This document shows positions 1 through 64,000 of a stretch of 64,000 bases of DNA, in pieces. Positions within the stretch are counted from its first letter, which is position 1, and each line of letters begins with the position of its first letter. This DNA comes from Streptomyces sp. NA02950 (lineage in GTDB: Bacteria > Actinomycetota > Actinomycetes > Streptomycetales > Streptomycetaceae): the NCBI RefSeq assembly GCF_013364155.1, contig NZ_CP054916.1:7904001-7968000 (forward strand), in the 5' to 3' direction. Under the pieces are notes generated by a model that did not search any database, was not told where the DNA came from, and worked only from the letters and a program-made list of their open reading frames with translations. The position numbers and the translations under genes were made by a program.

Positions 1-531
1 CTGGGACCCGGCGGCGTACCCGCGTGCCGGGTCAGCCGCGCGGGGGCTGGACCATCCTGCGGCCCGCGGTCGCGCCGCCGTGCCCCACTCCACCCGCCGG
101 CCGCAGAAGCCCACGCGGGCGCCCTCGGCGGCGAACGCCTTCGCCGCCGCCCGGCCGATGCCGGAGGTCGCGCCGGTGATCAGCACCGTCCTGCCCGCGA
201 ACCGGCCTGCCCCGCGGCGCCCGCGGGGGGCGGCCGCGGCGCGGCCCGAGGCTCCCAGCGCCGTCGCCGCGGCCGCCCCTGCCAGGCCCAGCATGGGGCC
301 GCCAAGTAGGGCCCGCCGGCCGAACTCCGGCTCGGACGCCCGCGCGCGCCCCCCGTCGTGCCCGGCCTCCTCTGCCCGTGCCGCCCCGGCGGCGGCCCGG
401 TGGCCGCTCGCGCCGGACCCGCTCACGCGCACGCCGTTCATGCCTTTCACGCTACTCAGGCCGCTCTTGTCTCTTTCATCGCTCGTGCCGTTCATGCCGT
501 CCCCGTCCGCCTCGTCTCTACTGGTGGCCAT
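1..531 (-). CDS. SDR-family oxidoreductase with twin-arginine-like leader, partial (runs off the left edge)
   Basis: The frame is open from an ATG at 531 to the window edge (177 codons seen). After a low-complexity N-terminus of about 75 residues comes FGRRALLGG followed by an Ala/Gly/Leu-rich stretch, which looks like a twin-arginine signal. Then comes the Rossmann start of a short-chain dehydrogenase, TVLITGATSGIGRAAAKAF (the TGxxxGIG cofactor motif) and the end of the second strand, RVGFCGRR. The last 30 visible residues fit the SDR pattern poorly, so the gene may be degenerate or frameshifted near the edge. An exported SDR is unusual but known in actinomycetes. The catalytic Tyr/Lys lie outside the window, so the substrate is unknown. 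Confidence 0.6.
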   Translation of the reverse strand, partial: MATSRDEADGDGMNGTSDERDKSGLSSVKGMNGVRVSGSGASGHRAAAGAARAEEAGHDGGRARASEPEFGRRALLGGPMLGLAGAAAATALGASGRAAAAPRGRRGAGRFAGRTVLITGATSGIGRAAAKAFAAEGARVGFCGRRVEWGTAARPRAAGWSSPRAADPARGYAAGSQ

Positions 532-661
532 GCCGCAACCCTCGCCGGGCGCGGCCCGCCCAGTCCTCCCTCCGCGGGCCGTGATCGGCGGCCTGAAGGA
601 GGAGCGGGCCTCCTCCCGTCGCAGGAGTCCGGCGTTCCGGGCTGCGCCTATCGTCGGCCTG

Positions 662-1012
662 GTGAATCCCCCATGGCTGGAGCGCGCCTTCGACGAGCGT
701 TACGCGGTGGCTCGGGCGCTGCTGATGTCCGTCGCCCTTGCCGGCGATCTGCTGCTACTGCACCGACCGAGGAAATGCCACCGAGTGGGCGCTCGCGGCT
801 TGCGGACTCATACCGTGCGCGGTCGTGAGCCGCCGGCCGGGGACGGCACTGGCGGTCGCGACCGCACTGCTGGTGGCCGCGCACCGGCTGGACGCCGGCA
901 TCGTGCCGGCGCCGAAGGTGCTGGCTGCCGTCGTCCTCTTCGAGCTGGCGGCGGTGCGGTCCGGCCGGGCGCCGGTGGCGGGGGCGGCCGTGCTCGCCCT
1001 GGCGACCCGTCC
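662..1012 (+). pseudogene. Broken N-terminal fragment of a membrane sensor histidine kinase
   Basis: From a GTG at 662 one frame reads NPPWLERAFDERYAVARALL and then hydrophobic residues. Near 765 the reading continues in another frame as ATEWALAACGLIPCAVVSRR followed by three hydrophobic segments. This pattern resembles the N-terminal membrane domain of streptomycete two-component sensor kinases. Joining the two halves needs a small indel between about 755 and 775. Nothing resembling a dimerisation or ATPase domain follows; the sequence runs into a transposase fragment on the other strand. I read it as a truncated, frameshifted remnant. The family assignment rests on general resemblance only. 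Confidence 0.4.
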
Positions 1013-1134
1013 TGAACGTGGAGAGCCCGGCCGCCCTCGCGGTGGGCGGCCCGCACCAGGCGCTGGAACTGACGCGGACGCAGCCCGGTGAACACCTCTA
1101 TGAGCTCGCGGCGTTGTGCGGTGACGATCTGCAC
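1006..1134 (-). pseudogene. IS5-like transposase N-terminal fragment
   Basis: From a GTG at 1134 the minus strand encodes MQIVTAQRRELIEVFTGL then RPRQFQRLVRAAHREGG. This matches the usual beginning of streptomycete IS5-type transposases, where a short Thr-Gly-Leu-x-Pro-x-Gln-Phe helix precedes the helix-turn-helix. Recognisable similarity ends after about 43 residues and no DDE domain follows. It abuts the broken kinase fragment, suggesting the element inserted there and later decayed. Terminal inverted repeats were not identified. Confidence 0.45.
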
Positions 1135-1178
1135 ACGAAGCCCGACGCAGCACCGGACCAGGAGTCACGAGCCAGCCT

Positions 1179-1520
1179 TTAGGAGCCGTCGGTGGTCCCA
1201 GCCTCATGCACCGCTCGCAGGGCGCTTTCCAGCGCATGACGAAGGTGTGTCCGCGCGTCCCCCGCATCGGCCTTGCTCAGCAGTGCCGAAAGGAATTCCG
1301 GGTCCGGGTAGCCGCTGCCCCGGGACTCCTTCGTCGCCCACAGCTGAGACCAAATGGAGATCATTATTTCGTTGCAGGCTTGAGCCTGCGCGAACCGCCG
1401 CGGATCTGCATCGGTGAAGATATCGCGTGCCGAGATCCCCAGCCGATGGCCCACGGCGATCAGGAACGTCTCCCTCGATGGCGAATCCAGAATTGCCAGT
1501 ACGCGGTCGCGAGCACTCAT
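1179..1520 (-). CDS. Candidate immunity protein for the adjacent RHS toxin
   Basis: A 113-residue, mostly helical, soluble-looking protein with no signal peptide or membrane segment. Its ATG at 1520 overlaps the toxin stop codon in an ATGA arrangement, so the two are translationally coupled. In polymorphic toxin systems (known of the family) the small gene directly downstream of the variable toxin tip encodes the cognate immunity protein, which is the basis for this call. I recognise no named immunity family; notable stretches are DRVLAILDSPSRETFL and a Trp-containing helix, IWSQLWATKE. Function is inferred from position only. Confidence 0.55.
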   Translation of the reverse strand: MSARDRVLAILDSPSRETFLIAVGHRLGISARDIFTDADPRRFAQAQACNEIMISIWSQLWATKESRGSGYPDPEFLSALLSKADAGDARTHLRHALESALRAVHEAGTTDGS

Positions 1521-1798
1521 TGGTCCATGTCCCAGAAATCTTCGTCCGTCATCGGCCGACCTCCACCATAGGATTCGCGAGGCAGTGAATCCACGTCGTA
1601 CCCACGTGACCGCAGCACGGCGATCCTGGTGTTTCCGTTCATGATAGTGCCGTCCGGCTTGACGATCAGTGGCTCATGTGCCCCTGGCCTCAAAGAGAAG
1701 ACGATGTCTTCCGTGTCCTGCTTGTGCCAGAAGTCCAGTGAACTCCTGTCGAGCGAGCTATCCGGGTGCAGTGGCGTGAGCGGTTCTCCACAGCCTTC
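1517..1798 (-). other. Toxin tip domain of the RHS protein, ParB/Srx-like fold suspected
   Basis: The 93 residues after the last DPLGL are the variable C-terminal tip, which in RHS systems carries the toxic activity. The centre reads EPLIVKPDGTIMNGNTRIAV followed by LRSRGYDVDSLP. This spacing (short strand, Pro-Asp-Gly turn, NGNTR, then an rG loop and Leu-Pro) resembles the ParB N-terminal fold, where DGxxRxxA binds nucleotide. ParB-like domains are known as toxin tips. If correct, the target would be nucleic acid or nucleotide, but the catalytic residues are not certain. Confidence 0.45.
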
Positions 1799-4700
1799 GA
1801 GGCCGAGGGGGTCCTGCCACGTGTGGGGGTTGGAGACATAGGAGTAGGGATTGGGGGCCGGGGCGAGACCGAGGGGGTCGGGGGTGAGGTAGCCGGCGGT
1901 TTCCGGGTCGTAGTAGCGGTGGTGGTTGTAGTGGAGACCGGTTTCCGGGTCGGCGTATTGGCCGGGGAATCGGAGTGGGCAGTCCGTATCGTCCGGTGGG
2001 GTGGGCAGGAGGGTGCCCCAGAGGGTGGTGCGGGCCTGCCAGGCGAGGGTGCCGTCGGGGGTGACCAGTTCGGTGGGTGTGCCGACCAGGTCCGTGACGA
2101 TCGCGTGGAAACGTGCGTCGTCATCGGATTGCGGGATGTCGGCGAGAGCAAGGATCGAGCCGGTGTTCTCGGGGCGGGCAGTCCGTGTCCGATGGAGGGA
2201 CTGGGATACGGGGCGGTGGGTGCCCGGGGCGTAATCCCATGTCGTCACCGTGCCATCCGGGCTTATGCGTTCGGCCAGGCGTGTGTCATCCCAGGTGAAG
2301 GTGACGGTGTTGCCATCGGGGCCGGTTTTGGCCATGCGGCGGCCGAGGGGGTCGTAGGTGTAGGTCCATTCGTGGCCGTCGGGGGTGGTGGCTTTGGCGA
2401 GCCGGTCCTGGGCGTTCCAGGTGTAGGTCCAGGTGCGGGTCTGGCCGTTGAGGAGTTTCCGGGTTCTGCGGATCAGGCGGCCTGCGGCGTCGTGCTCGTA
2501 GGTGGTCCGCCCCGCATGGCGGATGAGGGCGCCGGTGTAGGTGCGGTCGCCGGTGGCGGGGTGGTCCGGTGCGGTGGCGTGGGTCTGGTTGCCCGACGTG
2601 TCGTAGGCGTACTTCTCCGTCCAGCCGTGCGCCTGGACCCCGGTCACCCGTCCCATCGTGTCGTGGGTGAAGCGGCGTGTCCCGGTGGTGAGTTCGCGGA
2701 CCTGCGTGACCCAGCCGTCGGCGCGGTAGCTGTAGGCACGATGCTGAAGAAGGCCGCCCTGGGGGGGAGGCGGTCAGGCTCTGCGCAGTCAGGCGGCCCG
2801 ATTCGTTCCACGTCTGGTTGAGGGTGACCGCTCCGGTGGCACGCTCGATTTCGCGGCGCGCGGCGTCGTGGGTGAAGGTGAGGGTCTGCCCGGCGGTGGT
2901 GAGCGTCGCCGGCAGGCCCGTTGGGCCGTACGTCCAGGCGGAGGTCAGGCCCGATGGGGCCATGCGATGGGTGCGGTTGCCTGCCGCGTCATAGGTGTAG
3001 GTCGTGGTGCGGCCGTTGACGGTCTCGGCGACGACGCGGTTGAGCGCATCGCGTTCCAAGGCCAACCGCACATCCGCGTTGGCCGCGCTGAGCAGCGTTC
3101 CGTTGCTGTCGTAGGTGTAGGTGGTCTGCTCGCCGGTGGTCTTGTCCTGCTGGGCGACCACGTGGCCCCCCGCGTCGCGGACGTAACCCACCGTCTGGCC
3201 CAGGGAGTTGGTCTGCGCGGTGAGGTGGCCTGCGGCGTCGCGGGTGTAGGTGCGGGTCACGCCGTTGAAGTCGGTCTCGGCGATCAGGCGGCCCGCGGGA
3301 TCGTACTCATAACGCCACTCGTGCCCTTGGGGATTGGTGACGGTGGTCAAGCGCAGTTCGGTGTCGTAGCCGAAGGCGTAGTGCGCGCCATCGGGATCGG
3401 TGCGCGTTGCGGGCTGGTCGAAGTGGGTGTGGGTGTAGCTGGTGGTGTGTCCGGCCTGGTCGGTGTGGAGGGCGAGATTGCCCTCGGTGTCCCACTGCCA
3501 CACTTCTCGAGCGCCGTCGGGGGTTTCGCGCCAGGCGGGCTTGCCCTCGATGGTCCAGCCGTGCCGGGTGGTGTGGCCGAGCGGGTCGGTGAGGGCAGTG
3601 ATCCGGCCGTGTGGGCCTCGGCGGACGTGGGTGGTGTGTCCGAGGGCGTTGGTGATGGCGACCGGGAGGCCCGCGGGGTTCGGAGTGACCTCGGTGGTGT
3701 GTCCGAGGGCGTCGGTGATGGACGTCAGATGGCCTGAGGTGTTGTAACCGTAGTGGGTGGTGGCGCCGGTGGGGTCGGTGGTGGAGGTGCGGTCTCCGCG
3801 GTCGTTGTAGGTGTGGCGCCAGATCGCGCCGTTCGGCTCGCGGAGCTCCGTGGGGAGGTCCTGGTCGTCGTAAACGGCGTGGACGGTGGTGCCGTCGGGG
3901 CGTTCGATGGCGATCAGGTGGTCGTGGTCGTCGTAGCGGTAGCGGGTGGTGTGGCCCAGGGGGTCGGTGATGGCGATCGGGTGGCGGTTGCCCTCGTCCC
4001 ATTCGGTGTGGGTGGTGTTGCCCAGTGGGTCGGTCTCCGCGATGACCTTGTATGCCTCGTTGCGGACGTAGGTGGTGGTGTTGCCCTGGGAGTCGGTGTA
4101 GCGGTTGGTGCGGTCGTCGTCGCCGTAGTGCATGCGGCCGGAGAGGATGCCGTCCGGGCCGATGCCGCGCAGGACACGTCCGCGGTGGTCGTAGACGTAG
4201 GCGTAGGAGGTGCCGTTGCGGTCGGTCTAGGATGTGATGCGGTGTGCGTCGTCGTACCGGTAACGCAGCGGTTTGCCGGTGGAGTTGATGACTTCGCTGA
4301 GGTCTCCGGCTTCGTTGTAGCCGTAGCTGAGCAGTGTGGTGCTGTGCTGGTGGTTCTGGCCGTGGAGCAGGCGCAGGGCGGTGATGCGCAGGAGTGTGGG
4401 GTCGGTGTCGATGGCGATGCGGTAGCCGCCGGAGTGGTTGATCTGTGTCGGTGTGCCCTGCTCGTCGTAGCTGATGGTGATGCGGTCGCCGTCGCCGGTG
4501 CGGTCGGTGATGGCGGTCAGGGCGAGTTCGCGGCCGGCTGCCGGGAGGGGGGTGAAGTGGAGGGTGCGGTTGTGTTCGGGGGCGGTGATGGTGAAGGTGC
4601 CGTTCGGTTTGCCGTCCCAGCACAGCGGCCAGCGGGGGCCGGAGGTGGGAAGTGTGGGCACGTCCTGCCGCGGCACGGGATAGGTGAGCAGCATGCCGTC

Positions 4701-5921
4701 GTCGGATATGTAGACGACCCCGGCGTCATCGATCTCAAGGCGCTGGTCCAGTGTTCCGGCCCAGGTGCGGCCGTACCAGCCGCCACAGGGGTGCCCGGAG
4801 ACGTAGTGCCGTTCCAGGACGAGGGGGAGCGCACCGGGCAGGGTGGTATCGGTGGCGAACATGACCATCTCACCGGTGGTCACGTCGATCGGCTCACCGG
4901 CGGTGCACTTCTTGTTGCCGGGGGTGCAGCCCTGGTTCGGGTTCTCGTCGGTGTGTCTGCGTGCCTTGCCGTCGCGGCTCAGGGCCCGTTCGCGGTTGAG
5001 GAGGCGTTGGGCGGCGTTCTTGGCCACGGTGCCGCCGCGGCGGATGGCGCCGGTGCCGCCGGTGGCCAGTGCCAGGAGGAGGTCGGGAGTGAGCTGGCCG
5101 GCGGCGCGGGCGGGGTTGCGCTGCCATTCGTCCCAGTTGGTGACGGCTTTGGCGAACTCCTTGGGGTGGTCGACGGCGTAGGCGACCCCGTCGGCCATGC
5201 CCGCGAGGCGTAGCCCGGCCCCTTGCGGTCCGTCCTCGACGAGGTACTCGAATTCCTTGTACCAGCCGTGGGCGGTGTCCTTCGCGCCGCCGAAGAAGTC
5301 TCCCAGCTTCTGTTTCAGGGCATCCACGCCGCCGGGGGCCGCGGGTTTGTCCGGGGCTTTCTCCCTGGCGGTGTCGAGTGTGCGCTTGGCCGCATCGACG
5401 ACGAGTTCGAGTTCCGCCTCCAGTTTGTCCAGGCGCTTGTAGCAGGCGTCCAGCGCGGCCATCCCCGGGTCGTTCTCCGGGGGCTTTTCCGGCAGGGGAT
5501 CGTCCTTGCGGTCCTCCGCCTCGCTGTAGTCCTTCACCCGCTGCCAGTAGTGCTTCGACGCCGCCCGCGCGTCGTCGGCGTCGTCGATGATCGGCTTGAC
5601 CCGCTTTTGCACCGAGCGCAGCTTCCCGGCATAGGAATCCAGCGCACCGGCGGCGGAGGTGAAGTACTTCTTCGCCGAGGACAGTTCCTTGGGCAGCTTC
5701 TCCGTCGCGCCCTTGAAGCCCTCTGACGCCGCACCGGTCCAGTTCATCAGGGCCAGCACATCGAGCTGGTCGACCCCGTCCTGGAACGCCCCGGCGTAGG
5801 CGCGGAGTGTGACCGCCAGGTCCTCGATCTTGGTGGGGCTGCCGGGGATGACGTCGGAGGGTTTGGCGTTGGGGGGTATGCGCTCGTTCGTGCCGCCCTC
5901 GGTCGCGTCCTTCTGCGTCAT
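1517..5921 (-). pseudogene. RHS/YD-repeat polymorphic toxin, frame broken twice
   Basis: Read through, the gene would encode about 1,470 residues. Order: a helical N-terminus with a WTG-containing region reminiscent of WXG100/type VII substrates; a second coiled helical block; a GEPIDVTTGEMV segment typical of the DUF6531 entry to RHS cores; roughly 900 residues of YD repeats (many T-Y-x-YD and TDPLGHTT units); the core end with DPLGL twice; then a 93-residue variable tip. Two lesions break it. A TAG at 4227-4229 sits where repeat context suggests a Trp codon, and the frame is unchanged beyond it. A run of seven G at 2761-2767 shifts the frame; six would restore it. The ATG at 5921 is the natural start. 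Either the gene is decayed, is phase-variable, or the assembly has errors. Cell-surface or secreted toxin role inferred. Confidence 0.8.
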
Positions 5922-6049
5922 GCGGTCACTCCCTTGGACCCGCCGTCGGCTTCCCAGCCGCCGTCGTAGCGCAGCCGCGGGTTGGCCGCGGCCGGCGTTG
6001 GTTCGCGATCCCGCTCAGGCGAACTCGAGCTGTCCCCACCCCTGAACAC
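5918..6049 (-). other. Short open frame (43 codons) coupled to the RHS start
   Basis: A frame from GTG 6049 ends in GGWEADGGSKGVTA, and its stop overlaps the RHS ATG as ATGA. Codon use looks coding in the last 25 codons. It may be a small leader protein or the tail of a deleted upstream gene, such as a WXG100 partner. No ribosome binding site was seen at the GTG, and its first codons lie in the direct repeat described separately. Confidence 0.25.
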
Positions 6050-6079
6050 GTGATCAATACCCCCGAACACGTGATCAAT
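6044..6079. repeat. Two direct copies of GAACACGTGATCAAT, 21 bp apart
   Basis: Identical 15-mers lie at 6044-6058 and 6065-6079, each preceded by a CCCC-like run. Each contains the palindromes CACGTG and TGATCA. The 21-bp period equals two helical turns, so both copies face the same side of the DNA. They sit upstream of the RHS operon in the 394-bp gap before the thiolase gene and could be an activator or repressor site for the toxin operon. No matching regulator was identified. Confidence 0.45.
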
Positions 6080-6217
6080 CTTCGCATGGGGGAGTGGCGC
6101 TTTTGGCCGACGGGCACGCGGTCGTGCTGGAGAGCTCGCCTGGCTCCGCCGTCGGAACCAAGGCCACTCCCGACAGCTCGAGAGGGGCAGCGCGAGGGTC
6201 TCGGCGTTGCCGGCTTG

Positions 6218-6246
6218 TTGAACTTGACGCCGGATTCAATTATAAA
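6218..6246 (+). promoter_or_regulatory. Promoter with overlapping TetR-type operator, copy 1 (thiolase)
   Basis: A 22-bp palindrome at 6218-6239 has arms TTGAActtGAC and its inverse, ending in GGATTCAA. The left TTGAAC also serves as a -35 hexamer, with a 17-bp spacer to TATAAA at 6241-6246. A bound dimer would cover the -35 and the spacer. The same arrangement recurs at 8353, 10131 and 11036. The expected transcript start is near 6253, ahead of the thiolase ATG at 6316. Confidence 0.7.
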
Positions 6247-6315
6247 CGAGCGAGAGGCCGGCTCCGTCCCCCTGCGGTCCGGACGAGGCGGACCGACAGG
6301 ACGCATGGAGGCGAC

Positions 6316-7515
6316 ATGAGGGAAGCAGTCATCGTTTCGACGGCGCGGACGCCGATCGGGAAGGCGTACCGCGGTGCGTTCAACGACACCCAGGCGCAGG
6401 AACTCGCCGCCCATGCCCTCTCGCACGCGGTGCGGCGTGCCGGGCTCGAGGGAGGCGAGGTCGAAGACGTGATCCTCGGCTGTGCCGTGCAGCAGGGGTC
6501 CTCCGGTGGCAATGTCGCCCGCCAGGCCGCTCTCCGTGCCGGACTCCCGGACACCGTGTCGGGGATGACGGTCGACCGGCAGTGCTCGTCGGGCCTGATG
6601 GCGATGGCGACGGCCGCCAAGCAGATCGTCGGCGACGGTATGCAGGTCGCTGTCGGCGGCGGTGTCGAGTCGATCTCCTTGGTGCAGAACGACCACATGA
6701 ACACCCATCGCATGGCCGATCCCTGGCTGGTCGAGCACAAGCCGAGCATCTACATGCCGATGTTGCAGACGGCGGAGATCGTCGCCGAACGCTACGGCGT
6801 GAGCCGGGAACGCCAGGACGAGTTCGCGCTGGTGTCGCAGCAGCGCACGGCGGCGGCGCAGCAGGCCGGGCGGTTCGACCAGGAGATCGTCGCGCTCGAC
6901 AGCGTCAAGAAGGTCCTGGACAAGCAGTCGGGGGAGGTGCGGGACGAGGCCGTGACCCTGACCCGGGACGAGGGCAACCGGGCGTCGACCACACTCGAGG
7001 GCCTCGCCGGGCTGGCGCCGGTGCTGCCGGACGGCCAGGTGACGGCGCGTTCCAGCGTGACGGCGGGCAACTCCTCGCAGCTGTCGGACGGGGCCTCGGC
7101 GTCGGTGTTGATGGAGTCGAAGGAAGCCGAGCGGCGCGGACTGGAGCCACTGGGCGTGTACCGGGGCATGACCGTCGCCGGTTGCGGGCCGGACGAGATG
7201 GGGATCGGTCCGGTGTTCGCCATTCCGAAACTGCTGAAGCAGCACGACCTCACCATCGACGACATCGGGCTGTGGGAACTCAACGAAGCGTTCGCTTCCC
7301 AGGCGCTGTACTGCCGTGACGAACTGCACATCGATCCGGAGCGGTTCAACGTCAATGGCGGCGGGATCTCGGTCGGCCATCCGTACGGGATGACCGGTGC
7401 CCGTCTGGTGGGGCACGCCCTGATCGAGGGCAGGCGCCGGGGTGTTCGGTATGTGGTGATCTCGATGTGCGTCGGCGGCGGAATGGGCGCGGCCGGGCTG
7501 TTCGAGGTCGCTTAG
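6316..7515 (+). CDS. Acetyl-CoA acyltransferase (thiolase)
   Basis: A 399-residue thiolase, the normal length. The nucleophilic Cys is at about residue 90 in DRQCSSGLM. The C-terminal catalytic motifs are [23 protein letters not shown] (His) and [13 protein letters not shown] (second Cys). It should cleave 3-ketoacyl-CoA with free CoA in the last step of beta-oxidation; a biosynthetic direction is less likely in this context. The ATG at 6316 is preceded by GGAGG at 6306-6310. It is the first gene after operator copy 1, and the HAD gene follows 73 bp later, probably in the same transcript. The substrate is not readable from sequence. Confidence 0.93.
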
Positions 7516-7588
7516 GTCCTCATGAGAGCCGGCGGCTGCCGTCGTATCGGCCGGTGGGAAGCCGGCTGTGAGAGAGAGGGGTCCTGGT

Positions 7589-8236
7589 ATGGACACGGTG
7601 CCGAGCGTGGTGGAAAGGGCCCGAACGGCGGTCCTTGTGGACTTCGGCGGGGTTATCACCTCCAGTGTGTTGCGGGCTTTTTATGACTTCGGCGCCTCGC
7701 TCGGCGGCGACCCGCGCCTACCGCTGGACCTCCTCGGCCGGGACGAGTCCGCACGCACCCTCCTGGTCGACCACGAGTGCGGCCGTATCGACACCGAAGC
7801 CTTCGAGCGAGGATTCGCCGAGCGTCTCCGTGCCCACGGCGCCGATGTACCGGCCGAGGGGCTGACGGCCCGGATGCAGGCGGGGATGTCGATCGACCAG
7901 GATGTCCTCGCCCTGCTGGGTGATCTTCGCGCCGCCGGGTATCCCGTTGCGCTGGTCTCCAATGCGTTCGGGAACGGAACCTACGATGGCGTCGACCTCG
8001 CCGCCGTGGCTGACGCGGTCGTCATCTCCGCGGAGGTCGGGATCCGTAAGCCGTCCCGGCGGATCTACGCCATCGCCTGTGAACGCCTCGGTGTCTCCCC
8101 CGAGGAGGCGGTCATGATCGACGATCTGCGGCAGAACCTCGACGGAGCGGCGCGGATCGGAATCGGGGGCGTGCTGCACACCAGTGCCGCGGACACCCGC
8201 CGCCAACTGGCCGAACGCTTCGGGATCACCGTCTGA
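7589..8236 (+). CDS. HAD-family hydrolase, ACAD10 N-terminal-domain type
   Basis: About 215 residues with all HAD motifs: DFGGVI (nucleophile Asp; Gly replaces the usual second Asp, as in the epoxide-hydrolase N-domain and ACAD10-like subgroup), ALVSNA (motif II), the Lys of GIRKPSRRIY (motif III) and VMIDDLRQN (motif IV). It is a probable phosphatase or phosphoester-processing enzyme. I chose ATG 7589 because GAGAGGGG lies just upstream; a GTG at 7568 is an alternative. Its place in the same regulon as an APH kinase and an acyl-CoA dehydrogenase is notable, since these three domains form one protein in animal ACAD10. The exact reaction is unknown. Confidence 0.88.
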   Translation: MDTVPSVVERARTAVLVDFGGVITSSVLRAFYDFGASLGGDPRLPLDLLGRDESARTLLVDHECGRIDTEAFERGFAERLRAHGADVPAEGLTARMQAGMSIDQDVLALLGDLRAAGYPVALVSNAFGNGTYDGVDLAAVADAVVISAEVGIRKPSRRIYAIACERLGVSPEEAVMIDDLRQNLDGAARIGIGGVLHTSAADTRRQLAERFGITV

Positions 8237-8352
8237 CCGAGGCGAGCCGCCGTACGCGGTGCGCGGTAGTGCGTCGCCGTGTCCGCGGTGGGACGGGCGC
8301 TACGCACCTTCGGACACTCCAGCCACTCCGGCCTCTTTCCGTGTCCTAACAC

Positions 8353-8381
8353 TTGAAGCTGAGGCCGGATTCAAGTCTACT
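8353..8381 (+). promoter_or_regulatory. Promoter with overlapping TetR-type operator, copy 2 (ligase)
   Basis: The palindrome at 8353-8374 begins TTGAAGCTGAG and ends GGATTCAA. TTGAAG can act as the -35, with a 17-bp spacer to TCTACT at 8376-8381. It drives the acyl-CoA ligase starting at 8442. It is the same layout as copies 1 and 4 but with a weaker -10. Confidence 0.62.
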
Positions 8382-8441
8382 GCTGGACGAGGGTGAGGTC
8401 CGTGCCCGATCACCTGCTCACACCCCTGGAAGGCACCGCCC

Positions 8442-9968
8442 ATGTCCAGTGTTTTCGACCCGGTCCGCCGCCACGCCGCTGAGACTCCGGACCACATCGC
8501 GCTGCGCGGCGGTGCGGATCAGTGGACCTACCGGCAGCTGCGTGACGCGAGCGCACGGTACGCGGGTGCCCTGGCCGCCGAGGGCCTGTCGCCCGGGGAC
8601 CGGGTGCTGCTCGTGGCGCCGTCGGTACCCGAGTTCGTGGTGGCCTACCTCGGGATCCAGGCCGCCGGCTGTGTTGCGGTGCCGATCAACACGATGTCCA
8701 CCCGGGCCGAAGCCGAGTACGTCCTCGGCGACGCCGGTTGCTCGTTGGCGATCGCATGGCACGGCCTCGGCCCCGCCGTCGCCGAGGCGGCCGAGGCGCT
8801 CAAGGTGCCCTCCTGGACGCTGACCCCGGGCGCGCCCGTGCCCGATACCGCAGCCACCCCGGTCGTCGACCGGGACCGCGATGAGACCGCGGCCATCCTG
8901 TACACCTCGGGTACCACGGGACGGCCGAAGGGCGCCCAGCTCACGGTCGGGAACCTGTTGTCCGCCGGGGAGATCGGCGCCCAGTGCTGCCGCGGATCGA
9001 GCGCCGACCGTACCGGCACCGGACTCCCGCTGTTCCACGTGTTCGGCCAGGCGTCGGTCATGATGGCGACCTTGACCGCGGGCGGCTCGCTGTCGTTGCT
9101 GGCCCGATTCGACCCGGCGTCGATGCTGGAGATGCTGCGCCGCGACCGGCTCACCATCATGGCCGGCGTACCGACCATGTGGAACGCGATCCTGAACGCG
9201 TCGGGTGATGCGGACCCGGCGGACTTCGCCGGACTCCGTGTCGCCGTCTCCGGCGGCGCGTCGCTGCCCGGGGAGATCGCCCGGGCCTTCGAGGCCCGCT
9301 TCGGCTGCGTCATCCTCGAAGGCTATGGGCTCACCGAGACCACCGCGTTGGGCACCTTCAACGACATCGACCGCGGCGGCAAGACCGGCTACACCGGCCG
9401 GGCGGTCCCGGGGCTGCGGGTCCAGGTGCGTGACGTCGACGGCAACGAATGTGCGCCGGGTACCGTCGGCGAGGTCCACATCAAGGGGCCCACGGTGATG
9501 CGCGGCTACTGGAACCGGCCGGCGGACACCGCCGCGGCGATCTCGCCCGACGGCTGGTTCCGGACCGGCGATCTGGGTGAAACCGACACGGACGGCGACC
9601 TGCGCATAGTCGACCGGATCAAGGACTTGATCATCCGCGGCGGCTACAACGTCTACCCCGGTGAGGTCGAGGAAGTTCTCTACGACCACCCGGACATCGT
9701 CGAGGCGGCCGTGATCGGCGTTCCCGACGACCACTACGGCGAGGAAGTCGCCGCGCTCATCGCCGCCCGGCCCGGTTCGGAGCTCGGTGCCGACGAGGTG
9801 TCGAACTGGACACGCGAGCGACTGTCCGCCTACAAGGTCCCGCGCATCATCCGGTTCGTCGACGAGCTGCCCAAGGGCCCGAGCGGGAAGATCCTCAAGC
9901 GTTCCATCGACCGTACGGAGCTGGCCCGCGCCCACGCGCCCGGCGATGTGCCGGCCCGCCGGGGCTGA
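8442..9968 (+). CDS. Acyl-CoA ligase (AMP-forming, FadD-like)
   Basis: A 508-residue member of the acyl-adenylate superfamily. Visible motifs: the P-loop YTSGTTGRPKGAQLT, the aromatic-His PLFHVFGQ, the adenine-binding YGLTETTALG, the hinge DGWFRTGDLGE, the C-terminal DLIIRGGYNVYPGEVEE and the catalytic Lys in GPSGKILKRS. It activates a carboxylic acid with ATP and CoA to give the acyl-CoA that feeds the surrounding genes. GGAAGG precedes the ATG. It stands alone behind operator copy 2. The chain length or type of acid cannot be told; if the locus handles 4-oxo or 4-hydroxy acids, this is the LvaE counterpart. Confidence 0.92.
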   Translation: MSSVFDPVRRHAAETPDHIALRGGADQWTYRQLRDASARYAGALAAEGLSPGDRVLLVAPSVPEFVVAYLGIQAAGCVAVPINTMSTRAEAEYVLGDAGCSLAIAWHGLGPAVAEAAEALKVPSWTLTPGAPVPDTAATPVVDRDRDETAAILYTSGTTGRPKGAQLTVGNLLSAGEIGAQCCRGSSADRTGTGLPLFHVFGQASVMMATLTAGGSLSLLARFDPASMLEMLRRDRLTIMAGVPTMWNAILNASGDADPADFAGLRVAVSGGASLPGEIARAFEARFGCVILEGYGLTETTALGTFNDIDRGGKTGYTGRAVPGLRVQVRDVDGNECAPGTVGEVHIKGPTVMRGYWNRPADTAAAISPDGWFRTGDLGETDTDGDLRIVDRIKDLIIRGGYNVYPGEVEEVLYDHPDIVEAAVIGVPDDHYGEEVAALIAARPGSELGADEVSNWTRERLSAYKVPRIIRFVDELPKGPSGKILKRSIDRTELARAHAPGDVPARRG

Positions 9969-10130
9969 ACATCCTCCGCCGGACGAGTGGTGTCGCGTCC
10001 CGCGCTGGAACGGCTATGGCGCGCAGCGGAGTTGGCCGGGTACGGCGCCGACCCGTCCTGAGGCGTCTTCCGCGCCGTTCGCGGTCGCCGGAACCGACCA
10101 CGCGTCGCGCGCACCAGGGGGCCCGCTTTC

Positions 10131-10159
10131 ATGGCTCTGACGTCGGATTCAAGTACACT
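10131..10159 (+). promoter_or_regulatory. Promoter with overlapping TetR-type operator, copy 3 (tetR autoregulation)
   Basis: The right half (GACGTCGGATTCAA) at 10139-10152 is identical to copy 4, while the left half is degenerate. TACACT at 10154-10159 follows at the same offset as the -10 in the other copies. The A of the ATG at 10167 would lie 8 bases beyond the -10, consistent with a leaderless tetR transcript. A weaker half-site would suit autoregulation. Confidence 0.55.
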
Positions 10160-10166
10160 TCCCCGG

Positions 10167-10859
10167 ATGGACACCACCGCGCCCGAGGAGAATTGCGGCG
10201 AGGAGGCACCGCCGATGGCGCCTCTCTCGTCGCTTCGCGAACCGCCCGCGACGAAGCGTGGAGCGCGGACCCGCGCCGCCTTGGTGAAGGCCGCGCGGAA
10301 GGTGTTCGAGCGGGACGGTTACCTCGACACCCGCCTGACCGACATCACCAAAGAGGCCCGGTGTGCGGCGGGATCCTTCTACACCTACTTCGCCAACAAG
10401 GAAGAGGTGCTTGCCGCCGTCCTCCTGGAGGCGCAGGAGGACATGATGCACCCCGGCATGGGCCGGGTGCAGGGTACCGACGATCCGTACGCGGTACTCG
10501 AGGCGAGTAATCGCGCGTATCTCGAGGCATACAAGCGGAACGCGAAGCTGATGGGGCTGCTGGAGCAGGTCGCCCAGGTGGAGCCGGAGTTCCAAGAGTT
10601 CCGGCGTCGGCGTGCGGATGCGTTCGTCCGCCGTAACGCCCGCGGCATCGCCGACCTTCAGACGCGGGGGGTCGCTGACCCCGGGGTCGATCCGATGATG
10701 GCCTCCCGCGCGCTGTCGGGCATGGTCAGCCTGATGGCCTACAACACCTTCGCGCTCGGCGGAAGGCAAGGCGAAGGTGCGCCGGTGGACTTCGAGGAAC
10801 TCGTCTCCACGGTCACCCGGCTCTGGGCGAACGCCCTGCGGTTCCCCGGCCACCGCTGA
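10167..10859 (+). CDS. TetR-family regulator, probable repressor of the 6.2-15.1 kb regulon
   Basis: About 230 residues. The helix-turn-helix is at roughly residues 25-75: RAALVKAARKVFERDGY, then DITKEARCAAGSFYTYFANK. The ligand domain is helical. Start choice: ATG 10167 would make the mRNA leaderless, 8 bases after TACACT. An ATG at 10215 with AGGAGG at 10201-10206 is a strong alternative. It sits inside the locus whose four promoters carry the same palindrome, so it is the obvious binder. The inducer is probably an acyl-CoA or its acid, by analogy with other catabolic TetR proteins (inference). Confidence 0.9.
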   Translation: MDTTAPEENCGEEAPPMAPLSSLREPPATKRGARTRAALVKAARKVFERDGYLDTRLTDITKEARCAAGSFYTYFANKEEVLAAVLLEAQEDMMHPGMGRVQGTDDPYAVLEASNRAYLEAYKRNAKLMGLLEQVAQVEPEFQEFRRRRADAFVRRNARGIADLQTRGVADPGVDPMMASRALSGMVSLMAYNTFALGGRQGEGAPVDFEELVSTVTRLWANALRFPGHR

Positions 10860-11035
10860 TCCGGTCCCGCTGATCCGGCCGTAGTACCCGCCGTTGCGGA
10901 ACCTGCCGCCCGCGACCGCTCGACGGGCGGTCGCCCGGTGGCCCTCTCCCGTGTGTCCGGTGACGGGCGCCGGTCCGCTTCTGGATCCCCGTGGGGCGAG
11001 GCGCTCTCCGCCACGTGGTGAGGCATCCCCAGCTA

Positions 11036-11064
11036 TTGAACTTGACGTCGGATTCAATTATACA
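11036..11064 (+). promoter_or_regulatory. Promoter with overlapping TetR-type operator, copy 4 (SDR operon)
   Basis: The palindrome at 11036-11057 is the best copy: arms TTGAActtGAC / GTCggaTTCAA. TTGAAC is the -35, the spacer is 17 bp, and TATACA at 11059-11064 is the -10. It governs the SDR-ECH-ACAD-APH operon starting at 11138. I see nothing else in the 278-bp gap 10860-11137. Confidence 0.72.
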
Positions 11065-11137
11065 GATGGGGCGGGACCACGGTCATGTCTCGGACCGTGC
11101 CCCTGTACCGCAAGCCCGGCCACGGAGAGGGTTCGCT

Positions 11138-11956
11138 GTGAACGTTGCGCAAAAAGTCGCCATCGTCACCGGTGGCGGTGGTGGCATCGGCGGCGCGCTG
11201 GCCACCCGGCTCGCCCGCGAAGGAGCCCGGGTCGTCGTCGCCGACCTCGACGCGGATACCGCACGGGCGGTATCCGAGAGAGTCAACGCCCACCATCCGG
11301 GCGGCACGGTCAGCGCCGGCGCGGACGTGTCGGACACCGCCCAGATCCAGCAGCTGATCGCCCTGGCGGAGAGCTCCTTCGGCCCGGTCGACCTCTACTT
11401 CGCGAACGCGGGCATCGCCGGGGCACCCGGCCTCGACGCGAGCGAGGACGACTGGGACCTGTCCATCGACGTGAACCTGCGAGCCCATATCCGCGCGGCG
11501 AGGCTGCTGGTGCCGGGATGGCTCGAGCGCGGCGAAGGCTACTTCGTCAGCACCGCCTCGGCGGCCGGGCTGCTCACCCAGATCGGCTCCGCCACGTACG
11601 CCGTCACCAAGCACGCGGCCGTCGGCTTCGCCGAATGGCTGAGTGTCACCTACGGCGATCGTGGGATCCGCGTCAGCTGTCTGTGCCCCATGGGGGTGAA
11701 CACCACGTTGCTGTACTCGGGGAAGGACTCCGGGGACGTCCTGGGGGCAGCGGCCACGCGGGCCGTCACATCCGCGGGGGACGTCCTCGAGCCGGCCGAG
11801 GTCGCCGACATCGTCCTCGCCGCGATCGAGGACGAGCGCTTCCTGATCCTGCCGCACGAAGACGTTCTGGACATGTACCGGCACAAGGGCTCGGACTACG
11901 ACCGGTGGCTGCGCGGGATGCGCCGCTACCAGAGCTCCCTGCTGGAGCAGACATGA
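11138..11956 (+). CDS. Short-chain dehydrogenase/reductase
   Basis: A 272-residue classical SDR. TGGGGGIGGAL is the dinucleotide motif, VVADLD at the end of strand 2 favours NAD, NAG gives the NAGI motif, and the catalytic residues are Ser in STASAAG and YAVTK (Tyr-x3-Lys). A probable role is oxidation of a hydroxyacyl-CoA or reduction of a keto intermediate. The GTG at 11138 is preceded by GGAGAGG. It is the first gene of a tight operon; its stop overlaps the next ATG (ATGA). Its closest relative in the window is the SDR at 27486, with which it shares an unusual C-terminal block FLILPHxxVxDxY. Confidence 0.9.
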   Translation: MNVAQKVAIVTGGGGGIGGALATRLAREGARVVVADLDADTARAVSERVNAHHPGGTVSAGADVSDTAQIQQLIALAESSFGPVDLYFANAGIAGAPGLDASEDDWDLSIDVNLRAHIRAARLLVPGWLERGEGYFVSTASAAGLLTQIGSATYAVTKHAAVGFAEWLSVTYGDRGIRVSCLCPMGVNTTLLYSGKDSGDVLGAAATRAVTSAGDVLEPAEVADIVLAAIEDERFLILPHEDVLDMYRHKGSDYDRWLRGMRRYQSSLLEQT

Positions 11957-12774
11957 CCGGCTCGCCGGACGAGCTCGTCCTCGCCGAACACCGCGGGCCC
12001 GTGCTGGTGCTCACGTTCAACCGGCCCGCCAAGCTGAACGCCTGGACCGGTGAACTCGAAGACCGCTACTTCACGCTGCTCGACGCCGCCGAGGACGACC
12101 CGGACGTACGCGCCGTCGTGGTCACCGGCGCGGGACGCGGATTCTGCGCCGGTGCGGACCTCCAGCAGCTGCGGTCGGTCGGCGAGATCGGCGAGGTCTC
12201 TGCGGAGGACATGGCGCGCCGCCGGCCCCGCGACGTGCCGCTGACGCTGCGCAAACCGCTGATCGGCGCGGTGGGCGGGGTCGCCGCGGGCCTGGGCATG
12301 GTCGAGGCGCTCTACTGCGACATTCGCTTCGGCTCGCCCTCGGCCCGGTTCACCACGGCCTTCGCGCAGCGCGGGCTGATCGCCGAGTACGGGATCTCCT
12401 GGCTGTTGCCCCGGCTGGTCGGGCACAGCAGGGCCATGGACCTGTTGCTGTCGAGCCGCATGGTGGACGCCGAGGAGGCGTTCCGCATCGGACTCCTCGA
12501 CCACCTGGTCCCCACCGGCAGTGTGGTCGACGCCGCTGTCGCGTACGCCGCCGATCTGGCGGCGCGCTGCTCCCCGGGCTCCATGGCCACCATCAAGAGC
12601 CAACTGCGCGACGACGCGGACGGCACCTACGCCGACTCGGTGACCCGGGCGGAAGGCCTCATGCTCCAGGCCTTCCGCGGGGCGGATGTCATCGAAGGCG
12701 TGGCCAGCCATCTCGACAAGCGCCCACCGACCTTTCCCTCCCTACCTGCCAGGAGTTCAGATGTCCCTCTTTGA
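11953..12774 (+). CDS. Enoyl-CoA hydratase/isomerase family protein
   Basis: A 273-residue crotonase. The oxyanion-hole segments are [10 protein letters not shown] and [11 protein letters not shown]. The active-site loop is [21 protein letters not shown], carrying one clear acidic residue (Glu), which fits hydratases working with a single or shifted acid. It should hydrate a 2-enoyl-CoA or shift a double bond in the pathway. The ATG at 11953 overlaps the SDR stop, and the 3' end overlaps the dehydrogenase start by 14 bases, so translation is coupled throughout. Confidence 0.9.
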
Positions 12775-14020
12775 TGTGTCGGATCGCGCCAAGAAGTACC
12801 AGGCCGATCTGCTCGAGTTCATGGATTCGCACGTCTACCCCGCTGAGGCGGTGTACCACGAGCAGATGCGCGCGTCGGGCGACCCGAACTTCCATCCGCC
12901 GATCATCGAGGACCTCAAGGCGGAGGCACGCAGGCGCGGACTGTGGAACCTCTTCCACCCGCACCCCGAGTGGGGCCCGGGGCTGACGAATCTCGAGTAC
13001 GCGCCGCTGGCCGAGATCATGGGGCGCAGCCACATCGCCTCCGAGGCATGCAACTGCAACGCTCCGGACACCGGCAACATGGAGGTGCTCACGCTGTTCG
13101 GCAGCGACGAGCACAAGGAGAAGTATCTGAAGCCCCTGCTCGACGGGACGATGGCTTCGGCGTTCGCGATGACCGAGCCGCGGGTCGCCAGTTCGGACGC
13201 CACCAATATCGAGCTGCGGATGGAGCGCGACGGCGACGAGTACGTGCTCAACGGCCGCAAGTGGTTCGCGTCCAACGCCCTGCACCGCAACTGCAAGGTG
13301 CTCATCGTCATGGGGAAGACGGATCCCACCGCTGCCCCGCACCGGCAGCAGTCGATGATGGTCGTACCCATAGACGCCCCCGGGATCACGGTGATGCGCG
13401 GGCTGCCGGTGTTCGGCTACCAGGACCGTGAGGGGCACGCCGAAATCGACTTCGCCGACGTACGGGTGCCGGCCAAGGACGTACTCAAGGGCGAGGGCGA
13501 GGGCTTCGCGATCAGCCAGGCCCGGCTCGGGCCCGGTCGTATCCACCACTGCATGCGGGCGATCGGTGCGGCCGAGCGGGCGCTGGAGCTGATGTGCAGG
13601 CGCGCGCGGTCACGGGTGACGTTCGGCCGTCCGGTCGCCGACCGGTCCAATATCCAGGACTGGATCGCGGAGGCGCGTATCGACATCGAGATGATCCGCC
13701 TGCTCACGCTCAAGGCCGCGTATCTGATGGACACGGTCGGGAACAAGGAAGCGCGCACCGAGATCGCGGCCATCAAGGTGGCCGCCCCGGACATCGCGTT
13801 GAAGATCGTCGACCGGGCGATCCAGGTGCACGGGGGAGCGGGAGTGACCGATGACTTCCCGCTGGCGATGATGTACGCGCACCTGCGCACGTTGCGGCTG
13901 GCGGACGGTCCCGACGAGGTCCACAAGCGGGCCATCGCCAAACACGAACTGCGGCAGTACCCCGACGGGGCCACCGCGGCGGAGAGCGGCACGGGCACCC
14001 CGGCCACACGGCAGCGGTGA
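12761..14020 (+). CDS. Acyl-CoA dehydrogenase, ACAD11/LvaC-like
   Basis: A 419-residue acyl-CoA dehydrogenase. Visible features: [16 protein letters not shown] and [11 protein letters not shown] (FAD and substrate contacts), [20 protein letters not shown], and the C-terminal [15 protein letters not shown]. The last motif and the [12 protein letters not shown] segment are typical of the ACAD10/ACAD11 branch rather than of short-chain dehydrogenases. The start is ATG 12761 with AGGAG just upstream. It is directly followed by an APH kinase, the arrangement that is fused in animal ACAD11 (kinase-dehydrogenase). It may act on 4-phosphoacyl-CoA rather than as a plain desaturase (inference from the ACAD11/LvaC family). 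Confidence 0.9.
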
Positions 14021-14026
14021 ACTGAG

Positions 14027-15076
14027 ATGGCGGGACTCGCTCCCACCGGTCGCCCGGCCGGAATCGACCCCGGGGCGGTGAGCCGCTGGTTCGAGGCCCT
14101 CTGCGTCGACTTCGCCGGTCCGCTTGTCTTCGACCGGATCGGGCTCGGCCAGTCGAATCTGACCTACCTGGTACGGGACCAGGACGGCCGCCGGTGGGTG
14201 CTGCGGCGCCCACCGCTGGGTCGCCTGCTGGCCTCGGCGCACGACGTGGCACGCGAGGCGCGGATTCTGACCGCGCTGGAGGGCACCGCCGTCCCGACCC
14301 CGCGGGTGTTCGGGCTGACCGAGGACACGGCCGTGAGCGACGTCCCGCTGCTGCTCATGGAGTTCGTGGACGGCCTGGTCGTCGACACGATGCCGATCGC
14401 GCGGTCGTTGGCGCCCGAGCGCCGCCGGGCGATCGGGTTGTCGCTGCCGCGGACGCTGGCGAAGATCCACGCGGTTGACCTCGAGGCGGCCGGGCTGACC
14501 GGTCTGGCCGGCCACAAGCCGTATGCGCAGCGTCAGCTCAAGCGGTGGTCGGGCCAGTGGGAGAGGTCCAGGACCCGCGAGCTGCCCGCCCTCGAGGACC
14601 TCACCCGGCGCCTTGCCGCGGCCGTCCCGGAGCAGCGCGAACTGACGCTCGTACACGGCGACTTCCATCTGCGCAACGTCATCACCGCCTACGACAGCGG
14701 CGAGGTGACCGCGGCGCTCGACTGGGAGCTGTCGACGCTGGGGGATCCGCTGGCGGACATGGGCAGCCTGCTGGCGTACTGGCCGGAACCGGGAGAGGAG
14801 GAGACCGGGGGCGATTTTGCCGCCTCCGTCCTCGAAGGCTTCCCGGACCGTGCCGAGCTCGCCCAGGTGTACCTGACCGAAACCGGCCGGGACCCGGCTG
14901 CACTGCAGTTCTGGCATGTGCTGGGCCTGTGGAAGGTGGCGGTGATCGGCGAGGGTGTGATGAGGCGAGCGATCGACGAACCGAAGAACAAGAGCGCGAC
15001 GGGCACGCCCACGGTGGCACGTATCGATGCAATCGTGGACAAGGCGTGCCGGATCGCCGATGAAGCCGGGATCTGA
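14027..15076 (+). CDS. APH-fold phosphotransferase, ACAD11-kinase/LvaA-like
   Basis: A 349-residue aminoglycoside-phosphotransferase-fold protein. It has a glycine-rich start (GLGQSNLTYLV), the catalytic HGDFHLRNV (His about 210, Asp 212), and the metal-binding ALDWELSTLGDPLADM. Such stand-alone proteins next to acyl-CoA dehydrogenases usually do not confer antibiotic resistance. In P. putida LvaA and in ACAD10/11 this domain phosphorylates 4-hydroxyacyl-CoA (known), and I infer the same here. The ATG follows the dehydrogenase stop by 6 bases. It is the last gene of the operon and is closed by a perfect hairpin. Confidence 0.88.
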   Translation: MAGLAPTGRPAGIDPGAVSRWFEALCVDFAGPLVFDRIGLGQSNLTYLVRDQDGRRWVLRRPPLGRLLASAHDVAREARILTALEGTAVPTPRVFGLTEDTAVSDVPLLLMEFVDGLVVDTMPIARSLAPERRRAIGLSLPRTLAKIHAVDLEAAGLTGLAGHKPYAQRQLKRWSGQWERSRTRELPALEDLTRRLAAAVPEQRELTLVHGDFHLRNVITAYDSGEVTAALDWELSTLGDPLADMGSLLAYWPEPGEEETGGDFAASVLEGFPDRAELAQVYLTETGRDPAALQFWHVLGLWKVAVIGEGVMRRAIDEPKNKSATGTPTVARIDAIVDKACRIADEAGI

Positions 15077-15114
15077 GCGGTACCGGCGATATCGACCAGT
15101 GCGGAACACCGGCG

Positions 15115-15149
15115 GGCGGCCGGTCCGGCGGTACGCCGGACCGGCCGCC
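15115..15149. terminator. Perfect 16-bp hairpin terminator between convergent genes
   Basis: The stem GGCGGCCGGTCCGGCG at 15115-15130 pairs fully with 15134-15149 across a GTA loop. It lies between the stops of the APH kinase and the symporter, so it can end transcripts from both sides. There is no U-tract, which is usual in actinomycetes. Confidence 0.8.
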
Positions 15150-15154
15150 TTCCG

Positions 15155-16762
15155 TCACACCGGATCGTCGTCCGGGCGTGCCCCGGCCCCCGTGAGGATC
15201 CGGGCCTCGGTCTCGGCGAACTCCGCCCCGCCCGGCTCCCCGCGGTCCAGGACCGATCCCAGCCAGCCCAGGAGGAACCCGAGCGGGATCGAGACCACCG
15301 CGGGGTTGCTGAGCGGGAAGACCACGAGGTCCACGGACGGCAGCAGCGAGGCCGCATCTCCTGACATCGCGGGGGAGAGCAGCACCAGCAGGACAGAGGA
15401 GAACAGTCCCCCGTACAGGCCCCAGAGCGCCCCGGTGGTGGTGAAACCCCGCCAGTACAGGGTGTAGACGAGGGCCGGCAGGACGGTGGACCCCGCGACG
15501 GCGAAGACGAGGCCCACCAGGAACGAGATGTTCAGGCCCTGGGCGTACATGGACAGCCCCGTCGCGGTGAGACCGAGGAGCACTACCGCGCCCTTGGCGA
15601 CGAGGAGTTCACTCTGCTCCGATGCCGTACCGCGCTTGAACCCGGCCTGGTAGAGGTCGTGCGCCAGCGCGGTCGAGGCGGCCAGCACGGTCCCGGCGAC
15701 CACGGCCAGGATGGTGGTGAAGGCGACACATGAGATGACGGTGAGCAGGAACGGCCCGCCGAGGAACTCGGCCAGGAGCAGTACGGCCGAATTCCCCGAA
15801 GCGCTGTCGGCCGTGATGTCCTCGCGGCCGAGCAGCGCCACCGCGCCGAACCCCAGCACCCCGGCCATGAGGCAGAACGCCAGTGTCAGATAGGCCGCCC
15901 ACTGGACCGAGCCGCGCGCCGCACGCGCGGTGGGTACCGCGTTGAGCCGCATGAGCAGGTGCGGCAGTCCGGCGGCGCCCAGGACGAGCGCCAGCTGAAG
16001 GCTCAGCGAGTCCAGCTTGCCCGTACCGTCGTCGCCGTACCGCACGCCGGGTTGCAGGAGCGCCTCCCCCAGGCCGCTGCCGTCCGCCGCCCGGTTCAGC
16101 AGCTCCGCCGGGTTCCAGCCGACCTTCGACATCACCAGGACGGCCAGGACGATGCCTCCGGCCAGCAGCATGACGGCCTTGACCAGCTGCACCACGGTGG
16201 TGGCCCGCATACCGCCGATCACCACGTAAATGATCATCAGTACCCCGAGCGAGGCGACCACCGCCTGCTGCGCGCCCCGCCCGGTCAGACCCAGGATCGG
16301 TGCGGCCAGCACCCCGGCGCCGACCAGTTGGGCGATCAGGTACGCCAGGGAGATGACAAGTGTGGTGACCCCCGCGGCCCGGTGCACCGGCCGCGGGCGC
16401 AGACGCCGCGCGAGGACGTCGCCGACCGTGTACCGCCCGGTGCTGTGGAACGGCTCGGCGATCAGCAGAAGTATCACGATCCAGGCGACGACCGGTCCCA
16501 GGAGATAGGCGATGCCGTCGTAGCCCGTCAACGCGATCAGGCCGGGGGTGCCGAGCAACGTCGCGGCGGACATGTAGTCGCCGAAGAGGGCGATACCGTT
16601 GCGCGCCGGGGCCAGCAGGCCGTCGCCGATGTAGAAGTCGCCGGGCGTGATGCGGTCCGACGCGACCCAGATGGCCAGGAAGAGGGTGCCGGAGACGAAG
16701 ATGGCGAAGACCACGAACACTGGGAACGATCCGGTGTCGGTGAGCCGCTGCGCTGTGGTCAC
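15155..16762 (-). CDS. Sodium:solute symporter, acetate permease (ActP) type
   Basis: A 535-residue SSS-family transporter with about 13 membrane segments. Recognisable pieces are DFYIGDGLLAPARNGIAL, GDYMSAATLLG and VFAVAGSTVLPALV. It should import a short carboxylate such as acetate, pyruvate or a C5 keto acid with a cation. The GTG at 16762 overlaps the upstream small gene's stop (GTGA), which fixes the start. The DUF485 partner and an acyl-CoA ligase upstream form one minus-strand operon: ligase, small protein, permease. In the lva locus of P. putida a symporter and a small membrane protein are also present, so it may supply the neighbouring 6.2-15.1 kb pathway. Confidence 0.9.
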   Translation of the reverse strand: MTTAQRLTDTGSFPVFVVFAIFVSGTLFLAIWVASDRITPGDFYIGDGLLAPARNGIALFGDYMSAATLLGTPGLIALTGYDGIAYLLGPVVAWIVILLLIAEPFHSTGRYTVGDVLARRLRPRPVHRAAGVTTLVISLAYLIAQLVGAGVLAAPILGLTGRGAQQAVVASLGVLMIIYVVIGGMRATTVVQLVKAVMLLAGGIVLAVLVMSKVGWNPAELLNRAADGSGLGEALLQPGVRYGDDGTGKLDSLSLQLALVLGAAGLPHLLMRLNAVPTARAARGSVQWAAYLTLAFCLMAGVLGFGAVALLGREDITADSASGNSAVLLLAEFLGGPFLLTVISCVAFTTILAVVAGTVLAASTALAHDLYQAGFKRGTASEQSELLVAKGAVVLLGLTATGLSMYAQGLNISFLVGLVFAVAGSTVLPALVYTLYWRGFTTTGALWGLYGGLFSSVLLVLLSPAMSGDAASLLPSVDLVVFPLSNPAVVSIPLGFLLGWLGSVLDRGEPGGAEFAETEARILTGAGARPDDDPV

Positions 16763-17169
16763 CGCGCGTGCCTCCGCTGCTTGGCCTGCGCGCCCAGGCG
16801 GCTCCCGTGGTCCAGGACGGTTGTGGCGTGACGGGCGTACCAGCGGATCGCCCAGACGGTGGTGACGCACTGGAACAGGGCCAGACCCAGACCGAAGTTC
16901 AGCGGTCCGGCGACCTGTACGGCCATCACGCTGCGCACCTCGCTGGCCAGCAGGGCGTTGATCACGTACAGGCCGACGACGACCCCCACGACGGTGAAGA
17001 CCGGGCGCCGGCGTGCCGCTCGCAGCCGCCGCAGGTCCGGGTCGGCGGGGTGAGGTCCGACGGGGGACGGAGCCGGTTCCCGCCGCGGACCCCCGTAGTC
17101 GAGACCGCTGCGATAACGGCCCAGCGCCTCCTGGGGATCGTGTTCGGGACGTTCGGGCATGCGGCTCAT
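16759..17169 (-). CDS. DUF485 membrane protein, partner of the symporter
   Basis: A 136-residue protein. A charged cytoplasmic N-terminus of about 55 residues is followed by two membrane segments, VFTVVGVVVGLYVINALLAS and LNFGLGLALFQCVTTVWAI, the usual two-helix DUF485 (YjcH-like) arrangement. These proteins are encoded beside ActP-type permeases and are thought to support them; the mechanism is unknown. The N-terminus is longer than in E. coli YjcH. ATG 17169 has CAGGAC upstream; ATG 17160 is an alternative. Confidence 0.85.
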   Translation of the reverse strand: MSRMPERPEHDPQEALGRYRSGLDYGGPRREPAPSPVGPHPADPDLRRLRAARRRPVFTVVGVVVGLYVINALLASEVRSVMAVQVAGPLNFGLGLALFQCVTTVWAIRWYARHATTVLDHGSRLGAQAKQRRHAR

Positions 17170-17212
17170 GGTGTGTCCTGGGAACGGGAACGGATGATCA
17201 CGGGGAGCGGGG

Positions 17213-18859
17213 CTACGCGATGACGTCGGTCTTCAGCTCTCCGTCCGCGTACTGCCTGCGCAGGGTCTTCTTGTCGAACTTGCCGACCGAGGTCTTCGGC
17301 ACCTCGTGTACCAGCGCCCAGCGCTCCGGGAGCTGCCATGCCGCGACCTTCCCGGCCAGGAAGCCGCGCAGCTCCGTATAGGCCACCGTGCGGCCGTCCC
17401 GGAGCACCACCGTGGCCAGGGGGCGCTCTCCCCACTTGTCGTCCGGGACGCCGACGACGCATGCCTCGGCCACGTCCGGATGGGCCATGAGGTGGTTCTC
17501 GAGCTCGACGGAGGAGATCCACTCCCCGCCGGACTTGATCACGTCCTTGGCCCGGTCGGTGAGCGTGAGGAAGCCGTCGGCGCTGATCATTCCCACGTCA
17601 CCGGTGCGCAGCCAGCCGTCGTGGAACTTCTCGGGGTCGTTGTCGAGGTAGTACGAGCCGGTGATCCACGGGCCGCGCACCTCCAGTTCGCCCACGCTCT
17701 TGCCGTCCCAGGGCAGAACGGCCCCGTCCTGGCCGATGAGCCGCGCCTCCACCGGTGCCGGGAAGCGGCCCTGGCTGAGCCGGTAGCGCCAGGCGTCCTC
17801 GCCCTCGGCGCCCTCGGGCGGACGGGCGAGGGTGCCCAGCGGCGACATCTCGGTCATGCCCCAGACGTGCAGCAGCCGGATCCCCAAGCTGTCCTCGAAG
17901 GTCCGCATCAGGGAGGGCGGACAGGAGGAGCCGCCCACGACGGCCTCCTGGAGGCTGGAGACATCGGCCTCGGGGTGCTCCAGGACATGGTTGGCCAGGC
18001 CCTGCCACACGGTGGGCACACCGCATCCCTTGGTGGGTCGGGAGGCGGCGATGAACCCGGCGAGCGGCGCGGGGGCCAGGAACCTGTCGGGCATGGCGAG
18101 CGAGGCTCCGGTCAGGAACGCCGCGTACGGCAGGCCCCAGGCCTGGGCGTGGAACTGCGGGACGATGACGAGCAGCCGGTCCCGGGCGGAGATGTCCATG
18201 ACGTCGGGCAGGCTGATGCCCAGTGAGTGCAGGTACAGCGAGCGGTGGCTGTAGACGACCCCCTTGGGGTTGCCCGTGGTGCCGGAGGTGTAGCACATCC
18301 CCGCTGCCTGGTTCTCGTCCAGGTCGGGCCAGTCGTAGCTGTCCGGCCGGTTCTCCAGCAGCCGTCCGTAGTCATGGACGTGCGCCGGGCCGTCGGGCAG
18401 GGCCGAAGCCGGTGCCTCTCCGCTGACGATGATGTGCCGCACCGTGGGCATATCGGGCACCAGCGCGGCGAAGGCCTTCAGCAGGGAGCCGTCGACGATG
18501 ACGACGGTGTCCTCGGCGTGGTGGGCGATGTAGGTGAGCTGTTCCGGGAAGAGGCGGATGTTCAGGGGGTGGATCACGGCGCCCATGGCGGGCACGGCGA
18601 GATACGCCTCCAGGTGCTCCTGGTTGTTCCACATGAACGTGGCGACCCGGTCGCCCGGCCGCACGCCGAGGTCGGTCAGTGCGTGCGCCAGCCTGGCGGC
18701 GTTGCGGCCGACGCGGGCGAAGGACGCACTCCTGGTGCCGTCGTCGGTGGCAGTGATCACTTCGCTGTCACTGTGCAGGCGCGCGCCGTTCTCCAGCAGC
18801 CTGCGGACCAGCAGCTGCGTGTTCTGCATGGTGCTGGGAACAAGGGGACGGCTGGACAT
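17213..18859 (-). CDS. Acyl-CoA ligase (medium/long-chain type)
   Basis: A 548-residue adenylate-forming enzyme. P-loop YTSGTTGNPKGVVYSHRS, PQFHAQAWGLPY, VWGMTEMSPLG, GWLRTGDVGMI, DVIKSGGEWISSVELE and the catalytic Lys in TSVGKFDKKTLR are all present. The GGEWISSVELE variant is typical of the medium-chain FadD/AlkK branch. I place the start at ATG 18859, with AAAGGA upstream; ATG 18871 overlaps that Shine-Dalgarno sequence. It is the first gene of the operon with the DUF485 protein and symporter, suggesting uptake coupled to activation. It is divergent from the two-component pair. Confidence 0.9.
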   Translation of the reverse strand: MSSRPLVPSTMQNTQLLVRRLLENGARLHSDSEVITATDDGTRSASFARVGRNAARLAHALTDLGVRPGDRVATFMWNNQEHLEAYLAVPAMGAVIHPLNIRLFPEQLTYIAHHAEDTVVIVDGSLLKAFAALVPDMPTVRHIIVSGEAPASALPDGPAHVHDYGRLLENRPDSYDWPDLDENQAAGMCYTSGTTGNPKGVVYSHRSLYLHSLGISLPDVMDISARDRLLVIVPQFHAQAWGLPYAAFLTGASLAMPDRFLAPAPLAGFIAASRPTKGCGVPTVWQGLANHVLEHPEADVSSLQEAVVGGSSCPPSLMRTFEDSLGIRLLHVWGMTEMSPLGTLARPPEGAEGEDAWRYRLSQGRFPAPVEARLIGQDGAVLPWDGKSVGELEVRGPWITGSYYLDNDPEKFHDGWLRTGDVGMISADGFLTLTDRAKDVIKSGGEWISSVELENHLMAHPDVAEACVVGVPDDKWGERPLATVVLRDGRTVAYTELRGFLAGKVAAWQLPERWALVHEVPKTSVGKFDKKTLRRQYADGELKTDVIA

Positions 18860-19117
18860 CTCCAAGGTCATCCTTTGCGTCGGGGCAACGGCTCAGGTGT
18901 GAGGGGTGCCGGGCGCGCGGTGGGGGACGGCGGCGGAGGAGCCGGCGGGCCTCGTGGCGTGATCTTGGGGGCAGCCGGTGCGCATGGGTAGCTCCAGGGG
19001 GAGGTGCCACTTCGGAGGTCTCCATTCGGAGATGGTCCCGGCCGCGGCGGCAGGTCAGGATGCAAGGCAGTAATGTGCGTGGCCGCCGCTGGTCCGCTCC
19101 CCGGGAGGCGACCTACC

Positions 19118-20263
19118 ATGACGGACGTGGCAGACAAGAGACAGAACGAGCCAATGCCCGACGTTCTGCTCGAGCTCACCGAGGGATACGGCGAGATCCT
19201 TGCCATGCTCGACCAGTCCATCGCGATGCGCCGGATCGTGGACGAGGTGCCTGAACTCAGCGGGGTGGACGTGGCCTGGCTGGGCGAGCCGGACGGCGGG
19301 GACCGCATCGTGCTCGGCCACACGGTCAACGCGCGGACACCCGCTGTGAACGGTCTGGTCGTACCCCACGGATGCGGGCTCGGGGGGCAGGTACTCCTCC
19401 GGCGCCGCCCGCTGTGGGTCAGTGACTACCGCCGTTCCGACACCATTACGCACGACTTCAACGCCCAGGCCGAGACGGAGGGCCTGGGAGCGATGATCGC
19501 GGTGCCCGTGCTCCACGAGGGCCGGCTGCTGAGTGTCCTCTACGGCTCGAACCGCGAGACCTCCGCGCTCGGCGACCGCACCACCCAGGCCCTGGAACAG
19601 GCGGCGAGCCGGGCGGCGACCGCCGCCGTGACGGCGGAGCGCGCCCGCCACGCCGCCGAGATCGCCGTGCACGAGGAGCGGCGCCGGATCGCGCTGGAGC
19701 TCCACGACACGGTGGGAGCCATGCTGTTCTCCATCGGGGCGGGCATCCGCACCCTGGCCGACGAGCTGCCGGACGGGGACAGCGCGCACACCCGCCTCAA
19801 CGACCTCAAGGAGCAGGCCACCCAGGCCGCCGCCGCGCTGCGCGTATCGCTGCACGCGCTCAGCGCGCCACCGGAGCAGGTGGCCCTCGGCGTCGCGCTG
19901 CGCGGCGACTGCCGGGCGTTCCAGGAACGCACCGGGATCATCGCCCGATTCATCACCGTCACCGAGGTGCCCAGCCTTTCCCCGGCCCATATCAAGGCGT
20001 TCAAGGACGTGACGCGGGAGGCGCTGCTGAACGTCGAGAAGCACGCACGGGCCCGCTCCGTCGTGGTGAGCGCCTTCACCTTGTCCGGGGGCGTGTGCGT
20101 GACCGTCGCCGATGACGGCGTCGGCCCGCCGCCGGCGTATGGGTTCTCGGGCGGCCTCGGCCTGTCCGCCATGTCCGAGCGCCTGGGACGGCTGGGCGGC
20201 GAGGTCCATGTGCTCCGCAACGAGGACGGCGGCGTCAGCGTGCAGGCGTGGATTCCGGCATGA
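19118..20263 (+). CDS. GAF-domain sensor histidine kinase (soluble)
   Basis: A 381-residue kinase without membrane segments. Residues about 15-180 form a GAF-like sensor (HGCGLGGQVLLRRRPLWVSD, GAMIAVPVLHEGRLLSVLYG). They are followed by a HisKA_3 helix with the phospho-acceptor His about 196 in RRIALELHDTVGAMLFSIG, and an HATPase domain (REALLNVEKHARA, VADDGVGPPP, GGLGLSAMSERL). It senses an intracellular or diffusible signal, unknown. ATG 19118 has GGGAGG at 19103-19108. It overlaps the response regulator gene. Confidence 0.9.
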   Translation: MTDVADKRQNEPMPDVLLELTEGYGEILAMLDQSIAMRRIVDEVPELSGVDVAWLGEPDGGDRIVLGHTVNARTPAVNGLVVPHGCGLGGQVLLRRRPLWVSDYRRSDTITHDFNAQAETEGLGAMIAVPVLHEGRLLSVLYGSNRETSALGDRTTQALEQAASRAATAAVTAERARHAAEIAVHEERRRIALELHDTVGAMLFSIGAGIRTLADELPDGDSAHTRLNDLKEQATQAAAALRVSLHALSAPPEQVALGVALRGDCRAFQERTGIIARFITVTEVPSLSPAHIKAFKDVTREALLNVEKHARARSVVVSAFTLSGGVCVTVADDGVGPPPAYGFSGGLGLSAMSERLGRLGGEVHVLRNEDGGVSVQAWIPA

Positions 20264-20892
20264 GCGAACCGACCGTACGCGTCCTGGTCGTGGACGACCA
20301 CCCGATCGTCCGGGACGGCGTCGCACTGGCGCTGGGGAACACCTCCTGGATCACCGTGTCCGGATACGCCAGCTCCGGCCGGGCCGCGATCAGCGAGGTC
20401 GAACGGCTGAAGCCGGATGTCGTCCTGCTCGATCTGCGGCTGCCCGACATGCTCGCCCCCGAGGTGATCCGGGGGATGCGGACGCATGTGCCCGGCGTCA
20501 AAGTGGTGATCTTCACTGCCTTCCCCGACCACGCGGCCTTGCAGGAGGCGCTCGACGCCGGAGCGCATGCCGTCGTCGTCAAGGACGCGGACCGGTCCGA
20601 TCTGGTGGACGTCGTCCGCCGTGTCCACGCCGGGGAACGGGTGGTCCGCACCAGCCCGGAAGATCTCCTCAATGCGCTGCTGACCAAACGGCTGAAGGAC
20701 AGCGGCCTGACCCGGCGCGAGTACGAGATCCTGCGCCGGGTGGCGATGGGCGAGACCAATCCGGAGATCGCCGACGTCCTGGGGCTGACCCGGAACACCG
20801 TCAAGACGTATCTCCAGCGGACGCTGGAGAAGCTGGGCGCACGCAACCGCGTCGAGGCTCTCGCCCGCGCCAGTGAGCGCGGCATCCTCTAG
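20260..20892 (+). CDS. LuxR/NarL-family response regulator
   Basis: A 210-residue regulator. The receiver has VVDDHPIVRDG and the phosphorylation site Asp58 in VVLLDLRLPD. The C-terminal helix-turn-helix is LTRREYEILRRVAMGETN then NTVKTYLQRTLEKLGARNR. ATG 20260 overlaps the kinase stop, marking the two as one cognate pair. Position beside the divergent ligase-symporter operon suggests it may control acyl-CoA genes. The 104-bp gap after the stop has CTAGGGCCCT repeats and a weak hairpin, no clear terminator. Confidence 0.92.
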   Translation: MSEPTVRVLVVDDHPIVRDGVALALGNTSWITVSGYASSGRAAISEVERLKPDVVLLDLRLPDMLAPEVIRGMRTHVPGVKVVIFTAFPDHAALQEALDAGAHAVVVKDADRSDLVDVVRRVHAGERVVRTSPEDLLNALLTKRLKDSGLTRREYEILRRVAMGETNPEIADVLGLTRNTVKTYLQRTLEKLGARNRVEALARASERGIL

Positions 20893-20996
20893 GGCCCTCT
20901 AGGGCCCGCTTCAAAGGGGCCGCCGCTCCCGACGCCTGGCACGGCACCACCTCGCCGCGTTGTCGCCACTCGCACCGTCCGCGCACCGGGCGGCGG

Positions 20997-21950
20997 TCAC
21001 GCCACCGGGGCGCTCCACTCCCACAGCTCGTCCTCGTCGGTGCGCAGTGCCCGGAGCCCCTGGTCACGGGAGAGCACGCCCTCGTCCCGGTCCGCCCACA
21101 GCAGCTTGGTGCGCCAGTGCAGGCCGGCCTCCTCGGTGATGCCCATCGCGCCGTGCAACTGGTGTGCCGCGGCGGCGATTTCGGTGGCGGAGCGGGACGC
21201 CACCTCGCGGGCCGTCAGGAGCGCGAAGTCCCGTGCCCGCGCGTTCGGCCGGCCCAGGCGGCGGCGCGCTTCGTGCACGGCCGTCTCCAGCTGGCGCAGG
21301 GCGAGGTCGAGCTCACCGGTGAGGGTCCGCACGGCGGGAATCCTGATGAGCGGGCGGCCGAACTGGACGCGCTCGGTGACATGGCGGCGGGCCTGCGCGG
21401 CCGCTCCCTGGGCTGCCCCCAGGATCTCCTGGAGCAGGAGGAGTTCGGCGAGGAGCACCACGGGGCGGCGCCCGCGGTATCCGTTGTCGAACGAAAGAAC
21501 GCACGGGCGGCCCGCGAGGTCCGTCACCCCGGCCGTCCGTCCGCCGACGGCGGGCGTCCGTACGGCGCCGTCCGCGCTGATCAGTACGTCCGCGGCCGGA
21601 TGCCATACGCCGTATGCCGTGGGGTGCACGGCGATCACGTCCGCGGGCAGTTCCTCCGTGGCCGCGTACCGGGACACCAGTGTCTGCCTCAGCGGCAGTG
21701 CGAACCCGGACCGCGCCAATGCCTGGACGGCGCCGCAGGCCGCGTCCAGTAGATCCCGGCACTCGGGTGATCCGAGGTCCTCGGCACCGTCCAGGATCCC
21801 GGTCCAGCCCAGCTCGACCGCCTGCCGCCAGTGGGCCTGGAACGCGTCGGTCGCGCGGAGGTCCTCGCCCGCCCGCGGGCGGGCCCAGGCCTCGGTGACC
21901 TCGGTCACCGAGGCCTCGAGGGAGGTGTCGAACTCGTCAAGGGGACTCAT
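20997..21950 (-). CDS. Acyl-CoA dehydrogenase family protein, short subunit
   Basis: 317 residues, shorter than a full acyl-CoA dehydrogenase (about 380). The N-terminal part is degenerate and lacks a clear TEP motif. The C-terminal domain is intact: VQFGRPLIRIPAVRTLTGEL and HQLHGAMGITEEAGLHWRTK. Such short proteins pair with a second dehydrogenase to form heteromeric enzymes in actinobacterial sterol and side-chain catabolism (known for FadE pairs). It overlaps the stop of the 359-residue gene at 21950 by one base (TGATG), which supports a complex. Confidence 0.85.
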   Translation of the reverse strand: MSPLDEFDTSLEASVTEVTEAWARPRAGEDLRATDAFQAHWRQAVELGWTGILDGAEDLGSPECRDLLDAACGAVQALARSGFALPLRQTLVSRYAATEELPADVIAVHPTAYGVWHPAADVLISADGAVRTPAVGGRTAGVTDLAGRPCVLSFDNGYRGRRPVVLLAELLLLQEILGAAQGAAAQARRHVTERVQFGRPLIRIPAVRTLTGELDLALRQLETAVHEARRRLGRPNARARDFALLTAREVASRSATEIAAAAHQLHGAMGITEEAGLHWRTKLLWADRDEGVLSRDQGLRALRTDEDELWEWSAPVA

Positions 21951-23029
21951 CACTTCCGGCCCTTCGCGATGACGGACAGCATGACCTGCGCGGCTCCGCC
22001 CCTCAGCCCGAAGGCCGGGGACGCGGTGACGGCCTGGTCGTACAGTGCGCGTACGGACCTGTCGGCGTGCGGGAGCAGCGGACGCGCCCACTCGATGACG
22101 TCCCGCTCGAAGCTGTTGCCCAGGTACTTGCTCATCGCCGCCCGTGCCACCGGGGTGTGCCCGGCGTCCATGGCGAGGGCGGTCTCCAGCGCCCAGCGGC
22201 GCAGGATCGTCAACCGCCCGGCCAGCGCGCGGAGTTCACCCAGAGCGATGTCATCGGCGATGCCCGCACGCACCACGGCGGCCAGCAGCGGGTAGGTGGA
22301 CAGATACCGCTCGGGGCCGCCGCGTTCGAACGACAGCTGGCCGACGACCTGCTGCCAGCCGGCGCCGATCCTGCCGATGACCCGATGGCCGGGGACGTGG
22401 ACGTCCTCGAGCACCGTTTCGTTGAAGTGGTGCTCGCCGCGCAGATCGAGGATCGGGGAGAGGGTGATGCCGGGGCTGTCCATGTCGAGGACGAACTCGG
22501 TGAGCCCCGCGTGCTTGTCCTCCTCCTTGGAGGTGCGGGCCAGCAGATAGAGGTGGGTGGCGCGGTGGGCGCCGCTCGTCCAGATCTTGCGGCCGTTGAC
22601 GCGCCACCCGTCGCCCTCGCGCACGGCGGTGGTGCGTACCGCGGCCAGATCGGACCCGGCGTCCGGCTCGCTCATACCGAGCGCGAAGCGGTATTCGGCG
22701 CGAGCGAGCCCCGGGCAGAACTCCTCCTGGAGTTCGCGGGTGCCGTGCCGCAGCAGGCTGGGGCCGAGCTGCCGCTCCCCGACCCAGTGGGCGGTCACCG
22801 GGGCACCGGCGCGCAGCAGTTCCTCGCTCACGGCGAGGCGGTCGACGTTGCTGCCCTCCGCGCCGCCGAACTCCTTCGGCCAGGTCACGGCGAGCAGGCC
22901 GCGTCGCCCCAGCTCCTGGCTGAACGCGGGGTCGTAGCCGCTCATCCACGCATCGCAGCGCGGTGTGAAGTCCCACTCGGCGAGGAGTTCACGTACCCGG
23001 CGGCGCAGCTCGCCGGAGGTGCCGGTCAC
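21950..23029 (-). CDS. Acyl-CoA dehydrogenase, larger subunit of a heteromeric pair
   Basis: 359 residues. FAD/substrate motifs are FALGMSEPDAGSDLAAVRT and VNGRKIWTSGAH, with ITLSPILDLRGEHHFNETVL in the middle domain; the C-terminal helices are present but lack the usual QxxGGxG motif, which the partner supplies. This complementarity suggests the two products form one enzyme. GTG 23029 has GGGAGGTGA upstream. It is transcribed after the enoyl-CoA hydratase with a 7-bp gap. Substrate unknown; a bulky ring or side-chain acyl-CoA is plausible. Confidence 0.87.
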   Translation of the reverse strand: MTGTSGELRRRVRELLAEWDFTPRCDAWMSGYDPAFSQELGRRGLLAVTWPKEFGGAEGSNVDRLAVSEELLRAGAPVTAHWVGERQLGPSLLRHGTRELQEEFCPGLARAEYRFALGMSEPDAGSDLAAVRTTAVREGDGWRVNGRKIWTSGAHRATHLYLLARTSKEEDKHAGLTEFVLDMDSPGITLSPILDLRGEHHFNETVLEDVHVPGHRVIGRIGAGWQQVVGQLSFERGGPERYLSTYPLLAAVVRAGIADDIALGELRALAGRLTILRRWALETALAMDAGHTPVARAAMSKYLGNSFERDVIEWARPLLPHADRSVRALYDQAVTASPAFGLRGGAAQVMLSVIAKGRK

Positions 23030-23036
23030 GACGGGG

Positions 23037-23837
23037 TCACCTCCCCTCGAAGCGCGGGGCGCGCTTGGCCCTGAAGGCCGCCATGGCCTCGGCGGAGTCC
23101 GCGGTCGACTGCACCACGGCCTGGTGGGAGGCGATGAGGTCCAGGGAGGTCCGCAGGTCGGCGTGTTCCCCGGCGCGTACCGCCCGCTTGATCAGCTGCA
23201 CGGCGACGGGCGGCTGGGCGGCGAGCGTCGCCGCGAACTCCGCAAGCCGGGCGCGGAGCTCACCGGCCGGATGCACCTCGTCGACCAGACCCCAGTCCAG
23301 GGCGCGGTCGGCGTCGACGAACTCGCCGGTCCACAGCAGCCGCAGCGCCTTCGAACGGCCGATGACGCGCGGCAGATAGTGGCAGCCGCCGTCGCCCGGC
23401 ACCAGGCCGACGCGGACATACCCCTCGGACAGCCGGACGGTGTCCGAGGCGATGCGGTAGTCACACATCAGCGCCATGTCCATCCCCGCCCCGACGGCGA
23501 CGCCGTTTACCCCGGCGATCAGCGGCTTGGTCAGGTCTTCGGCCGCCCGTGCGACGGGGTGCACTTCGTCGGTCATCAGACGGCGGTTGTCCAGCGGGGT
23601 GGCCTCGGTACGGCGGCCGATCGGCCCGGTCAGATCGGCGCCCGAGCAGAACGCGTCCCCGTTGCCGGTGAGAACCACGACGCGTACCGCATCGTCCTGC
23701 TCGAACCTCCGGTACGCATCTGCCCAGTGGCGCAGCATCTCGCCGGTGAACGCGTTCTTGCGCTCGGGACGGTCGAGCACGATCCAGCCGATGTCATCCT
23801 GGGCGTACACCCTGAGTCCGGTGTCAGCGTCGGTCAT
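23037..23837 (-). CDS. Enoyl-CoA hydratase/isomerase family protein
   Basis: A 266-residue crotonase. GNGDAFCSGADLTG and GVNGVAVGAGMDMALMCDYR form the oxyanion hole, and VGLVPGDGGCHYLPRVIG is the active-site loop with an Asp. It probably hydrates the product of the paired dehydrogenases encoded just downstream. ATG 23837 is preceded by AAGGAG at a good distance. It lies 70 bp after the CoA-transferase gene in the same direction and likely in one operon of four genes controlled by the divergent LysR gene. Confidence 0.9.
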   Translation of the reverse strand: MTDADTGLRVYAQDDIGWIVLDRPERKNAFTGEMLRHWADAYRRFEQDDAVRVVVLTGNGDAFCSGADLTGPIGRRTEATPLDNRRLMTDEVHPVARAAEDLTKPLIAGVNGVAVGAGMDMALMCDYRIASDTVRLSEGYVRVGLVPGDGGCHYLPRVIGRSKALRLLWTGEFVDADRALDWGLVDEVHPAGELRARLAEFAATLAAQPPVAVQLIKRAVRAGEHADLRTSLDLIASHQAVVQSTADSAEAMAAFRAKRAPRFEGR

Positions 23838-23907
23838 CCATGGCTCCTTACCAGGGGAGGGGTGAACGCCTGCGAAGGTGGCCCGGGCCACGCGGCCCAC
23901 CACCCGC

Positions 23908-25122
23908 TCAGGCGTCCGCGGTCGGCAGCGCCGGGTCGCAACCCACCTCGGCCAGCACCTCTTCGGTGTGTTCACCAGCCCGCGGGCAATGCCGCCGCAG
24001 ACCGCCGGGTGTCTTCGTGTAGCGCACCGGCGGCGAGACAAGCCGGTAGGCGCCTTCGGTGGGGTGCTCGACGGTGCGCAGCAGCCCGCCCTCCCGGGCG
24101 TACGCACTGCGGGTGGCCTCTTCGAAGCTGTACACGGGGTGGGCCGGGATGCTCACCTCGTCGCAGAAGCGCTGCCACTCGCCGGTGGTGAACTGCGGCG
24201 TCAGCTCCCGCATATGTGCGTAGAGGTCGTCGGCATGCTCGGCACGCCGGGCCATCGTGGTGAAGCGAGGGTCGGAGCTGAGTTCCGGGCGGCTCGCGTG
24301 AGTGAAGAAGTCACGCCAGTTGCGGTCGTTGTACGGCAGGATGCACATCCAGCCGTCGGCGGTGCGACATGCCTTGCGCTCCGCGCTGAGGACGCGTGGA
24401 TAGCCGAAACCGGGCTCCTCCGCGGGCTCCAGCGAGGCGCCTGTCAGATGCTCGACGAGGTTGAAGGCGAGCATCGTGTCAGCCATCGGGACCTCCACCC
24501 GCTGTCCGGCGCCGGTGCGGTCCCGATGGCGCAGCGCGGCCAGCACCGACTGCACCATCACCAGGCCGCAGAGCTTGTCCGCGAGCACGGTCGGCACGTA
24601 GTACGCCTCACCGCTCATCTGCTCGTTCAGCCACACCAGCCCGGAGGCGGCCTGGAGGATGTCGTCGTAGGCGGCGTTGTCCGCCAGCTGCGAATCGCTG
24701 CGGAAGCCCTGCGCGTTGACGTACACCAGCCGTGGGTTCTCCTCGGCCACGTCGTCGTACCACAGGCCGAGCCGGCGCAGGGACCGTGGGCGGACGTTGG
24801 TGATGAACGCGTCCGCGGTACGCAGCAGAGCGCGCAGCGCGCCGGGCCCGTGCGGGCTCTTGAGATCGAGTTCGATGCTGCGCTTGTTGCGGTGGAGATT
24901 GAGCGCGGCACCGCCCATGCCCGGGTTCCGCTGGGGCTGGAAATGGCGGGTCGGGTCCCCGCCGGGCCCCTCGACCTTGATGACATCGGCGCCGAGATCC
25001 CCCAGCTGCTGACCCGCGTACGGGCCCATGATCATGGTTGCGAGTTCGATGACCCGCAGTCCGGCCAGTGGCCCGTGCGGTGCCGTGTCGTCCCGTCGCC
25101 CGTCGGCATGCTCATGCGGCAT
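23908..25122 (-). CDS. CaiB/BaiF-family (class III) CoA-transferase
   Basis: 404 residues. N-terminal PLAGLRVIELATMIMGPYAG and LGADVIKVEGPGGDPTR are the family hallmark; the catalytic Asp is in AAYDDILQAASGL. It moves CoA from an acyl-CoA donor to a carboxylic acid. As first gene of the 25.1-21.0 kb operon it probably activates the substrate that the hydratase and dehydrogenases then degrade. ATG 25122 has CAGGAGG upstream; an upstream GTG at 25194 lies too close to the divergent LysR promoter to be likely. Confidence 0.9.
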   Translation of the reverse strand: MPHEHADGRRDDTAPHGPLAGLRVIELATMIMGPYAGQQLGDLGADVIKVEGPGGDPTRHFQPQRNPGMGGAALNLHRNKRSIELDLKSPHGPGALRALLRTADAFITNVRPRSLRRLGLWYDDVAEENPRLVYVNAQGFRSDSQLADNAAYDDILQAASGLVWLNEQMSGEAYYVPTVLADKLCGLVMVQSVLAALRHRDRTGAGQRVEVPMADTMLAFNLVEHLTGASLEPAEEPGFGYPRVLSAERKACRTADGWMCILPYNDRNWRDFFTHASRPELSSDPRFTTMARRAEHADDLYAHMRELTPQFTTGEWQRFCDEVSIPAHPVYSFEEATRSAYAREGGLLRTVEHPTEGAYRLVSPPVRYTKTPGGLRRHCPRAGEHTEEVLAEVGCDPALPTADA

Positions 25123-25204
25123 ACGTAGCGCCTCCTGCGTCCCTTCAGGAGCCCGGCTCCGGACAGTCCCGGCCGGACGTGTGCTGTGCACCATTCAACG
25201 CAGC

Positions 25205-25221
25205 GGCATTGAGTCATTGCC
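25205..25221. promoter_or_regulatory. Palindromic site in the LysR/CoA-transferase divergent region
   Basis: GGCATTGAGTCATTGCC is a 17-bp imperfect palindrome with outer GGCA/TGCC arms. It lies between the CoA-transferase start (25122) and the lysR ATG (25258). LysR proteins typically bind such a site to control the divergent operon and themselves. The match to the T-N11-A rule is loose. Confidence 0.45.
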
Positions 25222-25257
25222 AATACTTCTTCGGGGCGTATTCATATGGTTCTCCCT

Positions 25258-26166
25258 ATGGATCTGACACAGAGAGTCCTCGAACAGTTCGTCGTCCTGG
25301 CCGAGGAACGGCACTTCGGGCGGGCCGCCGAGCGGTTGTCGATGAGCCAGCCACCCCTCAGCCAGGCCGTCCAGCGGCTGGAACGGCGGCTGGGGGTGAC
25401 CCTGCTGGAGCGCAGCACCCGCACGGTCCGGCTCACCCCGGCCGGCGACGCCTTCGCCCATGACGCCCGGCATCTGCTGGAGGCGCAGAACGCCGCGGTC
25501 GAACGGGCGCGGCGGATCGCCCACGGCACCGAGGGCGAACTGCACCTCGGCTTCATCAGCGGTCTGGCCTACACGTTCCTCCCGGGCGTACTGCGCCTGT
25601 CGCGCGCACATCTGCCCGACCTCAGGATCCATCTGCACCAGCACTCGTCCGCCGAACTCGTCTCCAGGGTCCGGTCCGGAACCATCGACCTGGCCTTCGT
25701 CCGCGGACCCCTCGCGGACACCGACGCGCTCACGCTGCGCGCGATCGAGGGAGAGCGGCTCTGTGTGGCGCTGCCCGCGACCCACCCCCTCGCCGACCGC
25801 GAGCAGCTGCGCCTCGCCGACCTGGCCCACGAGGATGTCGCGCTGCCCTCCCTGACGGCTCTCGCGGGGCTGGCCGAGCAGGTGGTGACCGCCTGCCGCG
25901 CCGAGGGCTTCGCGCCACGCGACGCCGCGCGGGCGGACAGCCTCTCCGGTCTGCTCAGCCATGTCGCGGCGGGTCACTGCGTATGCCTGGTGCCGGAGCA
26001 GGTACGGAGCGGCGCGCTGCCCGGTGTCACCTTCCGCTCGCTCGCGGACACGGACACCTCGGGGCACCTGACCCTCAGCGTCCTCGCCGCGACGCGCGCG
26101 GGGCACGACGACCCCGCGGTGCGCCGGATCCTGGGCCTTCTCGCGGTGCGGAACCCGGAGGGCTGA
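25258..26166 (+). CDS. LysR-family transcriptional regulator
   Basis: A 302-residue LysR protein. The N-terminal winged helix reads LEQFVVLAEERHFGRAAERL then SMSQPPLSQAVQRLERRLG, and the effector domain follows (ELHLGFISGLAYTFLP). It probably activates the divergent CoA-transferase/ECH/ACAD operon in response to a substrate or intermediate. ATG 25258 lies 8 bases past TATGGT (25245-25250), so its mRNA may be leaderless; no Shine-Dalgarno sequence was seen. A small hairpin follows the stop. Confidence 0.92.
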   Translation: MDLTQRVLEQFVVLAEERHFGRAAERLSMSQPPLSQAVQRLERRLGVTLLERSTRTVRLTPAGDAFAHDARHLLEAQNAAVERARRIAHGTEGELHLGFISGLAYTFLPGVLRLSRAHLPDLRIHLHQHSSAELVSRVRSGTIDLAFVRGPLADTDALTLRAIEGERLCVALPATHPLADREQLRLADLAHEDVALPSLTALAGLAEQVVTACRAEGFAPRDAARADSLSGLLSHVAAGHCVCLVPEQVRSGALPGVTFRSLADTDTSGHLTLSVLAATRAGHDDPAVRRILGLLAVRNPEG

Positions 26167-26176
26167 CACCACCGGC

Positions 26177-26191
26177 CCCGGACCGTCCGGG
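26177..26191. terminator. Short hairpin after lysR
   Basis: CCCGGACCGTCCGGG can fold into a 6-bp G+C stem with a 3-base loop, 10 bp after the lysR stop. It is short and could be chance in G+C-rich DNA. Confidence 0.3.
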
Positions 26192-26415
26192 CATGTGATC
26201 CGCGGCACGGGCCTTGTCCTGCGCTGATTTCACGGCCACGATGGACCGGCCGCAGCCGCGGCCGGCGGGTGACCGCGCCCCACCATGACGCGACACCGCC
26301 AGGAGCGGCAGCGAGGGCAGCAGAGCACCGCTCCCCGTACAACGGGTCCGCGGTGGACGCCCCACCAGCGGCTCATCCGAAGCCGGGCAACGGCGGAAAC
26401 GGAGCCGAGCACACC

Positions 26416-27426
26416 GTGACATTCGACATCGACGACCTCCCTTCCTACGAGGAGCTGCTGCGCCGGACCGACGCCCCGCCGGGCTCGACCTGGTCGCTGT
26501 TCGGACCGGACGACCAGCTCGGCACCCTGAACCTGCTGCGCGCCCAGTCCCTCACCGCCGCGGCACAGGAGGTCCGCACCGGTACGGCGTTCTCGCTCGA
26601 CCTGCCGTCGGACACGATCACGCCGTCGCTGACGGCCACCCGCCGGCCGGCCGAGCATCACATCTTCCAGCGCACCCCGTTCCACTTCGACGAGTGGCTC
26701 GACGGCTTCTACCCGCAGTACGGCTCGCAGCTGGACGGGCTGTGGCATGTCGCCCACCCCGACCACGGCTTCTACAACGGCGCCGACCCGCGCCACTGCG
26801 CTCCCGGCAACCGCCTGCTCAGCATTCACCACTTCAGCGCCCTTCCCATCGCCGGCCGCGCGGTCCTCCTGGACGTCGAACGCCATCTGCGTGACCAGGG
26901 ACGGCCCATCGACCACGCGGCGGGTCAGCCCATCACCGCCGACGATCTCGAGAGCACCCGCATCGCGCAGCGGACCACGATCCGGCCCGGCGACATCCTC
27001 CTCATCCGCTTCGGCTGGCTCCACTGGTACCGCACCACCGCGAGCCCCGAGACACGCGCGGGCCTGGCAAGCAATCCGGTCCACCCGGGGCTGGTGCAGT
27101 CCCACGAGATCGTGGGCTGGCTCTGGGATCACCGGATCAGCCTGGTCGCCGCCGACAACTTCGCTCTGGAGTGCTGGCCGGCCCAGTCCGACAGCCCCTT
27201 CCTCAGCGACGACGAAAGGCACCACGGACACCGCGACGCAAGCACAGGAATCATGCACCGCGCCCTGCTGGGCCTGCTGGGCCTGCCGATCGGTGAACTC
27301 TGGGACCTCGACGCCCTGGCCGCGGCCTGCGCCACGGACCACCGCTACACCTGCCTCCTCACCGTCGCCCCGCTCCCCCTGGTCGGTGGGATCGGATCAC
27401 CCGCAAACGCCACCGCCCTGCGCTGA
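26416..27426 (+). CDS. Cyclase family protein (putative metal-dependent hydrolase)
   Basis: 336 residues from GTG 26416; a GTG at 26269 would add a low-complexity 49-residue leader. Core: STWSLFGPDDQLGTLNLL, the substrate/metal region LDGLWHVAHPDHGFYNG (His-rich), RAVLLDVERHL, and PGDILLIRFGW. These match the cyclase/kynurenine-formamidase-like superfamily (isatin hydrolase relatives), enzymes that open amides or lactones using a divalent metal. The usual HxGTHxD is replaced by WHVAHPDHG, as in the larger bacterial cyclase subgroup. It may open a lactone for the neighbouring acyl-CoA genes (inference). Confidence 0.8.
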   Translation: MTFDIDDLPSYEELLRRTDAPPGSTWSLFGPDDQLGTLNLLRAQSLTAAAQEVRTGTAFSLDLPSDTITPSLTATRRPAEHHIFQRTPFHFDEWLDGFYPQYGSQLDGLWHVAHPDHGFYNGADPRHCAPGNRLLSIHHFSALPIAGRAVLLDVERHLRDQGRPIDHAAGQPITADDLESTRIAQRTTIRPGDILLIRFGWLHWYRTTASPETRAGLASNPVHPGLVQSHEIVGWLWDHRISLVAADNFALECWPAQSDSPFLSDDERHHGHRDASTGIMHRALLGLLGLPIGELWDLDALAAACATDHRYTCLLTVAPLPLVGGIGSPANATALR

Positions 27427-27485
27427 CCCGGACGTCACGCAGCTCCCGACGTGCCCGCAAAGAGGGGGATCTGACAGATGGTCGG

Positions 27486-28265
27486 CTACACCTGGGCGGA
27501 GATCTCCTCCATTTGCTGCTGCAACCGCCGCACGCCCGAGAGCCAGCGGTCGGTGTCGGTGGCGCGTCCCGCGTAGTGATCGCGCACCTCGGGGTGGGGG
27601 AGGATGAGGAACTGCCCGTCGGCCAGCGCCTCCGCCGCGGTGTCGGCGACCTCCTCGGGGGTGAGGACCATCCCGCCCAGCGCCTTCGCGGCGGGGTCGC
27701 TGCGCTCGTACATCTCGGTGCGCACCCCCATCGGGCACAGTGCCTGAACGGTGATGCCCCGGTGGGCGTAGGTGGCCGCGAGCCACTCGGCGAAGGCGAG
27801 CGCACCGTGCTTGCTCACCGCGTACGGCGCGGCGGCGGGGTGGGTGAGGAGGCCCGCGGAGGAGACCGTGGCCAGCAAGTGGCCCCGCCCGCGTTCGAGC
27901 CACGGCCCGAGCAGCTCCCGGACCACCCGGACATGGCTCATCACATTCACCTGCCAGACGCGCTCCCAGACCTCCTCCGGCGCGTCGGCCCCGCCGCCGG
28001 GCTCGATACCGGCGTTGGCGCAGAACAGGTCGATCTCGCCGAGGTGCGTGCGGGCGGCGGCCACCAGGGCGGCCACGTCCCGCTCGGCGGAGGCGTCACC
28101 GAAGACGGCGAGACCGCCGACCTCCTCGGCCACGCGGGCCGCGGCGGCCGCGTCCAGGTCGTTCACCACCACACGGGCGCCCGCCGCGGCGAACCGGCGG
28201 GCGAGCGCGGCACCGATACCCGAACCGGCTCCGGTGACAACGACGCCTGCGTCCTTCAGCTCCAT
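27486..28265 (-). CDS. Short-chain dehydrogenase/reductase
   Basis: A 259-residue SDR: TGAGSGIGAALARRF (cofactor), VVNDLDAAA (NAD-favouring), CANAGIEPG, TVSSAGL (Ser) and YAVSKHGALAF (Tyr/Lys). CAGGAGAG precedes ATG 28265. It closely resembles the SDR at 11138 in layout and shares the C-terminal FLILPHPEVRDHY block, so the two are paralogues. It is 43 bp downstream of the MDR reductase, probably in one minus-strand operon with the ligase. Confidence 0.9.
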   Translation of the reverse strand: MELKDAGVVVTGAGSGIGAALARRFAAAGARVVVNDLDAAAAARVAEEVGGLAVFGDASAERDVAALVAAARTHLGEIDLFCANAGIEPGGGADAPEEVWERVWQVNVMSHVRVVRELLGPWLERGRGHLLATVSSAGLLTHPAAAPYAVSKHGALAFAEWLAATYAHRGITVQALCPMGVRTEMYERSDPAAKALGGMVLTPEEVADTAAEALADGQFLILPHPEVRDHYAGRATDTDRWLSGVRRLQQQMEEISAQV

Positions 28266-28308
28266 GACGGCAGCTCTCCTGTGGTCGTGGCGGGTGAGGG
28301 GGCGGACC

Positions 28309-29322
28309 TCATTCGTCCGCCACCTTGAGCACGAGCTTTCCGGTGTTGTCGCCCTTGAACAGCCGCAGCAGAGTCTCGGGGAACGCCCGCACGCTGCCGT
28401 CCACCACGTCCTCCAGCGACCGCAGCTTCCCGGCCGACAGCCACTCGGCCAGCTCTGCGGTGGCTTCGGGGTACCGGCCGGCGTAGTCGAAGACCACCAT
28501 CCCGGTCATGGAGGCGCGGTTGACCAGCAGCGACATGTAGTTGGCCGGGCCCTGGACCCGGTCGGTCGCGTTGTACTGCGAGATCGCACCGCAGATGACG
28601 ACACGGGCCCCCCGTGCCAGACGGGTCAGCACGGTGTCGAGGATGTCGCCGCCGACGTTGTCGAAGTAGACGTCCACGCCCTCGGGCGCCACCTCGCGCA
28701 GGGCCTTGCGCACATCCTCGGACTTGTAGTCGATACAGGCGTCGAAGCCCAACTCCTCCACGACCAGACGGCACTTGCGCTCACCACCGGCGATGCCGAT
28801 GACCCGGCATCCCTTGAGCTTGGCGATCTGGCCGACCACGCTGCCGACCGCCCCGGCCGCGCCGGAGACCACGACGGTCTGTCCGGCCTCGGGCCGTCCG
28901 ATGTCGAGCAGACCGAAGTAGGCGGTCATGCCCGGCATCCCCAGGACGCCCAGGTACACCGGCAGCGGCGCCAGCGCCGGATCGACCGTGGTCAGGCCCT
29001 GGCCGTCCGACAGGCAGTACTCCTGTACGCGGAGCGTGCCCGACACATAGTCGCCCACGGCGAACCGCGGGTTGCGGGAGGCGATCACCTGGCCCACGCC
29101 GCCCGCGCGCATGACCTCCCCGATCTCCACGGGGCGGATGTAGGACCTGCCCTCGTTCATCCAGCCGCGCATGGCCGGGTCCAGCGAGAGGTAGATCACC
29201 CTGATCAGCAGTTCGCCCTCGCCCGGCTCGGCGACCGGCTCCTCGACGTACTCCCAGTCGGTGGGCCTCGGCAGCCCGACGGGTCGTGCGGCAAGCCGGT
29301 ACTGGTGATTGATGCGGCTCAT
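28309..29322 (-). CDS. NADP-dependent MDR oxidoreductase (prostaglandin/curcumin-reductase type)
   Basis: A 337-residue zinc-free medium-chain reductase. SLDPAMRGWMNEGRSYIRPV is the signature of the leukotriene/prostaglandin and curcumin reductase subgroup. GAAGAVGSVVGQIAKL is the nucleotide motif, and VDVYFDNVGGDILD and ICGAISQYN are also typical. It reduces carbon-carbon double bonds next to a carbonyl. ATG 29322 is preceded by GAGGAG. The 286-bp gap to the ligase stop at 29609 shows no gene or clear hairpin, so it may have its own promoter. Confidence 0.9.
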   Translation of the reverse strand: MSRINHQYRLAARPVGLPRPTDWEYVEEPVAEPGEGELLIRVIYLSLDPAMRGWMNEGRSYIRPVEIGEVMRAGGVGQVIASRNPRFAVGDYVSGTLRVQEYCLSDGQGLTTVDPALAPLPVYLGVLGMPGMTAYFGLLDIGRPEAGQTVVVSGAAGAVGSVVGQIAKLKGCRVIGIAGGERKCRLVVEELGFDACIDYKSEDVRKALREVAPEGVDVYFDNVGGDILDTVLTRLARGARVVICGAISQYNATDRVQGPANYMSLLVNRASMTGMVVFDYAGRYPEATAELAEWLSAGKLRSLEDVVDGSVRAFPETLLRLFKGDNTGKLVLKVADE

Positions 29323-29608
29323 CTGGACGCTCCTCGGCTGTCGGCGCTGACCCGTGTGTGGGCGGTCCGGTCGGTGCGGCTGCGTATGGGGGGCCCGCCC
29401 GGCCGTGGCGGTGACCGGGCCGGCCTCGTCCACGGGCACACCGACTGGTCGGTATGAACAGCGTGAGATTAGCCCCGGGGTGCGGCGCCGGGCAAGGGTG
29501 TCACCGGTCGCGGACCGGCCCGGCCGTCGTGCCGGGCCTCGTCCGCGAGAACGGCCCACGGGGCCCTCGCCGCACTCGGCGTGGGGCTGGGTGATCCCGT
29601 GGGGGTGT

Positions 29609-31339
29609 TCACGATCCCTCAGCGGCCGACGACGACCGTCTGCGGGCAGCGGCCAGGTCCGTCAGCTCGGCTTTCCTGATCTTTCCCGTAGTGGTGAGCG
29701 GCAGTTCGCTGACCAGTTCCACGAGGGGCACCTTGTAGACGGCCATGGTGCCCCGCGCCCACGCGGACAGCTCCGGCGCCGTCAGCGCGCTGTCCGGGAG
29801 GGTGCGCACGAACGCGTAGGGAAGCTGGCCGCGCTCCGGGTCGTCGACCGGGACCACCGCCGCCGCCACGACCTCCGGATGGCGGCCGAGCAGCGTCTCG
29901 ACCTCGGTCGGGAAGACGCTCATCCCGTTCACCTTGATCATTTCCTTGGCGCGGCCCAGATAGTGCAGCAGGCCGTCCTCGTCGAGCAGACCGATGTCCC
30001 CGGTGTGCAGCCAGCCGTCGCGCAGGACCTCCGCGGTGGCGGCGGGCTGCCGCCAGTAGCCGGTCAGGAGCGAGGGCCCGCGGATGACGATCTCACCGCG
30101 CTCGCCGAGCGGCAGCGGCTGCCCGGTGACGAAGTCCACGACCATGACGTCGGTGCCGGGGACGGGCAGACCGCAGAAGACCGGTTCGGTGAGCAGGTCG
30201 CGGTCCTCGTCCTGGAAGCCGAGGGTCCAGGTGTCACTGGTGTGGGTCTCGGTCATGCCGTACGAACCCTCGCGCAGCACGCTGTGCGGGCCGGCCGCGT
30301 CCGCCCAGCGCTTCCGCAGCGACGGGGTCAGCTTGCGGATGAACGACACGGTCAAGGGGGCGGTGAGACTGCTCAGATCATGCCGGGAGAAGTCCGGCAG
30401 GCCGAGCATCTCCAGATAGTTCTCCACGGTCCCGGCCATGACGCTGACCTGGTGGCGCTCGATCGCGGCGAGCGCGGCGGCCGCGTCCCAGCGCGGGAGG
30501 AGCACACTGGTACCGCCGCTGATCAGGGGCGCCAGGATGCCGAGGTTCTCGCCCGCGATCCAGAAGACGGGCAGATAGCAGAGGTAGACCGCACCCTTTC
30601 CGGTATCGGGGGCCAGGGTCCCGGAGTCCACGGCCGCCGCGGTGTAGAGCATGTGCCGCTGAGTGTGTTCGCACCCCTTGGGCATGCCGGTGGTCCCGCC
30701 GGTGTAGTTGAGCGCGGCGAGCGCGTCCAGATCCCGCGCGCAGCGCCCCAGGCGGGGGTGGGCGAGAGCCTTCGCCCAGGGGCCGGCCGGCGCGCCGGGG
30801 AGCATGTCGGAATCGGTCGTGACCAGCACCCGCCGCACCGGGGTGTCGGCGCGCACGGCCTCGAGGCCGGGGGCCAGGGTGTCCTGCGCGATGACCACCT
30901 CGGGCCCCGCGTCCCGCAGTTCGTGACGGAGTTCGGCCTCCTTGAACATCGGGTTCACCGGTACGTGGACGGCGCCCAGCCGTAGCACCGCCAGCATCGC
31001 CACGATGAACTGCGGGCAGTTGGGGAGGTAGACGCCCACCCGGTCGCCGGGGCGCACGCCGGCCTGGCCGTCCAGCCATCCGGCGAGCCGGTCGGCGGCC
31101 TCGTCGAGCTGTGCGTAGCTGATCACGGCGGACCGGAAGACCACGGCCGGCCGGTCGGGGGCCTCCTGCGCCCAGTGGTGTACGCAATCGGGCACCGGCA
31201 CCTCACCGGCGCGGTAGCGGAGCCCGGCGGGAAGCCCGGGCGGGCGGATCCGGTCCTGACGCCGGCGGACGTCGTCCAGGTACGCCTCGTACGCGGCCTC
31301 GTGGTCGTACTCTTCCTCGGCTTCGGTCTCGACACGCAT
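29609..31339 (-). CDS. Acyl-CoA ligase with acidic N-terminal extension
   Basis: A 576-residue adenylate-forming enzyme. An acidic, Arg-rich extension of about 40 residues (ETEAEEEYDHEAAYEAYLDD) precedes the domain. Motifs: NYTGGTTGMPKGCEHTQ (Gly replaces the usual Ser in TSGTTG), GSYGMTETHTSDTW, DGWLHTGDIGLLDEDG, EMIKVNGMSVFPTEVE and the catalytic Lys in TTTGKIRKAEL. The substrate is an unknown carboxylic acid. It lies 7 bp downstream of the tetR gene, as one transcript from the palindromic promoter at 32004. Confidence 0.9.
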   Translation of the reverse strand: MRVETEAEEEYDHEAAYEAYLDDVRRRQDRIRPPGLPAGLRYRAGEVPVPDCVHHWAQEAPDRPAVVFRSAVISYAQLDEAADRLAGWLDGQAGVRPGDRVGVYLPNCPQFIVAMLAVLRLGAVHVPVNPMFKEAELRHELRDAGPEVVIAQDTLAPGLEAVRADTPVRRVLVTTDSDMLPGAPAGPWAKALAHPRLGRCARDLDALAALNYTGGTTGMPKGCEHTQRHMLYTAAAVDSGTLAPDTGKGAVYLCYLPVFWIAGENLGILAPLISGGTSVLLPRWDAAAALAAIERHQVSVMAGTVENYLEMLGLPDFSRHDLSSLTAPLTVSFIRKLTPSLRKRWADAAGPHSVLREGSYGMTETHTSDTWTLGFQDEDRDLLTEPVFCGLPVPGTDVMVVDFVTGQPLPLGERGEIVIRGPSLLTGYWRQPAATAEVLRDGWLHTGDIGLLDEDGLLHYLGRAKEMIKVNGMSVFPTEVETLLGRHPEVVAAAVVPVDDPERGQLPYAFVRTLPDSALTAPELSAWARGTMAVYKVPLVELVSELPLTTTGKIRKAELTDLAAARRRSSSAAEGS

Positions 31340-31346
31340 CGGCGGC

Positions 31347-31991
31347 TCACTTTCTGCCTCGCGGAGGGACTCCCAGAAGGTGCAGATACATCGCGGTCAG
31401 GTCGCGCACGGCCTGGTCGCGCTCGCGGGGGGATTCGGCGATCAGCTGGGCGAACCGCGCGTTCATTCCGGCGACCGCCCTCGCCACCGCCAGGGGCGCG
31501 GCGGCGGGCGCAGCTTTGCCTTCCCCGACAAGACGGCGGACATAGCGGGCCATGCGGTGCATCGGTCGCTCCTGGATCTCCTGCCACACGGCCTGGACCA
31601 GGTCATCGACCGGGGCCTGCTGCTCGATGAGCCCGAGCAGGGGCAGATGCGCGACATAGGCGTCGAGGAAGGCCGCGACGGTCGCTTCGGCCAGGGCGTG
31701 GGCGTCGTCCACGTCCACCCCGGGGATCTCCTGCGCGGCGAGGAAGGCGTCCCGGGCCCGTACCGCGAGTTCCCGGAAGACCTCTTCCTTGGAGGCGAAG
31801 TAGACATAGAAGCTCGCCCGGGACAGCCGCGCCTCGCCGGTGATGTCCGCGACCGTGGTCCGGGCGTAGCCGCGCCGGGCGAACACCGCCTCCGCCGCGT
31901 CGAGGAGCAGCGTGCGGGTGCGGGCGTCCCGTCGGTCGCGCGCCGTACGGATCGCCCACTGCCGCTGTGCTCCGCGTGTGCCGTCTGCCAC
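31347..31991 (-). CDS. TetR-family regulator of the ligase/carboxylase divergon
   Basis: 214 residues from GTG 31991. The HTH is ARTRTLLLDAAEAVFARRGY then DITGEARLSRASFYVYFASK. Start reasoning: a TTGACA -35 and TATGCT -10 (31999-32004) read on the minus strand place the transcript start at about 31992, making GTG 31991 leaderless; the ATG at 32003 would fall inside the -10. The 24-bp palindrome at 32004-32027 overlaps that promoter, so autoregulation and control of the divergent carboxylase are likely. It is similar in size and style to the TetR at 10167. Confidence 0.88.
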   Translation of the reverse strand: MADGTRGAQRQWAIRTARDRRDARTRTLLLDAAEAVFARRGYARTTVADITGEARLSRASFYVYFASKEEVFRELAVRARDAFLAAQEIPGVDVDDAHALAEATVAAFLDAYVAHLPLLGLIEQQAPVDDLVQAVWQEIQERPMHRMARYVRRLVGEGKAAPAAAPLAVARAVAGMNARFAQLIAESPRERDQAVRDLTAMYLHLLGVPPRGRK

Positions 31992-32003
31992 GCCACGGAG
32001 CAT

Positions 32004-32027
32004 ATTGACGTTGACGTCAATGTCAAT
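32004..32027. promoter_or_regulatory. 24-bp palindromic operator overlapping the minus-strand tetR promoter
   Basis: The site reads ATTGACG-TTGACGTCAA-TGTCAAT: arms ATTGAC/GTCAAT around the perfect core TTGACGTCAA, with one mismatched pair. On the minus strand it supplies the -35 TTGACA, with a 16-bp spacer to TATGCT. It lies between tetR (31991) and the carboxylase ATG (32084) and can control both directions. Confidence 0.7.
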
Positions 32028-32083
32028 CACCATGACCGCACCGCAATCGCATCGCACCGCCGCCTCTGCGTGAAGGAGCCCTC

Positions 32084-35000
32084 ATGGGGTCGCCAGCCGT
32101 GCTCGTCGCCAACCGCGGAGAAGTCGCCGTCCGTGTCTTCCGGGCCGCGGCCGAGACGGGAATGCGTACCGTCGCGGTCTACGCCGAGGACGAATCCGAC
32201 GCGCTTCACGCGGAACTGGCCGACGAGGCCTATCCGTTGCCAGGCGCGGGCCCGGCCGGGTATCTGGACGGTGAGCGGATCCTGGCCGTCGCCCGGCGCG
32301 CCGGATGCGAACTGCTCCACCCCGGCTACGGATTCCTCAGCGAGAACGCCGCCTTCGCCGCTCGCTGCGCCGCCGAGGGAATCGGCTTCGTCGGGCCCCG
32401 CCCCGAGGTGCTGGAGCTGTTCGGCGACAAGGCGCGGGCGCGGGAGCTGGCGGCCGGGCTCGGGGTGCCGGTGCTGCCCGGGACCCCGGGCCCCACGACC
32501 CTGGCGGAGGCGCATCAGTTCCTGGCCTCCCTCGGGCCGGGCGCCGCCGTGATGGTCAAAGCGCTGGGCGGGGGCGGCGGCCGGGGGATGCGCGCGGTGC
32601 GCGGACCGGCGGAACTGGACGAGGCGTGGGAACGCTGCGGTTCGGAGGCGGCGGCCGCCTTCGGGCGCGGCGAGCTGTACGTCGAGCGGCTGCTGACCGG
32701 AGCCCGTCATATCGAGGTGCAGATCGCCGGTGACGCGACGGGCGCGGTGACCCACCTGTGGGAGCGCGACTGCTCCATCCAGCGGCGCCACCAGAAGCTC
32801 GTCGAGATCGCGCCCGCGCCGGGGCTGCCACCGGACATCCGGGACCGGCTGCTGGCCGCGGCGCTGCGGATGGCCGAGGCGGTCGGCTACGAGGGTCTGG
32901 GCACCTTTGAGTTCCTGGTCGGGGAAGGGGAGTTCCACTTCATCGAGGCCAACCCGCGGCTCCAGGTCGAGCACACCGTCACCGAGGAGGTGACCGGCAC
33001 CGACCTGGTGGCCGCGTCGCTGCGGCTGGCCACCGGGGAGACACTGTCGGACATCGGACTGGGCGGCGGCCGTCCGCCCGCGCCGCGCGGCGTCGCGATC
33101 CAGCTACGGGTCAACGCCGAGGCACTCGGTCCCGACGGCGCCTCGCTGCCCTCGGCGGGAACCCTCACCCGTTTCGAGCCGCCGGCCGGCCCCGGTATCC
33201 GGGTGGACACCGCGGCCCGGACCGGCCGGCAGGTCGGGGCGCGCTACGACTCGCTGCTGGCCAAGGTGGTGGTGCGGGCCCCGGCCCTCCCGGCCGCCGC
33301 GCAGCGGGCGCGCCGGGCGCTCGCGGAGTTCCGGGTGGAGGGCGTACGGACCGGGATCCCGCTGCTGTCCGCGGTCCTGGCGCATCCGGGCTTCACCCGC
33401 GGCGGCGCCGACACCGGCTTCGTCCCCCGGCATCTGCCCGAACTCCTCGCGGCCGCGGAGACGGAGCCCGGCGCCGGGTCCATCGCCGAGCCCGGCGCGC
33501 GGGCGGCCGGTACCGCCCTCGCGCGGGGGACGGTGGCCGCCCCCATGCACGGGACCGTCGTCGCCGTGGACGCCGCCCCCGGTGATCATGTCCTGGCCGG
33601 CCGTCAGGTCGCCGTCATCGAGGCGATGAAGATGGAACACGTCGTCCGGGCGGTCTCGACCGGAACCGTGCGAGGGGTGCCGGTGTCCGTCGGCGACCCG
33701 GTCGGTGAGGGAGCGCCGCTGCTCTTCGTGGATCCGGACCCGGAGGACGACGGGCCGGGCGCGGCGGAGCCGGAGGAGCGGCCCGACCCCGACCTCGTAC
33801 GGGCCGACCTGGCCGAGGCGCGGCGCCGGCACGCCATCGGCCTGGACCCGGCCCGCCCCGATGCGGTGTCGGCACGCCACCGCATCGGCCGCCGCACCGC
33901 CCGCGAGAACCTCGCGGACCTGTGCGACGACGGCAGTTTCACCGAGTACGGCGCGCTCGCCGTCGCCGCCCAGCGCCGCCGCCGCACGGCGGAGGACCTG
34001 ATCGCCTCGACCCCCGCCGACGGCATGGTCACGGGCGTCGCCACGGTGGGCGGCGCTCCGTGCGTCGTGATGTCCTACGACTACACGGTGCTGGCCGGCA
34101 CCCAAGGGGTCCAGAACCACCGCAAGACGGACCGGATGCTGCGGCTCGCCGAACGCCGGGGACTGCCCCTCGTGCTGTTCGCCGAGGGCGGGGGAGGCCG
34201 GCCGGGCGACACGGACACCACGGCCGTGGCCGGTCTGGACATCATGACGTTCCATCAGATGGGGCGGCTGAGCGGACAGGTGCCGCTGGTGGGCATCGCG
34301 TCGGGCCGGTGCTTCGCGGGCAACGCGGCCCTCCTCGGCTGCTGTGACGTGATCATCGCGACTCCCGAGGCCACGATCGGCATGGGCGGGCCCGCCATGA
34401 TCGAAGGCGGTGGGCTCGGGGTGTTCCGGGCGGAGGAGGTCGGCCCGAGAGAGGTCCAGGTGGCGAACGGGGTGGTGGATCTGCCGGTGGACGACGAGGC
34501 GGAGGCGGTGGACACGGCGCGCCGCTATCTGTCGTACTTCCAGGGCCCGTTCGGCGACTGGGAGGCCCCGGACCAGCGCTTGCTGCGCCACGCCGTGCCG
34601 GAGAACCGCCGCCGCGCCTACGACATGCGCGCGGTCGTCCACGGCTTGGCGGACACCGGCTCCGTCCTGGAGCTGCGCCCGGGATTCGGCCAGGGCGCGC
34701 TGACCGCCCTGGTGCGGATCGAGGGCCGCCCGATGGGCCTGCTCGCCAGCAATCCGAACCATCTCGGCGGAGCGGTCGACCGCGACGCGGCGGACAAGGC
34801 GGCCCGCTTCCTCCAGCTCTGCGACGCCTTCGGACTGCCGGTGGTGTCGCTGTGCGATACCCCCGGTTTCATGGTCGGCCCGGACGCGGAACGCACCGCG
34901 ACCGTCCGCCACTTCTCCCGGCTCTTCGTAACCGGTGCGAATCTGTCCGTGCCCGTGGTCGCCCTGATCCTGCGCAAGGCGTACGGCCTGGGCGCCATGG

Positions 35001-35335
35001 CCATGCTCGGCGGCAGTACCCAGGCGCCGGTGGCCACCGCGGCCTGGCCCAGCGGGGAGATCGGCGCGATGGGCCTGGAGGGCGCGGTGCGGCTGGGCTA
35101 CCGCAAGGAGCTGGCGGCCATCGCCGACCCGGGCGAGCGCGACCGGGAGTACCAGCGGCTCCTGGCCGAGCTCTACGACCGTGGCAAGGCCGTCAACGCC
35201 GCGGCCGCGCTGGAGGTCGACGACGTGATCGACCCGGCCGACTCACGCCGCTGGATCACCGCTGCCGTCGACGGCCGGTACGCGCAGCGGCTCCCGGTCG
35301 GCACCCAGCGCCGCCCGTTCATCGACACCTGGTGA
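32084..35335 (+). CDS. Single-chain biotin-dependent acyl-CoA carboxylase (BC-BCCP-CT)
   Basis: 1,083 residues holding the whole enzyme. Residues about 1-450 are biotin carboxylase (VLVANRGEVAVRVFRAA, ATP-grasp loop KALGGGGGRGM, EANPRLQVEHTVTEEVTG). About 480-550 is the biotin carrier, with biotinyl Lys516 in IEAMKMEHVV. About 570-1083 is the carboxyltransferase with both halves (GTQGVQNHRKTDRM, CDTPGFMVGPDAE, GLGAMAMLGGS). It carboxylates an acyl-CoA (acetyl-, propionyl- or a branched acyl-CoA). In actinomycetes these are normally separate AccA and AccD proteins, so the full fusion is unusual. AAGGAG precedes the ATG. It is divergent from tetR. Confidence 0.92.
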   Translation: MGSPAVLVANRGEVAVRVFRAAAETGMRTVAVYAEDESDALHAELADEAYPLPGAGPAGYLDGERILAVARRAGCELLHPGYGFLSENAAFAARCAAEGIGFVGPRPEVLELFGDKARARELAAGLGVPVLPGTPGPTTLAEAHQFLASLGPGAAVMVKALGGGGGRGMRAVRGPAELDEAWERCGSEAAAAFGRGELYVERLLTGARHIEVQIAGDATGAVTHLWERDCSIQRRHQKLVEIAPAPGLPPDIRDRLLAAALRMAEAVGYEGLGTFEFLVGEGEFHFIEANPRLQVEHTVTEEVTGTDLVAASLRLATGETLSDIGLGGGRPPAPRGVAIQLRVNAEALGPDGASLPSAGTLTRFEPPAGPGIRVDTAARTGRQVGARYDSLLAKVVVRAPALPAAAQRARRALAEFRVEGVRTGIPLLSAVLAHPGFTRGGADTGFVPRHLPELLAAAETEPGAGSIAEPGARAAGTALARGTVAAPMHGTVVAVDAAPGDHVLAGRQVAVIEAMKMEHVVRAVSTGTVRGVPVSVGDPVGEGAPLLFVDPDPEDDGPGAAEPEERPDPDLVRADLAEARRRHAIGLDPARPDAVSARHRIGRRTARENLADLCDDGSFTEYGALAVAAQRRRRTAEDLIASTPADGMVTGVATVGGAPCVVMSYDYTVLAGTQGVQNHRKTDRMLRLAERRGLPLVLFAEGGGGRPGDTDTTAVAGLDIMTFHQMGRLSGQVPLVGIASGRCFAGNAALLGCCDVIIATPEATIGMGGPAMIEGGGLGVFRAEEVGPREVQVANGVVDLPVDDEAEAVDTARRYLSYFQGPFGDWEAPDQRLLRHAVPENRRRAYDMRAVVHGLADTGSVLELRPGFGQGALTALVRIEGRPMGLLASNPNHLGGAVDRDAADKAARFLQLCDAFGLPVVSLCDTPGFMVGPDAERTATVRHFSRLFVTGANLSVPVVALILRKAYGLGAMAMLGGSTQAPVATAAWPSGEIGAMGLEGAVRLGYRKELAAIADPGERDREYQRLLAELYDRGKAVNAAAALEVDDVIDPADSRRWITAAVDGRYAQRLPVGTQRRPFIDTW

Positions 35336-35337
35336 TG

Positions 35338-35364
35338 CACCGGCCGATGGGCGACCCGCCGGTG
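35338..35364. terminator. Hairpin between carboxylase and iclR (convergent)
   Basis: CACCGGC at 35338-35344 pairs with GCCGGTG at 35358-35364 around a 13-base loop, immediately after the carboxylase stop. It is a modest stem, but the position between convergent genes supports it. Confidence 0.45.
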
Positions 35365-35380
35365 TGCGCCGCCCGCTCCC

Positions 35381-36184
35381 TCACCACGCGGGGCCCGCAC
35401 CGCGGGCCAGCAGGCCGGAGACATGATCGGCGCCGAAGCGTACGGACTCCTCCAGTTGACGGCGCCGGGAGGTGAACGTGTCCACCGGAACGGACGTGGC
35501 CACGGCCCCCACCACCCGCCCGCTCGCGTGGAAGACCGGCGCCGCCACACAGGACAGCTCCGGCAGGAACTCCCCGACCTCGAAGGCCACGCCCGAGGTG
35601 CGCACCGTCCCGAGATGTTCCTCCAGCACGTCGGGCGCGGTGATAGTGGACGGGGTCAGCCGCGCAAGCCCCTGCTCCCGCACATGGTCCCGCCGTCCGG
35701 GGGCGGGGAGGAAGGAGAGCATGACCTTGCCGAAGGCGGTGGCGTGCGGGGCCTGGTGGAAACCGATGTCGAGCGGCTCGGCCCGCCGCGCCTCGGGGGA
35801 GTCCACCACCTCGGCGACAACGATCTCCTCGTCCCGGAACACCGTGTAGTACGCCGCGGCACCGCACTCCTGGTGTATCCGGTGGAGCGCCCGCGAGACG
35901 CCCGGAGTCACCTCCAGCTGCTGACACAGACGGCGGTGCAGACCGGTGAGCTTGTACCCCAGACCGTAACCGCGGCAGTGGTTGAGCCGCACCAGGTAGC
36001 CGTCGTGAACGAGCGTGTTGAGCAGGCGGTACGTGGTGGGGAGCGTAACGCCGGCACGGCGGGCGACGGCCTTGGCGGTGATGCCGTCGCCGCCGGCCGC
36101 CACCGCCTCCAGGACCGCCAGGGCCCGCCGTACCGATCCGAGCAGATCCCCGGTGTCGACCGCGTAGGTCTCGTTGTCGTGCAT
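35381..36184 (-). CDS. IclR-family transcriptional regulator
   Basis: A 267-residue IclR protein. The winged helix is SVRRALAVLEAVAAGGDGIT then AKAVARRAGVTLPTTYRLLN. The effector domain has GYGLGYKLTGLHRRL, ATAFGKVMLSFLP (typical TAxGKAxLA region) and CVAAPVFHASGRVVGAVATS. ATG 36184 has AAAGG 6 bases upstream and is preferred over ATG 36199. It stands alone; it may regulate the aquaporin/alcohol dehydrogenase pair or the carboxylase next door. The gap 36185-36263 is short. Confidence 0.92.
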   Translation of the reverse strand: MHDNETYAVDTGDLLGSVRRALAVLEAVAAGGDGITAKAVARRAGVTLPTTYRLLNTLVHDGYLVRLNHCRGYGLGYKLTGLHRRLCQQLEVTPGVSRALHRIHQECGAAAYYTVFRDEEIVVAEVVDSPEARRAEPLDIGFHQAPHATAFGKVMLSFLPAPGRRDHVREQGLARLTPSTITAPDVLEEHLGTVRTSGVAFEVGEFLPELSCVAAPVFHASGRVVGAVATSVPVDTFTSRRRQLEESVRFGADHVSGLLARGAGPAW

Positions 36185-36263
36185 GGTGCGCCTTTCCATG
36201 GTCCGGGGCGGTCCGGCGTCCCGCCCGCCGACCCAACGGCCGTCGGCCCACCGAGCGTGACCG

Positions 36264-37013
36264 TCACACCGCGATGGTACGAACTCTGCCCACCATCCTG
36301 TAGAGCCAGCCGGCCAGCAGTCCGCCGGTCACCTGGGCGCCGAGGTACACGGGCAGCTGGCTCCACTCGGGGGCCCTGCCGTGCAGCGCCGACACCAGCT
36401 CGGGCCCGAGGGACCGCGCGGGGTTGAGTGCCGCCCCGGTGACCGGGCCCAGTACCACCGCGATCGCGAAGACCGCGAACCCGATGGGCAGCCCAGCGAA
36501 GCCACTCGGGGCCCGTCGGTCGATCACCCCGAAGACAACGAACACCAGGATCAAGGTGCCCACTGCCTCGGCCATGAACGCCTGGGGAACGGTGGTCGGG
36601 GACGTGTACGAGGCGATCCCGAGCCCCAGATGAACGGCGCGGCTGCCCAGCACCCCGACGATCGCCGCGGCACCGGCGACCGCCCCCGCACACTGGGCCA
36701 GCACGTATCCAGCGGCATCGCGCCGCCCGATGGCGCCGGTCGCGGCCAGGGCGAGGGTGACGGCAGGGTTGATGTGGCACCCCGAGATATGCCCGATCGT
36801 GAAGACGGTGGCCACGACCGCCATGGCGAAGGCGAAAGCGATCACGCCGAGGTCGGCCATGGTGAAGCTGGTTTTCCCGGTCTTCTCCAAAATCAGTGTG
36901 ACGGGGATCGAGCCCACCCCGAGGAAAACCAGAAAAGCAGTGCCGATGAATTCGGCGAGCAGTTTTTGGAGAAGACTGTTCTCCGTTATGCGCATGCCGG
37001 TGGTCACTGTCAC
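36264..37013 (-). CDS. MIP-family channel (aquaporin/glycerol facilitator)
   Basis: 249 residues with six membrane segments and both pore motifs, GCHINPAVTLA and AALNPARSLGP. It passes water, glycerol or another small uncharged solute. GTG 37013 with AGGAGAG upstream is the preferred start; ATG 36995 is possible. It is 34 bp downstream of the alcohol dehydrogenase and probably cotranscribed, suggesting the channel carries the alcohol or aldehyde that the enzyme handles. Confidence 0.9.
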   Translation of the reverse strand: MTVTTGMRITENSLLQKLLAEFIGTAFLVFLGVGSIPVTLILEKTGKTSFTMADLGVIAFAFAMAVVATVFTIGHISGCHINPAVTLALAATGAIGRRDAAGYVLAQCAGAVAGAAAIVGVLGSRAVHLGLGIASYTSPTTVPQAFMAEAVGTLILVFVVFGVIDRRAPSGFAGLPIGFAVFAIAVVLGPVTGAALNPARSLGPELVSALHGRAPEWSQLPVYLGAQVTGGLLAGWLYRMVGRVRTIAV

Positions 37014-37047
37014 CCCGGCTTCACTCTCCTGGAGTGTCGATTCTTGA

Positions 37048-38079
37048 TTACGCACCGGGAACCAGAATTCCCCGGCCCTGAAGCCGACCGTTCGCCAAGT
37101 CGTCCATCGCATCCCTCACCGCGTCCAATGGATAGGTGGCGGTGTGGAGCCGCACCTCGCCGCGGGCGGCGAGTGCCATCAGCTCATCGAGGTCGTTGTA
37201 GCTGCCGACGAGGTTGCCGACGACATTGATCTCCGCCGATATGACGTCGATGGTCGGGATGTTCACATGCCCCCCGTAGCCGACGGCGAAATAGGAGCCG
37301 GCCCTGCGCAGCATGGCGATCCCCTGCGACTCGGTGCCGCGCTCGCCGACGAAGTCGATGACGACGTGCGCGCCCTGCCCGGCGGTGAGCTCCTGGACCG
37401 CGGCCACCGGGTCGCCGGTGGCCAGCACCCCGTGGTGGGCGCCGAGGCTCTTGGCGAGTTCCAGCGCCGCCTCGGAGGTGTCGACGACAACGATCTCGGC
37501 GGCCGTGAGCGCCACCAGACACTGGACGCCGATGTGTCCCAGGCCGCCCGCGCCGATGACAACGACGGAGGTTCCGGGGTAGAGCAGCGGGACGGCCTTG
37601 CGGACCGCGTGGTAGGCGGTGAGACCGGCATCGGCCAATGCCGCCACGTCGGCGGGCTCCAGGCCCGGGTCCAGCTTCACGCACGAGCGTGCGCTCGTGA
37701 GCATCAACTCGGCCATGCCGCCGTCGCAGTCGATGCCGGGAAAGGCGCTGGCCGTACAGTGCACATCGTCCCCCGAACGGCAGGGGCGGCACAGTCCGCA
37801 GGCCATCAGTGGATGGACGATCACGGGATCGCCGATGGCCAGATGAGAAACTCCGGGGCCGATCTCCTTTACCCAGCCGGCGTTTTCATGCCCCAGTGTG
37901 TAGGGCAGCTCCACACCGGACTTCTCCTGCCACTGGCCTTCCACGACATGGAGATCGGTCCGGCACAGACCGGCGCCGCCGATCTGGACGATGACGTCCT
38001 GAGGGGAGGAGATACGCGGCTCAGGAACGTCTTCCACAACGGGGTTCTCGTGGTAATGGCTCAACCGTACTGCCTTCAT
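37048..38079 (-). CDS. Zinc-dependent alcohol dehydrogenase (NAD)
   Basis: A 343-residue medium-chain dehydrogenase. The catalytic zinc site uses Cys in GLCRTDLHVVEGQW and His/Glu in LGHENAGWV. The structural zinc site is CGLCRPCRSGDDVHC (four Cys). The cofactor motif is VVIGAGGLGHIGVQ with an Asp in VVVDTS, pointing to NAD. It oxidises a short or aromatic alcohol. ATG 38079 follows GGTGAGGA. The 431-bp gap 38080-38510 contains only its promoter region and the ECF promoter for the plus-strand genes. Confidence 0.92.
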   Translation of the reverse strand: MKAVRLSHYHENPVVEDVPEPRISSPQDVIVQIGGAGLCRTDLHVVEGQWQEKSGVELPYTLGHENAGWVKEIGPGVSHLAIGDPVIVHPLMACGLCRPCRSGDDVHCTASAFPGIDCDGGMAELMLTSARSCVKLDPGLEPADVAALADAGLTAYHAVRKAVPLLYPGTSVVVIGAGGLGHIGVQCLVALTAAEIVVVDTSEAALELAKSLGAHHGVLATGDPVAAVQELTAGQGAHVVIDFVGERGTESQGIAMLRRAGSYFAVGYGGHVNIPTIDVISAEINVVGNLVGSYNDLDELMALAARGEVRLHTATYPLDAVRDAMDDLANGRLQGRGILVPGA

Positions 38080-38431
38080 TTCCTCACCGTATTCCGAGAC
38101 GTAATGGCTGGTGCTGGTGAGGAGATCGTCACGGGTGCACAAGCATGCGGTCAACGGAATGGAACCGGGAAGATTCCGGCTGTTGAAAAACCGGGCAATC
38201 CGCCCACGCCGGTCACGCGTCCCTGACCCTTCGCGGCTGCCGCCGCCGACCGGGTATCGCCTGGGTCCTCCCGCGTACCGGCCGGCACCGTCGGGTGACG
38301 AAACGAAGGTTCGGGGCAGCGCGACCGCGACCACCCCGCACTCTCGCCCCCGCGCCACGCCGCGGGCCCGGACACCGCGAGACGGCTCACCCGGGATCAG
38401 CTACGAGAGTCAAAAAAATTCCGGACGGCGA

Positions 38432-38458
38432 TGTCGAGAACCCGTGACCGGCTCCGTC
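38432..38458 (+). promoter_or_regulatory. ECF42-type promoter (TGTCGA-N17-CGTC) before the DGPF gene
   Basis: TGTCGA at 38432-38437 and CGTC at 38455-38458 are 17 bp apart, 50 bp ahead of the DGPF start. As I recall, the published ECF42 target promoter has TGTCGA at -35 and CGA/TC at -10, so this fits an autoregulated sigma-factor operon. Confidence 0.6.
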
Positions 38459-38510
38459 CCCGTGGTGAACGCGACCACAATGGGTCGCACCAGCACCGAG
38501 GAGAACCACG

Positions 38511-38930
38511 ATGGCCAAGTACCTGCTGCTCAAGCACTACCGCGGCGCTCCGGCCGCGGTGAACGACGTGCCCATGGACCAGTGGACGCCGGAGGAGATC
38601 TCGGCCCACATGCAGTACATGAACGACTTCGCGGCCCGGCTCGAGAAGACCGGCGAGTTCGTCGACGGTCAGGCGCTCGCCCCCGAGGGGACATGGGTCC
38701 GGTACGACGGCGAGGGGCGTCCGCCGGTCACCGACGGACCGTTCGCCGAGACCAAGGACCTGATCGCCGGCTGGATGGTGATCGACGTCGACAGCTACGA
38801 GCGCGCCGTCGAGCTTGCCGGGGAGCTCTCGGCCGCCCCTGGGGCGGGTGGGAAGCCGATCCACGAGTGGCTGGAGCTGCGCCCGTTCCTGACCGCGGAG
38901 CCCTCGGTCACGGAATGCCCTCATCGATGA
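38511..38930 (+). CDS. YCII-related DGPF-domain protein
   Basis: A 139-residue protein of the YCII fold. It carries the family's name motif in VTDGPFAETKDLIAGWMVID, plus KYLLLKHYRG at the N-terminus and a final ELRPF. These small ferredoxin-like proteins are encoded next to ECF42 sigma factors; their function is unresolved. ACCGAGGAGAACC precedes the ATG. The stop overlaps the sigma-factor start as ATGA, so the two are coupled. Confidence 0.92.
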   Translation: MAKYLLLKHYRGAPAAVNDVPMDQWTPEEISAHMQYMNDFAARLEKTGEFVDGQALAPEGTWVRYDGEGRPPVTDGPFAETKDLIAGWMVIDVDSYERAVELAGELSAAPGAGGKPIHEWLELRPFLTAEPSVTECPHR

Positions 38931-40102
38931 ACGAGGCTCTGCTCCGGAGCCTCACACCGAGCGTGCTCGGGATCCTCGTCCGCCGCGGAGCCTCCTTCGC
39001 GGCGGCCGAGGACGCCGTGCAGGACGCGCTGGTCGAGGCGGTCCGCGTCTGGCCGGCCGATCCGCCACGGGACCCGAAGGGCTGGCTGGTCACCGTGGCC
39101 TGGCGCCGTTTCCTCGACGCGGCCCGGGCGGACGCCGCCCGCCGCCGGCGTGAGGACCTCGTCGACGAGGAGCCCGCGCCCGGGCCCGCGCCCGCGGTGG
39201 ACGACACCCTCCAGCTCTACTTCCTGTGCGCCCACCCGTCGCTGACGCCGTCGTCCGCGGTCGCCCTTACGCTGCGCGCCGTCGGCGGGCTGACCACCCG
39301 CCAGATCGCCCAGGCCTACCTGGTGCCCGAGGCGACCATGGCGCAGCGCATCAGCCGGGCCAAGCGCACCGTCTCCGGTGTGCGGTTCGACCAGCCCGGC
39401 GACATCGCCACCGTGCTGCGCGTCCTCTACTTGGTGTTCAACGAGGGCTACTCGGGCGACGTCGACCTCGCCGCCGAGGCCATCCGGCTCACCCGGCAGC
39501 TCGCGGCCGCGATCGACCACCCCGAGGTGGCGGGGCTGCTCGCCCTCATGCTGCTCCACCACGCCCGGCGCGCCGCCCGGACCGCGCCCGACGGCAGCCT
39601 GGTACCGCTCGCCGAGCAGGATCGCGGCCGGTGGGACACGAAGTCGATCGCCGAGGGAGTCGAGATCCTGCAAGCGGCCCTCGCCCGTGACCGGCTGGGC
39701 GAGTTCCAGGCCCAGGCCGCCATCGCGGCACTCCACGCCGACGCGCCCACCGCCGAGGAGACCGACTGGGCGCAGATCGTCGAGTGGTACGACGAGCTCG
39801 CGCGCCTGACCGACAGCCCGGTCGTCCTGCTCAACCGCGCGGTGGCCGTCGGCGAGGCCGACGGACCGCGGGCCGGCCTGGCGGCGCTCGCGGCGCTGGA
39901 CGACTCTTCCGCAAGCTCTTCGGGCGGGGGACACCCCTTGCCCCGCCACGCCGCGGTGGCGGCGTACCTCCACGAGCGCGACGGCGACCTGGCGACGGCG
40001 GCGCGGTTGTACGCCGAGGCGGCTCAAAAGGCACCCAACCTCGCCGAGCGCGACCACCTGACCCGCCAGGCCGCCCGGCTCAACGCCCGCCGGGGTCGCT
40101 GA
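38927..40102 (+). CDS. ECF sigma factor, ECF42-like with C-terminal TPR-type extension
   Basis: 391 residues. Sigma region 2 is LGILVRRGASFAAAEDAVQD then ALVEAVRVWP, and region 4 is LTTRQIAQAYLVPEATMAQR then ISRAKRTV. A long C-terminal extension (about residues 190-391) includes YLVFNEGYSGD and tetratricopeptide-like helices ending LATAARLYAEAAQKAPNLAERD. This is the ECF42 layout, where the extension takes the place of an anti-sigma factor. ATG 38927 overlaps the DGPF stop; ATG 38915 is an alternative. The target promoter is probably its own (38432). Confidence 0.92.
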   Translation: MNEALLRSLTPSVLGILVRRGASFAAAEDAVQDALVEAVRVWPADPPRDPKGWLVTVAWRRFLDAARADAARRRREDLVDEEPAPGPAPAVDDTLQLYFLCAHPSLTPSSAVALTLRAVGGLTTRQIAQAYLVPEATMAQRISRAKRTVSGVRFDQPGDIATVLRVLYLVFNEGYSGDVDLAAEAIRLTRQLAAAIDHPEVAGLLALMLLHHARRAARTAPDGSLVPLAEQDRGRWDTKSIAEGVEILQAALARDRLGEFQAQAAIAALHADAPTAEETDWAQIVEWYDELARLTDSPVVLLNRAVAVGEADGPRAGLAALAALDDSSASSSGGGHPLPRHAAVAAYLHERDGDLATAARLYAEAAQKAPNLAERDHLTRQAARLNARRGR

Positions 40103-40130
40103 CGGGGTCGCGCTCGGATTTCCCGTCAGC
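40098..40130 (+). terminator. Hairpin ending the sigma-factor operon
   Basis: GCTGACGGG (40098-40106) pairs with CCCGTCAGC (40122-40130) over a 15-base loop. It starts inside the stop codon of the sigma gene. Confidence 0.55.
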
Positions 40131-40236
40131 CAGAGCGGTCGCCTCACGGTGAACGGGCAGGCACGACACGTCGCCGACGTTCGGGCTCGCCGAGGCTCCT
40201 TCGCGCGGCCGGCGGGCGAGCCCGCCTGACGCGGCA

Positions 40237-40995
40237 CTAGGCCTGGGACCCGCCCCGGTCCGACTCCTCCTCCTGCTCTGCGATCACCCGGCGGAAGCCC
40301 CGGACGTGCGCCTCGACCAGCTCTCCCGCGCGGTCCGCGTCCCCGGCGGCCACCGCGTCGTAGATGGCATGGTGCTCCGCGCGCAGTCGGCACACGATCG
40401 GCTCCCACTCGTCCTGCCGGTGGAACGCCTTCAGGATCACGTGGCGAGCCGCGCTGCGGACGGCGATGGTCATGTCCGCCATCAGGCGGTTGCCACCGGC
40501 CTCGGCGAGCATGACGTGGAAGTCGGTGTCGTAGTCGTTGAACCGTTCCCGCGGCAGATCCGGATCGTCCATCCGCAGCAGCGGCTCCCGCAGGCGGGCG
40601 AGGTCCTCCTCGGTGGCCTGCGCCGCAGCCAGACGGGCGCTCGAGCGCTCCAAGGCGGCGCGCGTCTCGAAGACGTCACCCACCGGGAAGTTGGCCAGGG
40701 CCATGTGCAGGCGCAGCACCTGACCGAGCGCGGCACCGGGCATCGCGGCGATGACACTGCCCGAATCCGGGCCGGTGCCGACCCGGGAGCGGAGCACGCC
40801 CTGTGCCTCCAGCACCCGCAGGGCCTCCCGGATGGCGGCGCGGCTCACCCCTAGCAGCTCGACCAGCTCGCGTTCGGGCGGAAGACGGTCGCCGACGCGC
40901 AACGCACCGGCCAGGATCTGCTCCTCGATCCGGGCGAGCACCAGCTCATAGGTGCGCGTACGCGGCACCGGTTCCCAGGTACCTGCCTCTGCCAT
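40237..40995 (-). CDS. GntR/FadR-family regulator of lactate utilisation (LldR-like)
   Basis: 252 residues. N-terminal winged helix: YELVLARIEEQILAGALRVG, DRLPPERELVELLGVSRAAI, REALRVLEAQGVL. C-terminal FCD ligand domain with the metal/ligand residues FNDYDTDFHVMLAEAGGN and RAEHHAIYDAVAAGD. Position divergent from an L-lactate permease and lutABC identifies it as an LldR/LutR counterpart. ATG 40995 has GGAG 8 bases upstream. The intergenic region carries two TGGTCTGACCA sites, the expected type of target. It probably represses until lactate is present. Confidence 0.88.
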   Translation of the reverse strand: MAEAGTWEPVPRTRTYELVLARIEEQILAGALRVGDRLPPERELVELLGVSRAAIREALRVLEAQGVLRSRVGTGPDSGSVIAAMPGAALGQVLRLHMALANFPVGDVFETRAALERSSARLAAAQATEEDLARLREPLLRMDDPDLPRERFNDYDTDFHVMLAEAGGNRLMADMTIAVRSAARHVILKAFHRQDEWEPIVCRLRAEHHAIYDAVAAGDADRAGELVEAHVRGFRRVIAEQEEESDRGGSQA

Positions 40996-41102
40996 AAGGA
41001 CTTCTCCGCCGCCGTCCGTGGTCCCCGTCGGTGATCCGGGCGCGCGTACGGCCCTCACTCCGCGCGCACCCGCTGTGATCTTAGCTTGCGCATCTCTCTC
41101 CA

Positions 41103-41113
41103 TGGTCTGACCA
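41103..41113. promoter_or_regulatory. GntR/LldR-type operator, copy 1
   Basis: TGGTCTGACCA is a perfect 5-bp inverted repeat around one base and fits the TNGTNNNACNA rule reported for LldR-type regulators. It lies between the regulator and lldP and is followed by AAA, as is copy 2. Both copies share the 13 bases ATGGTCTGACCAA. Confidence 0.72.
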
Positions 41114-41179
41114 AAAGAGAATCGGCGCGGACCCCTGGACACGACCGTGGACGAAACCTAGCCTCTGCATACCAATCTA

Positions 41180-41190
41180 TGGTCTGACCA
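41180..41190. promoter_or_regulatory. GntR/LldR-type operator, copy 2
   Basis: This is the same TGGTCTGACCA, 77 bp from copy 1 on the lldP side. Two spaced sites allow repression by looping or separate control of the divergent promoters. The permease start is 107 bp further on. Confidence 0.72.
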
Positions 41191-41212
41191 AACCCTCGCA
41201 GCAGACTCTCCG

Positions 41213-41250
41213 TCCCTCTTTCTCCCTCTTTCTCCCTCTTTCTCCCTCCT
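41213..41250 (+). repeat. Pyrimidine-rich tandem 10-mer in the lldP leader
   Basis: TCTCCCTCTT is repeated exactly at 41221-41230 and 41231-41240, with partial copies on both sides, then merging into further C/T-rich sequence to about 41270. It lies between operator copy 2 and the lldP GTG, so it would be in the 5' leader. It contains almost no purine for 58 bases. Confidence 0.6.
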
Positions 41251-41296
41251 TCCCCCCTTTCTCCCCCTTCCCGCACTCACCCCAGCGAGCGTCGCC

Positions 41297-42952
41297 GTGT
41301 ACCAACCCACCCTCACCCCCGTCGCCGACAGCGCCGCACTGTCCGCGCTCGTCGCCGCCCTGCCCCTGCTCACCCTGTTCCTGCTGCTCGGCTGGGTGCG
41401 GCTCAAGGCCCACTGGGCCGGCCTCGCCGCACTGCTCGTGGCAGCCGTCGTCGCGGTGGCCGGTTTCGGCATGCCGGTCCACCTCACCCTGCTGGCGGCG
41501 AGCGAAGGCACCGCCTTCGGGCTCTTCCCGATCGCCTGGATCCTGCTCACCGCGATCTGGGTCTATCAGCTCACCGTCGTCAGCGGGCGCTTCGAAGATC
41601 TCCGCGAGGCGTTCGGGCTGCTCAGCGATGATCCGCGCATTCAGGCAGTGATCATCGCCTTCTGTTTCGGCGGACTGCTGGAGGCCCTGGCGGGCTTCGG
41701 CGCGCCGGTCGCCATCACCGGCGTCATGCTGCTGGCGCTCGGCTTCACCCCGATCCGCGCGGCGATCACCGTACTGGTCGCCAACACCGCCCCGGTGGCC
41801 TTCGGCGCCATGGCGATCCCGATCATCACCGCGGGAAACCTCACCAAGATCCCCTACACCGAGATCGGCGCGGTCGTGGGACACCAGACGCCGCTCATCG
41901 CGGCGTTCGTCCCGCTGCTGCTGGTGGCCCTGGTCGACGGCCGCCGTGGGGTACGCCAGACCTGGCCGGCCGCCGTGGTGTGCGGCGTGGTCTTCGCGTT
42001 CGCCCAGTTCGCCAGCGCCACCTATCTGTCGGTCGAGCTCACCGACGTGATCGCCTCGCTCTCCGGCCTGGTCGCCCTGGTGCTCTTCCTCCGGGTCTGG
42101 CAGCCCCGCGGCGGCGCGGAGGCCGCGGCCGCCATGCGCGCGGAACACGGCGCCGCCGCCCGCGCCCCCGAGCACCCCATGGCCCGACCCGGGGCGGACG
42201 GGCGCCGCGGAGCGCGCTACGCCATGGCCTTTCTGCCGTATCTGATCGTCATCGCTGTCTTCTCGGTGGCGAAGCTGTGGTCCCCGGCCAAGGAGCTCCT
42301 CGCCGACAGCGACCTCACCATCGAGTGGCCTGGGCTGAACGGCCAGGTCCTCGGGGTCACCGGACAGCCCGTCTCCAGCACCGTCTTCTCCCTCCCCTGG
42401 CTCTCCTCTCCCGGCACCCTGCTGCTGGTCTCCGGTCTGATCGTCGCCGTGGCCTACCGGATGCGTCCGCGCACGGTGGCCCAGGAGTTCGTCGCCACCG
42501 CGATACGGCTCCGCTGGGCCGTGCTGACCGTGGCGTCGGTGCTTGCCCTGGCCTACGTGATGAACCTGTCGGGCCAGACCCTGGTCATCGGTTCCTGGAT
42601 CGCCGGTGCGGGCACGGCGTTCGCCTTCCTCTCTCCGGTGCTCGGCTGGCTCGGTACCGCGGTGACCGGCTCCGACACCTCCGCCAACGCCCTGTTCGCG
42701 ACCCTCCAGCAAAGCGCCGCGCACAAGGCCGGCCTGAGCGAGACCCTGCTGGTCGCCGCCAACACCTCAGGAGGCGTCGTCGGCAAGATGATCAGCCCGC
42801 AGAACCTCGCCGTCGCCGCCACGGCGGTCGGCATGGCAGGCCGGGAGTCGGAGCTGTTCCGCGCCGCGCTGAAGTGGAGCGTGCTGCTCCTGCTCGCCCT
42901 GTGCGCTCTGGTCGCCCTCCAGGCCGGACCGCTCGCGGGGACGCTCCCGTGA
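41297..42952 (+). CDS. lldP: L-lactate permease (LldP/LctP)
   Basis: A 551-residue lactate permease, the usual length, with 12-14 membrane segments. Family pieces include CFGGLLEALAGFGAPVAITG, NTAPVAFGAMAIPI, and GSDTSANALFATLQQSAA followed by LVAANTSGGVVGKMISPQ near the C-terminus. It imports L-lactate (and often glycolate) with a proton. The GTG at 41297 has only a weak GCGAG upstream. It heads the operon lldP-lutA-lutB-lutC; the 75-bp gap to lutA has no terminator. Confidence 0.94.
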   Translation: MYQPTLTPVADSAALSALVAALPLLTLFLLLGWVRLKAHWAGLAALLVAAVVAVAGFGMPVHLTLLAASEGTAFGLFPIAWILLTAIWVYQLTVVSGRFEDLREAFGLLSDDPRIQAVIIAFCFGGLLEALAGFGAPVAITGVMLLALGFTPIRAAITVLVANTAPVAFGAMAIPIITAGNLTKIPYTEIGAVVGHQTPLIAAFVPLLLVALVDGRRGVRQTWPAAVVCGVVFAFAQFASATYLSVELTDVIASLSGLVALVLFLRVWQPRGGAEAAAAMRAEHGAAARAPEHPMARPGADGRRGARYAMAFLPYLIVIAVFSVAKLWSPAKELLADSDLTIEWPGLNGQVLGVTGQPVSSTVFSLPWLSSPGTLLLVSGLIVAVAYRMRPRTVAQEFVATAIRLRWAVLTVASVLALAYVMNLSGQTLVIGSWIAGAGTAFAFLSPVLGWLGTAVTGSDTSANALFATLQQSAAHKAGLSETLLVAANTSGGVVGKMISPQNLAVAATAVGMAGRESELFRAALKWSVLLLLALCALVALQAGPLAGTLP

Positions 42953-43027
42953 CCCGCCGCACGCCGCCCACGATCGCCCGTACCCCGGCGCGTCCCGCGC
43001 CGGGCCCCCGACTCCAGGAATGCCGCG

Positions 43028-43828
43028 ATGCGCATCGCCCTCTTCATCACCTGCGTCAACGACACCCTCTACCCCGGCACCGGACGGGCGGTGGTGACCG
43101 TCCTGGAGCGGCTGGGACTCGAGGTGGACTTCCCCACCGCGCAGACCTGCTGCGGACAGCCGCAGTACAACACGGGGTACCGGCGGGAGACCGAACCCCT
43201 GGTGCGCCGCACGGCCGCCGCCTTCGCGGGATACGACTACGTGGTCACACCCTCGGCTTCCTGCGCCGCCATGGTGCGTGACAACTATCCGCGGATCGGC
43301 GCCAGGGCGCTGGCCGAGGGACGCGGCGGCGAACTCTCCGAGGCCGCGGCAGGGCTGGTGCCCCGGGTGTACGAGTTCACCGAGTTCCTGGTCGACGTCC
43401 TCGGCGTCACCGATGTCGGCGCCCACTACCCGCACACCGTCACCTACCACCCGTCCTGTCACGGACTGCGGATGCTCGGCCTCGACGACCGTCCCCTGCG
43501 GTTGCTGCGTGCGGTGCGGGGGCTCACCCTCGTCGAACTCCCCGGCGCCGAGGAGTGCTGCGGCTTCGGCGGAACGTTCGCCGTGAAGAACGCCGCCGTC
43601 TCCGCGGCCATGGGCGAGGACAAGGTCCGCCACGCGGTCGCCACCGGAGCCCACACCCTGTGCGGGGCCGACAACTCCTGTCTGATGCACCTCGGCGGCA
43701 TCCTGCATCGCCGGGGCGACCCGATCCGCCCCCTGCACATCGCCGAGATCCTGGCCGACACCGGACTCGCCGATACCGAAGCCGCCGGCACCGAACTCGC
43801 CGGTACCGAAAGGGAGACATCCGCATGA
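43028..43828 (+). CDS. lutA: LutA/LldE, L-lactate dehydrogenase complex subunit
   Basis: 266 residues with two CCG domains: AQTCCGQPQYNTGYR and AEECCGFGGTFAVKN, plus CAAMV and YHPSCHGLRML. These cysteines ligate a noncubane iron-sulfur centre in related subunits. It acts with LutB and LutC in oxidising L-lactate to pyruvate on the inner membrane face. The C-terminus ends in a short Thr/Ala-rich repeat (TGLADTEAAGTELAGTERET). Its stop overlaps lutB (ATGA). Confidence 0.94.
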   Translation: MRIALFITCVNDTLYPGTGRAVVTVLERLGLEVDFPTAQTCCGQPQYNTGYRRETEPLVRRTAAAFAGYDYVVTPSASCAAMVRDNYPRIGARALAEGRGGELSEAAAGLVPRVYEFTEFLVDVLGVTDVGAHYPHTVTYHPSCHGLRMLGLDDRPLRLLRAVRGLTLVELPGAEECCGFGGTFAVKNAAVSAAMGEDKVRHAVATGAHTLCGADNSCLMHLGGILHRRGDPIRPLHIAEILADTGLADTEAAGTELAGTERETSA

Positions 43829-45297
43829 GCCGCACCTATCTGGGCATGCCCGCCTTCCCCCGGGCGGCGGCCGTCACCACGCAGGACACACGGCTGCGCG
43901 CGAACCTCACCCGGGCCACCCACAGCATCCGGGACAAACGGGCCGCCGCCGTCGCCGAGCTCGAGGACTGGGCGCGGCTGCGCGACGCAGGGAAGCACAT
44001 CAAGGACCGGACCCTGCGCCACCTCGACCACTATCTGCTCCAAGCGGAGCGGGCGGTCACCGCGGCGGGAGGTGTGGTGCACTGGGCCGCCGACGCGGCG
44101 GAGGCGAACCGGATCGTCGCCGACCTGGTCAAGGCCAAGGGCGAGCGCGAGGTCGTCAAGGTCAAGTCCATGGCCACTCAGGAGATCGGGCTCAACCAGG
44201 CCCTGGCCGCCGAGGGCATCACCGCCTACGAGACCGACCTGGCCGAGCTGATCGTGCAGCTCGGCGACGACCTCCCCTCCCACATCCTGGTACCGGCGAT
44301 CCACCGGAACCGCGAGGAGATCCGCCAGATCTTCACCGGCTCCATGGGACGTTGGGGCAAGCCCGCTCCGGAAGGGCTGTCGGACGATCCGGCGGACCTC
44401 GCCGAGGCCGCCAGGTCGCACCTGCGGGAGAAGTTCCTGAACGCCAAGGTGGCCGTGTCCGGGGCGAACTTCCTGATCGCGGAGACCGGCACCCTGGTCG
44501 TCGTCGAGTCCGAGGGGAACGGCCGGATGTGCCTCACCCTCCCCGAGACCCTGATCTCGGTCGTCGGCATCGAGAAGGTCATTCCCACCGTCCGGGACCT
44601 GGAGGTCTTCCTCCAGTTGCTGCCCCGGTCCTCCACCGCCGAACGCATGAACCCCTACACCTCGACCTGGACGGGGACCACCGATGGTGACGGCCCGTCG
44701 GAGTTCCACCTCGTGCTGCTCGACAACGGCCGCACCGACACCCTCGCCGACGAGATCGGCCGCCAGGCCCTGCGCTGTATCCGCTGCTCGGCCTGTCTCA
44801 ACGTGTGCCCGGTGTACGAACGGGCCGGAGGCCACGCCTACGGCTCGCCGTACCCGGGGCCGATCGGTGCCATCCTCACCCCCCAACTGCGAGGGGTGCG
44901 GGGCGAGGTGGACGCCTCGCTGCCGTACGCGTCGTCGCTGTGCGGCGCCTGCTACGAGGTGTGCCCGGTGGCCATCGACATCCCCGAGGTCCTGGTCCAC
45001 CTGCGCGAACGCGTGGCGGAGCAGAGCAAGGGGCACCGGGTGGAGCGGGCCGTCGTCCGGGCCGCGAGCCGGCTGCTGGACCGCCCGGCCCTGTACACGG
45101 CCGCGGCCCGCGCCGCCGCGCGCACCCGTCGACTGCACCCGCGCCGGCTGCCCTTCCCCGGGCCCGCCAGGGCCTGGAGCCGGGCCCGGGATCTGCCCGA
45201 GGTGGCGCCGCGGCCCTTCCGTGACTGGTGGACGGGCGAACGCGGCGGACACCGCGCCGAGGACGCCACCCCCGACACCCCGGAGGACACCCGATGA
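43825..45297 (+). CDS. lutB: LutB/LldF, iron-sulfur subunit of L-lactate dehydrogenase
   Basis: 490 residues. An LUD domain fills the first two thirds (VVKVKSMATQEIGLNQAL, GANFLIAETGTLVVVESEGN). It is followed by two 4Fe-4S clusters, CIRCSACLNVCPVY and CGACYEVCPVAIDIP, each Cys-x2-Cys-x2-Cys-x3-Cys. It carries electrons from lactate. ATG 43825 overlaps the lutA stop, and its own stop overlaps lutC. The C-terminal 80 residues are Arg/Ala-rich and extended. Confidence 0.94.
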   Translation: MSRTYLGMPAFPRAAAVTTQDTRLRANLTRATHSIRDKRAAAVAELEDWARLRDAGKHIKDRTLRHLDHYLLQAERAVTAAGGVVHWAADAAEANRIVADLVKAKGEREVVKVKSMATQEIGLNQALAAEGITAYETDLAELIVQLGDDLPSHILVPAIHRNREEIRQIFTGSMGRWGKPAPEGLSDDPADLAEAARSHLREKFLNAKVAVSGANFLIAETGTLVVVESEGNGRMCLTLPETLISVVGIEKVIPTVRDLEVFLQLLPRSSTAERMNPYTSTWTGTTDGDGPSEFHLVLLDNGRTDTLADEIGRQALRCIRCSACLNVCPVYERAGGHAYGSPYPGPIGAILTPQLRGVRGEVDASLPYASSLCGACYEVCPVAIDIPEVLVHLRERVAEQSKGHRVERAVVRAASRLLDRPALYTAAARAAARTRRLHPRRLPFPGPARAWSRARDLPEVAPRPFRDWWTGERGGHRAEDATPDTPEDTR

Positions 45298-46034
45298 CGA
45301 CCGACAGCCGAGAGCATGTCCTCGCCCGCGTCCGGAGCGCCCTCGCGGACGTAACCGAAGGCGAGTCCCCGGCGGACCACCCGGTGCCGCGCGACTATCT
45401 GTCCGCGCACCACCCCGAGGACCGGCCGGGCATGCTCGACCTGCTCGCCGAGAACCTGGCCGACTACCGTGCCGTGGTCCACCGCGCCACGCCCGGCGCG
45501 CTGCCGTCGCTCATCGCGGAACTGCTGGCGGCCCGCGGCTCGGGCGCCGTGGCCCACCCGGCCGACCTGCCGGGGGCATGGCTTGCGGAGGCAATCGGCG
45601 TCGGACGCGTGGCCGACGGCCCGGAGGCCACCCCGGCACGGCTGGACACCGTCGACACCGTGGTGACCGGCTGTGCGCTGGCCATCGCGGAGACGGGCAC
45701 CATCGTGCTCGACGCCGGGCCCGCGCAGGGACGCCGCGTCCTGACCCTCGTACCCGATCACCACATCTGTGTGGTCCGGGCCGGACAGGTGGTGGCATCC
45801 GTCCCGAGGGCGCTGACACGGCTGGATCCGACACGGCCCCAGACATGGATCTCGGGCCCCTCGGCAACCAGTGACATCGAACTGGACCGTGTCGAGGGCG
45901 TGCACGGGCCGCGCACGCTGGAGGTCATCCTCGTCGAGGAGAGGCAGCCGGAGAAAAAGTTGGAGAAGGAGTTGGAGAAGGAAGCGGAGGTGGCAGAGGA
46001 GCGCGCGGCGTCCGCCACGGCGCCCGGCAGTTGA
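45294..46034 (+). CDS. lutC: LutC/LldG, LUD-domain subunit of L-lactate dehydrogenase
   Basis: A 246-residue LUD protein. TVVTGCALAIAETGTIVLDA, LVPDHHICVVRAGQVVASVP and TWISGPSATSDIELDRVEGV are the family core, and HGPRTLEVILVE ends the fold. It is followed by an unusual charged tail of about 30 residues (EKKLEKELEKEAEVAEER) that is probably helical and is absent from typical LutC. ATG 45294 overlaps lutB. It is the last gene of the operon; a strong hairpin follows the stop by 13 bp. Confidence 0.93.
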   Translation: MTTDSREHVLARVRSALADVTEGESPADHPVPRDYLSAHHPEDRPGMLDLLAENLADYRAVVHRATPGALPSLIAELLAARGSGAVAHPADLPGAWLAEAIGVGRVADGPEATPARLDTVDTVVTGCALAIAETGTIVLDAGPAQGRRVLTLVPDHHICVVRAGQVVASVPRALTRLDPTRPQTWISGPSATSDIELDRVEGVHGPRTLEVILVEERQPEKKLEKELEKEAEVAEERAASATAPGS

Positions 46035-46046
46035 ACCCTGTCCACT

Positions 46047-46081
46047 ACGTGGCCCCGATCCTCCCCGGATCGAGGCCACGT
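46047..46081 (+). terminator. Hairpin terminator after the lut operon
   Basis: ACGTGGCCCCGATC (from 46047) pairs with GATCGAGGCCACGT (ending 46081) with one mismatch and a 7-base loop. Confidence 0.7.
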
Positions 46082-46447
46082 TGCTGTGCCGCTGCCCGGT
46101 GGGGGCGTCCATCGCGCGCTTGAACCAGGTGATCGGGCTGGTGGCGTCGTGGACCTGGACGCAGACGCGAGCCGGGACGGATGATCTCAGCCTTTGTGGA
46201 CTCCGCAGGCCCGTTTTCCAAGCTCCGCTCCGTGGCCACGATGATCGCGGCGCGCTGTGACGCGACCGGTGCGGCGGGACCTGCCGCACCCCGACAGCCG
46301 GGCATTGCACCAGCATGAGGAGATGTCGGGCGCGCTCCTCGCCCCGCCCGCGCGATCTTCACCGCTGATGGGGAGACTCCCCCTCCACTTCACTTGTAGA
46401 TTCGTCAACAGCGCGCTGATGTCCAACAGCGAAACGGGGGAAGTATT
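46082..46447. other. Non-coding gap between lut operon and type VII-like genes
   Basis: About 366 bp with no convincing gene on either strand. A perfect 8-bp hairpin, GGTGCGGC/GCCGCACC, is at 46268-46290. The last 100 bases are A/T-richer and likely hold the promoter of the next gene, but no clear hexamers were picked out. Confidence 0.5.
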
Positions 46448-46987
46448 TTGTCTTTCGAACAGGAATGGGCGGGCTTGCTCAGTGACGCACGTGCCCAGCA
46501 GAGCACCTCCATGCGGCTCAACGGGGCGGGCGGAGGCGACGGCGGCGCAAAGGGTGACGGAACGGGCAGCGGAAAGCTGCTGCATGTGACGCCGCACGTG
46601 CTGCGCTCCTACGCCGGTCGCGCCGACAAGGTGAGCGACGACTTCGCGAAGACGGACAACGAGACGATGCGGGAGACCGAGCAGGTGCCCGGCTCCATGA
46701 AGGGCTTCGCGAGCGACGAGGCGTTCGCGGACTTCCAGAAGACCTGGCGTGCGCAGATGAAGTACCTGGACGGCCTCTACACCGGGGTCGCCAAGGCGCT
46801 CCGCACCGCCGCCACGACCTTCAAGGCCGAGGACGTCCGGCGCAAGGAGGACTTGGACAAGGTGGACTCGGACCGGCCGCTGTACGGGCCGTACGTGCCC
46901 CGGAACGGCACCTCGCAGGGCACCGACAAGCCCCTGTACGGCCCCTATGTGCCGACGCTCCCCTCCACCAATGAGCCCAAGTCCTAG
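46448..46987 (+). CDS. WXG100-like small type VII substrate with duplicated tail motif
   Basis: A 179-residue protein. Residues about 45-135 form two long helices (LRSYAGRADKVSDDFAKTDN, then DEAFADFQKTWRAQMKYLDG and LYTGVAKALRTAATTF) like an ESX/WXG100 hairpin, though WxG itself is not clear. The tail repeats PLYGPYVP twice. The start is TTG 46450-side codon at 46448 with GGGGGAAG upstream; no better start exists. It lies 12 bp before the 783-residue gene. In type VII loci such a small helical protein is co-secreted with the larger partner (known), so this role is inferred. Confidence 0.75.
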   Translation: MSFEQEWAGLLSDARAQQSTSMRLNGAGGGDGGAKGDGTGSGKLLHVTPHVLRSYAGRADKVSDDFAKTDNETMRETEQVPGSMKGFASDEAFADFQKTWRAQMKYLDGLYTGVAKALRTAATTFKAEDVRRKEDLDKVDSDRPLYGPYVPRNGTSQGTDKPLYGPYVPTLPSTNEPKS

Positions 46988-46999
46988 GGAGGGCACCCG

Positions 47000-49351
47000 A
47001 TGACCGCTCCTGAACTCACCTACACCGCGCTGCGCGAGGTCGACCTCGAACCGCTCCGGCAGGCGGTGGCGAAATGGCAGAAGCTGTCGGGCAAGATCGA
47101 CACCGTCACCAATACGTTCACCCGCACCGTTTCGTCCCCGCTGGAGATGTCCGGCTGGTTCGGCGAGTCGGCGGAGGCGGCGTTCAAGACGTTCCGCACC
47201 GTCCGGCACCAGATGTCGGAGGCCTCCGGCCAGGCCGAGAAGATCGGCGCCGTCATGTCCGAGGCGCTCAAGGCGTTCGAATCCGCGAAGAAGGTCCTCG
47301 CGAGCGTCGAGACCGCGGTGAGCACCCCGCCGAAGGACGGCGACGGCAAGGTCTATCTGAAGGTCAACAAGGAGAACGGCGTCGTCTATCTCGACCCGCC
47401 GCCCGACGTGGAGAACACCGCGGGCCTCCAGAAGGCGTACCACGAGTCGATCGTCTACTACAACAAAAAGATACGGGAAGCCATCCGCAGTGCCAGCGAC
47501 GCGGACCACGACCTGAAGACGGCTCTCCAGATCGACCCGCCGGGCAAGGGCTTCAACGACGACATCGCGGGACACCTCAAGGACGTCGACGCCGAGACCA
47601 AGAAGGATGTCGACCGCCTGATGGAGCTGGCGGGCAAGAAGGACTTCAAGAAGGACCCCAAGCTCCTGTCAGAGTTCAACGGCCTCCTCGCCAAGAACGC
47701 CCGGAATTCCGACTTCGCCGAGCAGTTCGCCCACCGCAAGGGCGCGAAGGGGATCATGGAGTTCTGGTACAACACGGCCAAGCCGGACTACGAGGAAGGC
47801 CTGTCGGGCGAGGCCAAGAAGCGCTCGGACGCGGTGACGAGGCAACTCGCGGCGCTCCAGGACAACCTGGGCATTACCCTGGCCCTCGCCAGCCACTCCG
47901 ACTCGCCGGAGATGACGCAGTGGAAGAAGGACGTCATCGCCCTCGGCTACAAGCGCCTGCCCGGCGAGCACCAGACCTACTTCGCCGATCCGCCGTACGG
48001 CTTCCAGGTGATGAGCAATCTGATGCGCACCGGGAAGTGGGACAGGCAGTTCCTGAACGAGTACGGCGACAAGCTCATCGAGGTGGACAAGAAACCGTTC
48101 GACGCGCCCGGTGGACGCCGCGAGGACGAACAGACGCACCGGAAGTGGCTCGCCTACGGCCTGCAGCCGCCGGACTACCTCAACTTCGGCGGGAAGAACG
48201 ACAAGGGCGAGGACCCCTTCACCGGATACTTCGAGGCGCTGGGCCACAACGGCGACGCGTCCACGGACTTCTTCAAGGACAAGGGGCACTTCGACTATGT
48301 GCTCCGTGACCGCATGTGGCTGCCGGACAGCGGCGGCGCCGACCTCGGCGACAAGGTGCCCTACGGTCCGCGGGTGGCCCTCGGTCACGCGCTGGGCTCG
48401 GCGACCACCGGTCACGACTGGGACGCGCCCGCGAACGTCCCGGCGGAGCACACCAAGGACCAGGCGGACCTCATGTCCAAGCTCATCAAGGGCATGGGGA
48501 CGGTCGACGAAGGCGGGAAAGCGGACATCTCGTTGGCCTTGGGCATGCAGCAGGGCCTGGGGAACGCCGCGTCGGAGTACGTACCGGACTTCTTCCGGGC
48601 CATGACGGACGGTCAGGGCGACGACAAGCTCTTTCCCATGTCCGGGTCGCAGGCCGATTTGGAACATCGCGACGTGACGAGATTCCTCGTGCAGCTGGGG
48701 CAGGACCCCGACGCGAACGCGGCGATCACCGCCGGGCAGAAGCTCTACACCGCCCAGGTGCTCGACCACCACTTGGGCGGGGACGTCCCCGCGGACCAGA
48801 AGTACCACGCACCCGCGCGGGACATCGTGCACGAGGTCCTCAAGGCATCGGGAGAGACCGCGGGCACGCTGGCCTCCGGCGCCCAGGAGGGCATCATCGG
48901 CCCCGCGGTCCGGGAGGAGAAGGCGTACGACAGCGCCACGCTCAGCCACCGCCTGTGGGGCAACACCGCGTTCGGCAGCGTGGCGACGGGTGCCAGCATA
49001 TTGAAGCCCTTCACCGCGCATCCCATCGGGGCCGCGGTCACCGCGAGCCTGATCATCGGGGCCGAGGGCGCCGCCCTCAACGACCAGGACGCCCAACACT
49101 GGGAGATCAACAAGTCCGCCCCGGCGGCGGACAAGGCCGGTGCGGTCTACGACGAGATGGCCGGGCGTGATGTGCGGCAGAACCAGGCGATGCTGAAGGC
49201 CATCGGGAAGGAACACGGCATCGACGTCTCGGAAAGCTGGGCGAAGCTGTACTCCGCCGAGGGCTTCAGCCAGGGATACTCCCGGGTCGGGTCCACGGCG
49301 CCCTTCCTCACCTCCATCGAGCAAGTAAAGCAATTGGCCGTAGGGCGCTAA
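47000..49351 (+). CDS. Large helical protein with WXG100-like N-terminus, putative type VII-associated
   Basis: 783 residues. The first 110 residues are helical and include EMSGWFGESAEAAF, a WxG turn between helices as in WXG100 proteins, followed by a coiled region. The middle is rich in charged residues and aromatic turns (FADPPYGFQVMSNLMRTGKW, GYFEALGHNGDASTDFFKDK). A hydrophobic stretch, HPIGAAVTASLIIGAEGAAL, lies near residue 680. No known toxin domain was recognised at the C-terminus. Streptomyces genomes hold many such loci of unknown role. AGGGAGG precedes ATG 47000. It is cotranscribed with the genes on both sides. Confidence 0.78.
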   Translation: MTAPELTYTALREVDLEPLRQAVAKWQKLSGKIDTVTNTFTRTVSSPLEMSGWFGESAEAAFKTFRTVRHQMSEASGQAEKIGAVMSEALKAFESAKKVLASVETAVSTPPKDGDGKVYLKVNKENGVVYLDPPPDVENTAGLQKAYHESIVYYNKKIREAIRSASDADHDLKTALQIDPPGKGFNDDIAGHLKDVDAETKKDVDRLMELAGKKDFKKDPKLLSEFNGLLAKNARNSDFAEQFAHRKGAKGIMEFWYNTAKPDYEEGLSGEAKKRSDAVTRQLAALQDNLGITLALASHSDSPEMTQWKKDVIALGYKRLPGEHQTYFADPPYGFQVMSNLMRTGKWDRQFLNEYGDKLIEVDKKPFDAPGGRREDEQTHRKWLAYGLQPPDYLNFGGKNDKGEDPFTGYFEALGHNGDASTDFFKDKGHFDYVLRDRMWLPDSGGADLGDKVPYGPRVALGHALGSATTGHDWDAPANVPAEHTKDQADLMSKLIKGMGTVDEGGKADISLALGMQQGLGNAASEYVPDFFRAMTDGQGDDKLFPMSGSQADLEHRDVTRFLVQLGQDPDANAAITAGQKLYTAQVLDHHLGGDVPADQKYHAPARDIVHEVLKASGETAGTLASGAQEGIIGPAVREEKAYDSATLSHRLWGNTAFGSVATGASILKPFTAHPIGAAVTASLIIGAEGAALNDQDAQHWEINKSAPAADKAGAVYDEMAGRDVRQNQAMLKAIGKEHGIDVSESWAKLYSAEGFSQGYSRVGSTAPFLTSIEQVKQLAVGR

Positions 49352-49365
49352 GGGAACGCATGCAC

Positions 49366-49959
49366 ATGAACCGCCCCCTCCGTATCACCCTGCTCGCCGT
49401 CCTCGCCGTGGCCCTGGTCGCGGCGGGGGCGCTGGGCGGCGTACTCGTCGGACGCGAGGAAGGAAAGGACCCGAAGAAGTTCTCCGAGGTGCTGGGAGAC
49501 ACCTGCCCCACGGTCCTGCGGGGGGTGCCCTCGTCGCTGCTGGACAGGGTCGTCCCCGTATCCCGTAACGCCGGCGGCGAGCAGCGGATGACCTACCGGA
49601 AACTCTCGGTCAACTCCCATTGCACCATCACCGTGGACGGCAAGGAGGTGCTCGATGTCGATGTCGAGCAGCTCAACTCGGTGAACGAGCCCCGTCGGGC
49701 GGGCACGGGCCCGGGGCACGGCAAGACCAAGAGCATCCCCGGCTACGACAAGAGCTGGTCCTCCCAGGACGCCGCCGGCCTCAACGTCGCCTGCACCAAG
49801 AACACGGGCAACGACAACGCCACCAACGTGTACGTCAGGGCGCAGGTGTGGCGGGAGCCGTACGGGGGGCTGCGCGAGGACCTGGTGCGGATGGTCAAGC
49901 AGGCGGCGAAAACCGGCCACGCCCTGGCGTGCTCGGCCGTCCCGCCGGTGCCCGACTGA
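49366..49959 (+). CDS. Membrane-anchored extracytoplasmic protein of the type VII-like locus
   Basis: About 197 residues. The N-terminal segment PLRITLLAVLAVALVAAGAL is a signal anchor (no lipobox Cys was found). The exported part has three Cys (GDTCPT, NSHCTIT, NVACTK) and a fourth near the end (HALACS), enough for two disulfides. The fold recalls DUF3558-like surface proteins but I am not sure. ATG 49366 is preferred because AGGGA is 10 bases upstream; ATG 49360 is close by. It is 14 bp after the 783-residue gene and ends the operon. Confidence 0.78.
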   Translation: MNRPLRITLLAVLAVALVAAGALGGVLVGREEGKDPKKFSEVLGDTCPTVLRGVPSSLLDRVVPVSRNAGGEQRMTYRKLSVNSHCTITVDGKEVLDVDVEQLNSVNEPRRAGTGPGHGKTKSIPGYDKSWSSQDAAGLNVACTKNTGNDNATNVYVRAQVWREPYGGLREDLVRMVKQAAKTGHALACSAVPPVPD

Positions 49960-49998
49960 GCAGTTCCCCGGCCGTTCCCCGGCCGTAGGGTGACGACT

Positions 49999-50021
49999 CC
50001 TGGACGGATCACCCGTCCAGG
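49999..50021. terminator. Bidirectional hairpin terminator between convergent genes
   Basis: CCTGGACGG (49999-50007) and CCGTCCAGG (50013-50021) form a perfect 9-bp stem with loop ATCAC, between the type VII-like operon and the MBL-fold gene. Confidence 0.75.
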
Positions 50022-50081
50022 GGTCTCGCGCACCCGGCGCTCACACCCGTGGTTCGCGGAGCAAGGCGGTTGAGCGGTGTA

Positions 50082-51026
50082 TCAGTCCGCGGGGTGAGCG
50101 TGGTAGAACGCTCGCGCGGCGAGGTCGGTCCACTCGGGGTGGTCCCAGCTGCTCCAGCGGGAACGGGCGTCCCTGCCGATGGCCTCGGCCGCTTCGTCGG
50201 CCGAGGCGCCGAGGCCGCGGAGGCGGTCGGTCTCGGCACGGACGTGGTCGAGATAGTCCCGGACGTCCTGGATGAGCGTCGCGTCGGTCACCTCGCCGTG
50301 GCCAGGGACGACCACCGTGGGGGAGAGAGCCAGGAGCTGGTCGAGCACGGTGATCCAGCGGTGCGCGTCGACATCGGTGTCATGAGGCGGGAAGTAGGGG
50401 GCGATCGGGAACATCCGGTTCTCCAGCAGATCGCCGCCGAACAGGACATGGCTGTCGACAAGGACGATCTGGTCGCCGGCCGTATGCGCCGGCCCCACTT
50501 CGCGCAGCACCACTGTGCGGCCACCGAGGTCGATCTCCGCTTCCCCCGTATAGGTCACGTCAGGGTCGACGAACCGCACGCCGTCGAGTGCGGCCGCGAC
50601 CGCCGGACTCACTCCCCGGAACATCTCGGCGTACGCGGCGCCCTTGCGACGTAGTTCGGCCCGCTGGGAGTCGTTGTAGATGATCGTCGCGGCCCCCTTG
50701 AACGCTTGTGCCCCGAATCCGTGCTCCGGGTGGAAGTGGGTGAGGGTCACCCAGAGACGTCGGTCTCCGGCCAGCCGCTTGGCCTGTTCCAGGACGTACC
50801 GCCCGTTGCGAGGGCCGATCCCGGTGTCCACGACCAGCGCGGAGTGGTCGCCGACAACGATGCCGATGTTGGGGACGATCGGCACGCGGTTGTCCGGAAT
50901 CACAAACACCCCTTCCCGGATCTCGATCGGCTCGCCCTGGACGAGAGGCGCGGGAGCGCCCTTCCGGTCGGACGGCGCCCGAAGTCCGGCGGTCGAGGGC
51001 TGCGGTGAGGATTCGGTCCGGCACAC
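50082..51026 (-). CDS. MBL-fold metallo-hydrolase
   Basis: A 314-residue metallo-beta-lactamase-fold protein. The metal motif is LTHFHPEHGFGAQ, with Glu where the canonical HxHxDH has Asp. The later ligands are in VGPAHTAGDQIVL, LFGGDLLENR and VVVPGHGEVTD. The Asp-to-Glu change may alter metal use. It is a probable hydrolase of unknown substrate. The GTG at 51026 adds a non-conserved N-terminus of about 30 residues; the fold begins near EIREGVFVIPD. It is divergent from the tetR at 51107, which probably controls it. Confidence 0.88.
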   Translation of the reverse strand: MCRTESSPQPSTAGLRAPSDRKGAPAPLVQGEPIEIREGVFVIPDNRVPIVPNIGIVVGDHSALVVDTGIGPRNGRYVLEQAKRLAGDRRLWVTLTHFHPEHGFGAQAFKGAATIIYNDSQRAELRRKGAAYAEMFRGVSPAVAAALDGVRFVDPDVTYTGEAEIDLGGRTVVLREVGPAHTAGDQIVLVDSHVLFGGDLLENRMFPIAPYFPPHDTDVDAHRWITVLDQLLALSPTVVVPGHGEVTDATLIQDVRDYLDHVRAETDRLRGLGASADEAAEAIGRDARSRWSSWDHPEWTDLAARAFYHAHPAD

Positions 51027-51051
51027 GGGATGGACTCCAATCTGATCAATG

Positions 51052-51088
51052 TTCAGATCTACGGGATCGAACGTATCATGGATCTGAA
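51052..51088. promoter_or_regulatory. Inverted repeat TTCAGATC/GATCTGAA between MBL gene and tetR
   Basis: Arms at 51052-51059 and 51081-51088 are perfect and 21 bp apart, inside the 80-bp divergent promoter region. It is a plausible target for the adjacent TetR. TAAGAT at 51095-51100 is a candidate tetR -10, 7 bases before its ATG. Confidence 0.5.
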
Positions 51089-51106
51089 TGCTGTTAAGAT
51101 TCGGGC

Positions 51107-51772
51107 ATGGGCAAGAAGCGTTACCACCACGGGGAGTTGCGAGAAGCGCTGCTGGACGCCGCCGAAGCCCTGGTCCGCGAGCGCGGAGCGGAGGGATGGT
51201 CGCTGCGGGAGGCCTCGCTCCAGGTCGGTGTCAGCCCTAGCGCCGCCTACCATCACTTCAGTTCGCGGGACGCACTCGTGCGCGCACTCTCCGGACGAGT
51301 GCTGGCCCGGCTGGGAGAACGCCTGAGCCTGGCCGTGCACGAGGCGTCAGGCGATGATCAGCAGCGCCTCATCGCCTACGCCCGCAGCTACATCACCTGG
51401 GTACTGGATGACCCGGCCGTCGCCCGGCTCGCCTTCAGTGCGGGTGAGGTACCGCCCGTGCCGACGCACCCGCATCACGTGTTGTCCGTGGAAGTCGACC
51501 GGCTCGTCGACACCGACGGACTCAGCCCCTCGGCACGCCCCGGGGCCGAGTACCTCCTGTGGGCGGCCATCCATGGGCTTGCCACCCTCCTCGTGGCGGA
51601 TCTCGTCCGTCTGGATGACCGCGCAGCCGTCGACCTCCAGGCAGAGCGCCTGGTCCGGACCGTCCTCAACGGACTCGCGCAGGAGCACCCGGCGGCCCCC
51701 GCCTGGCCGCAAGCCCGCACCGCATACACCGAACGCCTCGCGGACCCGGAAGCACCTCCTGACCCACGCTGA
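51107..51772 (+). CDS. TetR-family regulator
   Basis: 221 residues. HTH: LREALLDAAEALVRERGAEG, WSLREASLQVGVSPSAAYHH, FSSRDALVRAL. The start YHHGELREAL is the common KKRYHHG TetR subgroup, and the C-terminal domain matches TetR_C_33-like helices. ATG 51107 has no Shine-Dalgarno sequence and lies 7 bases after TAAGAT, suggesting leaderless translation. It is divergent from the MBL-fold gene, its likely target together with itself. Confidence 0.9.
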   Translation: MGKKRYHHGELREALLDAAEALVRERGAEGWSLREASLQVGVSPSAAYHHFSSRDALVRALSGRVLARLGERLSLAVHEASGDDQQRLIAYARSYITWVLDDPAVARLAFSAGEVPPVPTHPHHVLSVEVDRLVDTDGLSPSARPGAEYLLWAAIHGLATLLVADLVRLDDRAAVDLQAERLVRTVLNGLAQEHPAAPAWPQARTAYTERLADPEAPPDPR

Positions 51773-51902
51773 CTGCCGGCACGCCTGAACGGCACCCGTC
51801 ATGCGACCCTGGGTTCGGATCCGGTGGTGAGGGAGCCGGGGGCGCGTTGTGCGGACCTCGCCTAGGCTGGACATCCCCAGGGGGGTGCCTGTGGAGGTAG
51901 CC

Positions 51903-52796
51903 ATGCGCCCCGTATGGTCCGGTGCCGTGAGCTTCGGGCTCGTCACGATCCCGATCAAGGTGTTGCCCGCCACCGAGGACCACTCGGTGTCCTTCCGGCA
52001 GATCCATACCGTCGACGGCGGCCGGATCCGGTACCGCAAGGTCTGCGAGCTCGACGACGAGGTCCTGAGTCAGGACGATATCGGCCGGGCCTACGAGGAG
52101 AGCAAGGACCACCTCGTGCCCATCGCGGACGAAGAGCTCGACCAGCTGCCTTTGCCGACCGCCAAGGCGATCGATGTCCAGGCATTCGTTCCCGCGGACT
52201 CCCTGGACCCGATCCGCTTCGGGCGCCCCTACTACCTGCAAGGCGACGGGGCCGTCGCGGCCAAGCCGTACACGCTGTTGCGAGAAGCCCTGGAGCACAG
52301 CGACAAGGTGGCCATCGCCAAGTTCGCCTGGCACGGTCGCGAGCGGCTCGGCGCGCTGCGCGTGGTGGGCGACGCCATCGTCCTCCAGGCGCTGCACTGG
52401 CCGGACGAGGTCCGCTCCAGCGATGGGCTCGCCCCGACCGACGTGGAACTCTCCGAATCCGAGATCGACGAAGCCATCACCCTGATGGAGGCCATCGGCG
52501 GGACGGAGGTCAGCCAGTACCGCGACCAGTACCGGGAGGCCGTCGAAGCCGTCATCGAGGCAAAGGCGGCCGGTGTGGCACCTCCGGAAATGGAGGGGCC
52601 GACCAAGCCCGAGGGGGAGGTCGTGGATCTGATGGCCGCCCTGAAGGACAGCGTGCGGGATGCCAAGAAGGCCCGCGGGGAGACTGCCGGGGAGGGCGAG
52701 GTGCGCAAGATGCCGTCCAAGAAGAAGGCGGCGGGCAAGAAGGCCGCCAAGAAGGCCCCGGCGAAGAAGGCGGCCAAGAAGCGGACCGCGTCCTGA
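51903..52796 (+). CDS. ku: Ku-family DNA end-binding protein
   Basis: A 297-residue bacterial Ku. MRPVWSGAVSFGLVTIPIKV is the family N-terminus, with HTVDGGRIRYRKVCELDDEV and FGRPYYLQGDGAVAAKPYTL in the ring. It binds double-strand ends for non-homologous end joining with LigD (known). The last 30 residues are a Lys/Ala-rich tail (AAKKAPAKKAAKK) like histone H1, which may add DNA affinity. GGAGGTAG precedes ATG 51903. No ligD lies in this window. Confidence 0.94.
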   Translation: MRPVWSGAVSFGLVTIPIKVLPATEDHSVSFRQIHTVDGGRIRYRKVCELDDEVLSQDDIGRAYEESKDHLVPIADEELDQLPLPTAKAIDVQAFVPADSLDPIRFGRPYYLQGDGAVAAKPYTLLREALEHSDKVAIAKFAWHGRERLGALRVVGDAIVLQALHWPDEVRSSDGLAPTDVELSESEIDEAITLMEAIGGTEVSQYRDQYREAVEAVIEAKAAGVAPPEMEGPTKPEGEVVDLMAALKDSVRDAKKARGETAGEGEVRKMPSKKKAAGKKAAKKAPAKKAAKKRTAS

Positions 52797-52988
52797 CCGC
52801 GCACTTCCGCCGACAGTGCGCAGGCGAAACATCACTGATCATGATGTCGGAGGGACGGAGGCGAGGCGGCCGGCACCCTCGCGCCGGGCACGTCCCTCGA
52901 GTTCACAGGTCTCTTGCCCGGGCGGGGCGCGGCCCGCCCGCGGGGGGCGGTCCATGACACCCGCCCGCCCGCGCCCCGAAGCCCGCGG

Positions 52989-54308
52989 TCACGACAGGGG
53001 CTTCGCCAGGACCGCCTTGCGGTGGCTGAAGGTCTCGATGGAATAGCGGCCGTGGTAGCTGCCCATGCCGCTTTCGCCGACGCCGCCGAACGGCAGGTCG
53101 GAGACGGTGAGGTGGGCCAGCGGAAGGCCGAGGCCGAGGCCGCCCGAGGAGGTTTCGGCCGCCAGCCGGTCCCGGGTGGTGTCCGACTCGGTGAACGCGT
53201 ACAGGCTCAGCGGCTTGTCACGGTCGTTGATGAAGTCGATGGCTTCGTCGAGACCGGTCACCTCGACGATCGGCAGGATCGGGCCGAAGATCTCCTCCTG
53301 CATGACCGGTGCGTCCGGGGACACGTCGGCCAGGACGGTCGGCGCGATGAACTTCGTCGCCCGGTCGTGTGCGCCTCCGGTGACCTGACGGCCGGAATCG
53401 AGCAGGGCGGTCAGCCGGTCGAAGTGGCGTTCGTTGACGATGCGGCCGTATTCCGGGGACGTGGCGGGGTCCGGGCCGTACGACGCCTCGATGGCCTTGG
53501 TCAGGGCGGCTTCCAGAGCGCGGGCGGTTTCGGGGTCGGTCAGGACGTAGTCGGGGGCGACGCAGGTCTGTCCGGCGTTGAGGAACTTCCCGGCCGTCAG
53601 CCGAGCGGCAACCGTCTCCAGGTCCGTGCCCCGGTCCACGAAGGCAGGCGACTTCCCGCCCAGTTCGAGGGTGACGGGGGTGAGATGCCGGGCGGCGGCG
53701 GTCATCACGATGCGGCCCACCGTGCCGTTGCCGGTGTAGAGGATGTGGTCGAAGCGCTGTTCAAGGAGAGCGGTGGTCTCCGGGACACCGCCTTCGACGA
53801 CGGCGACCGCGTCGGTGTCGAGGTACCGCGGCAGGAGGCGGGCCAAGGCCGTGGAGGTGGCCGGCGCCAGTTCGCTGGGCTTGGCGACCACGGCATTGCC
53901 GGCCGCCAGGGCCCCGACCATGGGGGCGAGCAGCAGCTGTGCGGGGTAGTTCCAGGGGGCGATGATCAGGACGACGCCCAGCGGGTCGTACTGTGTCCAG
54001 GCGCTCGCCTCTCCCAGGTGTGCCGGGACCGGTGCCGGTTCCGGCCGGAGCCAGCCGTCGAGGTGGTCGAGGGTGTGGTCGATCTCCCGGATGACGAAGT
54101 CGATCTCGCTGCGGTACGCCTCGTAGCTGCTCTTCCCCAGGTCGGCGCGGAGGGCAGCGGCTATGTCCTCGCCGTGTTCGGTGAGCAGGGTGCGCATCCG
54201 GTGCAGTTGTCCGGTACGCCAGGTCAGAGGCTTGGTGGTGCCGGCGCGGAAGGTGGCGCGCAGCCGCGCGAGGAGTTCGGCGGGCTGTTCGGAGGCGGAG
54301 TCGTTCAT
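52989..54308 (-). CDS. Aldehyde dehydrogenase (class 3-like)
   Basis: A 439-residue, short-form aldehyde dehydrogenase like class 3/fatty aldehyde enzymes. PWNYPAQLLLAPMVGALAAG, TLELGGKSPAFVD (Glu), FLNAGQTCVAPDYVL (catalytic Cys), and EEIFGPILPI are present. The end LPFGGVGESGMGSYHGRYS is also typical. It oxidises aldehydes with NAD(P). The 192-bp gap after Ku has small G+C hairpins but no clear terminator. It stands alone. The gap 54309-54484 up to the DJ-1 gene stop has no gene. Confidence 0.92.
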   Translation of the reverse strand: MNDSASEQPAELLARLRATFRAGTTKPLTWRTGQLHRMRTLLTEHGEDIAAALRADLGKSSYEAYRSEIDFVIREIDHTLDHLDGWLRPEPAPVPAHLGEASAWTQYDPLGVVLIIAPWNYPAQLLLAPMVGALAAGNAVVAKPSELAPATSTALARLLPRYLDTDAVAVVEGGVPETTALLEQRFDHILYTGNGTVGRIVMTAAARHLTPVTLELGGKSPAFVDRGTDLETVAARLTAGKFLNAGQTCVAPDYVLTDPETARALEAALTKAIEASYGPDPATSPEYGRIVNERHFDRLTALLDSGRQVTGGAHDRATKFIAPTVLADVSPDAPVMQEEIFGPILPIVEVTGLDEAIDFINDRDKPLSLYAFTESDTTRDRLAAETSSGGLGLGLPLAHLTVSDLPFGGVGESGMGSYHGRYSIETFSHRKAVLAKPLS

Positions 54309-54484
54309 GGTCCCCTCACAGGTGGGTGTGATGTGCGGACGGGATGGGCGCTGTCACCGGCGTGCGGGTCGTCGGCGTCACGACGTCGGTGTACAAGGCG
54401 TCGGCGCGCGGGGCGCCGGATGCGGGCGGGCGCTGGTTGCCTGCCACGGAGCCGATCCCCCAGCGCCGGCGCCCGCGACAGGGG

Positions 54485-55189
54485 TCAGCGGCGGTTCAGG
54501 ACGTCGATGAGATTCCGGGCGAGCCGCGCCGAGGAGGCGGGGTTCTGGCCGGTGTGCAGATTGCGGTCCGCCACGACGTGCTCGCTGAACGGGGCGGCGG
54601 CGTGGAAGTCGGCGCCCCGTTCCACCAGACGGTCCTGAAGCAGCCACGGGGCCTTGTCGGCGAAGCCGGCAGCGGTCTCCTCGTCATTGGTGAAGCCGGT
54701 GATGCGGTAACCGGCGAACGGCCAGCTGCCGTCCTCGCGCCGGGCGGCGAGCAGGGCGGCGGGGGCGTGGCACAGCACGCCGAGCGGCTTGCCGGAGTCC
54801 AGCGCGGCGGTGAGGAGGCGGCCGGAGGCGGCGTGGACGGCGAGGTCCTCCATGGGGCCGTGGCCTCCGGGGTAGAGGACGGCGTCGTACGCGTCGAGGT
54901 CGACCTCTTCGAGCGTGACGGGCTTCTCCAGGTCGGCGCGGATGGATTCGAGGTACGCGGCGATCGCGTCGGCCTGGTCACTGCCGCCGGTGGCTTCGGG
55001 AGCGAGGCTGGCGGCGTCGACGGTCGGGGTCACGCCACCGGGTGTGGCGATGGTGACGTCGAAACCGGCCTCACGGAACAGCCGGTGCGGTGTGGCGAGT
55101 TCCTCCGCCCAGAAGCCGGTGGCGTGCCGGGTGCCGTCGGCGAGCGTCCAGTGGTCGGCGGCGGTGACGACGAACAGAACTGCGGTCAC
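54485..55189 (-). CDS. DJ-1/PfpI-family protein (chaperone/glyoxalase III-like)
   Basis: 234 residues. The nucleophile elbow GVLCHAPAALLAA carries the conserved Cys, YDAVLYPGGHGPMEDL the acidic partner region, and DGTRHATGFWAEELATPH the N-terminal entry. This is the Hsp31/YhbO-like branch, associated with detoxifying glyoxals or deglycation. GTG 55189 has AAGGAG upstream; upstream in-frame codons lie in the regulatory region. It is divergent from marR, which likely represses it, with several palindromes in between. Confidence 0.9.
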   Translation of the reverse strand: MTAVLFVVTAADHWTLADGTRHATGFWAEELATPHRLFREAGFDVTIATPGGVTPTVDAASLAPEATGGSDQADAIAAYLESIRADLEKPVTLEEVDLDAYDAVLYPGGHGPMEDLAVHAASGRLLTAALDSGKPLGVLCHAPAALLAARREDGSWPFAGYRITGFTNDEETAAGFADKAPWLLQDRLVERGADFHAAAPFSEHVVADRNLHTGQNPASSARLARNLIDVLNRR

Positions 55190-55257
55190 GGCTGTCTCCT
55201 TCACAAGGGTGCGTGTGCATGCCGAGGTCCGGTGAGGGACCTGCTTGATGAGTAGAT

Positions 55258-55274
55258 GCTTCATACACTGAAGC
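55258..55274. promoter_or_regulatory. Palindrome GCTTCA-TACAC-TGAAGC near the DJ-1 promoter
   Basis: A perfect 6-bp inverted repeat with 5-bp centre, 69 bp upstream of the DJ-1 GTG. It is a candidate MarR or other repressor site for the minus-strand promoter. Confidence 0.45.
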
Positions 55275-55293
55275 AATGGCCTGACGGTAGAAC

Positions 55294-55320
55294 TCAATGG
55301 TTGAGAAAGTCAAACTTTGA
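55294..55320. promoter_or_regulatory. Two TCAA-N3-TTGA sites before marR
   Basis: TCAATGGTTGA (55294-55304) and TCAAACTTTGA (55310-55320) are similar 11-bp palindromes spaced 16 bp centre to centre, just upstream of the marR -10 (TACACT, 55328-55333). They fit MarR autoregulation and control of the divergent DJ-1 gene. Confidence 0.55.
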
Positions 55321-55339
55321 GCTCCTCTACACTTGTCGT

Positions 55340-55804
55340 ATGGCCCGTACCCCTGCTCCACCCGCCGACCACTCCGCCGCACCGGACGACGGCCCTGCCC
55401 ACGACGAGCTCATGGACCGCCTGGCACGCGCCGCTGCCGGTTACTACCGGGATCTGACGGCGGCGGCCGCGGTGCACGGGCTCACCATGACGCAGGCCAA
55501 GATGCTGATCCTGCTGCGGCAACCGCTGCCCATGCGTGCCCTCGCGGGACGGCTCGGCTGCGACGCCTCCAACATCACCGGGCTGGTCGACCGGCTGGAG
55601 GCGCGTGGACTGGTCTCCAGACACCTCGACGCGTCCGACCGGCGGATCAAGAGGGTGGTCGCCACCGAAGAGGGGAGGGAGGCGGTCCGCCGCGTCCGCG
55701 CCGATATGCGGGGGACCGCGGAAGCCTTCGCCCGTCTCGACGAGGAGGGCCGCCGCAGCCTCTATGAGCTGCTGGGGCGCCTGCACCCCGAGGAGCCGGC
55801 CTGA
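55340..55804 (+). CDS. MarR-family transcriptional regulator
   Basis: 154 residues. Winged helix: LTMTQAKMLILLRQPLPMRA, LAGRLGCDASNITGLVDRLE, ARGLVSRHLDASDRRIKRVV, the standard MarR DNA-binding domain with the DxRxxxV wing. ATG 55340 lies 7 bases after TACACT without a Shine-Dalgarno sequence, suggesting a leaderless mRNA. It probably controls the divergent DJ-1 gene in response to electrophilic or oxidative stress (inference). Confidence 0.92.
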   Translation: MARTPAPPADHSAAPDDGPAHDELMDRLARAAAGYYRDLTAAAAVHGLTMTQAKMLILLRQPLPMRALAGRLGCDASNITGLVDRLEARGLVSRHLDASDRRIKRVVATEEGREAVRRVRADMRGTAEAFARLDEEGRRSLYELLGRLHPEEPA

Positions 55805-55894
55805 TCATGGCCGGGCCGGGCGACGCCGCGGGCCGTGGTACACGCCGCGGGCCGTGGTACCCGGAATGTCCGGAGGCGGCCCGGGCTCAGGCGG

Positions 55895-56548
55895 TCAGGA
55901 CGTGCCGGAATCCTGCGCGGGTGCGCCAACGCGGGGGTGCAGTGCCGTGAGGCCGTCCAGGAACATCTCGAGGGCGAGGTCGAAGCTGTCGGGGTCGATG
56001 CTGTCGGCGTGCTCGCGCAGCCGGTGGGCCCCGGCCAGGTGTGGGTAGCGGCCGACGTAGACCTCGATGTCGTCGTCGAACCCTCCGGCGAAGGAGCTCA
56101 GCGCGGCACCGACCACCAGGTACTTGGTGGAAGCTCCGATCATGGTCGCGTACCGGGGCGGCCAGCCTCCGGCCACCAGACCGCCGTGGACGGTGTTGGC
56201 GCGCTGCAAGGACACGTCCCGGCGGGCCGGTCCATAGGCCAGGAAAGGAATGATGTTGGGGTGAGCGGCCAGCGCGGCACGATACGACCGTGCCCACGAC
56301 GCCACTCCATGACGCCAGTCGCCGGTCTCGAAGCCCGAGACATCCACGCTCGCCATGATGATGTCCGCGACCTCGTGAAGGACGTCGTCCTTGGTCTTCA
56401 CATGCTCGTAGAGCGAGGAGACCTGGACCCCGAGGCTCCGGGCGAGCTTGCGCATCGACAGCTCGGCGAGCCCTTCCTCGTCCACGATGGCCAGCGCCGC
56501 GGTGCAGATGCGTCCCCGGCTGAGGATCGGTCTGGTCGGCCGCCCCAC
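55895..56548 (-). CDS. TetR-family regulator, probably of the MFS/ligase locus
   Basis: 217 residues. HTH: GRICTAALAIVDEEGLAELS, MRKLARSLGVQVSSLYEHVK; the C-terminal domain is TetR_C-like, with LQRANTVHGGLVAGGWPP. GTG 56548 is preceded by GGGGGTG. It is cotranscribed with or just downstream of the MFS/ligase operon (153 bp gap). The two 17-bp palindromes at 59843-59892 may be its sites, though those also flank the GCDH gene and other regulators cannot be excluded. Confidence 0.9.
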   Translation of the reverse strand: MGRPTRPILSRGRICTAALAIVDEEGLAELSMRKLARSLGVQVSSLYEHVKTKDDVLHEVADIIMASVDVSGFETGDWRHGVASWARSYRAALAAHPNIIPFLAYGPARRDVSLQRANTVHGGLVAGGWPPRYATMIGASTKYLVVGAALSSFAGGFDDDIEVYVGRYPHLAGAHRLREHADSIDPDSFDLALEMFLDGLTALHPRVGAPAQDSGTS

Positions 56549-56701
56549 CGATGCACCCCCAGGTCATAGTGCGGTCGGTCACCCGCAGTGCCCAGCTCCT
56601 GAACTCACCCTACACGCGAGCCGTCGAGGGCCACCGCGCCGCCGAGCACCTGGTGGCACCCGGAGCACCGCGCGGTGGCCGTCCCGTCGGTGACCCGGCT
56701 G

Positions 56702-58060
56702 TCACCGGGTGGCGAGCGGCGGCCGCTCGGCCGGATCGCGGACCGGCCTGATCCGCCACAGCGACAGCAGGGCGACGGCCGCCATCACCGCCATGTACAG
56801 GGAGATCGACATCGACGTGTGCGTGGACTCCAGCAGCAGAACCATCAGGAACGGTGCCAGACCACCGCCGAGCACCGCGGCGATCTGGTAGCCGAGGGAG
56901 GCGCCGGAAAAGCGCACCTCCGCGCTGAACATCTCCGCGAACAGCGCCGCCTGCGGACCGTACGCCGCCGACAGGCAGATACCACCCCCGACCATGGCCA
57001 GGACGACGAGCGGGACCCGCTCGGTGTCCACGAGCCGGAACATCGGGAACGCCCAGATGCCCAAGGCCACGACCCCGGCGGCGTACACACGGCGACGGCC
57101 CACGTGGTCCGAGAGCCACGCGAAGAGCGGGAGTGCGACGAGCTGGGCTGAGTTGCCCAGCAACACGGCGGTGAGCACCGTGCCCTTGCTCATTCCCAGG
57201 TGTCTGCTGCCGTAGTCGAGCATGCCGGTGACCAGCAGGTAGAAGGAGGCATTGACGACGAGGAACGAGCCGGCCGCGAAAAGGATCTGCTTGGGCTGGG
57301 AGCGCAGCACCTCCAGCACGGGCGAGCGCCGCCGGGTTCTCTCGCCGTCGGACAAACGCTCCTCCGCGCGCTGGTACGCGGGAGTCTCCTCCAGCCGCTT
57401 GTGGACGAACATGGCCAGCGCGATCATCACCACGCTGAACACGAACGGCACCCGCCACCCCCACGCCTCGAAGTCGTCCTTGCCGACCGCGCTGGTCATG
57501 AGGAGGAAGGTCAGATTGCCGAGGATCAGGCCGACCGGCACACCGAGCTGTACGAAGCTGCCGTACAGCCCTCGTCGTCCGGGTGGTGCGTACTCGGTCG
57601 CGACGAGCATCGCACCGCCCCACTGCCCCCCGACCGCCAGACCCTGGGCGAAGCGGAGCAGCGCCAACATGATGGGTGCGGCCACCCCGATCGTGGAGAA
57701 GGTGGGCAGCAGACCGATCAGCATGGTGGCCACGCCCATGAGGACCAGTGTCGCCACCAGTACCGGCTTCCGGCCGAACTTGTCGCCGTAGTGACCGCAG
57801 ACGATGCCCCCGAGCGGGCGGGCGGCGAAGCCGATGGCGAAGGTCGCGAAGGCCGCGAGCACTCCGGCCACGGGGCTGACCGACGGGAAGAACTTCGTGC
57901 CGAACACGAGCGCGGCGGCCGTGCCGTAGATGAAGAAGTCGTACCACTCGATGGCGGAGGTGGCCATGGCGGTGAGTGCCGCACGGCGCACCTCGGAGCC
58001 GGAAACCGCTCCTGGGTCGCTGGGTTCCCGAAGGTCCGTCGTGGTGTTCTGGGCGGTCAT
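56702..58060 (-). CDS. MFS transporter, metabolite:H+ symporter (MHS) family
   Basis: A 452-residue, 12-helix transporter. SAIEWYDFFIYGTAAALVF is the MHS entry helix, GHYGDKFGRKPVLV the loop 2-3 motif, and GGQWGGAMLVATEYAPPGRR is also typical of the shikimate/alpha-ketoglutarate/proline-betaine group. It imports an organic acid with protons. ATG 58060 overlaps the stop of the ligase gene (ATGA), giving one operon: uptake plus CoA activation. The substrate is likely the acid used by the ligase. Confidence 0.92.
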   Translation of the reverse strand: MTAQNTTTDLREPSDPGAVSGSEVRRAALTAMATSAIEWYDFFIYGTAAALVFGTKFFPSVSPVAGVLAAFATFAIGFAARPLGGIVCGHYGDKFGRKPVLVATLVLMGVATMLIGLLPTFSTIGVAAPIMLALLRFAQGLAVGGQWGGAMLVATEYAPPGRRGLYGSFVQLGVPVGLILGNLTFLLMTSAVGKDDFEAWGWRVPFVFSVVMIALAMFVHKRLEETPAYQRAEERLSDGERTRRRSPVLEVLRSQPKQILFAAGSFLVVNASFYLLVTGMLDYGSRHLGMSKGTVLTAVLLGNSAQLVALPLFAWLSDHVGRRRVYAAGVVALGIWAFPMFRLVDTERVPLVVLAMVGGGICLSAAYGPQAALFAEMFSAEVRFSGASLGYQIAAVLGGGLAPFLMVLLLESTHTSMSISLYMAVMAAVALLSLWRIRPVRDPAERPPLATR

Positions 58061-59619
58061 GGCGTGACGGTCCTTTCGGTGGCGCGGGGGGTGGCCTGCT
58101 GGGTGAACCGCCGACGCAGTTCCCGCTTGAGTACCTTGTGGCTGGGCCCGAGCGGCAGGCTGTCGACGACCTCGACGCGCCGCGGGTACTTGTGGCGGCC
58201 CAGCCGGTCGCGGGTCCACGCGAGGAGGGCGTCGGGGTCGACGCGGTGGCCGGAGCGCGGCACGACAACGGCGCAGATCTCTTCGCCGCGTTCGCTGTCG
58301 GGGATGCCGATGACGGCTGCCTCCGCGATGTCGGGATGGCGCGCAAGGGCTTCTTCGACCTCGCGGGGGTAGACGTTGAAGCCGCCGCGGATGATGAGGT
58401 CCTTCTTGCGATCGACGATCGAGAGAAAGCCGTCGGCATCCTTGCGCCCGATGTCACCGGTACGGAACCAGCCGTCGACGAGGGCGGCGTCGGTGGCCTC
58501 CGGGTCACCGAGATAACCGGCCATGACGTTGTGACCGCGGATGACGACCTCGCCGGTCTCGCCGTGCGGCAGCAGTTCGATGCAGTCCTCGTTGCCGGCG
58601 TCGGCGATCTCCACGTCAACGCCCCACAGGGGATGGCCGACGGTGCCCGGCCGCCTTCCGTACCCGGGCTGGTTGACACTCGCGGTCGGAGAAGTCTCCG
58701 ACAGGCCGTAGCCCTCGTACACGGTGGTGGTGAAGGTCTGCTCGAAGCGCTCGAGCACGGTGACCGGAAGGGACGCGCCGCCGGAGACGCACATGCCCAG
58801 CCGCGGAAGCTCCGGCCGGCCCTCCGCGCTGTCGAGGAGCCGGATGAACATCGTCGGTACGCCGTAGAACGCGGTGACCCCCTCCTCCCGCATGAGGGTG
58901 ATGGCGCCGTCCGGGTCGAATCGCGGCTGCAGTACGAGCGTCGCCGCCGCGCGGAAGGTGGCGTTCATGGCCACGGTCTGGCCGAAGGTGTGAAACAGCG
59001 GGAGGCAGCCGAGCGCGACGTCGTCAGGGCGCAGACGGTTGACGTCGAACGCATTCACCGTCGCGTTCATGACCAAGTTGAAATGAGTGAGTATGGCACC
59101 TTTTGGGCGTCCCGTGGTGCCGGAGGTGTAGAAGATGACGGCTGGGTCGTCGGTGTCCCGGGTGGTGTACGTACGCAGCGGGTCTACTGACGGTGCGAGT
59201 GCGTTCAGCGACCCGCTGTGATGGCCGTCCCCGAGAGGCAGGAAGGAGATCCCGGCTTGCTGAGCCGCCGTCCGGCCGAGATCGAGATGGCTCACCTCGG
59301 CGATGAGCGTTCGGGCGCAGGAGTGCTCGAGGATATGCGCGGCTTCGTCGGCGGTGAGCAGCGTCGGCACCGGCACGACGACACCGCCGACGGCGAGGAT
59401 GGCGTAGTAGGCGCGAACGAAGTCCGCGGTATTGGGGCACAGCAGGGCCACACGGTCATCGGGGCGCACGCCCTGCTCCCGCAGCGCCGCGGCGTAGCTC
59501 AGGGCGTCGGTCCACAACTCGCCGTAGGTCAGGCGGACTCCGCCTTCGACCAGTGCCAGGCTGCCGGGGGAGCGACGGGCGGGGTCGGCGAGGGTGGCCG
59601 CGAGCGACAAGGCTGTCAT
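58057..59619 (-). CDS. Acyl-CoA ligase (AMP-forming)
   Basis: 520 residues. FYTSGTTGRPKGAILTH, LPLFHTFGQTVAMN, YEGYGLSETSPTASVN, GWFRTGDIGRKDADGF and RKKDLIIRGGFNVYPREVEE are standard. The catalytic Lys segment reads GPSHKVLKREL, with His in place of the usual Gly, which may slow or alter adenylation. ATG 59619 has CAGGAG upstream. It is the first gene of the ligase-MFS operon, and the divergent gene encodes a glutaryl-CoA dehydrogenase-like enzyme, hinting at a dicarboxylic acid as substrate (inference). Confidence 0.92.
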   Translation of the reverse strand: MTALSLAATLADPARRSPGSLALVEGGVRLTYGELWTDALSYAAALREQGVRPDDRVALLCPNTADFVRAYYAILAVGGVVVPVPTLLTADEAAHILEHSCARTLIAEVSHLDLGRTAAQQAGISFLPLGDGHHSGSLNALAPSVDPLRTYTTRDTDDPAVIFYTSGTTGRPKGAILTHFNLVMNATVNAFDVNRLRPDDVALGCLPLFHTFGQTVAMNATFRAAATLVLQPRFDPDGAITLMREEGVTAFYGVPTMFIRLLDSAEGRPELPRLGMCVSGGASLPVTVLERFEQTFTTTVYEGYGLSETSPTASVNQPGYGRRPGTVGHPLWGVDVEIADAGNEDCIELLPHGETGEVVIRGHNVMAGYLGDPEATDAALVDGWFRTGDIGRKDADGFLSIVDRKKDLIIRGGFNVYPREVEEALARHPDIAEAAVIGIPDSERGEEICAVVVPRSGHRVDPDALLAWTRDRLGRHKYPRRVEVVDSLPLGPSHKVLKRELRRRFTQQATPRATERTVTP

Positions 59620-59842
59620 AGGTCTCCTGCCATTGCACAACACCGCTGACATGCGTCAGCGAAGGACTGGCGGACATGGATCCGGGGGCGGCGGCCTGAT
59701 GAGGGTCGGTGCCGCTGGATGCGTGTTCGGGGGGTCGACTGCGTCGGATGGGGTGCGACTGATGAACACGAGGGGATGGGCCCGGTGGCGGCACGGCGGC
59801 GATCGTGGAACCGCTCTGTGGCGCCGGGCAGCACTCGGGGTG

Positions 59843-59892
59843 ACCGATCAGTGTTCGGTTGTTGCGGCAGATTAAACCGAACGTCGATCGGT
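59843..59892. promoter_or_regulatory. Two 17-bp ACCGA-N7-TCGGT palindromes, 33 bp apart
   Basis: Copies at 59843-59859 and 59876-59892 share ACCGA...TCGGT and are also near-inverse to each other (16 of 18 bases), so the whole block is a large inverted repeat. Thirty-three bp is close to three helical turns. They lie in the 580-bp divergent region between the ligase (59619) and the GCDH-like gene (60200); the rest of that region shows no gene. Confidence 0.65.
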
Positions 59893-60199
59893 TACAAGGG
59901 GGGTCCGTCCGCGGAACATCTCACTCGGGGCACCCCCTTCACAGTCGGCCGCGACGAGGGTTAGAGTCCGAAAAAACTTGCGGCGCTAGTTTAACTCGGG
60001 AGTCCCGCCCGACCTCGGGGCCACGCCCCTGCCGGGTGGGCCAACTGCCGTGCGGCGCCCGCTGGATGCCCCCGCGAGATGCCCCCGCACACGGCGTAGG
60101 CCACCTCCGGGAACCGCTCGTCGCAGCCGCCCTCCGGTGCCGCCGGCATCGCTCGGGACACCGCCTCGACCGCCCCCACGTCACACGTAAGGAAGCCCC

Positions 60200-61393
60200 G
60201 TGAGCAACAGCCGCACTCGCACGCCCTTCGACCCGATCGATCCGCTGGGCCTGGACTCCCAGCTCTCCGAGGACGAACTGGCCGTCCGCGACACCGTCCG
60301 CGCGTTCTGCGCGGAACATGTGACCCCCTACGTCGGCGACTGGTTCGAGGCCGGTGACCTGCCGACCGCGCGTGAACTCGCCAAGGAGTTCGGCAAGCTC
60401 GGCGTGCTCGGTATGCACCTCGAGGGCTACGGCTGCGGTGGCGCGAGCGCGGTGCACTACGGTCTCGCCTCACTGGAACTGGAAGCCGCCGACTCGGGCA
60501 TCCGCTCGATGGTCTCCGTGCAGGGCTCGCTGGCCATGTACGCGATCTGGGCGTACGGCTCCGAGGAGCACAAGCAGGAGTGGCTGCCGCGCATGGCCGC
60601 CGGCGAGGCCATCGGATGCTTCGGCCTGACCGAACCCGACTCCGGATCCGACCCGGGCTCGATGACGACCGGGGCCCGGCGCGACGGCACCGACTGGGTC
60701 CTGAACGGCCGCAAGATGTGGATCACCAATGGCAGCATCGCCGACGTCGCCGTGGTCTGGGCCTCCACCGAGGAGGGGGTCCGTGGTTTTGTCGTTCCGA
60801 CCGGCACACCCGGATTCAGCGCCCACAAGATCAAGCACAAACTGTCCCTGCGGGCGTCGGTGACCAGCGAACTGGTCCTGGACGACGTCCGGCTGCCCGG
60901 CAGCGCGATGCTGCCCCACGCGAAGGGGCTCTCCGGCCCGCTCGGCTGCCTGACTGAGGCGCGGTACGGCATCATCTGGGGCACCATGGGCTCCTCCCGG
61001 TCCGCCTGGCAGGCCGCGCTCGAATACGCGGGGCAGCGCACGCAGTTCGGCAAGCCGATCGCGGGCTTCCAGCTCACCCAGGCCAAGCTCGTCGACATGG
61101 CGGTGGAGCTGAACAAGGGTCTGCTGCTGGCCCTGCACCTCGGTCGGCAGAAGGACAGGGTCGGCCTGCGCCCCGAGCAGGTCAGCTTCGGCAAGCTCAA
61201 CAACACACGCGAGGCGCTCAAGATCTGCCGGACCGCGCGCTCCATCCTCGGCGGCAACGGCATCTCGCTGGAGTACCCGGTCATCCGGCACATGGTGAAC
61301 CTCGAGACGGTGCTGACCTACGAGGGCACGGCCGAAATCCACCAGCTGGTGCTGGGCCAGGCGTTCACCGGGCACAACGCGTTCCGCGGATAG
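60200..61393 (+). CDS. Acyl-CoA dehydrogenase, glutaryl-CoA dehydrogenase-like
   Basis: 397 residues. Motifs: IGCFGLTEPDSGSDPGSMTT, VLNGRKMWITNGSIADVAVV, QRTQFGKPIAGFQLTQAKLV, and the C-terminal LETVLTYEGTAEIHQLVLGQ with the catalytic Glu. PVIRHMVNLETVLTYEGT is characteristic of the GCDH branch, which oxidises and decarboxylates glutaryl-CoA to crotonyl-CoA. The Arg that holds the substrate carboxylate was not pinpointed, so plain desaturation of another acyl-CoA is possible. GTG 60200 has AAGGAAG upstream. It is divergent from the ligase/MFS operon and shares its control region. Confidence 0.92.
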   Translation: MSNSRTRTPFDPIDPLGLDSQLSEDELAVRDTVRAFCAEHVTPYVGDWFEAGDLPTARELAKEFGKLGVLGMHLEGYGCGGASAVHYGLASLELEAADSGIRSMVSVQGSLAMYAIWAYGSEEHKQEWLPRMAAGEAIGCFGLTEPDSGSDPGSMTTGARRDGTDWVLNGRKMWITNGSIADVAVVWASTEEGVRGFVVPTGTPGFSAHKIKHKLSLRASVTSELVLDDVRLPGSAMLPHAKGLSGPLGCLTEARYGIIWGTMGSSRSAWQAALEYAGQRTQFGKPIAGFQLTQAKLVDMAVELNKGLLLALHLGRQKDRVGLRPEQVSFGKLNNTREALKICRTARSILGGNGISLEYPVIRHMVNLETVLTYEGTAEIHQLVLGQAFTGHNAFRG

Positions 61394-61412
61394 CCACTTG
61401 GCCGCGCCCCTC

Positions 61413-61602
61413 AGGGCTGTCCCGTCATCCCCAGCGGGCTCCCGACGCCGGCTACGGCCGCCCCCAGGCTTCGCCCGGGAGGTGTGCCCCCTGCCGCGTT
61501 GTCGGGATCGCCCGAGTATGCCCGTACGAGGACGACCCTCCGCCTTGCGATTGACCGCATCCGGCGCCGCTCGCTGATCCACTGGGATGACGGGACAGCC
61601 CT
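61413..61602. mobile_element. MITE-like element, ~190 bp, with 21-22-bp terminal inverted repeats
   Basis: AGGGCTGTCCCGTCATCCCC at 61413 is mirrored by GGGATGACGGGACAGCCCT ending at 61602; the repeats differ by a single G. GGGCTGTCCCGT ends are typical of IS5-type elements of streptomycetes. The interior (61435-61580) encodes nothing recognisable as transposase, so it is a non-autonomous derivative. It fills the gap between the convergent GCDH-like gene and ABC permease. No clear target duplication was seen. Confidence 0.65.
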
Positions 61603-61690
61603 TAGAGCGTCCGTGGCGGGGCTTCAGCTGCGGGACTCGATCATCGTGATCCGCAGCCTCCACCCCGCCACATGAGCCGGCTCGCCTCTC

Positions 61691-62515
61691 CTACGCCGAC
61701 TTCCGGTAGGCCCGGAATGCCCGCGTGGCGAAAAGGCCCATGACGAGGACCGCCGCCGCGAGCAGGCCCAGACGCGTCCAAACCGTGATCCAGTCGGTGT
61801 GCGCGAGCATCGCCTGCCGCGCCGCGACGACCGCCCATTCCACCGGGTTGTACCGGGCGACCTGTGCCACCCACTTCGGAGCGAGGTGAAGGTCCATCAC
61901 GGCGGAGCTCAGGAACATCAGCGGCAGCGTGGTGAACTGGGAAATGGCGATCAGCGTCGCCTGCTGACGGGTCAGCAGGGCGACGGCGTTGGACAGCGCC
62001 GAGAAGATCAGCGCCAGCAGCACCGCGGCCAGGACGGTGACGCCGACGCCGACGCCGCCGCCGGGGAAGCGGGCGCCGGCGGTCAGCGCGATGACCACGA
62101 TGATCAGGCTTTGGATGACGGTCTGGATCGCCTGGTAGGCCATGGTCGCGCACATCATGGCGCCTCGGCCGGCAGGCGAGGTGAGCAACCGGTCCATCAC
62201 ACCGCGGTCGATGTCCTGCAAGTAGGTCGTCCCTGCCCACGCGCTCGCGAACAGCGCGGTCATCATCACCACACCCGGCGTGAGGAATTGCAGGAAACCA
62301 CCGCTGCCGTGCGCGAATCCGGGCAGGTTCACAACCGAGCGGAACAACTGCCCGAACAGCAGCAGCCAGATCACCGGCTGCACGAGCCCGATGACGAGGA
62401 AGGTGGGCATCCGCCACAATGTGCGCAGCAGACGGCCGGTGAGCAGTGCGGTGTGTGTGATCGCGGTCGGCGGACGCGTGCCGACGGGCTCCATGCGTGC
62501 TGGTGCTGTGGTCAC
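61691..62515 (-). CDS. ABC-2 type permease (DrrB-like)
   Basis: A 274-residue ABC-2 membrane protein with six segments. QPVIWLLLFGQLFRSVVNLP, LQDIDRGVMDRLLTSPAGRG (cytoplasmic loop), and PLMFLSSAVMDLHLAPKWVA followed by RYNPVEWAVVAARQAM are family features. With DrrA-like ATPase it exports a hydrophobic compound such as an antibiotic. GTG 62515 overlaps the ATPase stop. The 3' end is at the MITE side. Confidence 0.92.
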   Translation of the reverse strand: MTTAPARMEPVGTRPPTAITHTALLTGRLLRTLWRMPTFLVIGLVQPVIWLLLFGQLFRSVVNLPGFAHGSGGFLQFLTPGVVMMTALFASAWAGTTYLQDIDRGVMDRLLTSPAGRGAMMCATMAYQAIQTVIQSLIIVVIALTAGARFPGGGVGVGVTVLAAVLLALIFSALSNAVALLTRQQATLIAISQFTTLPLMFLSSAVMDLHLAPKWVAQVARYNPVEWAVVAARQAMLAHTDWITVWTRLGLLAAAVLVMGLFATRAFRAYRKSA

Positions 62516-63525
62516 TTCGCCGCCTCCAGGGTCTTCGGGTCCTCGTCACCGGCCGCGTCAAGGCTGTGGCCGGTGTGCTGGAGGTAGACGTCGTCGAGTG
62601 AAGGGCGGGCAAGCGTCGCGGAGGTCACGGCGATGCCCGCGCCTTCGAGTGCGGCCAGCACGGGCGGCAACGCGCGGGCGCCGTCGTCGGTGCGGCCGCG
62701 GACCGTGCACCCGTCCATGGTGATCTCGCGCAGCTCCGGGACCCGTCGCAGCACCGCGGGTGCTCTGCTGTCGGTCTGGGCGAGCTCGACATGCACCGTG
62801 TCGCCGCGCAGGCCGCTCTTGAGTTCCTCCGGAGTGCCTTCAGAGACGACGGTGCCGTGGTCGACGATCGCGAGCCGGTCGGCGAGGTGGTCGGCCTCCT
62901 CGAGGTAGTGCGTGGTGAGCAGCACCGTCATCTGCTCGTCCCCGGCCATCCTGGCGATCTCCTGCCACATCTCGCTCCGAGCCTGGGGGTCCAGACCCGT
63001 GGTCGGCTCGTCGAGGAACAGCACCTGCGGGCGGTGCATCAGCCCCAGCGCAACGTCCAGCTTGCGCGCCATGCCACCGGAGTAGGTGTTGACCGGCCGG
63101 TTCGCGGCGTCGGTCAGGCCGAACCTGTCGATGAGCTCCCGCGCCCGCGCCGTGGCCTGACGACGGGACATCCCGTGGACGCGGCCCGCGAGCAACAGGT
63201 TCTCGGTCGCGGTCTGCATCGGGTCCGTGCCAGGCTTCTGGGCCACGAATCCGATCGCCCGGCGCACCCGGTCCGGCTTCGCCGCAACGTCGATACCGGC
63301 GACGCGCGCCGATCCCGAGTCGGCCACCGACAGCGTGGAGAGAATCTTCACCGTGGTCGATTTGCCTGCCCCGTTCGGGCCGAGCAGTCCGAAGACGGTC
63401 CCCTTCGCGGCGCGGAAGCTCAGCCCCCGCAACGCTTTGACCGGGGGTTTGCTCCTGCCTCCCGGGTAGGTCTTGACCAGATCAACGGCTTCCAAAGCCG
63501 CTTCCGCTCGCCGGACAGCATCCAT
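62512..63525 (-). CDS. ABC transporter ATP-binding protein (DrrA-like)
   Basis: A 337-residue ATPase: Walker A GPNGAGKSTTV, Q-loop FVAQKPGTD, signature NTYSGGMARKLDVA, Walker B VLFLDEPTTGLD and H-loop LTTHYLEEADHL. The roughly 100-residue C-terminal extension is typical of the daunorubicin-resistance (DrrA) subfamily. AAAGGTG precedes ATG 63525. It forms an operon with the permease and is probably used for drug or lipid export. Confidence 0.93.
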   Translation of the reverse strand: MDAVRRAEAALEAVDLVKTYPGGRSKPPVKALRGLSFRAAKGTVFGLLGPNGAGKSTTVKILSTLSVADSGSARVAGIDVAAKPDRVRRAIGFVAQKPGTDPMQTATENLLLAGRVHGMSRRQATARARELIDRFGLTDAANRPVNTYSGGMARKLDVALGLMHRPQVLFLDEPTTGLDPQARSEMWQEIARMAGDEQMTVLLTTHYLEEADHLADRLAIVDHGTVVSEGTPEELKSGLRGDTVHVELAQTDSRAPAVLRRVPELREITMDGCTVRGRTDDGARALPPVLAALEGAGIAVTSATLARPSLDDVYLQHTGHSLDAAGDEDPKTLEAAK

Positions 63526-63908
63526 CGCCGCACACCTTTGTCAGAATCACGGTGTGACTCCCACCTTCCTGGTGTCATCGGACACAAGGAGGCTGAATGG
63601 CGAGGGCGGAACCCTACGGTGAGATGTCGCAGGCGAAACGTTAACAAGGGCAGGCGGGCAGTTGCAACGAGCCCTGCACGACGGGGAAGTGCGGGACCGG
63701 TGTCCCCGCGTCACCGTGGTCACGCCCCCGGCCAGGCTTCTTGCCCGGCGAGGCGCAGCATCAGGGCGGCGATACGCTTTTCCGGTGACGTGCCTGAGTC
63801 CTGGACGCGCCGCGGCCCGGGGGAGACCCCTTCACACAAGCCACACACCCATGCAAAATTTCCCCTTGCCTCGGCATTCCTGCGCCGGGGAAAAGAGGAG
63901 AAACTTCT
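63526..63908. other. Divergent intergenic region
   Basis: 383 bp between the ABC operon and the secreted-protein gene. It holds TGTCATCGGACA (63573-63584), a TGTC/GACA palindrome close to the ATPase promoter, and an A/T-rich tract near 63850 ahead of the plus-strand gene. No coding sequence was seen. Confidence 0.45.
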
Positions 63909-64000
63909 GTGAAGTCAAGAAGATTGAGCCACACGCGGCGCCGGGCCACGATACTCACGGCGGCTGCCGCCTCGGTCGTCGCGGGAGCCGCCCTGCTGCC
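63909..64000 (+). CDS. Secreted protein, N-terminal fragment (runs off the right edge)
   Basis: GTG 63909 is preceded by AAGAGGAG with 8-base spacing, a strong ribosome binding site. The first 30 codons read KSRRLSHTRRRATILTAAAA then SVVAGAALLP: a basic region followed by a hydrophobic helix, a typical actinomycete signal peptide. The mature protein lies outside the window, so its function is unknown. Confidence 0.75.
   Translation, partial: MKSRRLSHTRRRATILTAAAASVVAGAALL

What the first reader, a model, noticed from the sequence alone, without database searches (positions are those of the whole stretch)
6316..15076. ACAD10/ACAD11 modules encoded as separate HAD, APH-kinase and dehydrogenase genes in one regulon
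Human ACAD10 is HAD-APH-ACAD and ACAD11 is APH-ACAD in one chain. Here the HAD (7589), ACAD (12761) and APH (14027) are separate genes under identical operators, with ligase, SDR, hydratase and thiolase. A pathway that phosphorylates 4-hydroxyacyl-CoA and removes the phosphate to reach beta-oxidation is the simplest explanation. The HAD partner is the unexplained part. Seen: motifs and layout. Known: domain architecture of ACAD10/11. Inferred: substrate.
Basis: partly seen in the sequence, partly recalled or inferred. Interest (0 to 1): 0.75.

Follow-up and report, generated by a model that had tools for sequence, protein, structure and literature searches.

The report
Split ACAD10-like pathway with conserved HAD partner
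A soil bacterium carries, as separate co-regulated genes, relatives of the three parts of an animal enzyme that burns hydroxylated fatty acids, and the puzzling third part turns out to be a frequent genetic neighbour of the kinase in other actinobacteria.

Summary
The ACAD (12761-14020) and APH kinase (14027-15076) belong to the ACAD10/11-LvaC/LvaA families: best PDB match ACAD11 (8v3u, E 1.4e-132), ACAD11's phosphate-site residues present. With ligase, SDR, hydratase and thiolase they form a putative TetR regulon: at up to 3 mismatches its operator occurs only here in the 9.77-Mb genome, apart from one palindrome. Operators are similar, not identical; the HAD has none of its own.

The HAD is the new part. 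In 396 sampled Actinomycetota genomes, 35 of 50 sampled HADs of its clade lie near the kinase or ACAD, against 0 of 28 outside it. In 29 places the HAD directly follows the kinase, in 27 with a possible start codon overlapping the kinase's end. It keeps the HAD catalytic residues except the second Asp, as in ACAD10.

It is not ACAD10's HAD: that groups with TIGR02247-type HADs (100/99.8; one clade with the window's rejected, AU p 0.011). So this is not simply ACAD10 taken apart: a HAD joined this kinase twice, or the pairing is older than both. It most likely opposes the kinase; this is inferred. Against a fixed partnership: 102 of 134 sampled ACAD-bearing genomes lack it. Other phyla were not surveyed.

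The parts
6218..6239 (+). operator 1, TTGAACTTGACGCCGGATTCAA, overlapping a TTGAAC-17-TATAAA promoter-like site, before thiolase-HAD
   Evidence: exact pattern; promoter reading by eye
6316..7515 (+). thiolase (acetyl-CoA C-acyltransferase)
7589..8236 (+). HAD-IA protein (215 aa), motif I D-F-G-G-V (second Asp missing); Ser124, Lys154, Asp178/179 kept
   Evidence: fold
8353..8374 (+). operator 2, TTGAAGCTGAGGCCGGATTCAA, before ligase
8442..9968 (+). acyl-CoA ligase (AMP-binding)
10131..10152 (+). operator 3 (right half intact, 3 mismatches), before tetR
10167..10859 (+). TetR-family regulator
11036..11057 (+). operator 4, TTGAACTTGACGTCGGATTCAA, before SDR-ECH-ACAD-APH
11138..11956 (+). short-chain dehydrogenase/reductase
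11953..12774 (+). enoyl-CoA hydratase
12761..14020 (+). ACAD10/11-LvaC-type acyl-CoA dehydrogenase; R255, H263, C264, M265, R266, D382 = mouse ACAD11 R626, H634, C635, M636, R637, D753
   Evidence: residues named in PMC12440821 (passages); the pairing of numbers rests on the motif, as no ACAD11 row was aligned
14027..15076 (+). APH-fold kinase of the LvaA/ACAD10/11 type, presumed 4-hydroxyacyl-CoA kinase

Best explanation
It is a catabolic regulon, probably TetR-controlled, for a 4-hydroxy (or 4-oxo) carboxylic acid. The ligase makes the CoA ester. The SDR may reduce a 4-oxo group. The APH phosphorylates the 4-hydroxyl on the CoA ester. The ACAD eliminates the phosphate to give a 2-enoyl-CoA. 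The hydratase and thiolase finish the beta-oxidation round. The HAD is a partner of the kinase, one that most likely works against it: it keeps the phosphoacyl-CoA pool low, either by restraining the kinase or by slow removal of phosphate. Shown here: gene content, family membership, signature residues, shared operator-like sites, and the genetic coupling of HAD and kinase in many Actinomycetota. Inferred: TetR binding, substrate, reaction order, and the sign and mechanism of the HAD's action (carried over from ACAD10, where mutating the HAD Asp raised kinase output).
For: ACAD: best PDB hit ACAD11 8v3u E 1.4e-132, against 5.1e-46 for the first hit outside the top four; the residue set R-H-C-M-R-D is complete, while none of the 8 ordinary ACADs of the same genome that were aligned has it (one, L008, shares the last Arg). 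APH: of 9 other own-genome APH proteins compared (24 others listed), 8 fall outside the 58-row kinase group (support 81, long branches) and 1, L263, inside it. Operator confined to this cluster at 3 mismatches and recurring in related loci: 197 matches with up to 4 mismatches in 63 loci, palindromic sites counted on both strands, 0 for the reversed pattern. HAD with kinase: 31 of 78 sampled HAD places have an APH directly adjacent, 29 of them with the HAD downstream on the same strand, 27 of those 29 with a possible start codon at or up to 14 nt before the end of the APH stop; 17 of 17 lowest-identity named loci have the APH adjacent; Janibacter has HAD-ACAD-APH contiguous. All 63 HADs of the clade keep the nucleophile Asp, the Lys and the two Asp of motif IV. 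ACAD10: HAD D48A increased 4-phosphoacyl-CoA formation, with negligible phosphatase activity (PMC11342911, passages read).
Against: The HAD is not orthologous to ACAD10's HAD, so carrying over the ACAD10 result is an analogy. The HAD is not needed wherever the ACAD is: 102 of 134 sampled genomes with the ACAD (E 1e-110) have no HAD of this kind (E 7.7e-49 or better), and 17 of 49 with the HAD lack such an ACAD (6 of these 17 hold a 38-41% ACAD variant beside the HAD). Of 80 named HAD loci, 15 show neither ACAD nor APH in the fetched DNA, and at least 8 Streptomyces keep only thiolase-HAD-tetR; of 12 such or HAD-alone genomes searched, all have an ACAD of this type, but 10 only the 59-61% paralogue. 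Kinase loci with no HAD listed beside them: the second pair in this genome (4.2 kb seen) and four actinobacterial plasmid loci (L255, L289, L290, L293).
Confidence: 0.55

Rival explanations
1. The HAD is an ordinary phosphatase that removes phosphate from dead-end products: 4-phosphoacyl-CoA that the ACAD cannot use, or free 4-phospho acids. It would be a repair enzyme, without contact with the kinase.
For: The HAD catalytic residues are kept apart from the +2 Asp (nucleophile, Lys and both motif IV Asp in 63 of 63; motif II Ser in 61, Thr in 2). E. coli YihX has the same D-x-G motif I yet is a characterised phosphatase (PMC4251788, passages). Found with thiolase alone in some Streptomyces.
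Against: YihX is fast only on glucose 1-phosphate and slow on glucose 6-phosphate and pNPP, and a 4-phosphoacyl group is a poor leaving group (own reasoning). The ACAD10 HAD showed negligible activity on 4-phosphoacyl-CoA.
Confidence: 0.3
2. The HAD serves another step or metabolite of the same catabolic regulon and has no special relation to the kinase.
For: In the window it follows the thiolase, not the kinase. Thiolase-HAD-tetR survives without local ACAD/APH in several Streptomyces. 102 of 134 sampled ACAD-bearing genomes do without it.
Against: In other families the direct neighbour is often the kinase: 31 of the 50 sampled clade members, against 0 of 28 outside the clade, mostly with overlapping reading frames.
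Confidence: 0.15
3. The three genes are ACAD10 taken apart: the animal protein arose by fusing exactly this bacterial gene set.
For: The joined HAD-APH-ACAD query finds three-domain proteins in ACAD10's order in 117 of the 120 hits listed, most aligned over 86-98% at 38-43% identity, some with a split alignment near 40% coverage. Same D-x-G-G-V motif.
Against: The ACAD10 HAD groups with TIGR02247-type HADs, support 100/99.8; holding it with the window clade is rejected, AU p 0.011. ACAD10's ACAD domain groups with a Novosphingobium plasmid ACAD (SH-aLRT 92, long branch) rather than with the window's subclade.
Confidence: 0.05

Closest known systems
Pseudomonas putida lva operon (LvaA kinase, LvaC ACAD)
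   Same: Kinase plus ACAD of the same families; the ACAD phosphate-site residues are reported as shared by LvaC and ACAD10/11; pathway as summarised in PMC12440821 and PMC11342911 (passages read)
   Different: No homologue of the HAD in the lva operon (stated in PMC12440821); LvaA/LvaC sequences were not held here, so no direct tree; TetR gene and own hydratase/thiolase here
Animal ACAD10
   Same: HAD, APH and ACAD parts together; ACAD motif; D-x-G motif I in the HAD
   Different: Separate genes here; HAD of another subfamily; ACAD of another subclade
Animal ACAD11
   Same: APH and ACAD families; best solved-structure match of the ACAD
   Different: Single chain without HAD
TIGR02247 HADs / soluble epoxide hydrolase N-terminal phosphatase / YihX
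   Same: Fold (sEH phosphatase 5mwa TM 0.79/0.81; YihX 8pno 0.74/0.78) and the D-x-G motif of YihX
   Different: Score 85.9 under the TIGR02247 cut-off 125.4; Thr24 and His197 mark the window clade; often beside a kinase

Membership tests
ACAD10/11-LvaC acyl-CoA dehydrogenases | Arg upstream, HCMR motif and catalytic Asp (mouse ACAD11 R626, H634-R637, D753) | tested here: met
   residues named in PMC12440821
ACAD10/11-LvaC acyl-CoA dehydrogenases | Tree position apart from ordinary ACADs | tested here: met
   54-row clade, SH-aLRT 99; quick tree, no LvaC or ACAD11 row; outgroup branches are long
LvaA/ACAD10/11 kinases | Closest relatives are ACAD-linked APH kinases, not resistance APHs | tested here: met
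   8 of 9 compared own APHs fall outside, one long-branched (L263) inside
LvaA/ACAD10/11 kinases | Phosphorylates 4-hydroxyacyl-CoA | not testable with these tools
   no assay
ACAD10 | HAD-APH-ACAD in one chain | tested here: not met
   separate genes
ACAD10 | HAD domain of the ACAD10 subfamily | tested here: not met
   AU p 0.011, the group being named after the quick tree was seen
ACAD10 | HAD with first but not second Asp of DxD | tested here: met
TIGR02247 HAD | Score over the curated cut-off | tested here: not met
   85.9 against 125.4 bits
lva operon | Small LvaB partner of the kinase (recalled) | not tested
   Rand 2017 not held; LvaB sequence not at hand

The most novel reading that the evidence does not exclude
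A HAD lacking the general-acid Asp has been recruited at least twice, from two different HAD subfamilies, to the same 4-hydroxyacyl-CoA kinase: in actinobacterial operons and in the animal ACAD10 fusion. In both it works as a phospho-aspartate brake. The nucleophile Asp takes phosphate but, without the second Asp, releases it slowly, and the phosphorylated or substrate-bound HAD holds the kinase back so that phosphoacyl-CoA does not trap CoA. The bacterial HAD-kinase pairs would then be a free-standing model for the unexplained HAD domain of ACAD10.
Probability: 0.25. Interest if true: 0.8.

Novelty: new variant of a known kind. Interest (0 to 1): 0.6.

Why it matters
The HAD domain of ACAD10 is the unexplained part of an enzyme that admits 4-hydroxy fatty acids to mitochondrial beta-oxidation: published work finds that it restrains the kinase with almost no phosphatase activity (PMC11342911), and a second study did not evaluate it (PMC12440821; passages of both read). 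A HAD that is a separate gene, frame-coupled to the same kind of kinase in many actinobacteria, lets the two be purified, mixed and deleted apart. Two HAD subfamilies beside one kinase would point to a real need to oppose it.

Tried and rejected
Identity of operators: rejected as stated, similar only. Direct descent of the ACAD10 HAD from this HAD: disfavoured. Natural bacterial HAD-APH fusions: with the window-type HAD, 5 proteins at E 1e-10 among the 8000 candidates scored, of which one (P0125) joins part of an APH to a HAD and looks like a frame error; with a TIGR02247-type HAD, 60 proteins, none listed with the APH domain PF01636. Missing second Asp as proof of a dead enzyme: rejected, because YihX has the same motif and is active. 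Other phyla: six plasmid loci of the kinase from Proteobacteria and an archaeon list no HAD gene, too few to conclude from, and that gene table is incomplete by the tool's own word. Actinobacterial plasmid kinase loci: four opened, none lists a HAD. Plasmid HAD hits: the two opened of 12 records, Tsukamurella and R. opacus, both have a kinase in the same run of genes. In one search one of the seven tabulated columns was mislabelled (the column named R631 is Ile261), so the 'motif' group of that call is empty and its group labels are void; the residue letters and the tree stand. Trees are quick ones; only the reduced HAD tree (64 of 123 rows) is careful. Literature: in the listings (titles and starts of abstracts, lists cut at 10-20) none described a HAD gene beside this kinase in bacteria; beyond listings I saw only passages of PMC12440821, PMC11342911 and PMC4251788.
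Full report
The genes. Eight genes lie between 6316 and 15076 on the + strand: thiolase, HAD, ligase, TetR, SDR, enoyl-CoA hydratase, ACAD and APH. The genome is 9.77 Mb in 2 contigs. That it is a Streptomyces is my inference: two same-genus handles, G030 and G024, have contigs of the same length as named Streptomyces records.

The regulon. The operator pattern with up to 3 mismatches is found at four places in this cluster and at one other palindrome in the whole genome; the reversed control finds none. In 63 related named loci (1.23 Mb) there are 197 matches with up to 4 mismatches, palindromic sites counted on both strands, and none for the reversed pattern. In the Streptomyces loci printed (a part of the 63) sites lie before the thiolase, tetR and SDR positions; a site before the ligase, as in the window, is not seen in those at this cut. 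In Rhodococcus L104 and L108 a site lies before the SDR-ECH-ACAD run. The four window sites are similar, not identical, and the HAD sits 73 nt behind the thiolase without its own site. TetR binding is inferred.

The ACAD and kinase. The ACAD's best solved relatives are ACAD11 chains (8v3u E 1.4e-132, 8v3v, 2wbi) and a putative acyl-CoA dehydrogenase (4hr3); the next hit is at 5.1e-46. R255, H263, C264, M265, R266 and D382 correspond to the ACAD11 residues reported to bind the phosphate or catalyse (PMC12440821 passages). None of the 8 ordinary ACADs of this genome that were aligned has the set; one, L008, shares the last Arg. The quick tree puts the window ACAD in a 54-row ACAD10/11-type clade (SH-aLRT 99) and, within it, in a 27-row subclade (100) apart from ACAD10's. 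The APH's best solved relatives are 9o56, 3dxp and ACAD11. The genome has a second ACAD-APH pair, 59% identical in the ACAD, with no HAD seen in the 4.2 kb fetched.

The HAD partner, named loci. A scan of named genomes with the HAD alignment kept 80 loci (92 encode a relative; the best 80 are kept). Of these 80, 28 show both ACAD and APH, 17 APH only, 20 ACAD only and 15 neither; some contigs end early. In the 17 lowest-identity loci (35-42%, L130-L146, mostly MAGs of Solirubrobacterales and Thermoleophilia) the APH is directly adjacent in all 17; 15 are on the same strand and 2 divergent.

The HAD partner, even sample. 396 genomes drawn evenly from the phylum were searched with the profile A2 at E 1e-35. 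79 places were listed, and the 78 outside the window were fetched with about 6 kb on each side where contigs allow. 32 hold an APH: 29 directly before the HAD on the same strand, 2 divergent, 1 at 3.5 kb. Three more hold the motif-bearing ACAD without an APH in view. In 27 of the 29 a possible HAD start (ATG, GTG or TTG) lies at or up to 14 nt before the end of the APH stop; some such starts would occur by chance. On the HAD tree the clade holding the window has 50 of the 78 sampled places, 35 of them linked; the other 28 have none. A Fisher test on 35/15 against 0/28 gives p 1.8e-10, only a guide because relatives are not independent. By genome, 32 of 49 with the HAD (E 7.7e-49 or better) have the ACAD, against 102 of 347 without.

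Results against a strict partnership. 102 of the 134 sampled genomes with the ACAD have no HAD of this kind. At least eight Streptomyces keep thiolase-HAD-tetR and no local ACAD or APH. Of 12 such or HAD-alone genomes searched, all have an ACAD of this type, 10 of them only the 59-61% paralogue. Four actinobacterial plasmid loci of the kinase list no HAD beside it.

Active site. In 63 of 63 clade members the nucleophile Asp18, Lys154 and Asp178/Asp179 are kept; the +2 position is Gly in 60, Ala in 2, Phe in 1. Thr24 (63 of 63) and His197 (60 of 63) mark the clade; at these places 4 of 17 TIGR02247-type HADs have Thr and none His, and 0 of 23 ACAD10 HADs have either. ACAD10 HADs share the +2 Gly (22 of 23 rows). 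E. coli YihX shares it too and is an active phosphatase with a strong preference for glucose 1-phosphate (PMC4251788, passages), so the missing Asp does not by itself mean inactivity. The predicted structure is confident (pLDDT 93.8) and matches the phosphatase domain of soluble epoxide hydrolase and YihX.

Relation to ACAD10. The three window proteins joined in ACAD10's order find three-domain proteins in 117 of the 120 hits listed (1994 hits passed, 120 were listed), most of the named ones called ACAD10. Yet the ACAD10 HAD groups with TIGR02247-type bacterial HADs (quick tree SH-aLRT 100; careful tree of 64 of the 123 rows 100/99.8), and a clade of ACAD10 HADs with the window's is rejected (AU p 0.011; the group was named after the quick tree was seen). 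Those 17 TIGR02247-type places had no APH within the fetched DNA. The kinase tree differs: 21 HAD-adjacent actinobacterial kinases sit beside the ACAD10 kinase domains (95), the window's kinase elsewhere. So in Actinomycetota the kinase's partner is another HAD, and pairing happened twice, or is older than both and has been lost or swapped. Other phyla could not be sampled evenly; six plasmid loci from Proteobacteria and an archaeon list no HAD.

Mechanism. By published work on LvaA/LvaC and ACAD10/11 (PMC12440821, PMC11342911, passages read), the kinase phosphorylates 4-hydroxyacyl-CoA and the ACAD yields 2-enoyl-CoA. Ligase, hydratase and thiolase in the same regulon complete the path, and the SDR may feed 4-oxo acids in. 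The HAD most likely opposes the kinase: it is often the kinase's coupled neighbour, it belongs to the D-x-G HADs, and in ACAD10 mutation of the HAD Asp raises kinase output. Whether it acts by restraint or by hydrolysis is open.

Noticed in passing
window 1520-5921 (-): RHS-repeat protein with a putative T7SS signal domain and DUF6531, spread over three overlapping open frames; may be frame-broken. Described only.
   Followed up: no
window 15155-18871 (-): Sodium:solute symporter, DUF485 protein and a second AMP-binding ligase directly downstream on the other strand; could import an organic acid.
   Followed up: no
window 20997-23029 (-): Two overlapping frames carrying the C-terminal and the N-terminal/middle parts of acyl-CoA dehydrogenases.
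   Followed up: no
L047, L048, L255 and others: A second SDR lies between ACAD and APH in related Streptomyces and Rhodococcus; absent in the window.
   Followed up: partly
P0001, P0002: Database proteins that join ACAD to APH (751 aa, reverse order to ACAD11) and ACAD to an SDR (660 aa).
   Followed up: partly
L189, L190, L201, L203, L211, L212, L219: ACAD-APH-HAD runs whose ACAD is only 38-42% identical, with H-A-M-R or H-C-M-R variants and the catalytic Asp kept: a deeper ACAD subfamily.
   Followed up: partly
L256 and L292: HAD-FabG-MaoC-APH runs on Tsukamurella and Rhodococcus opacus plasmids.
   Followed up: partly
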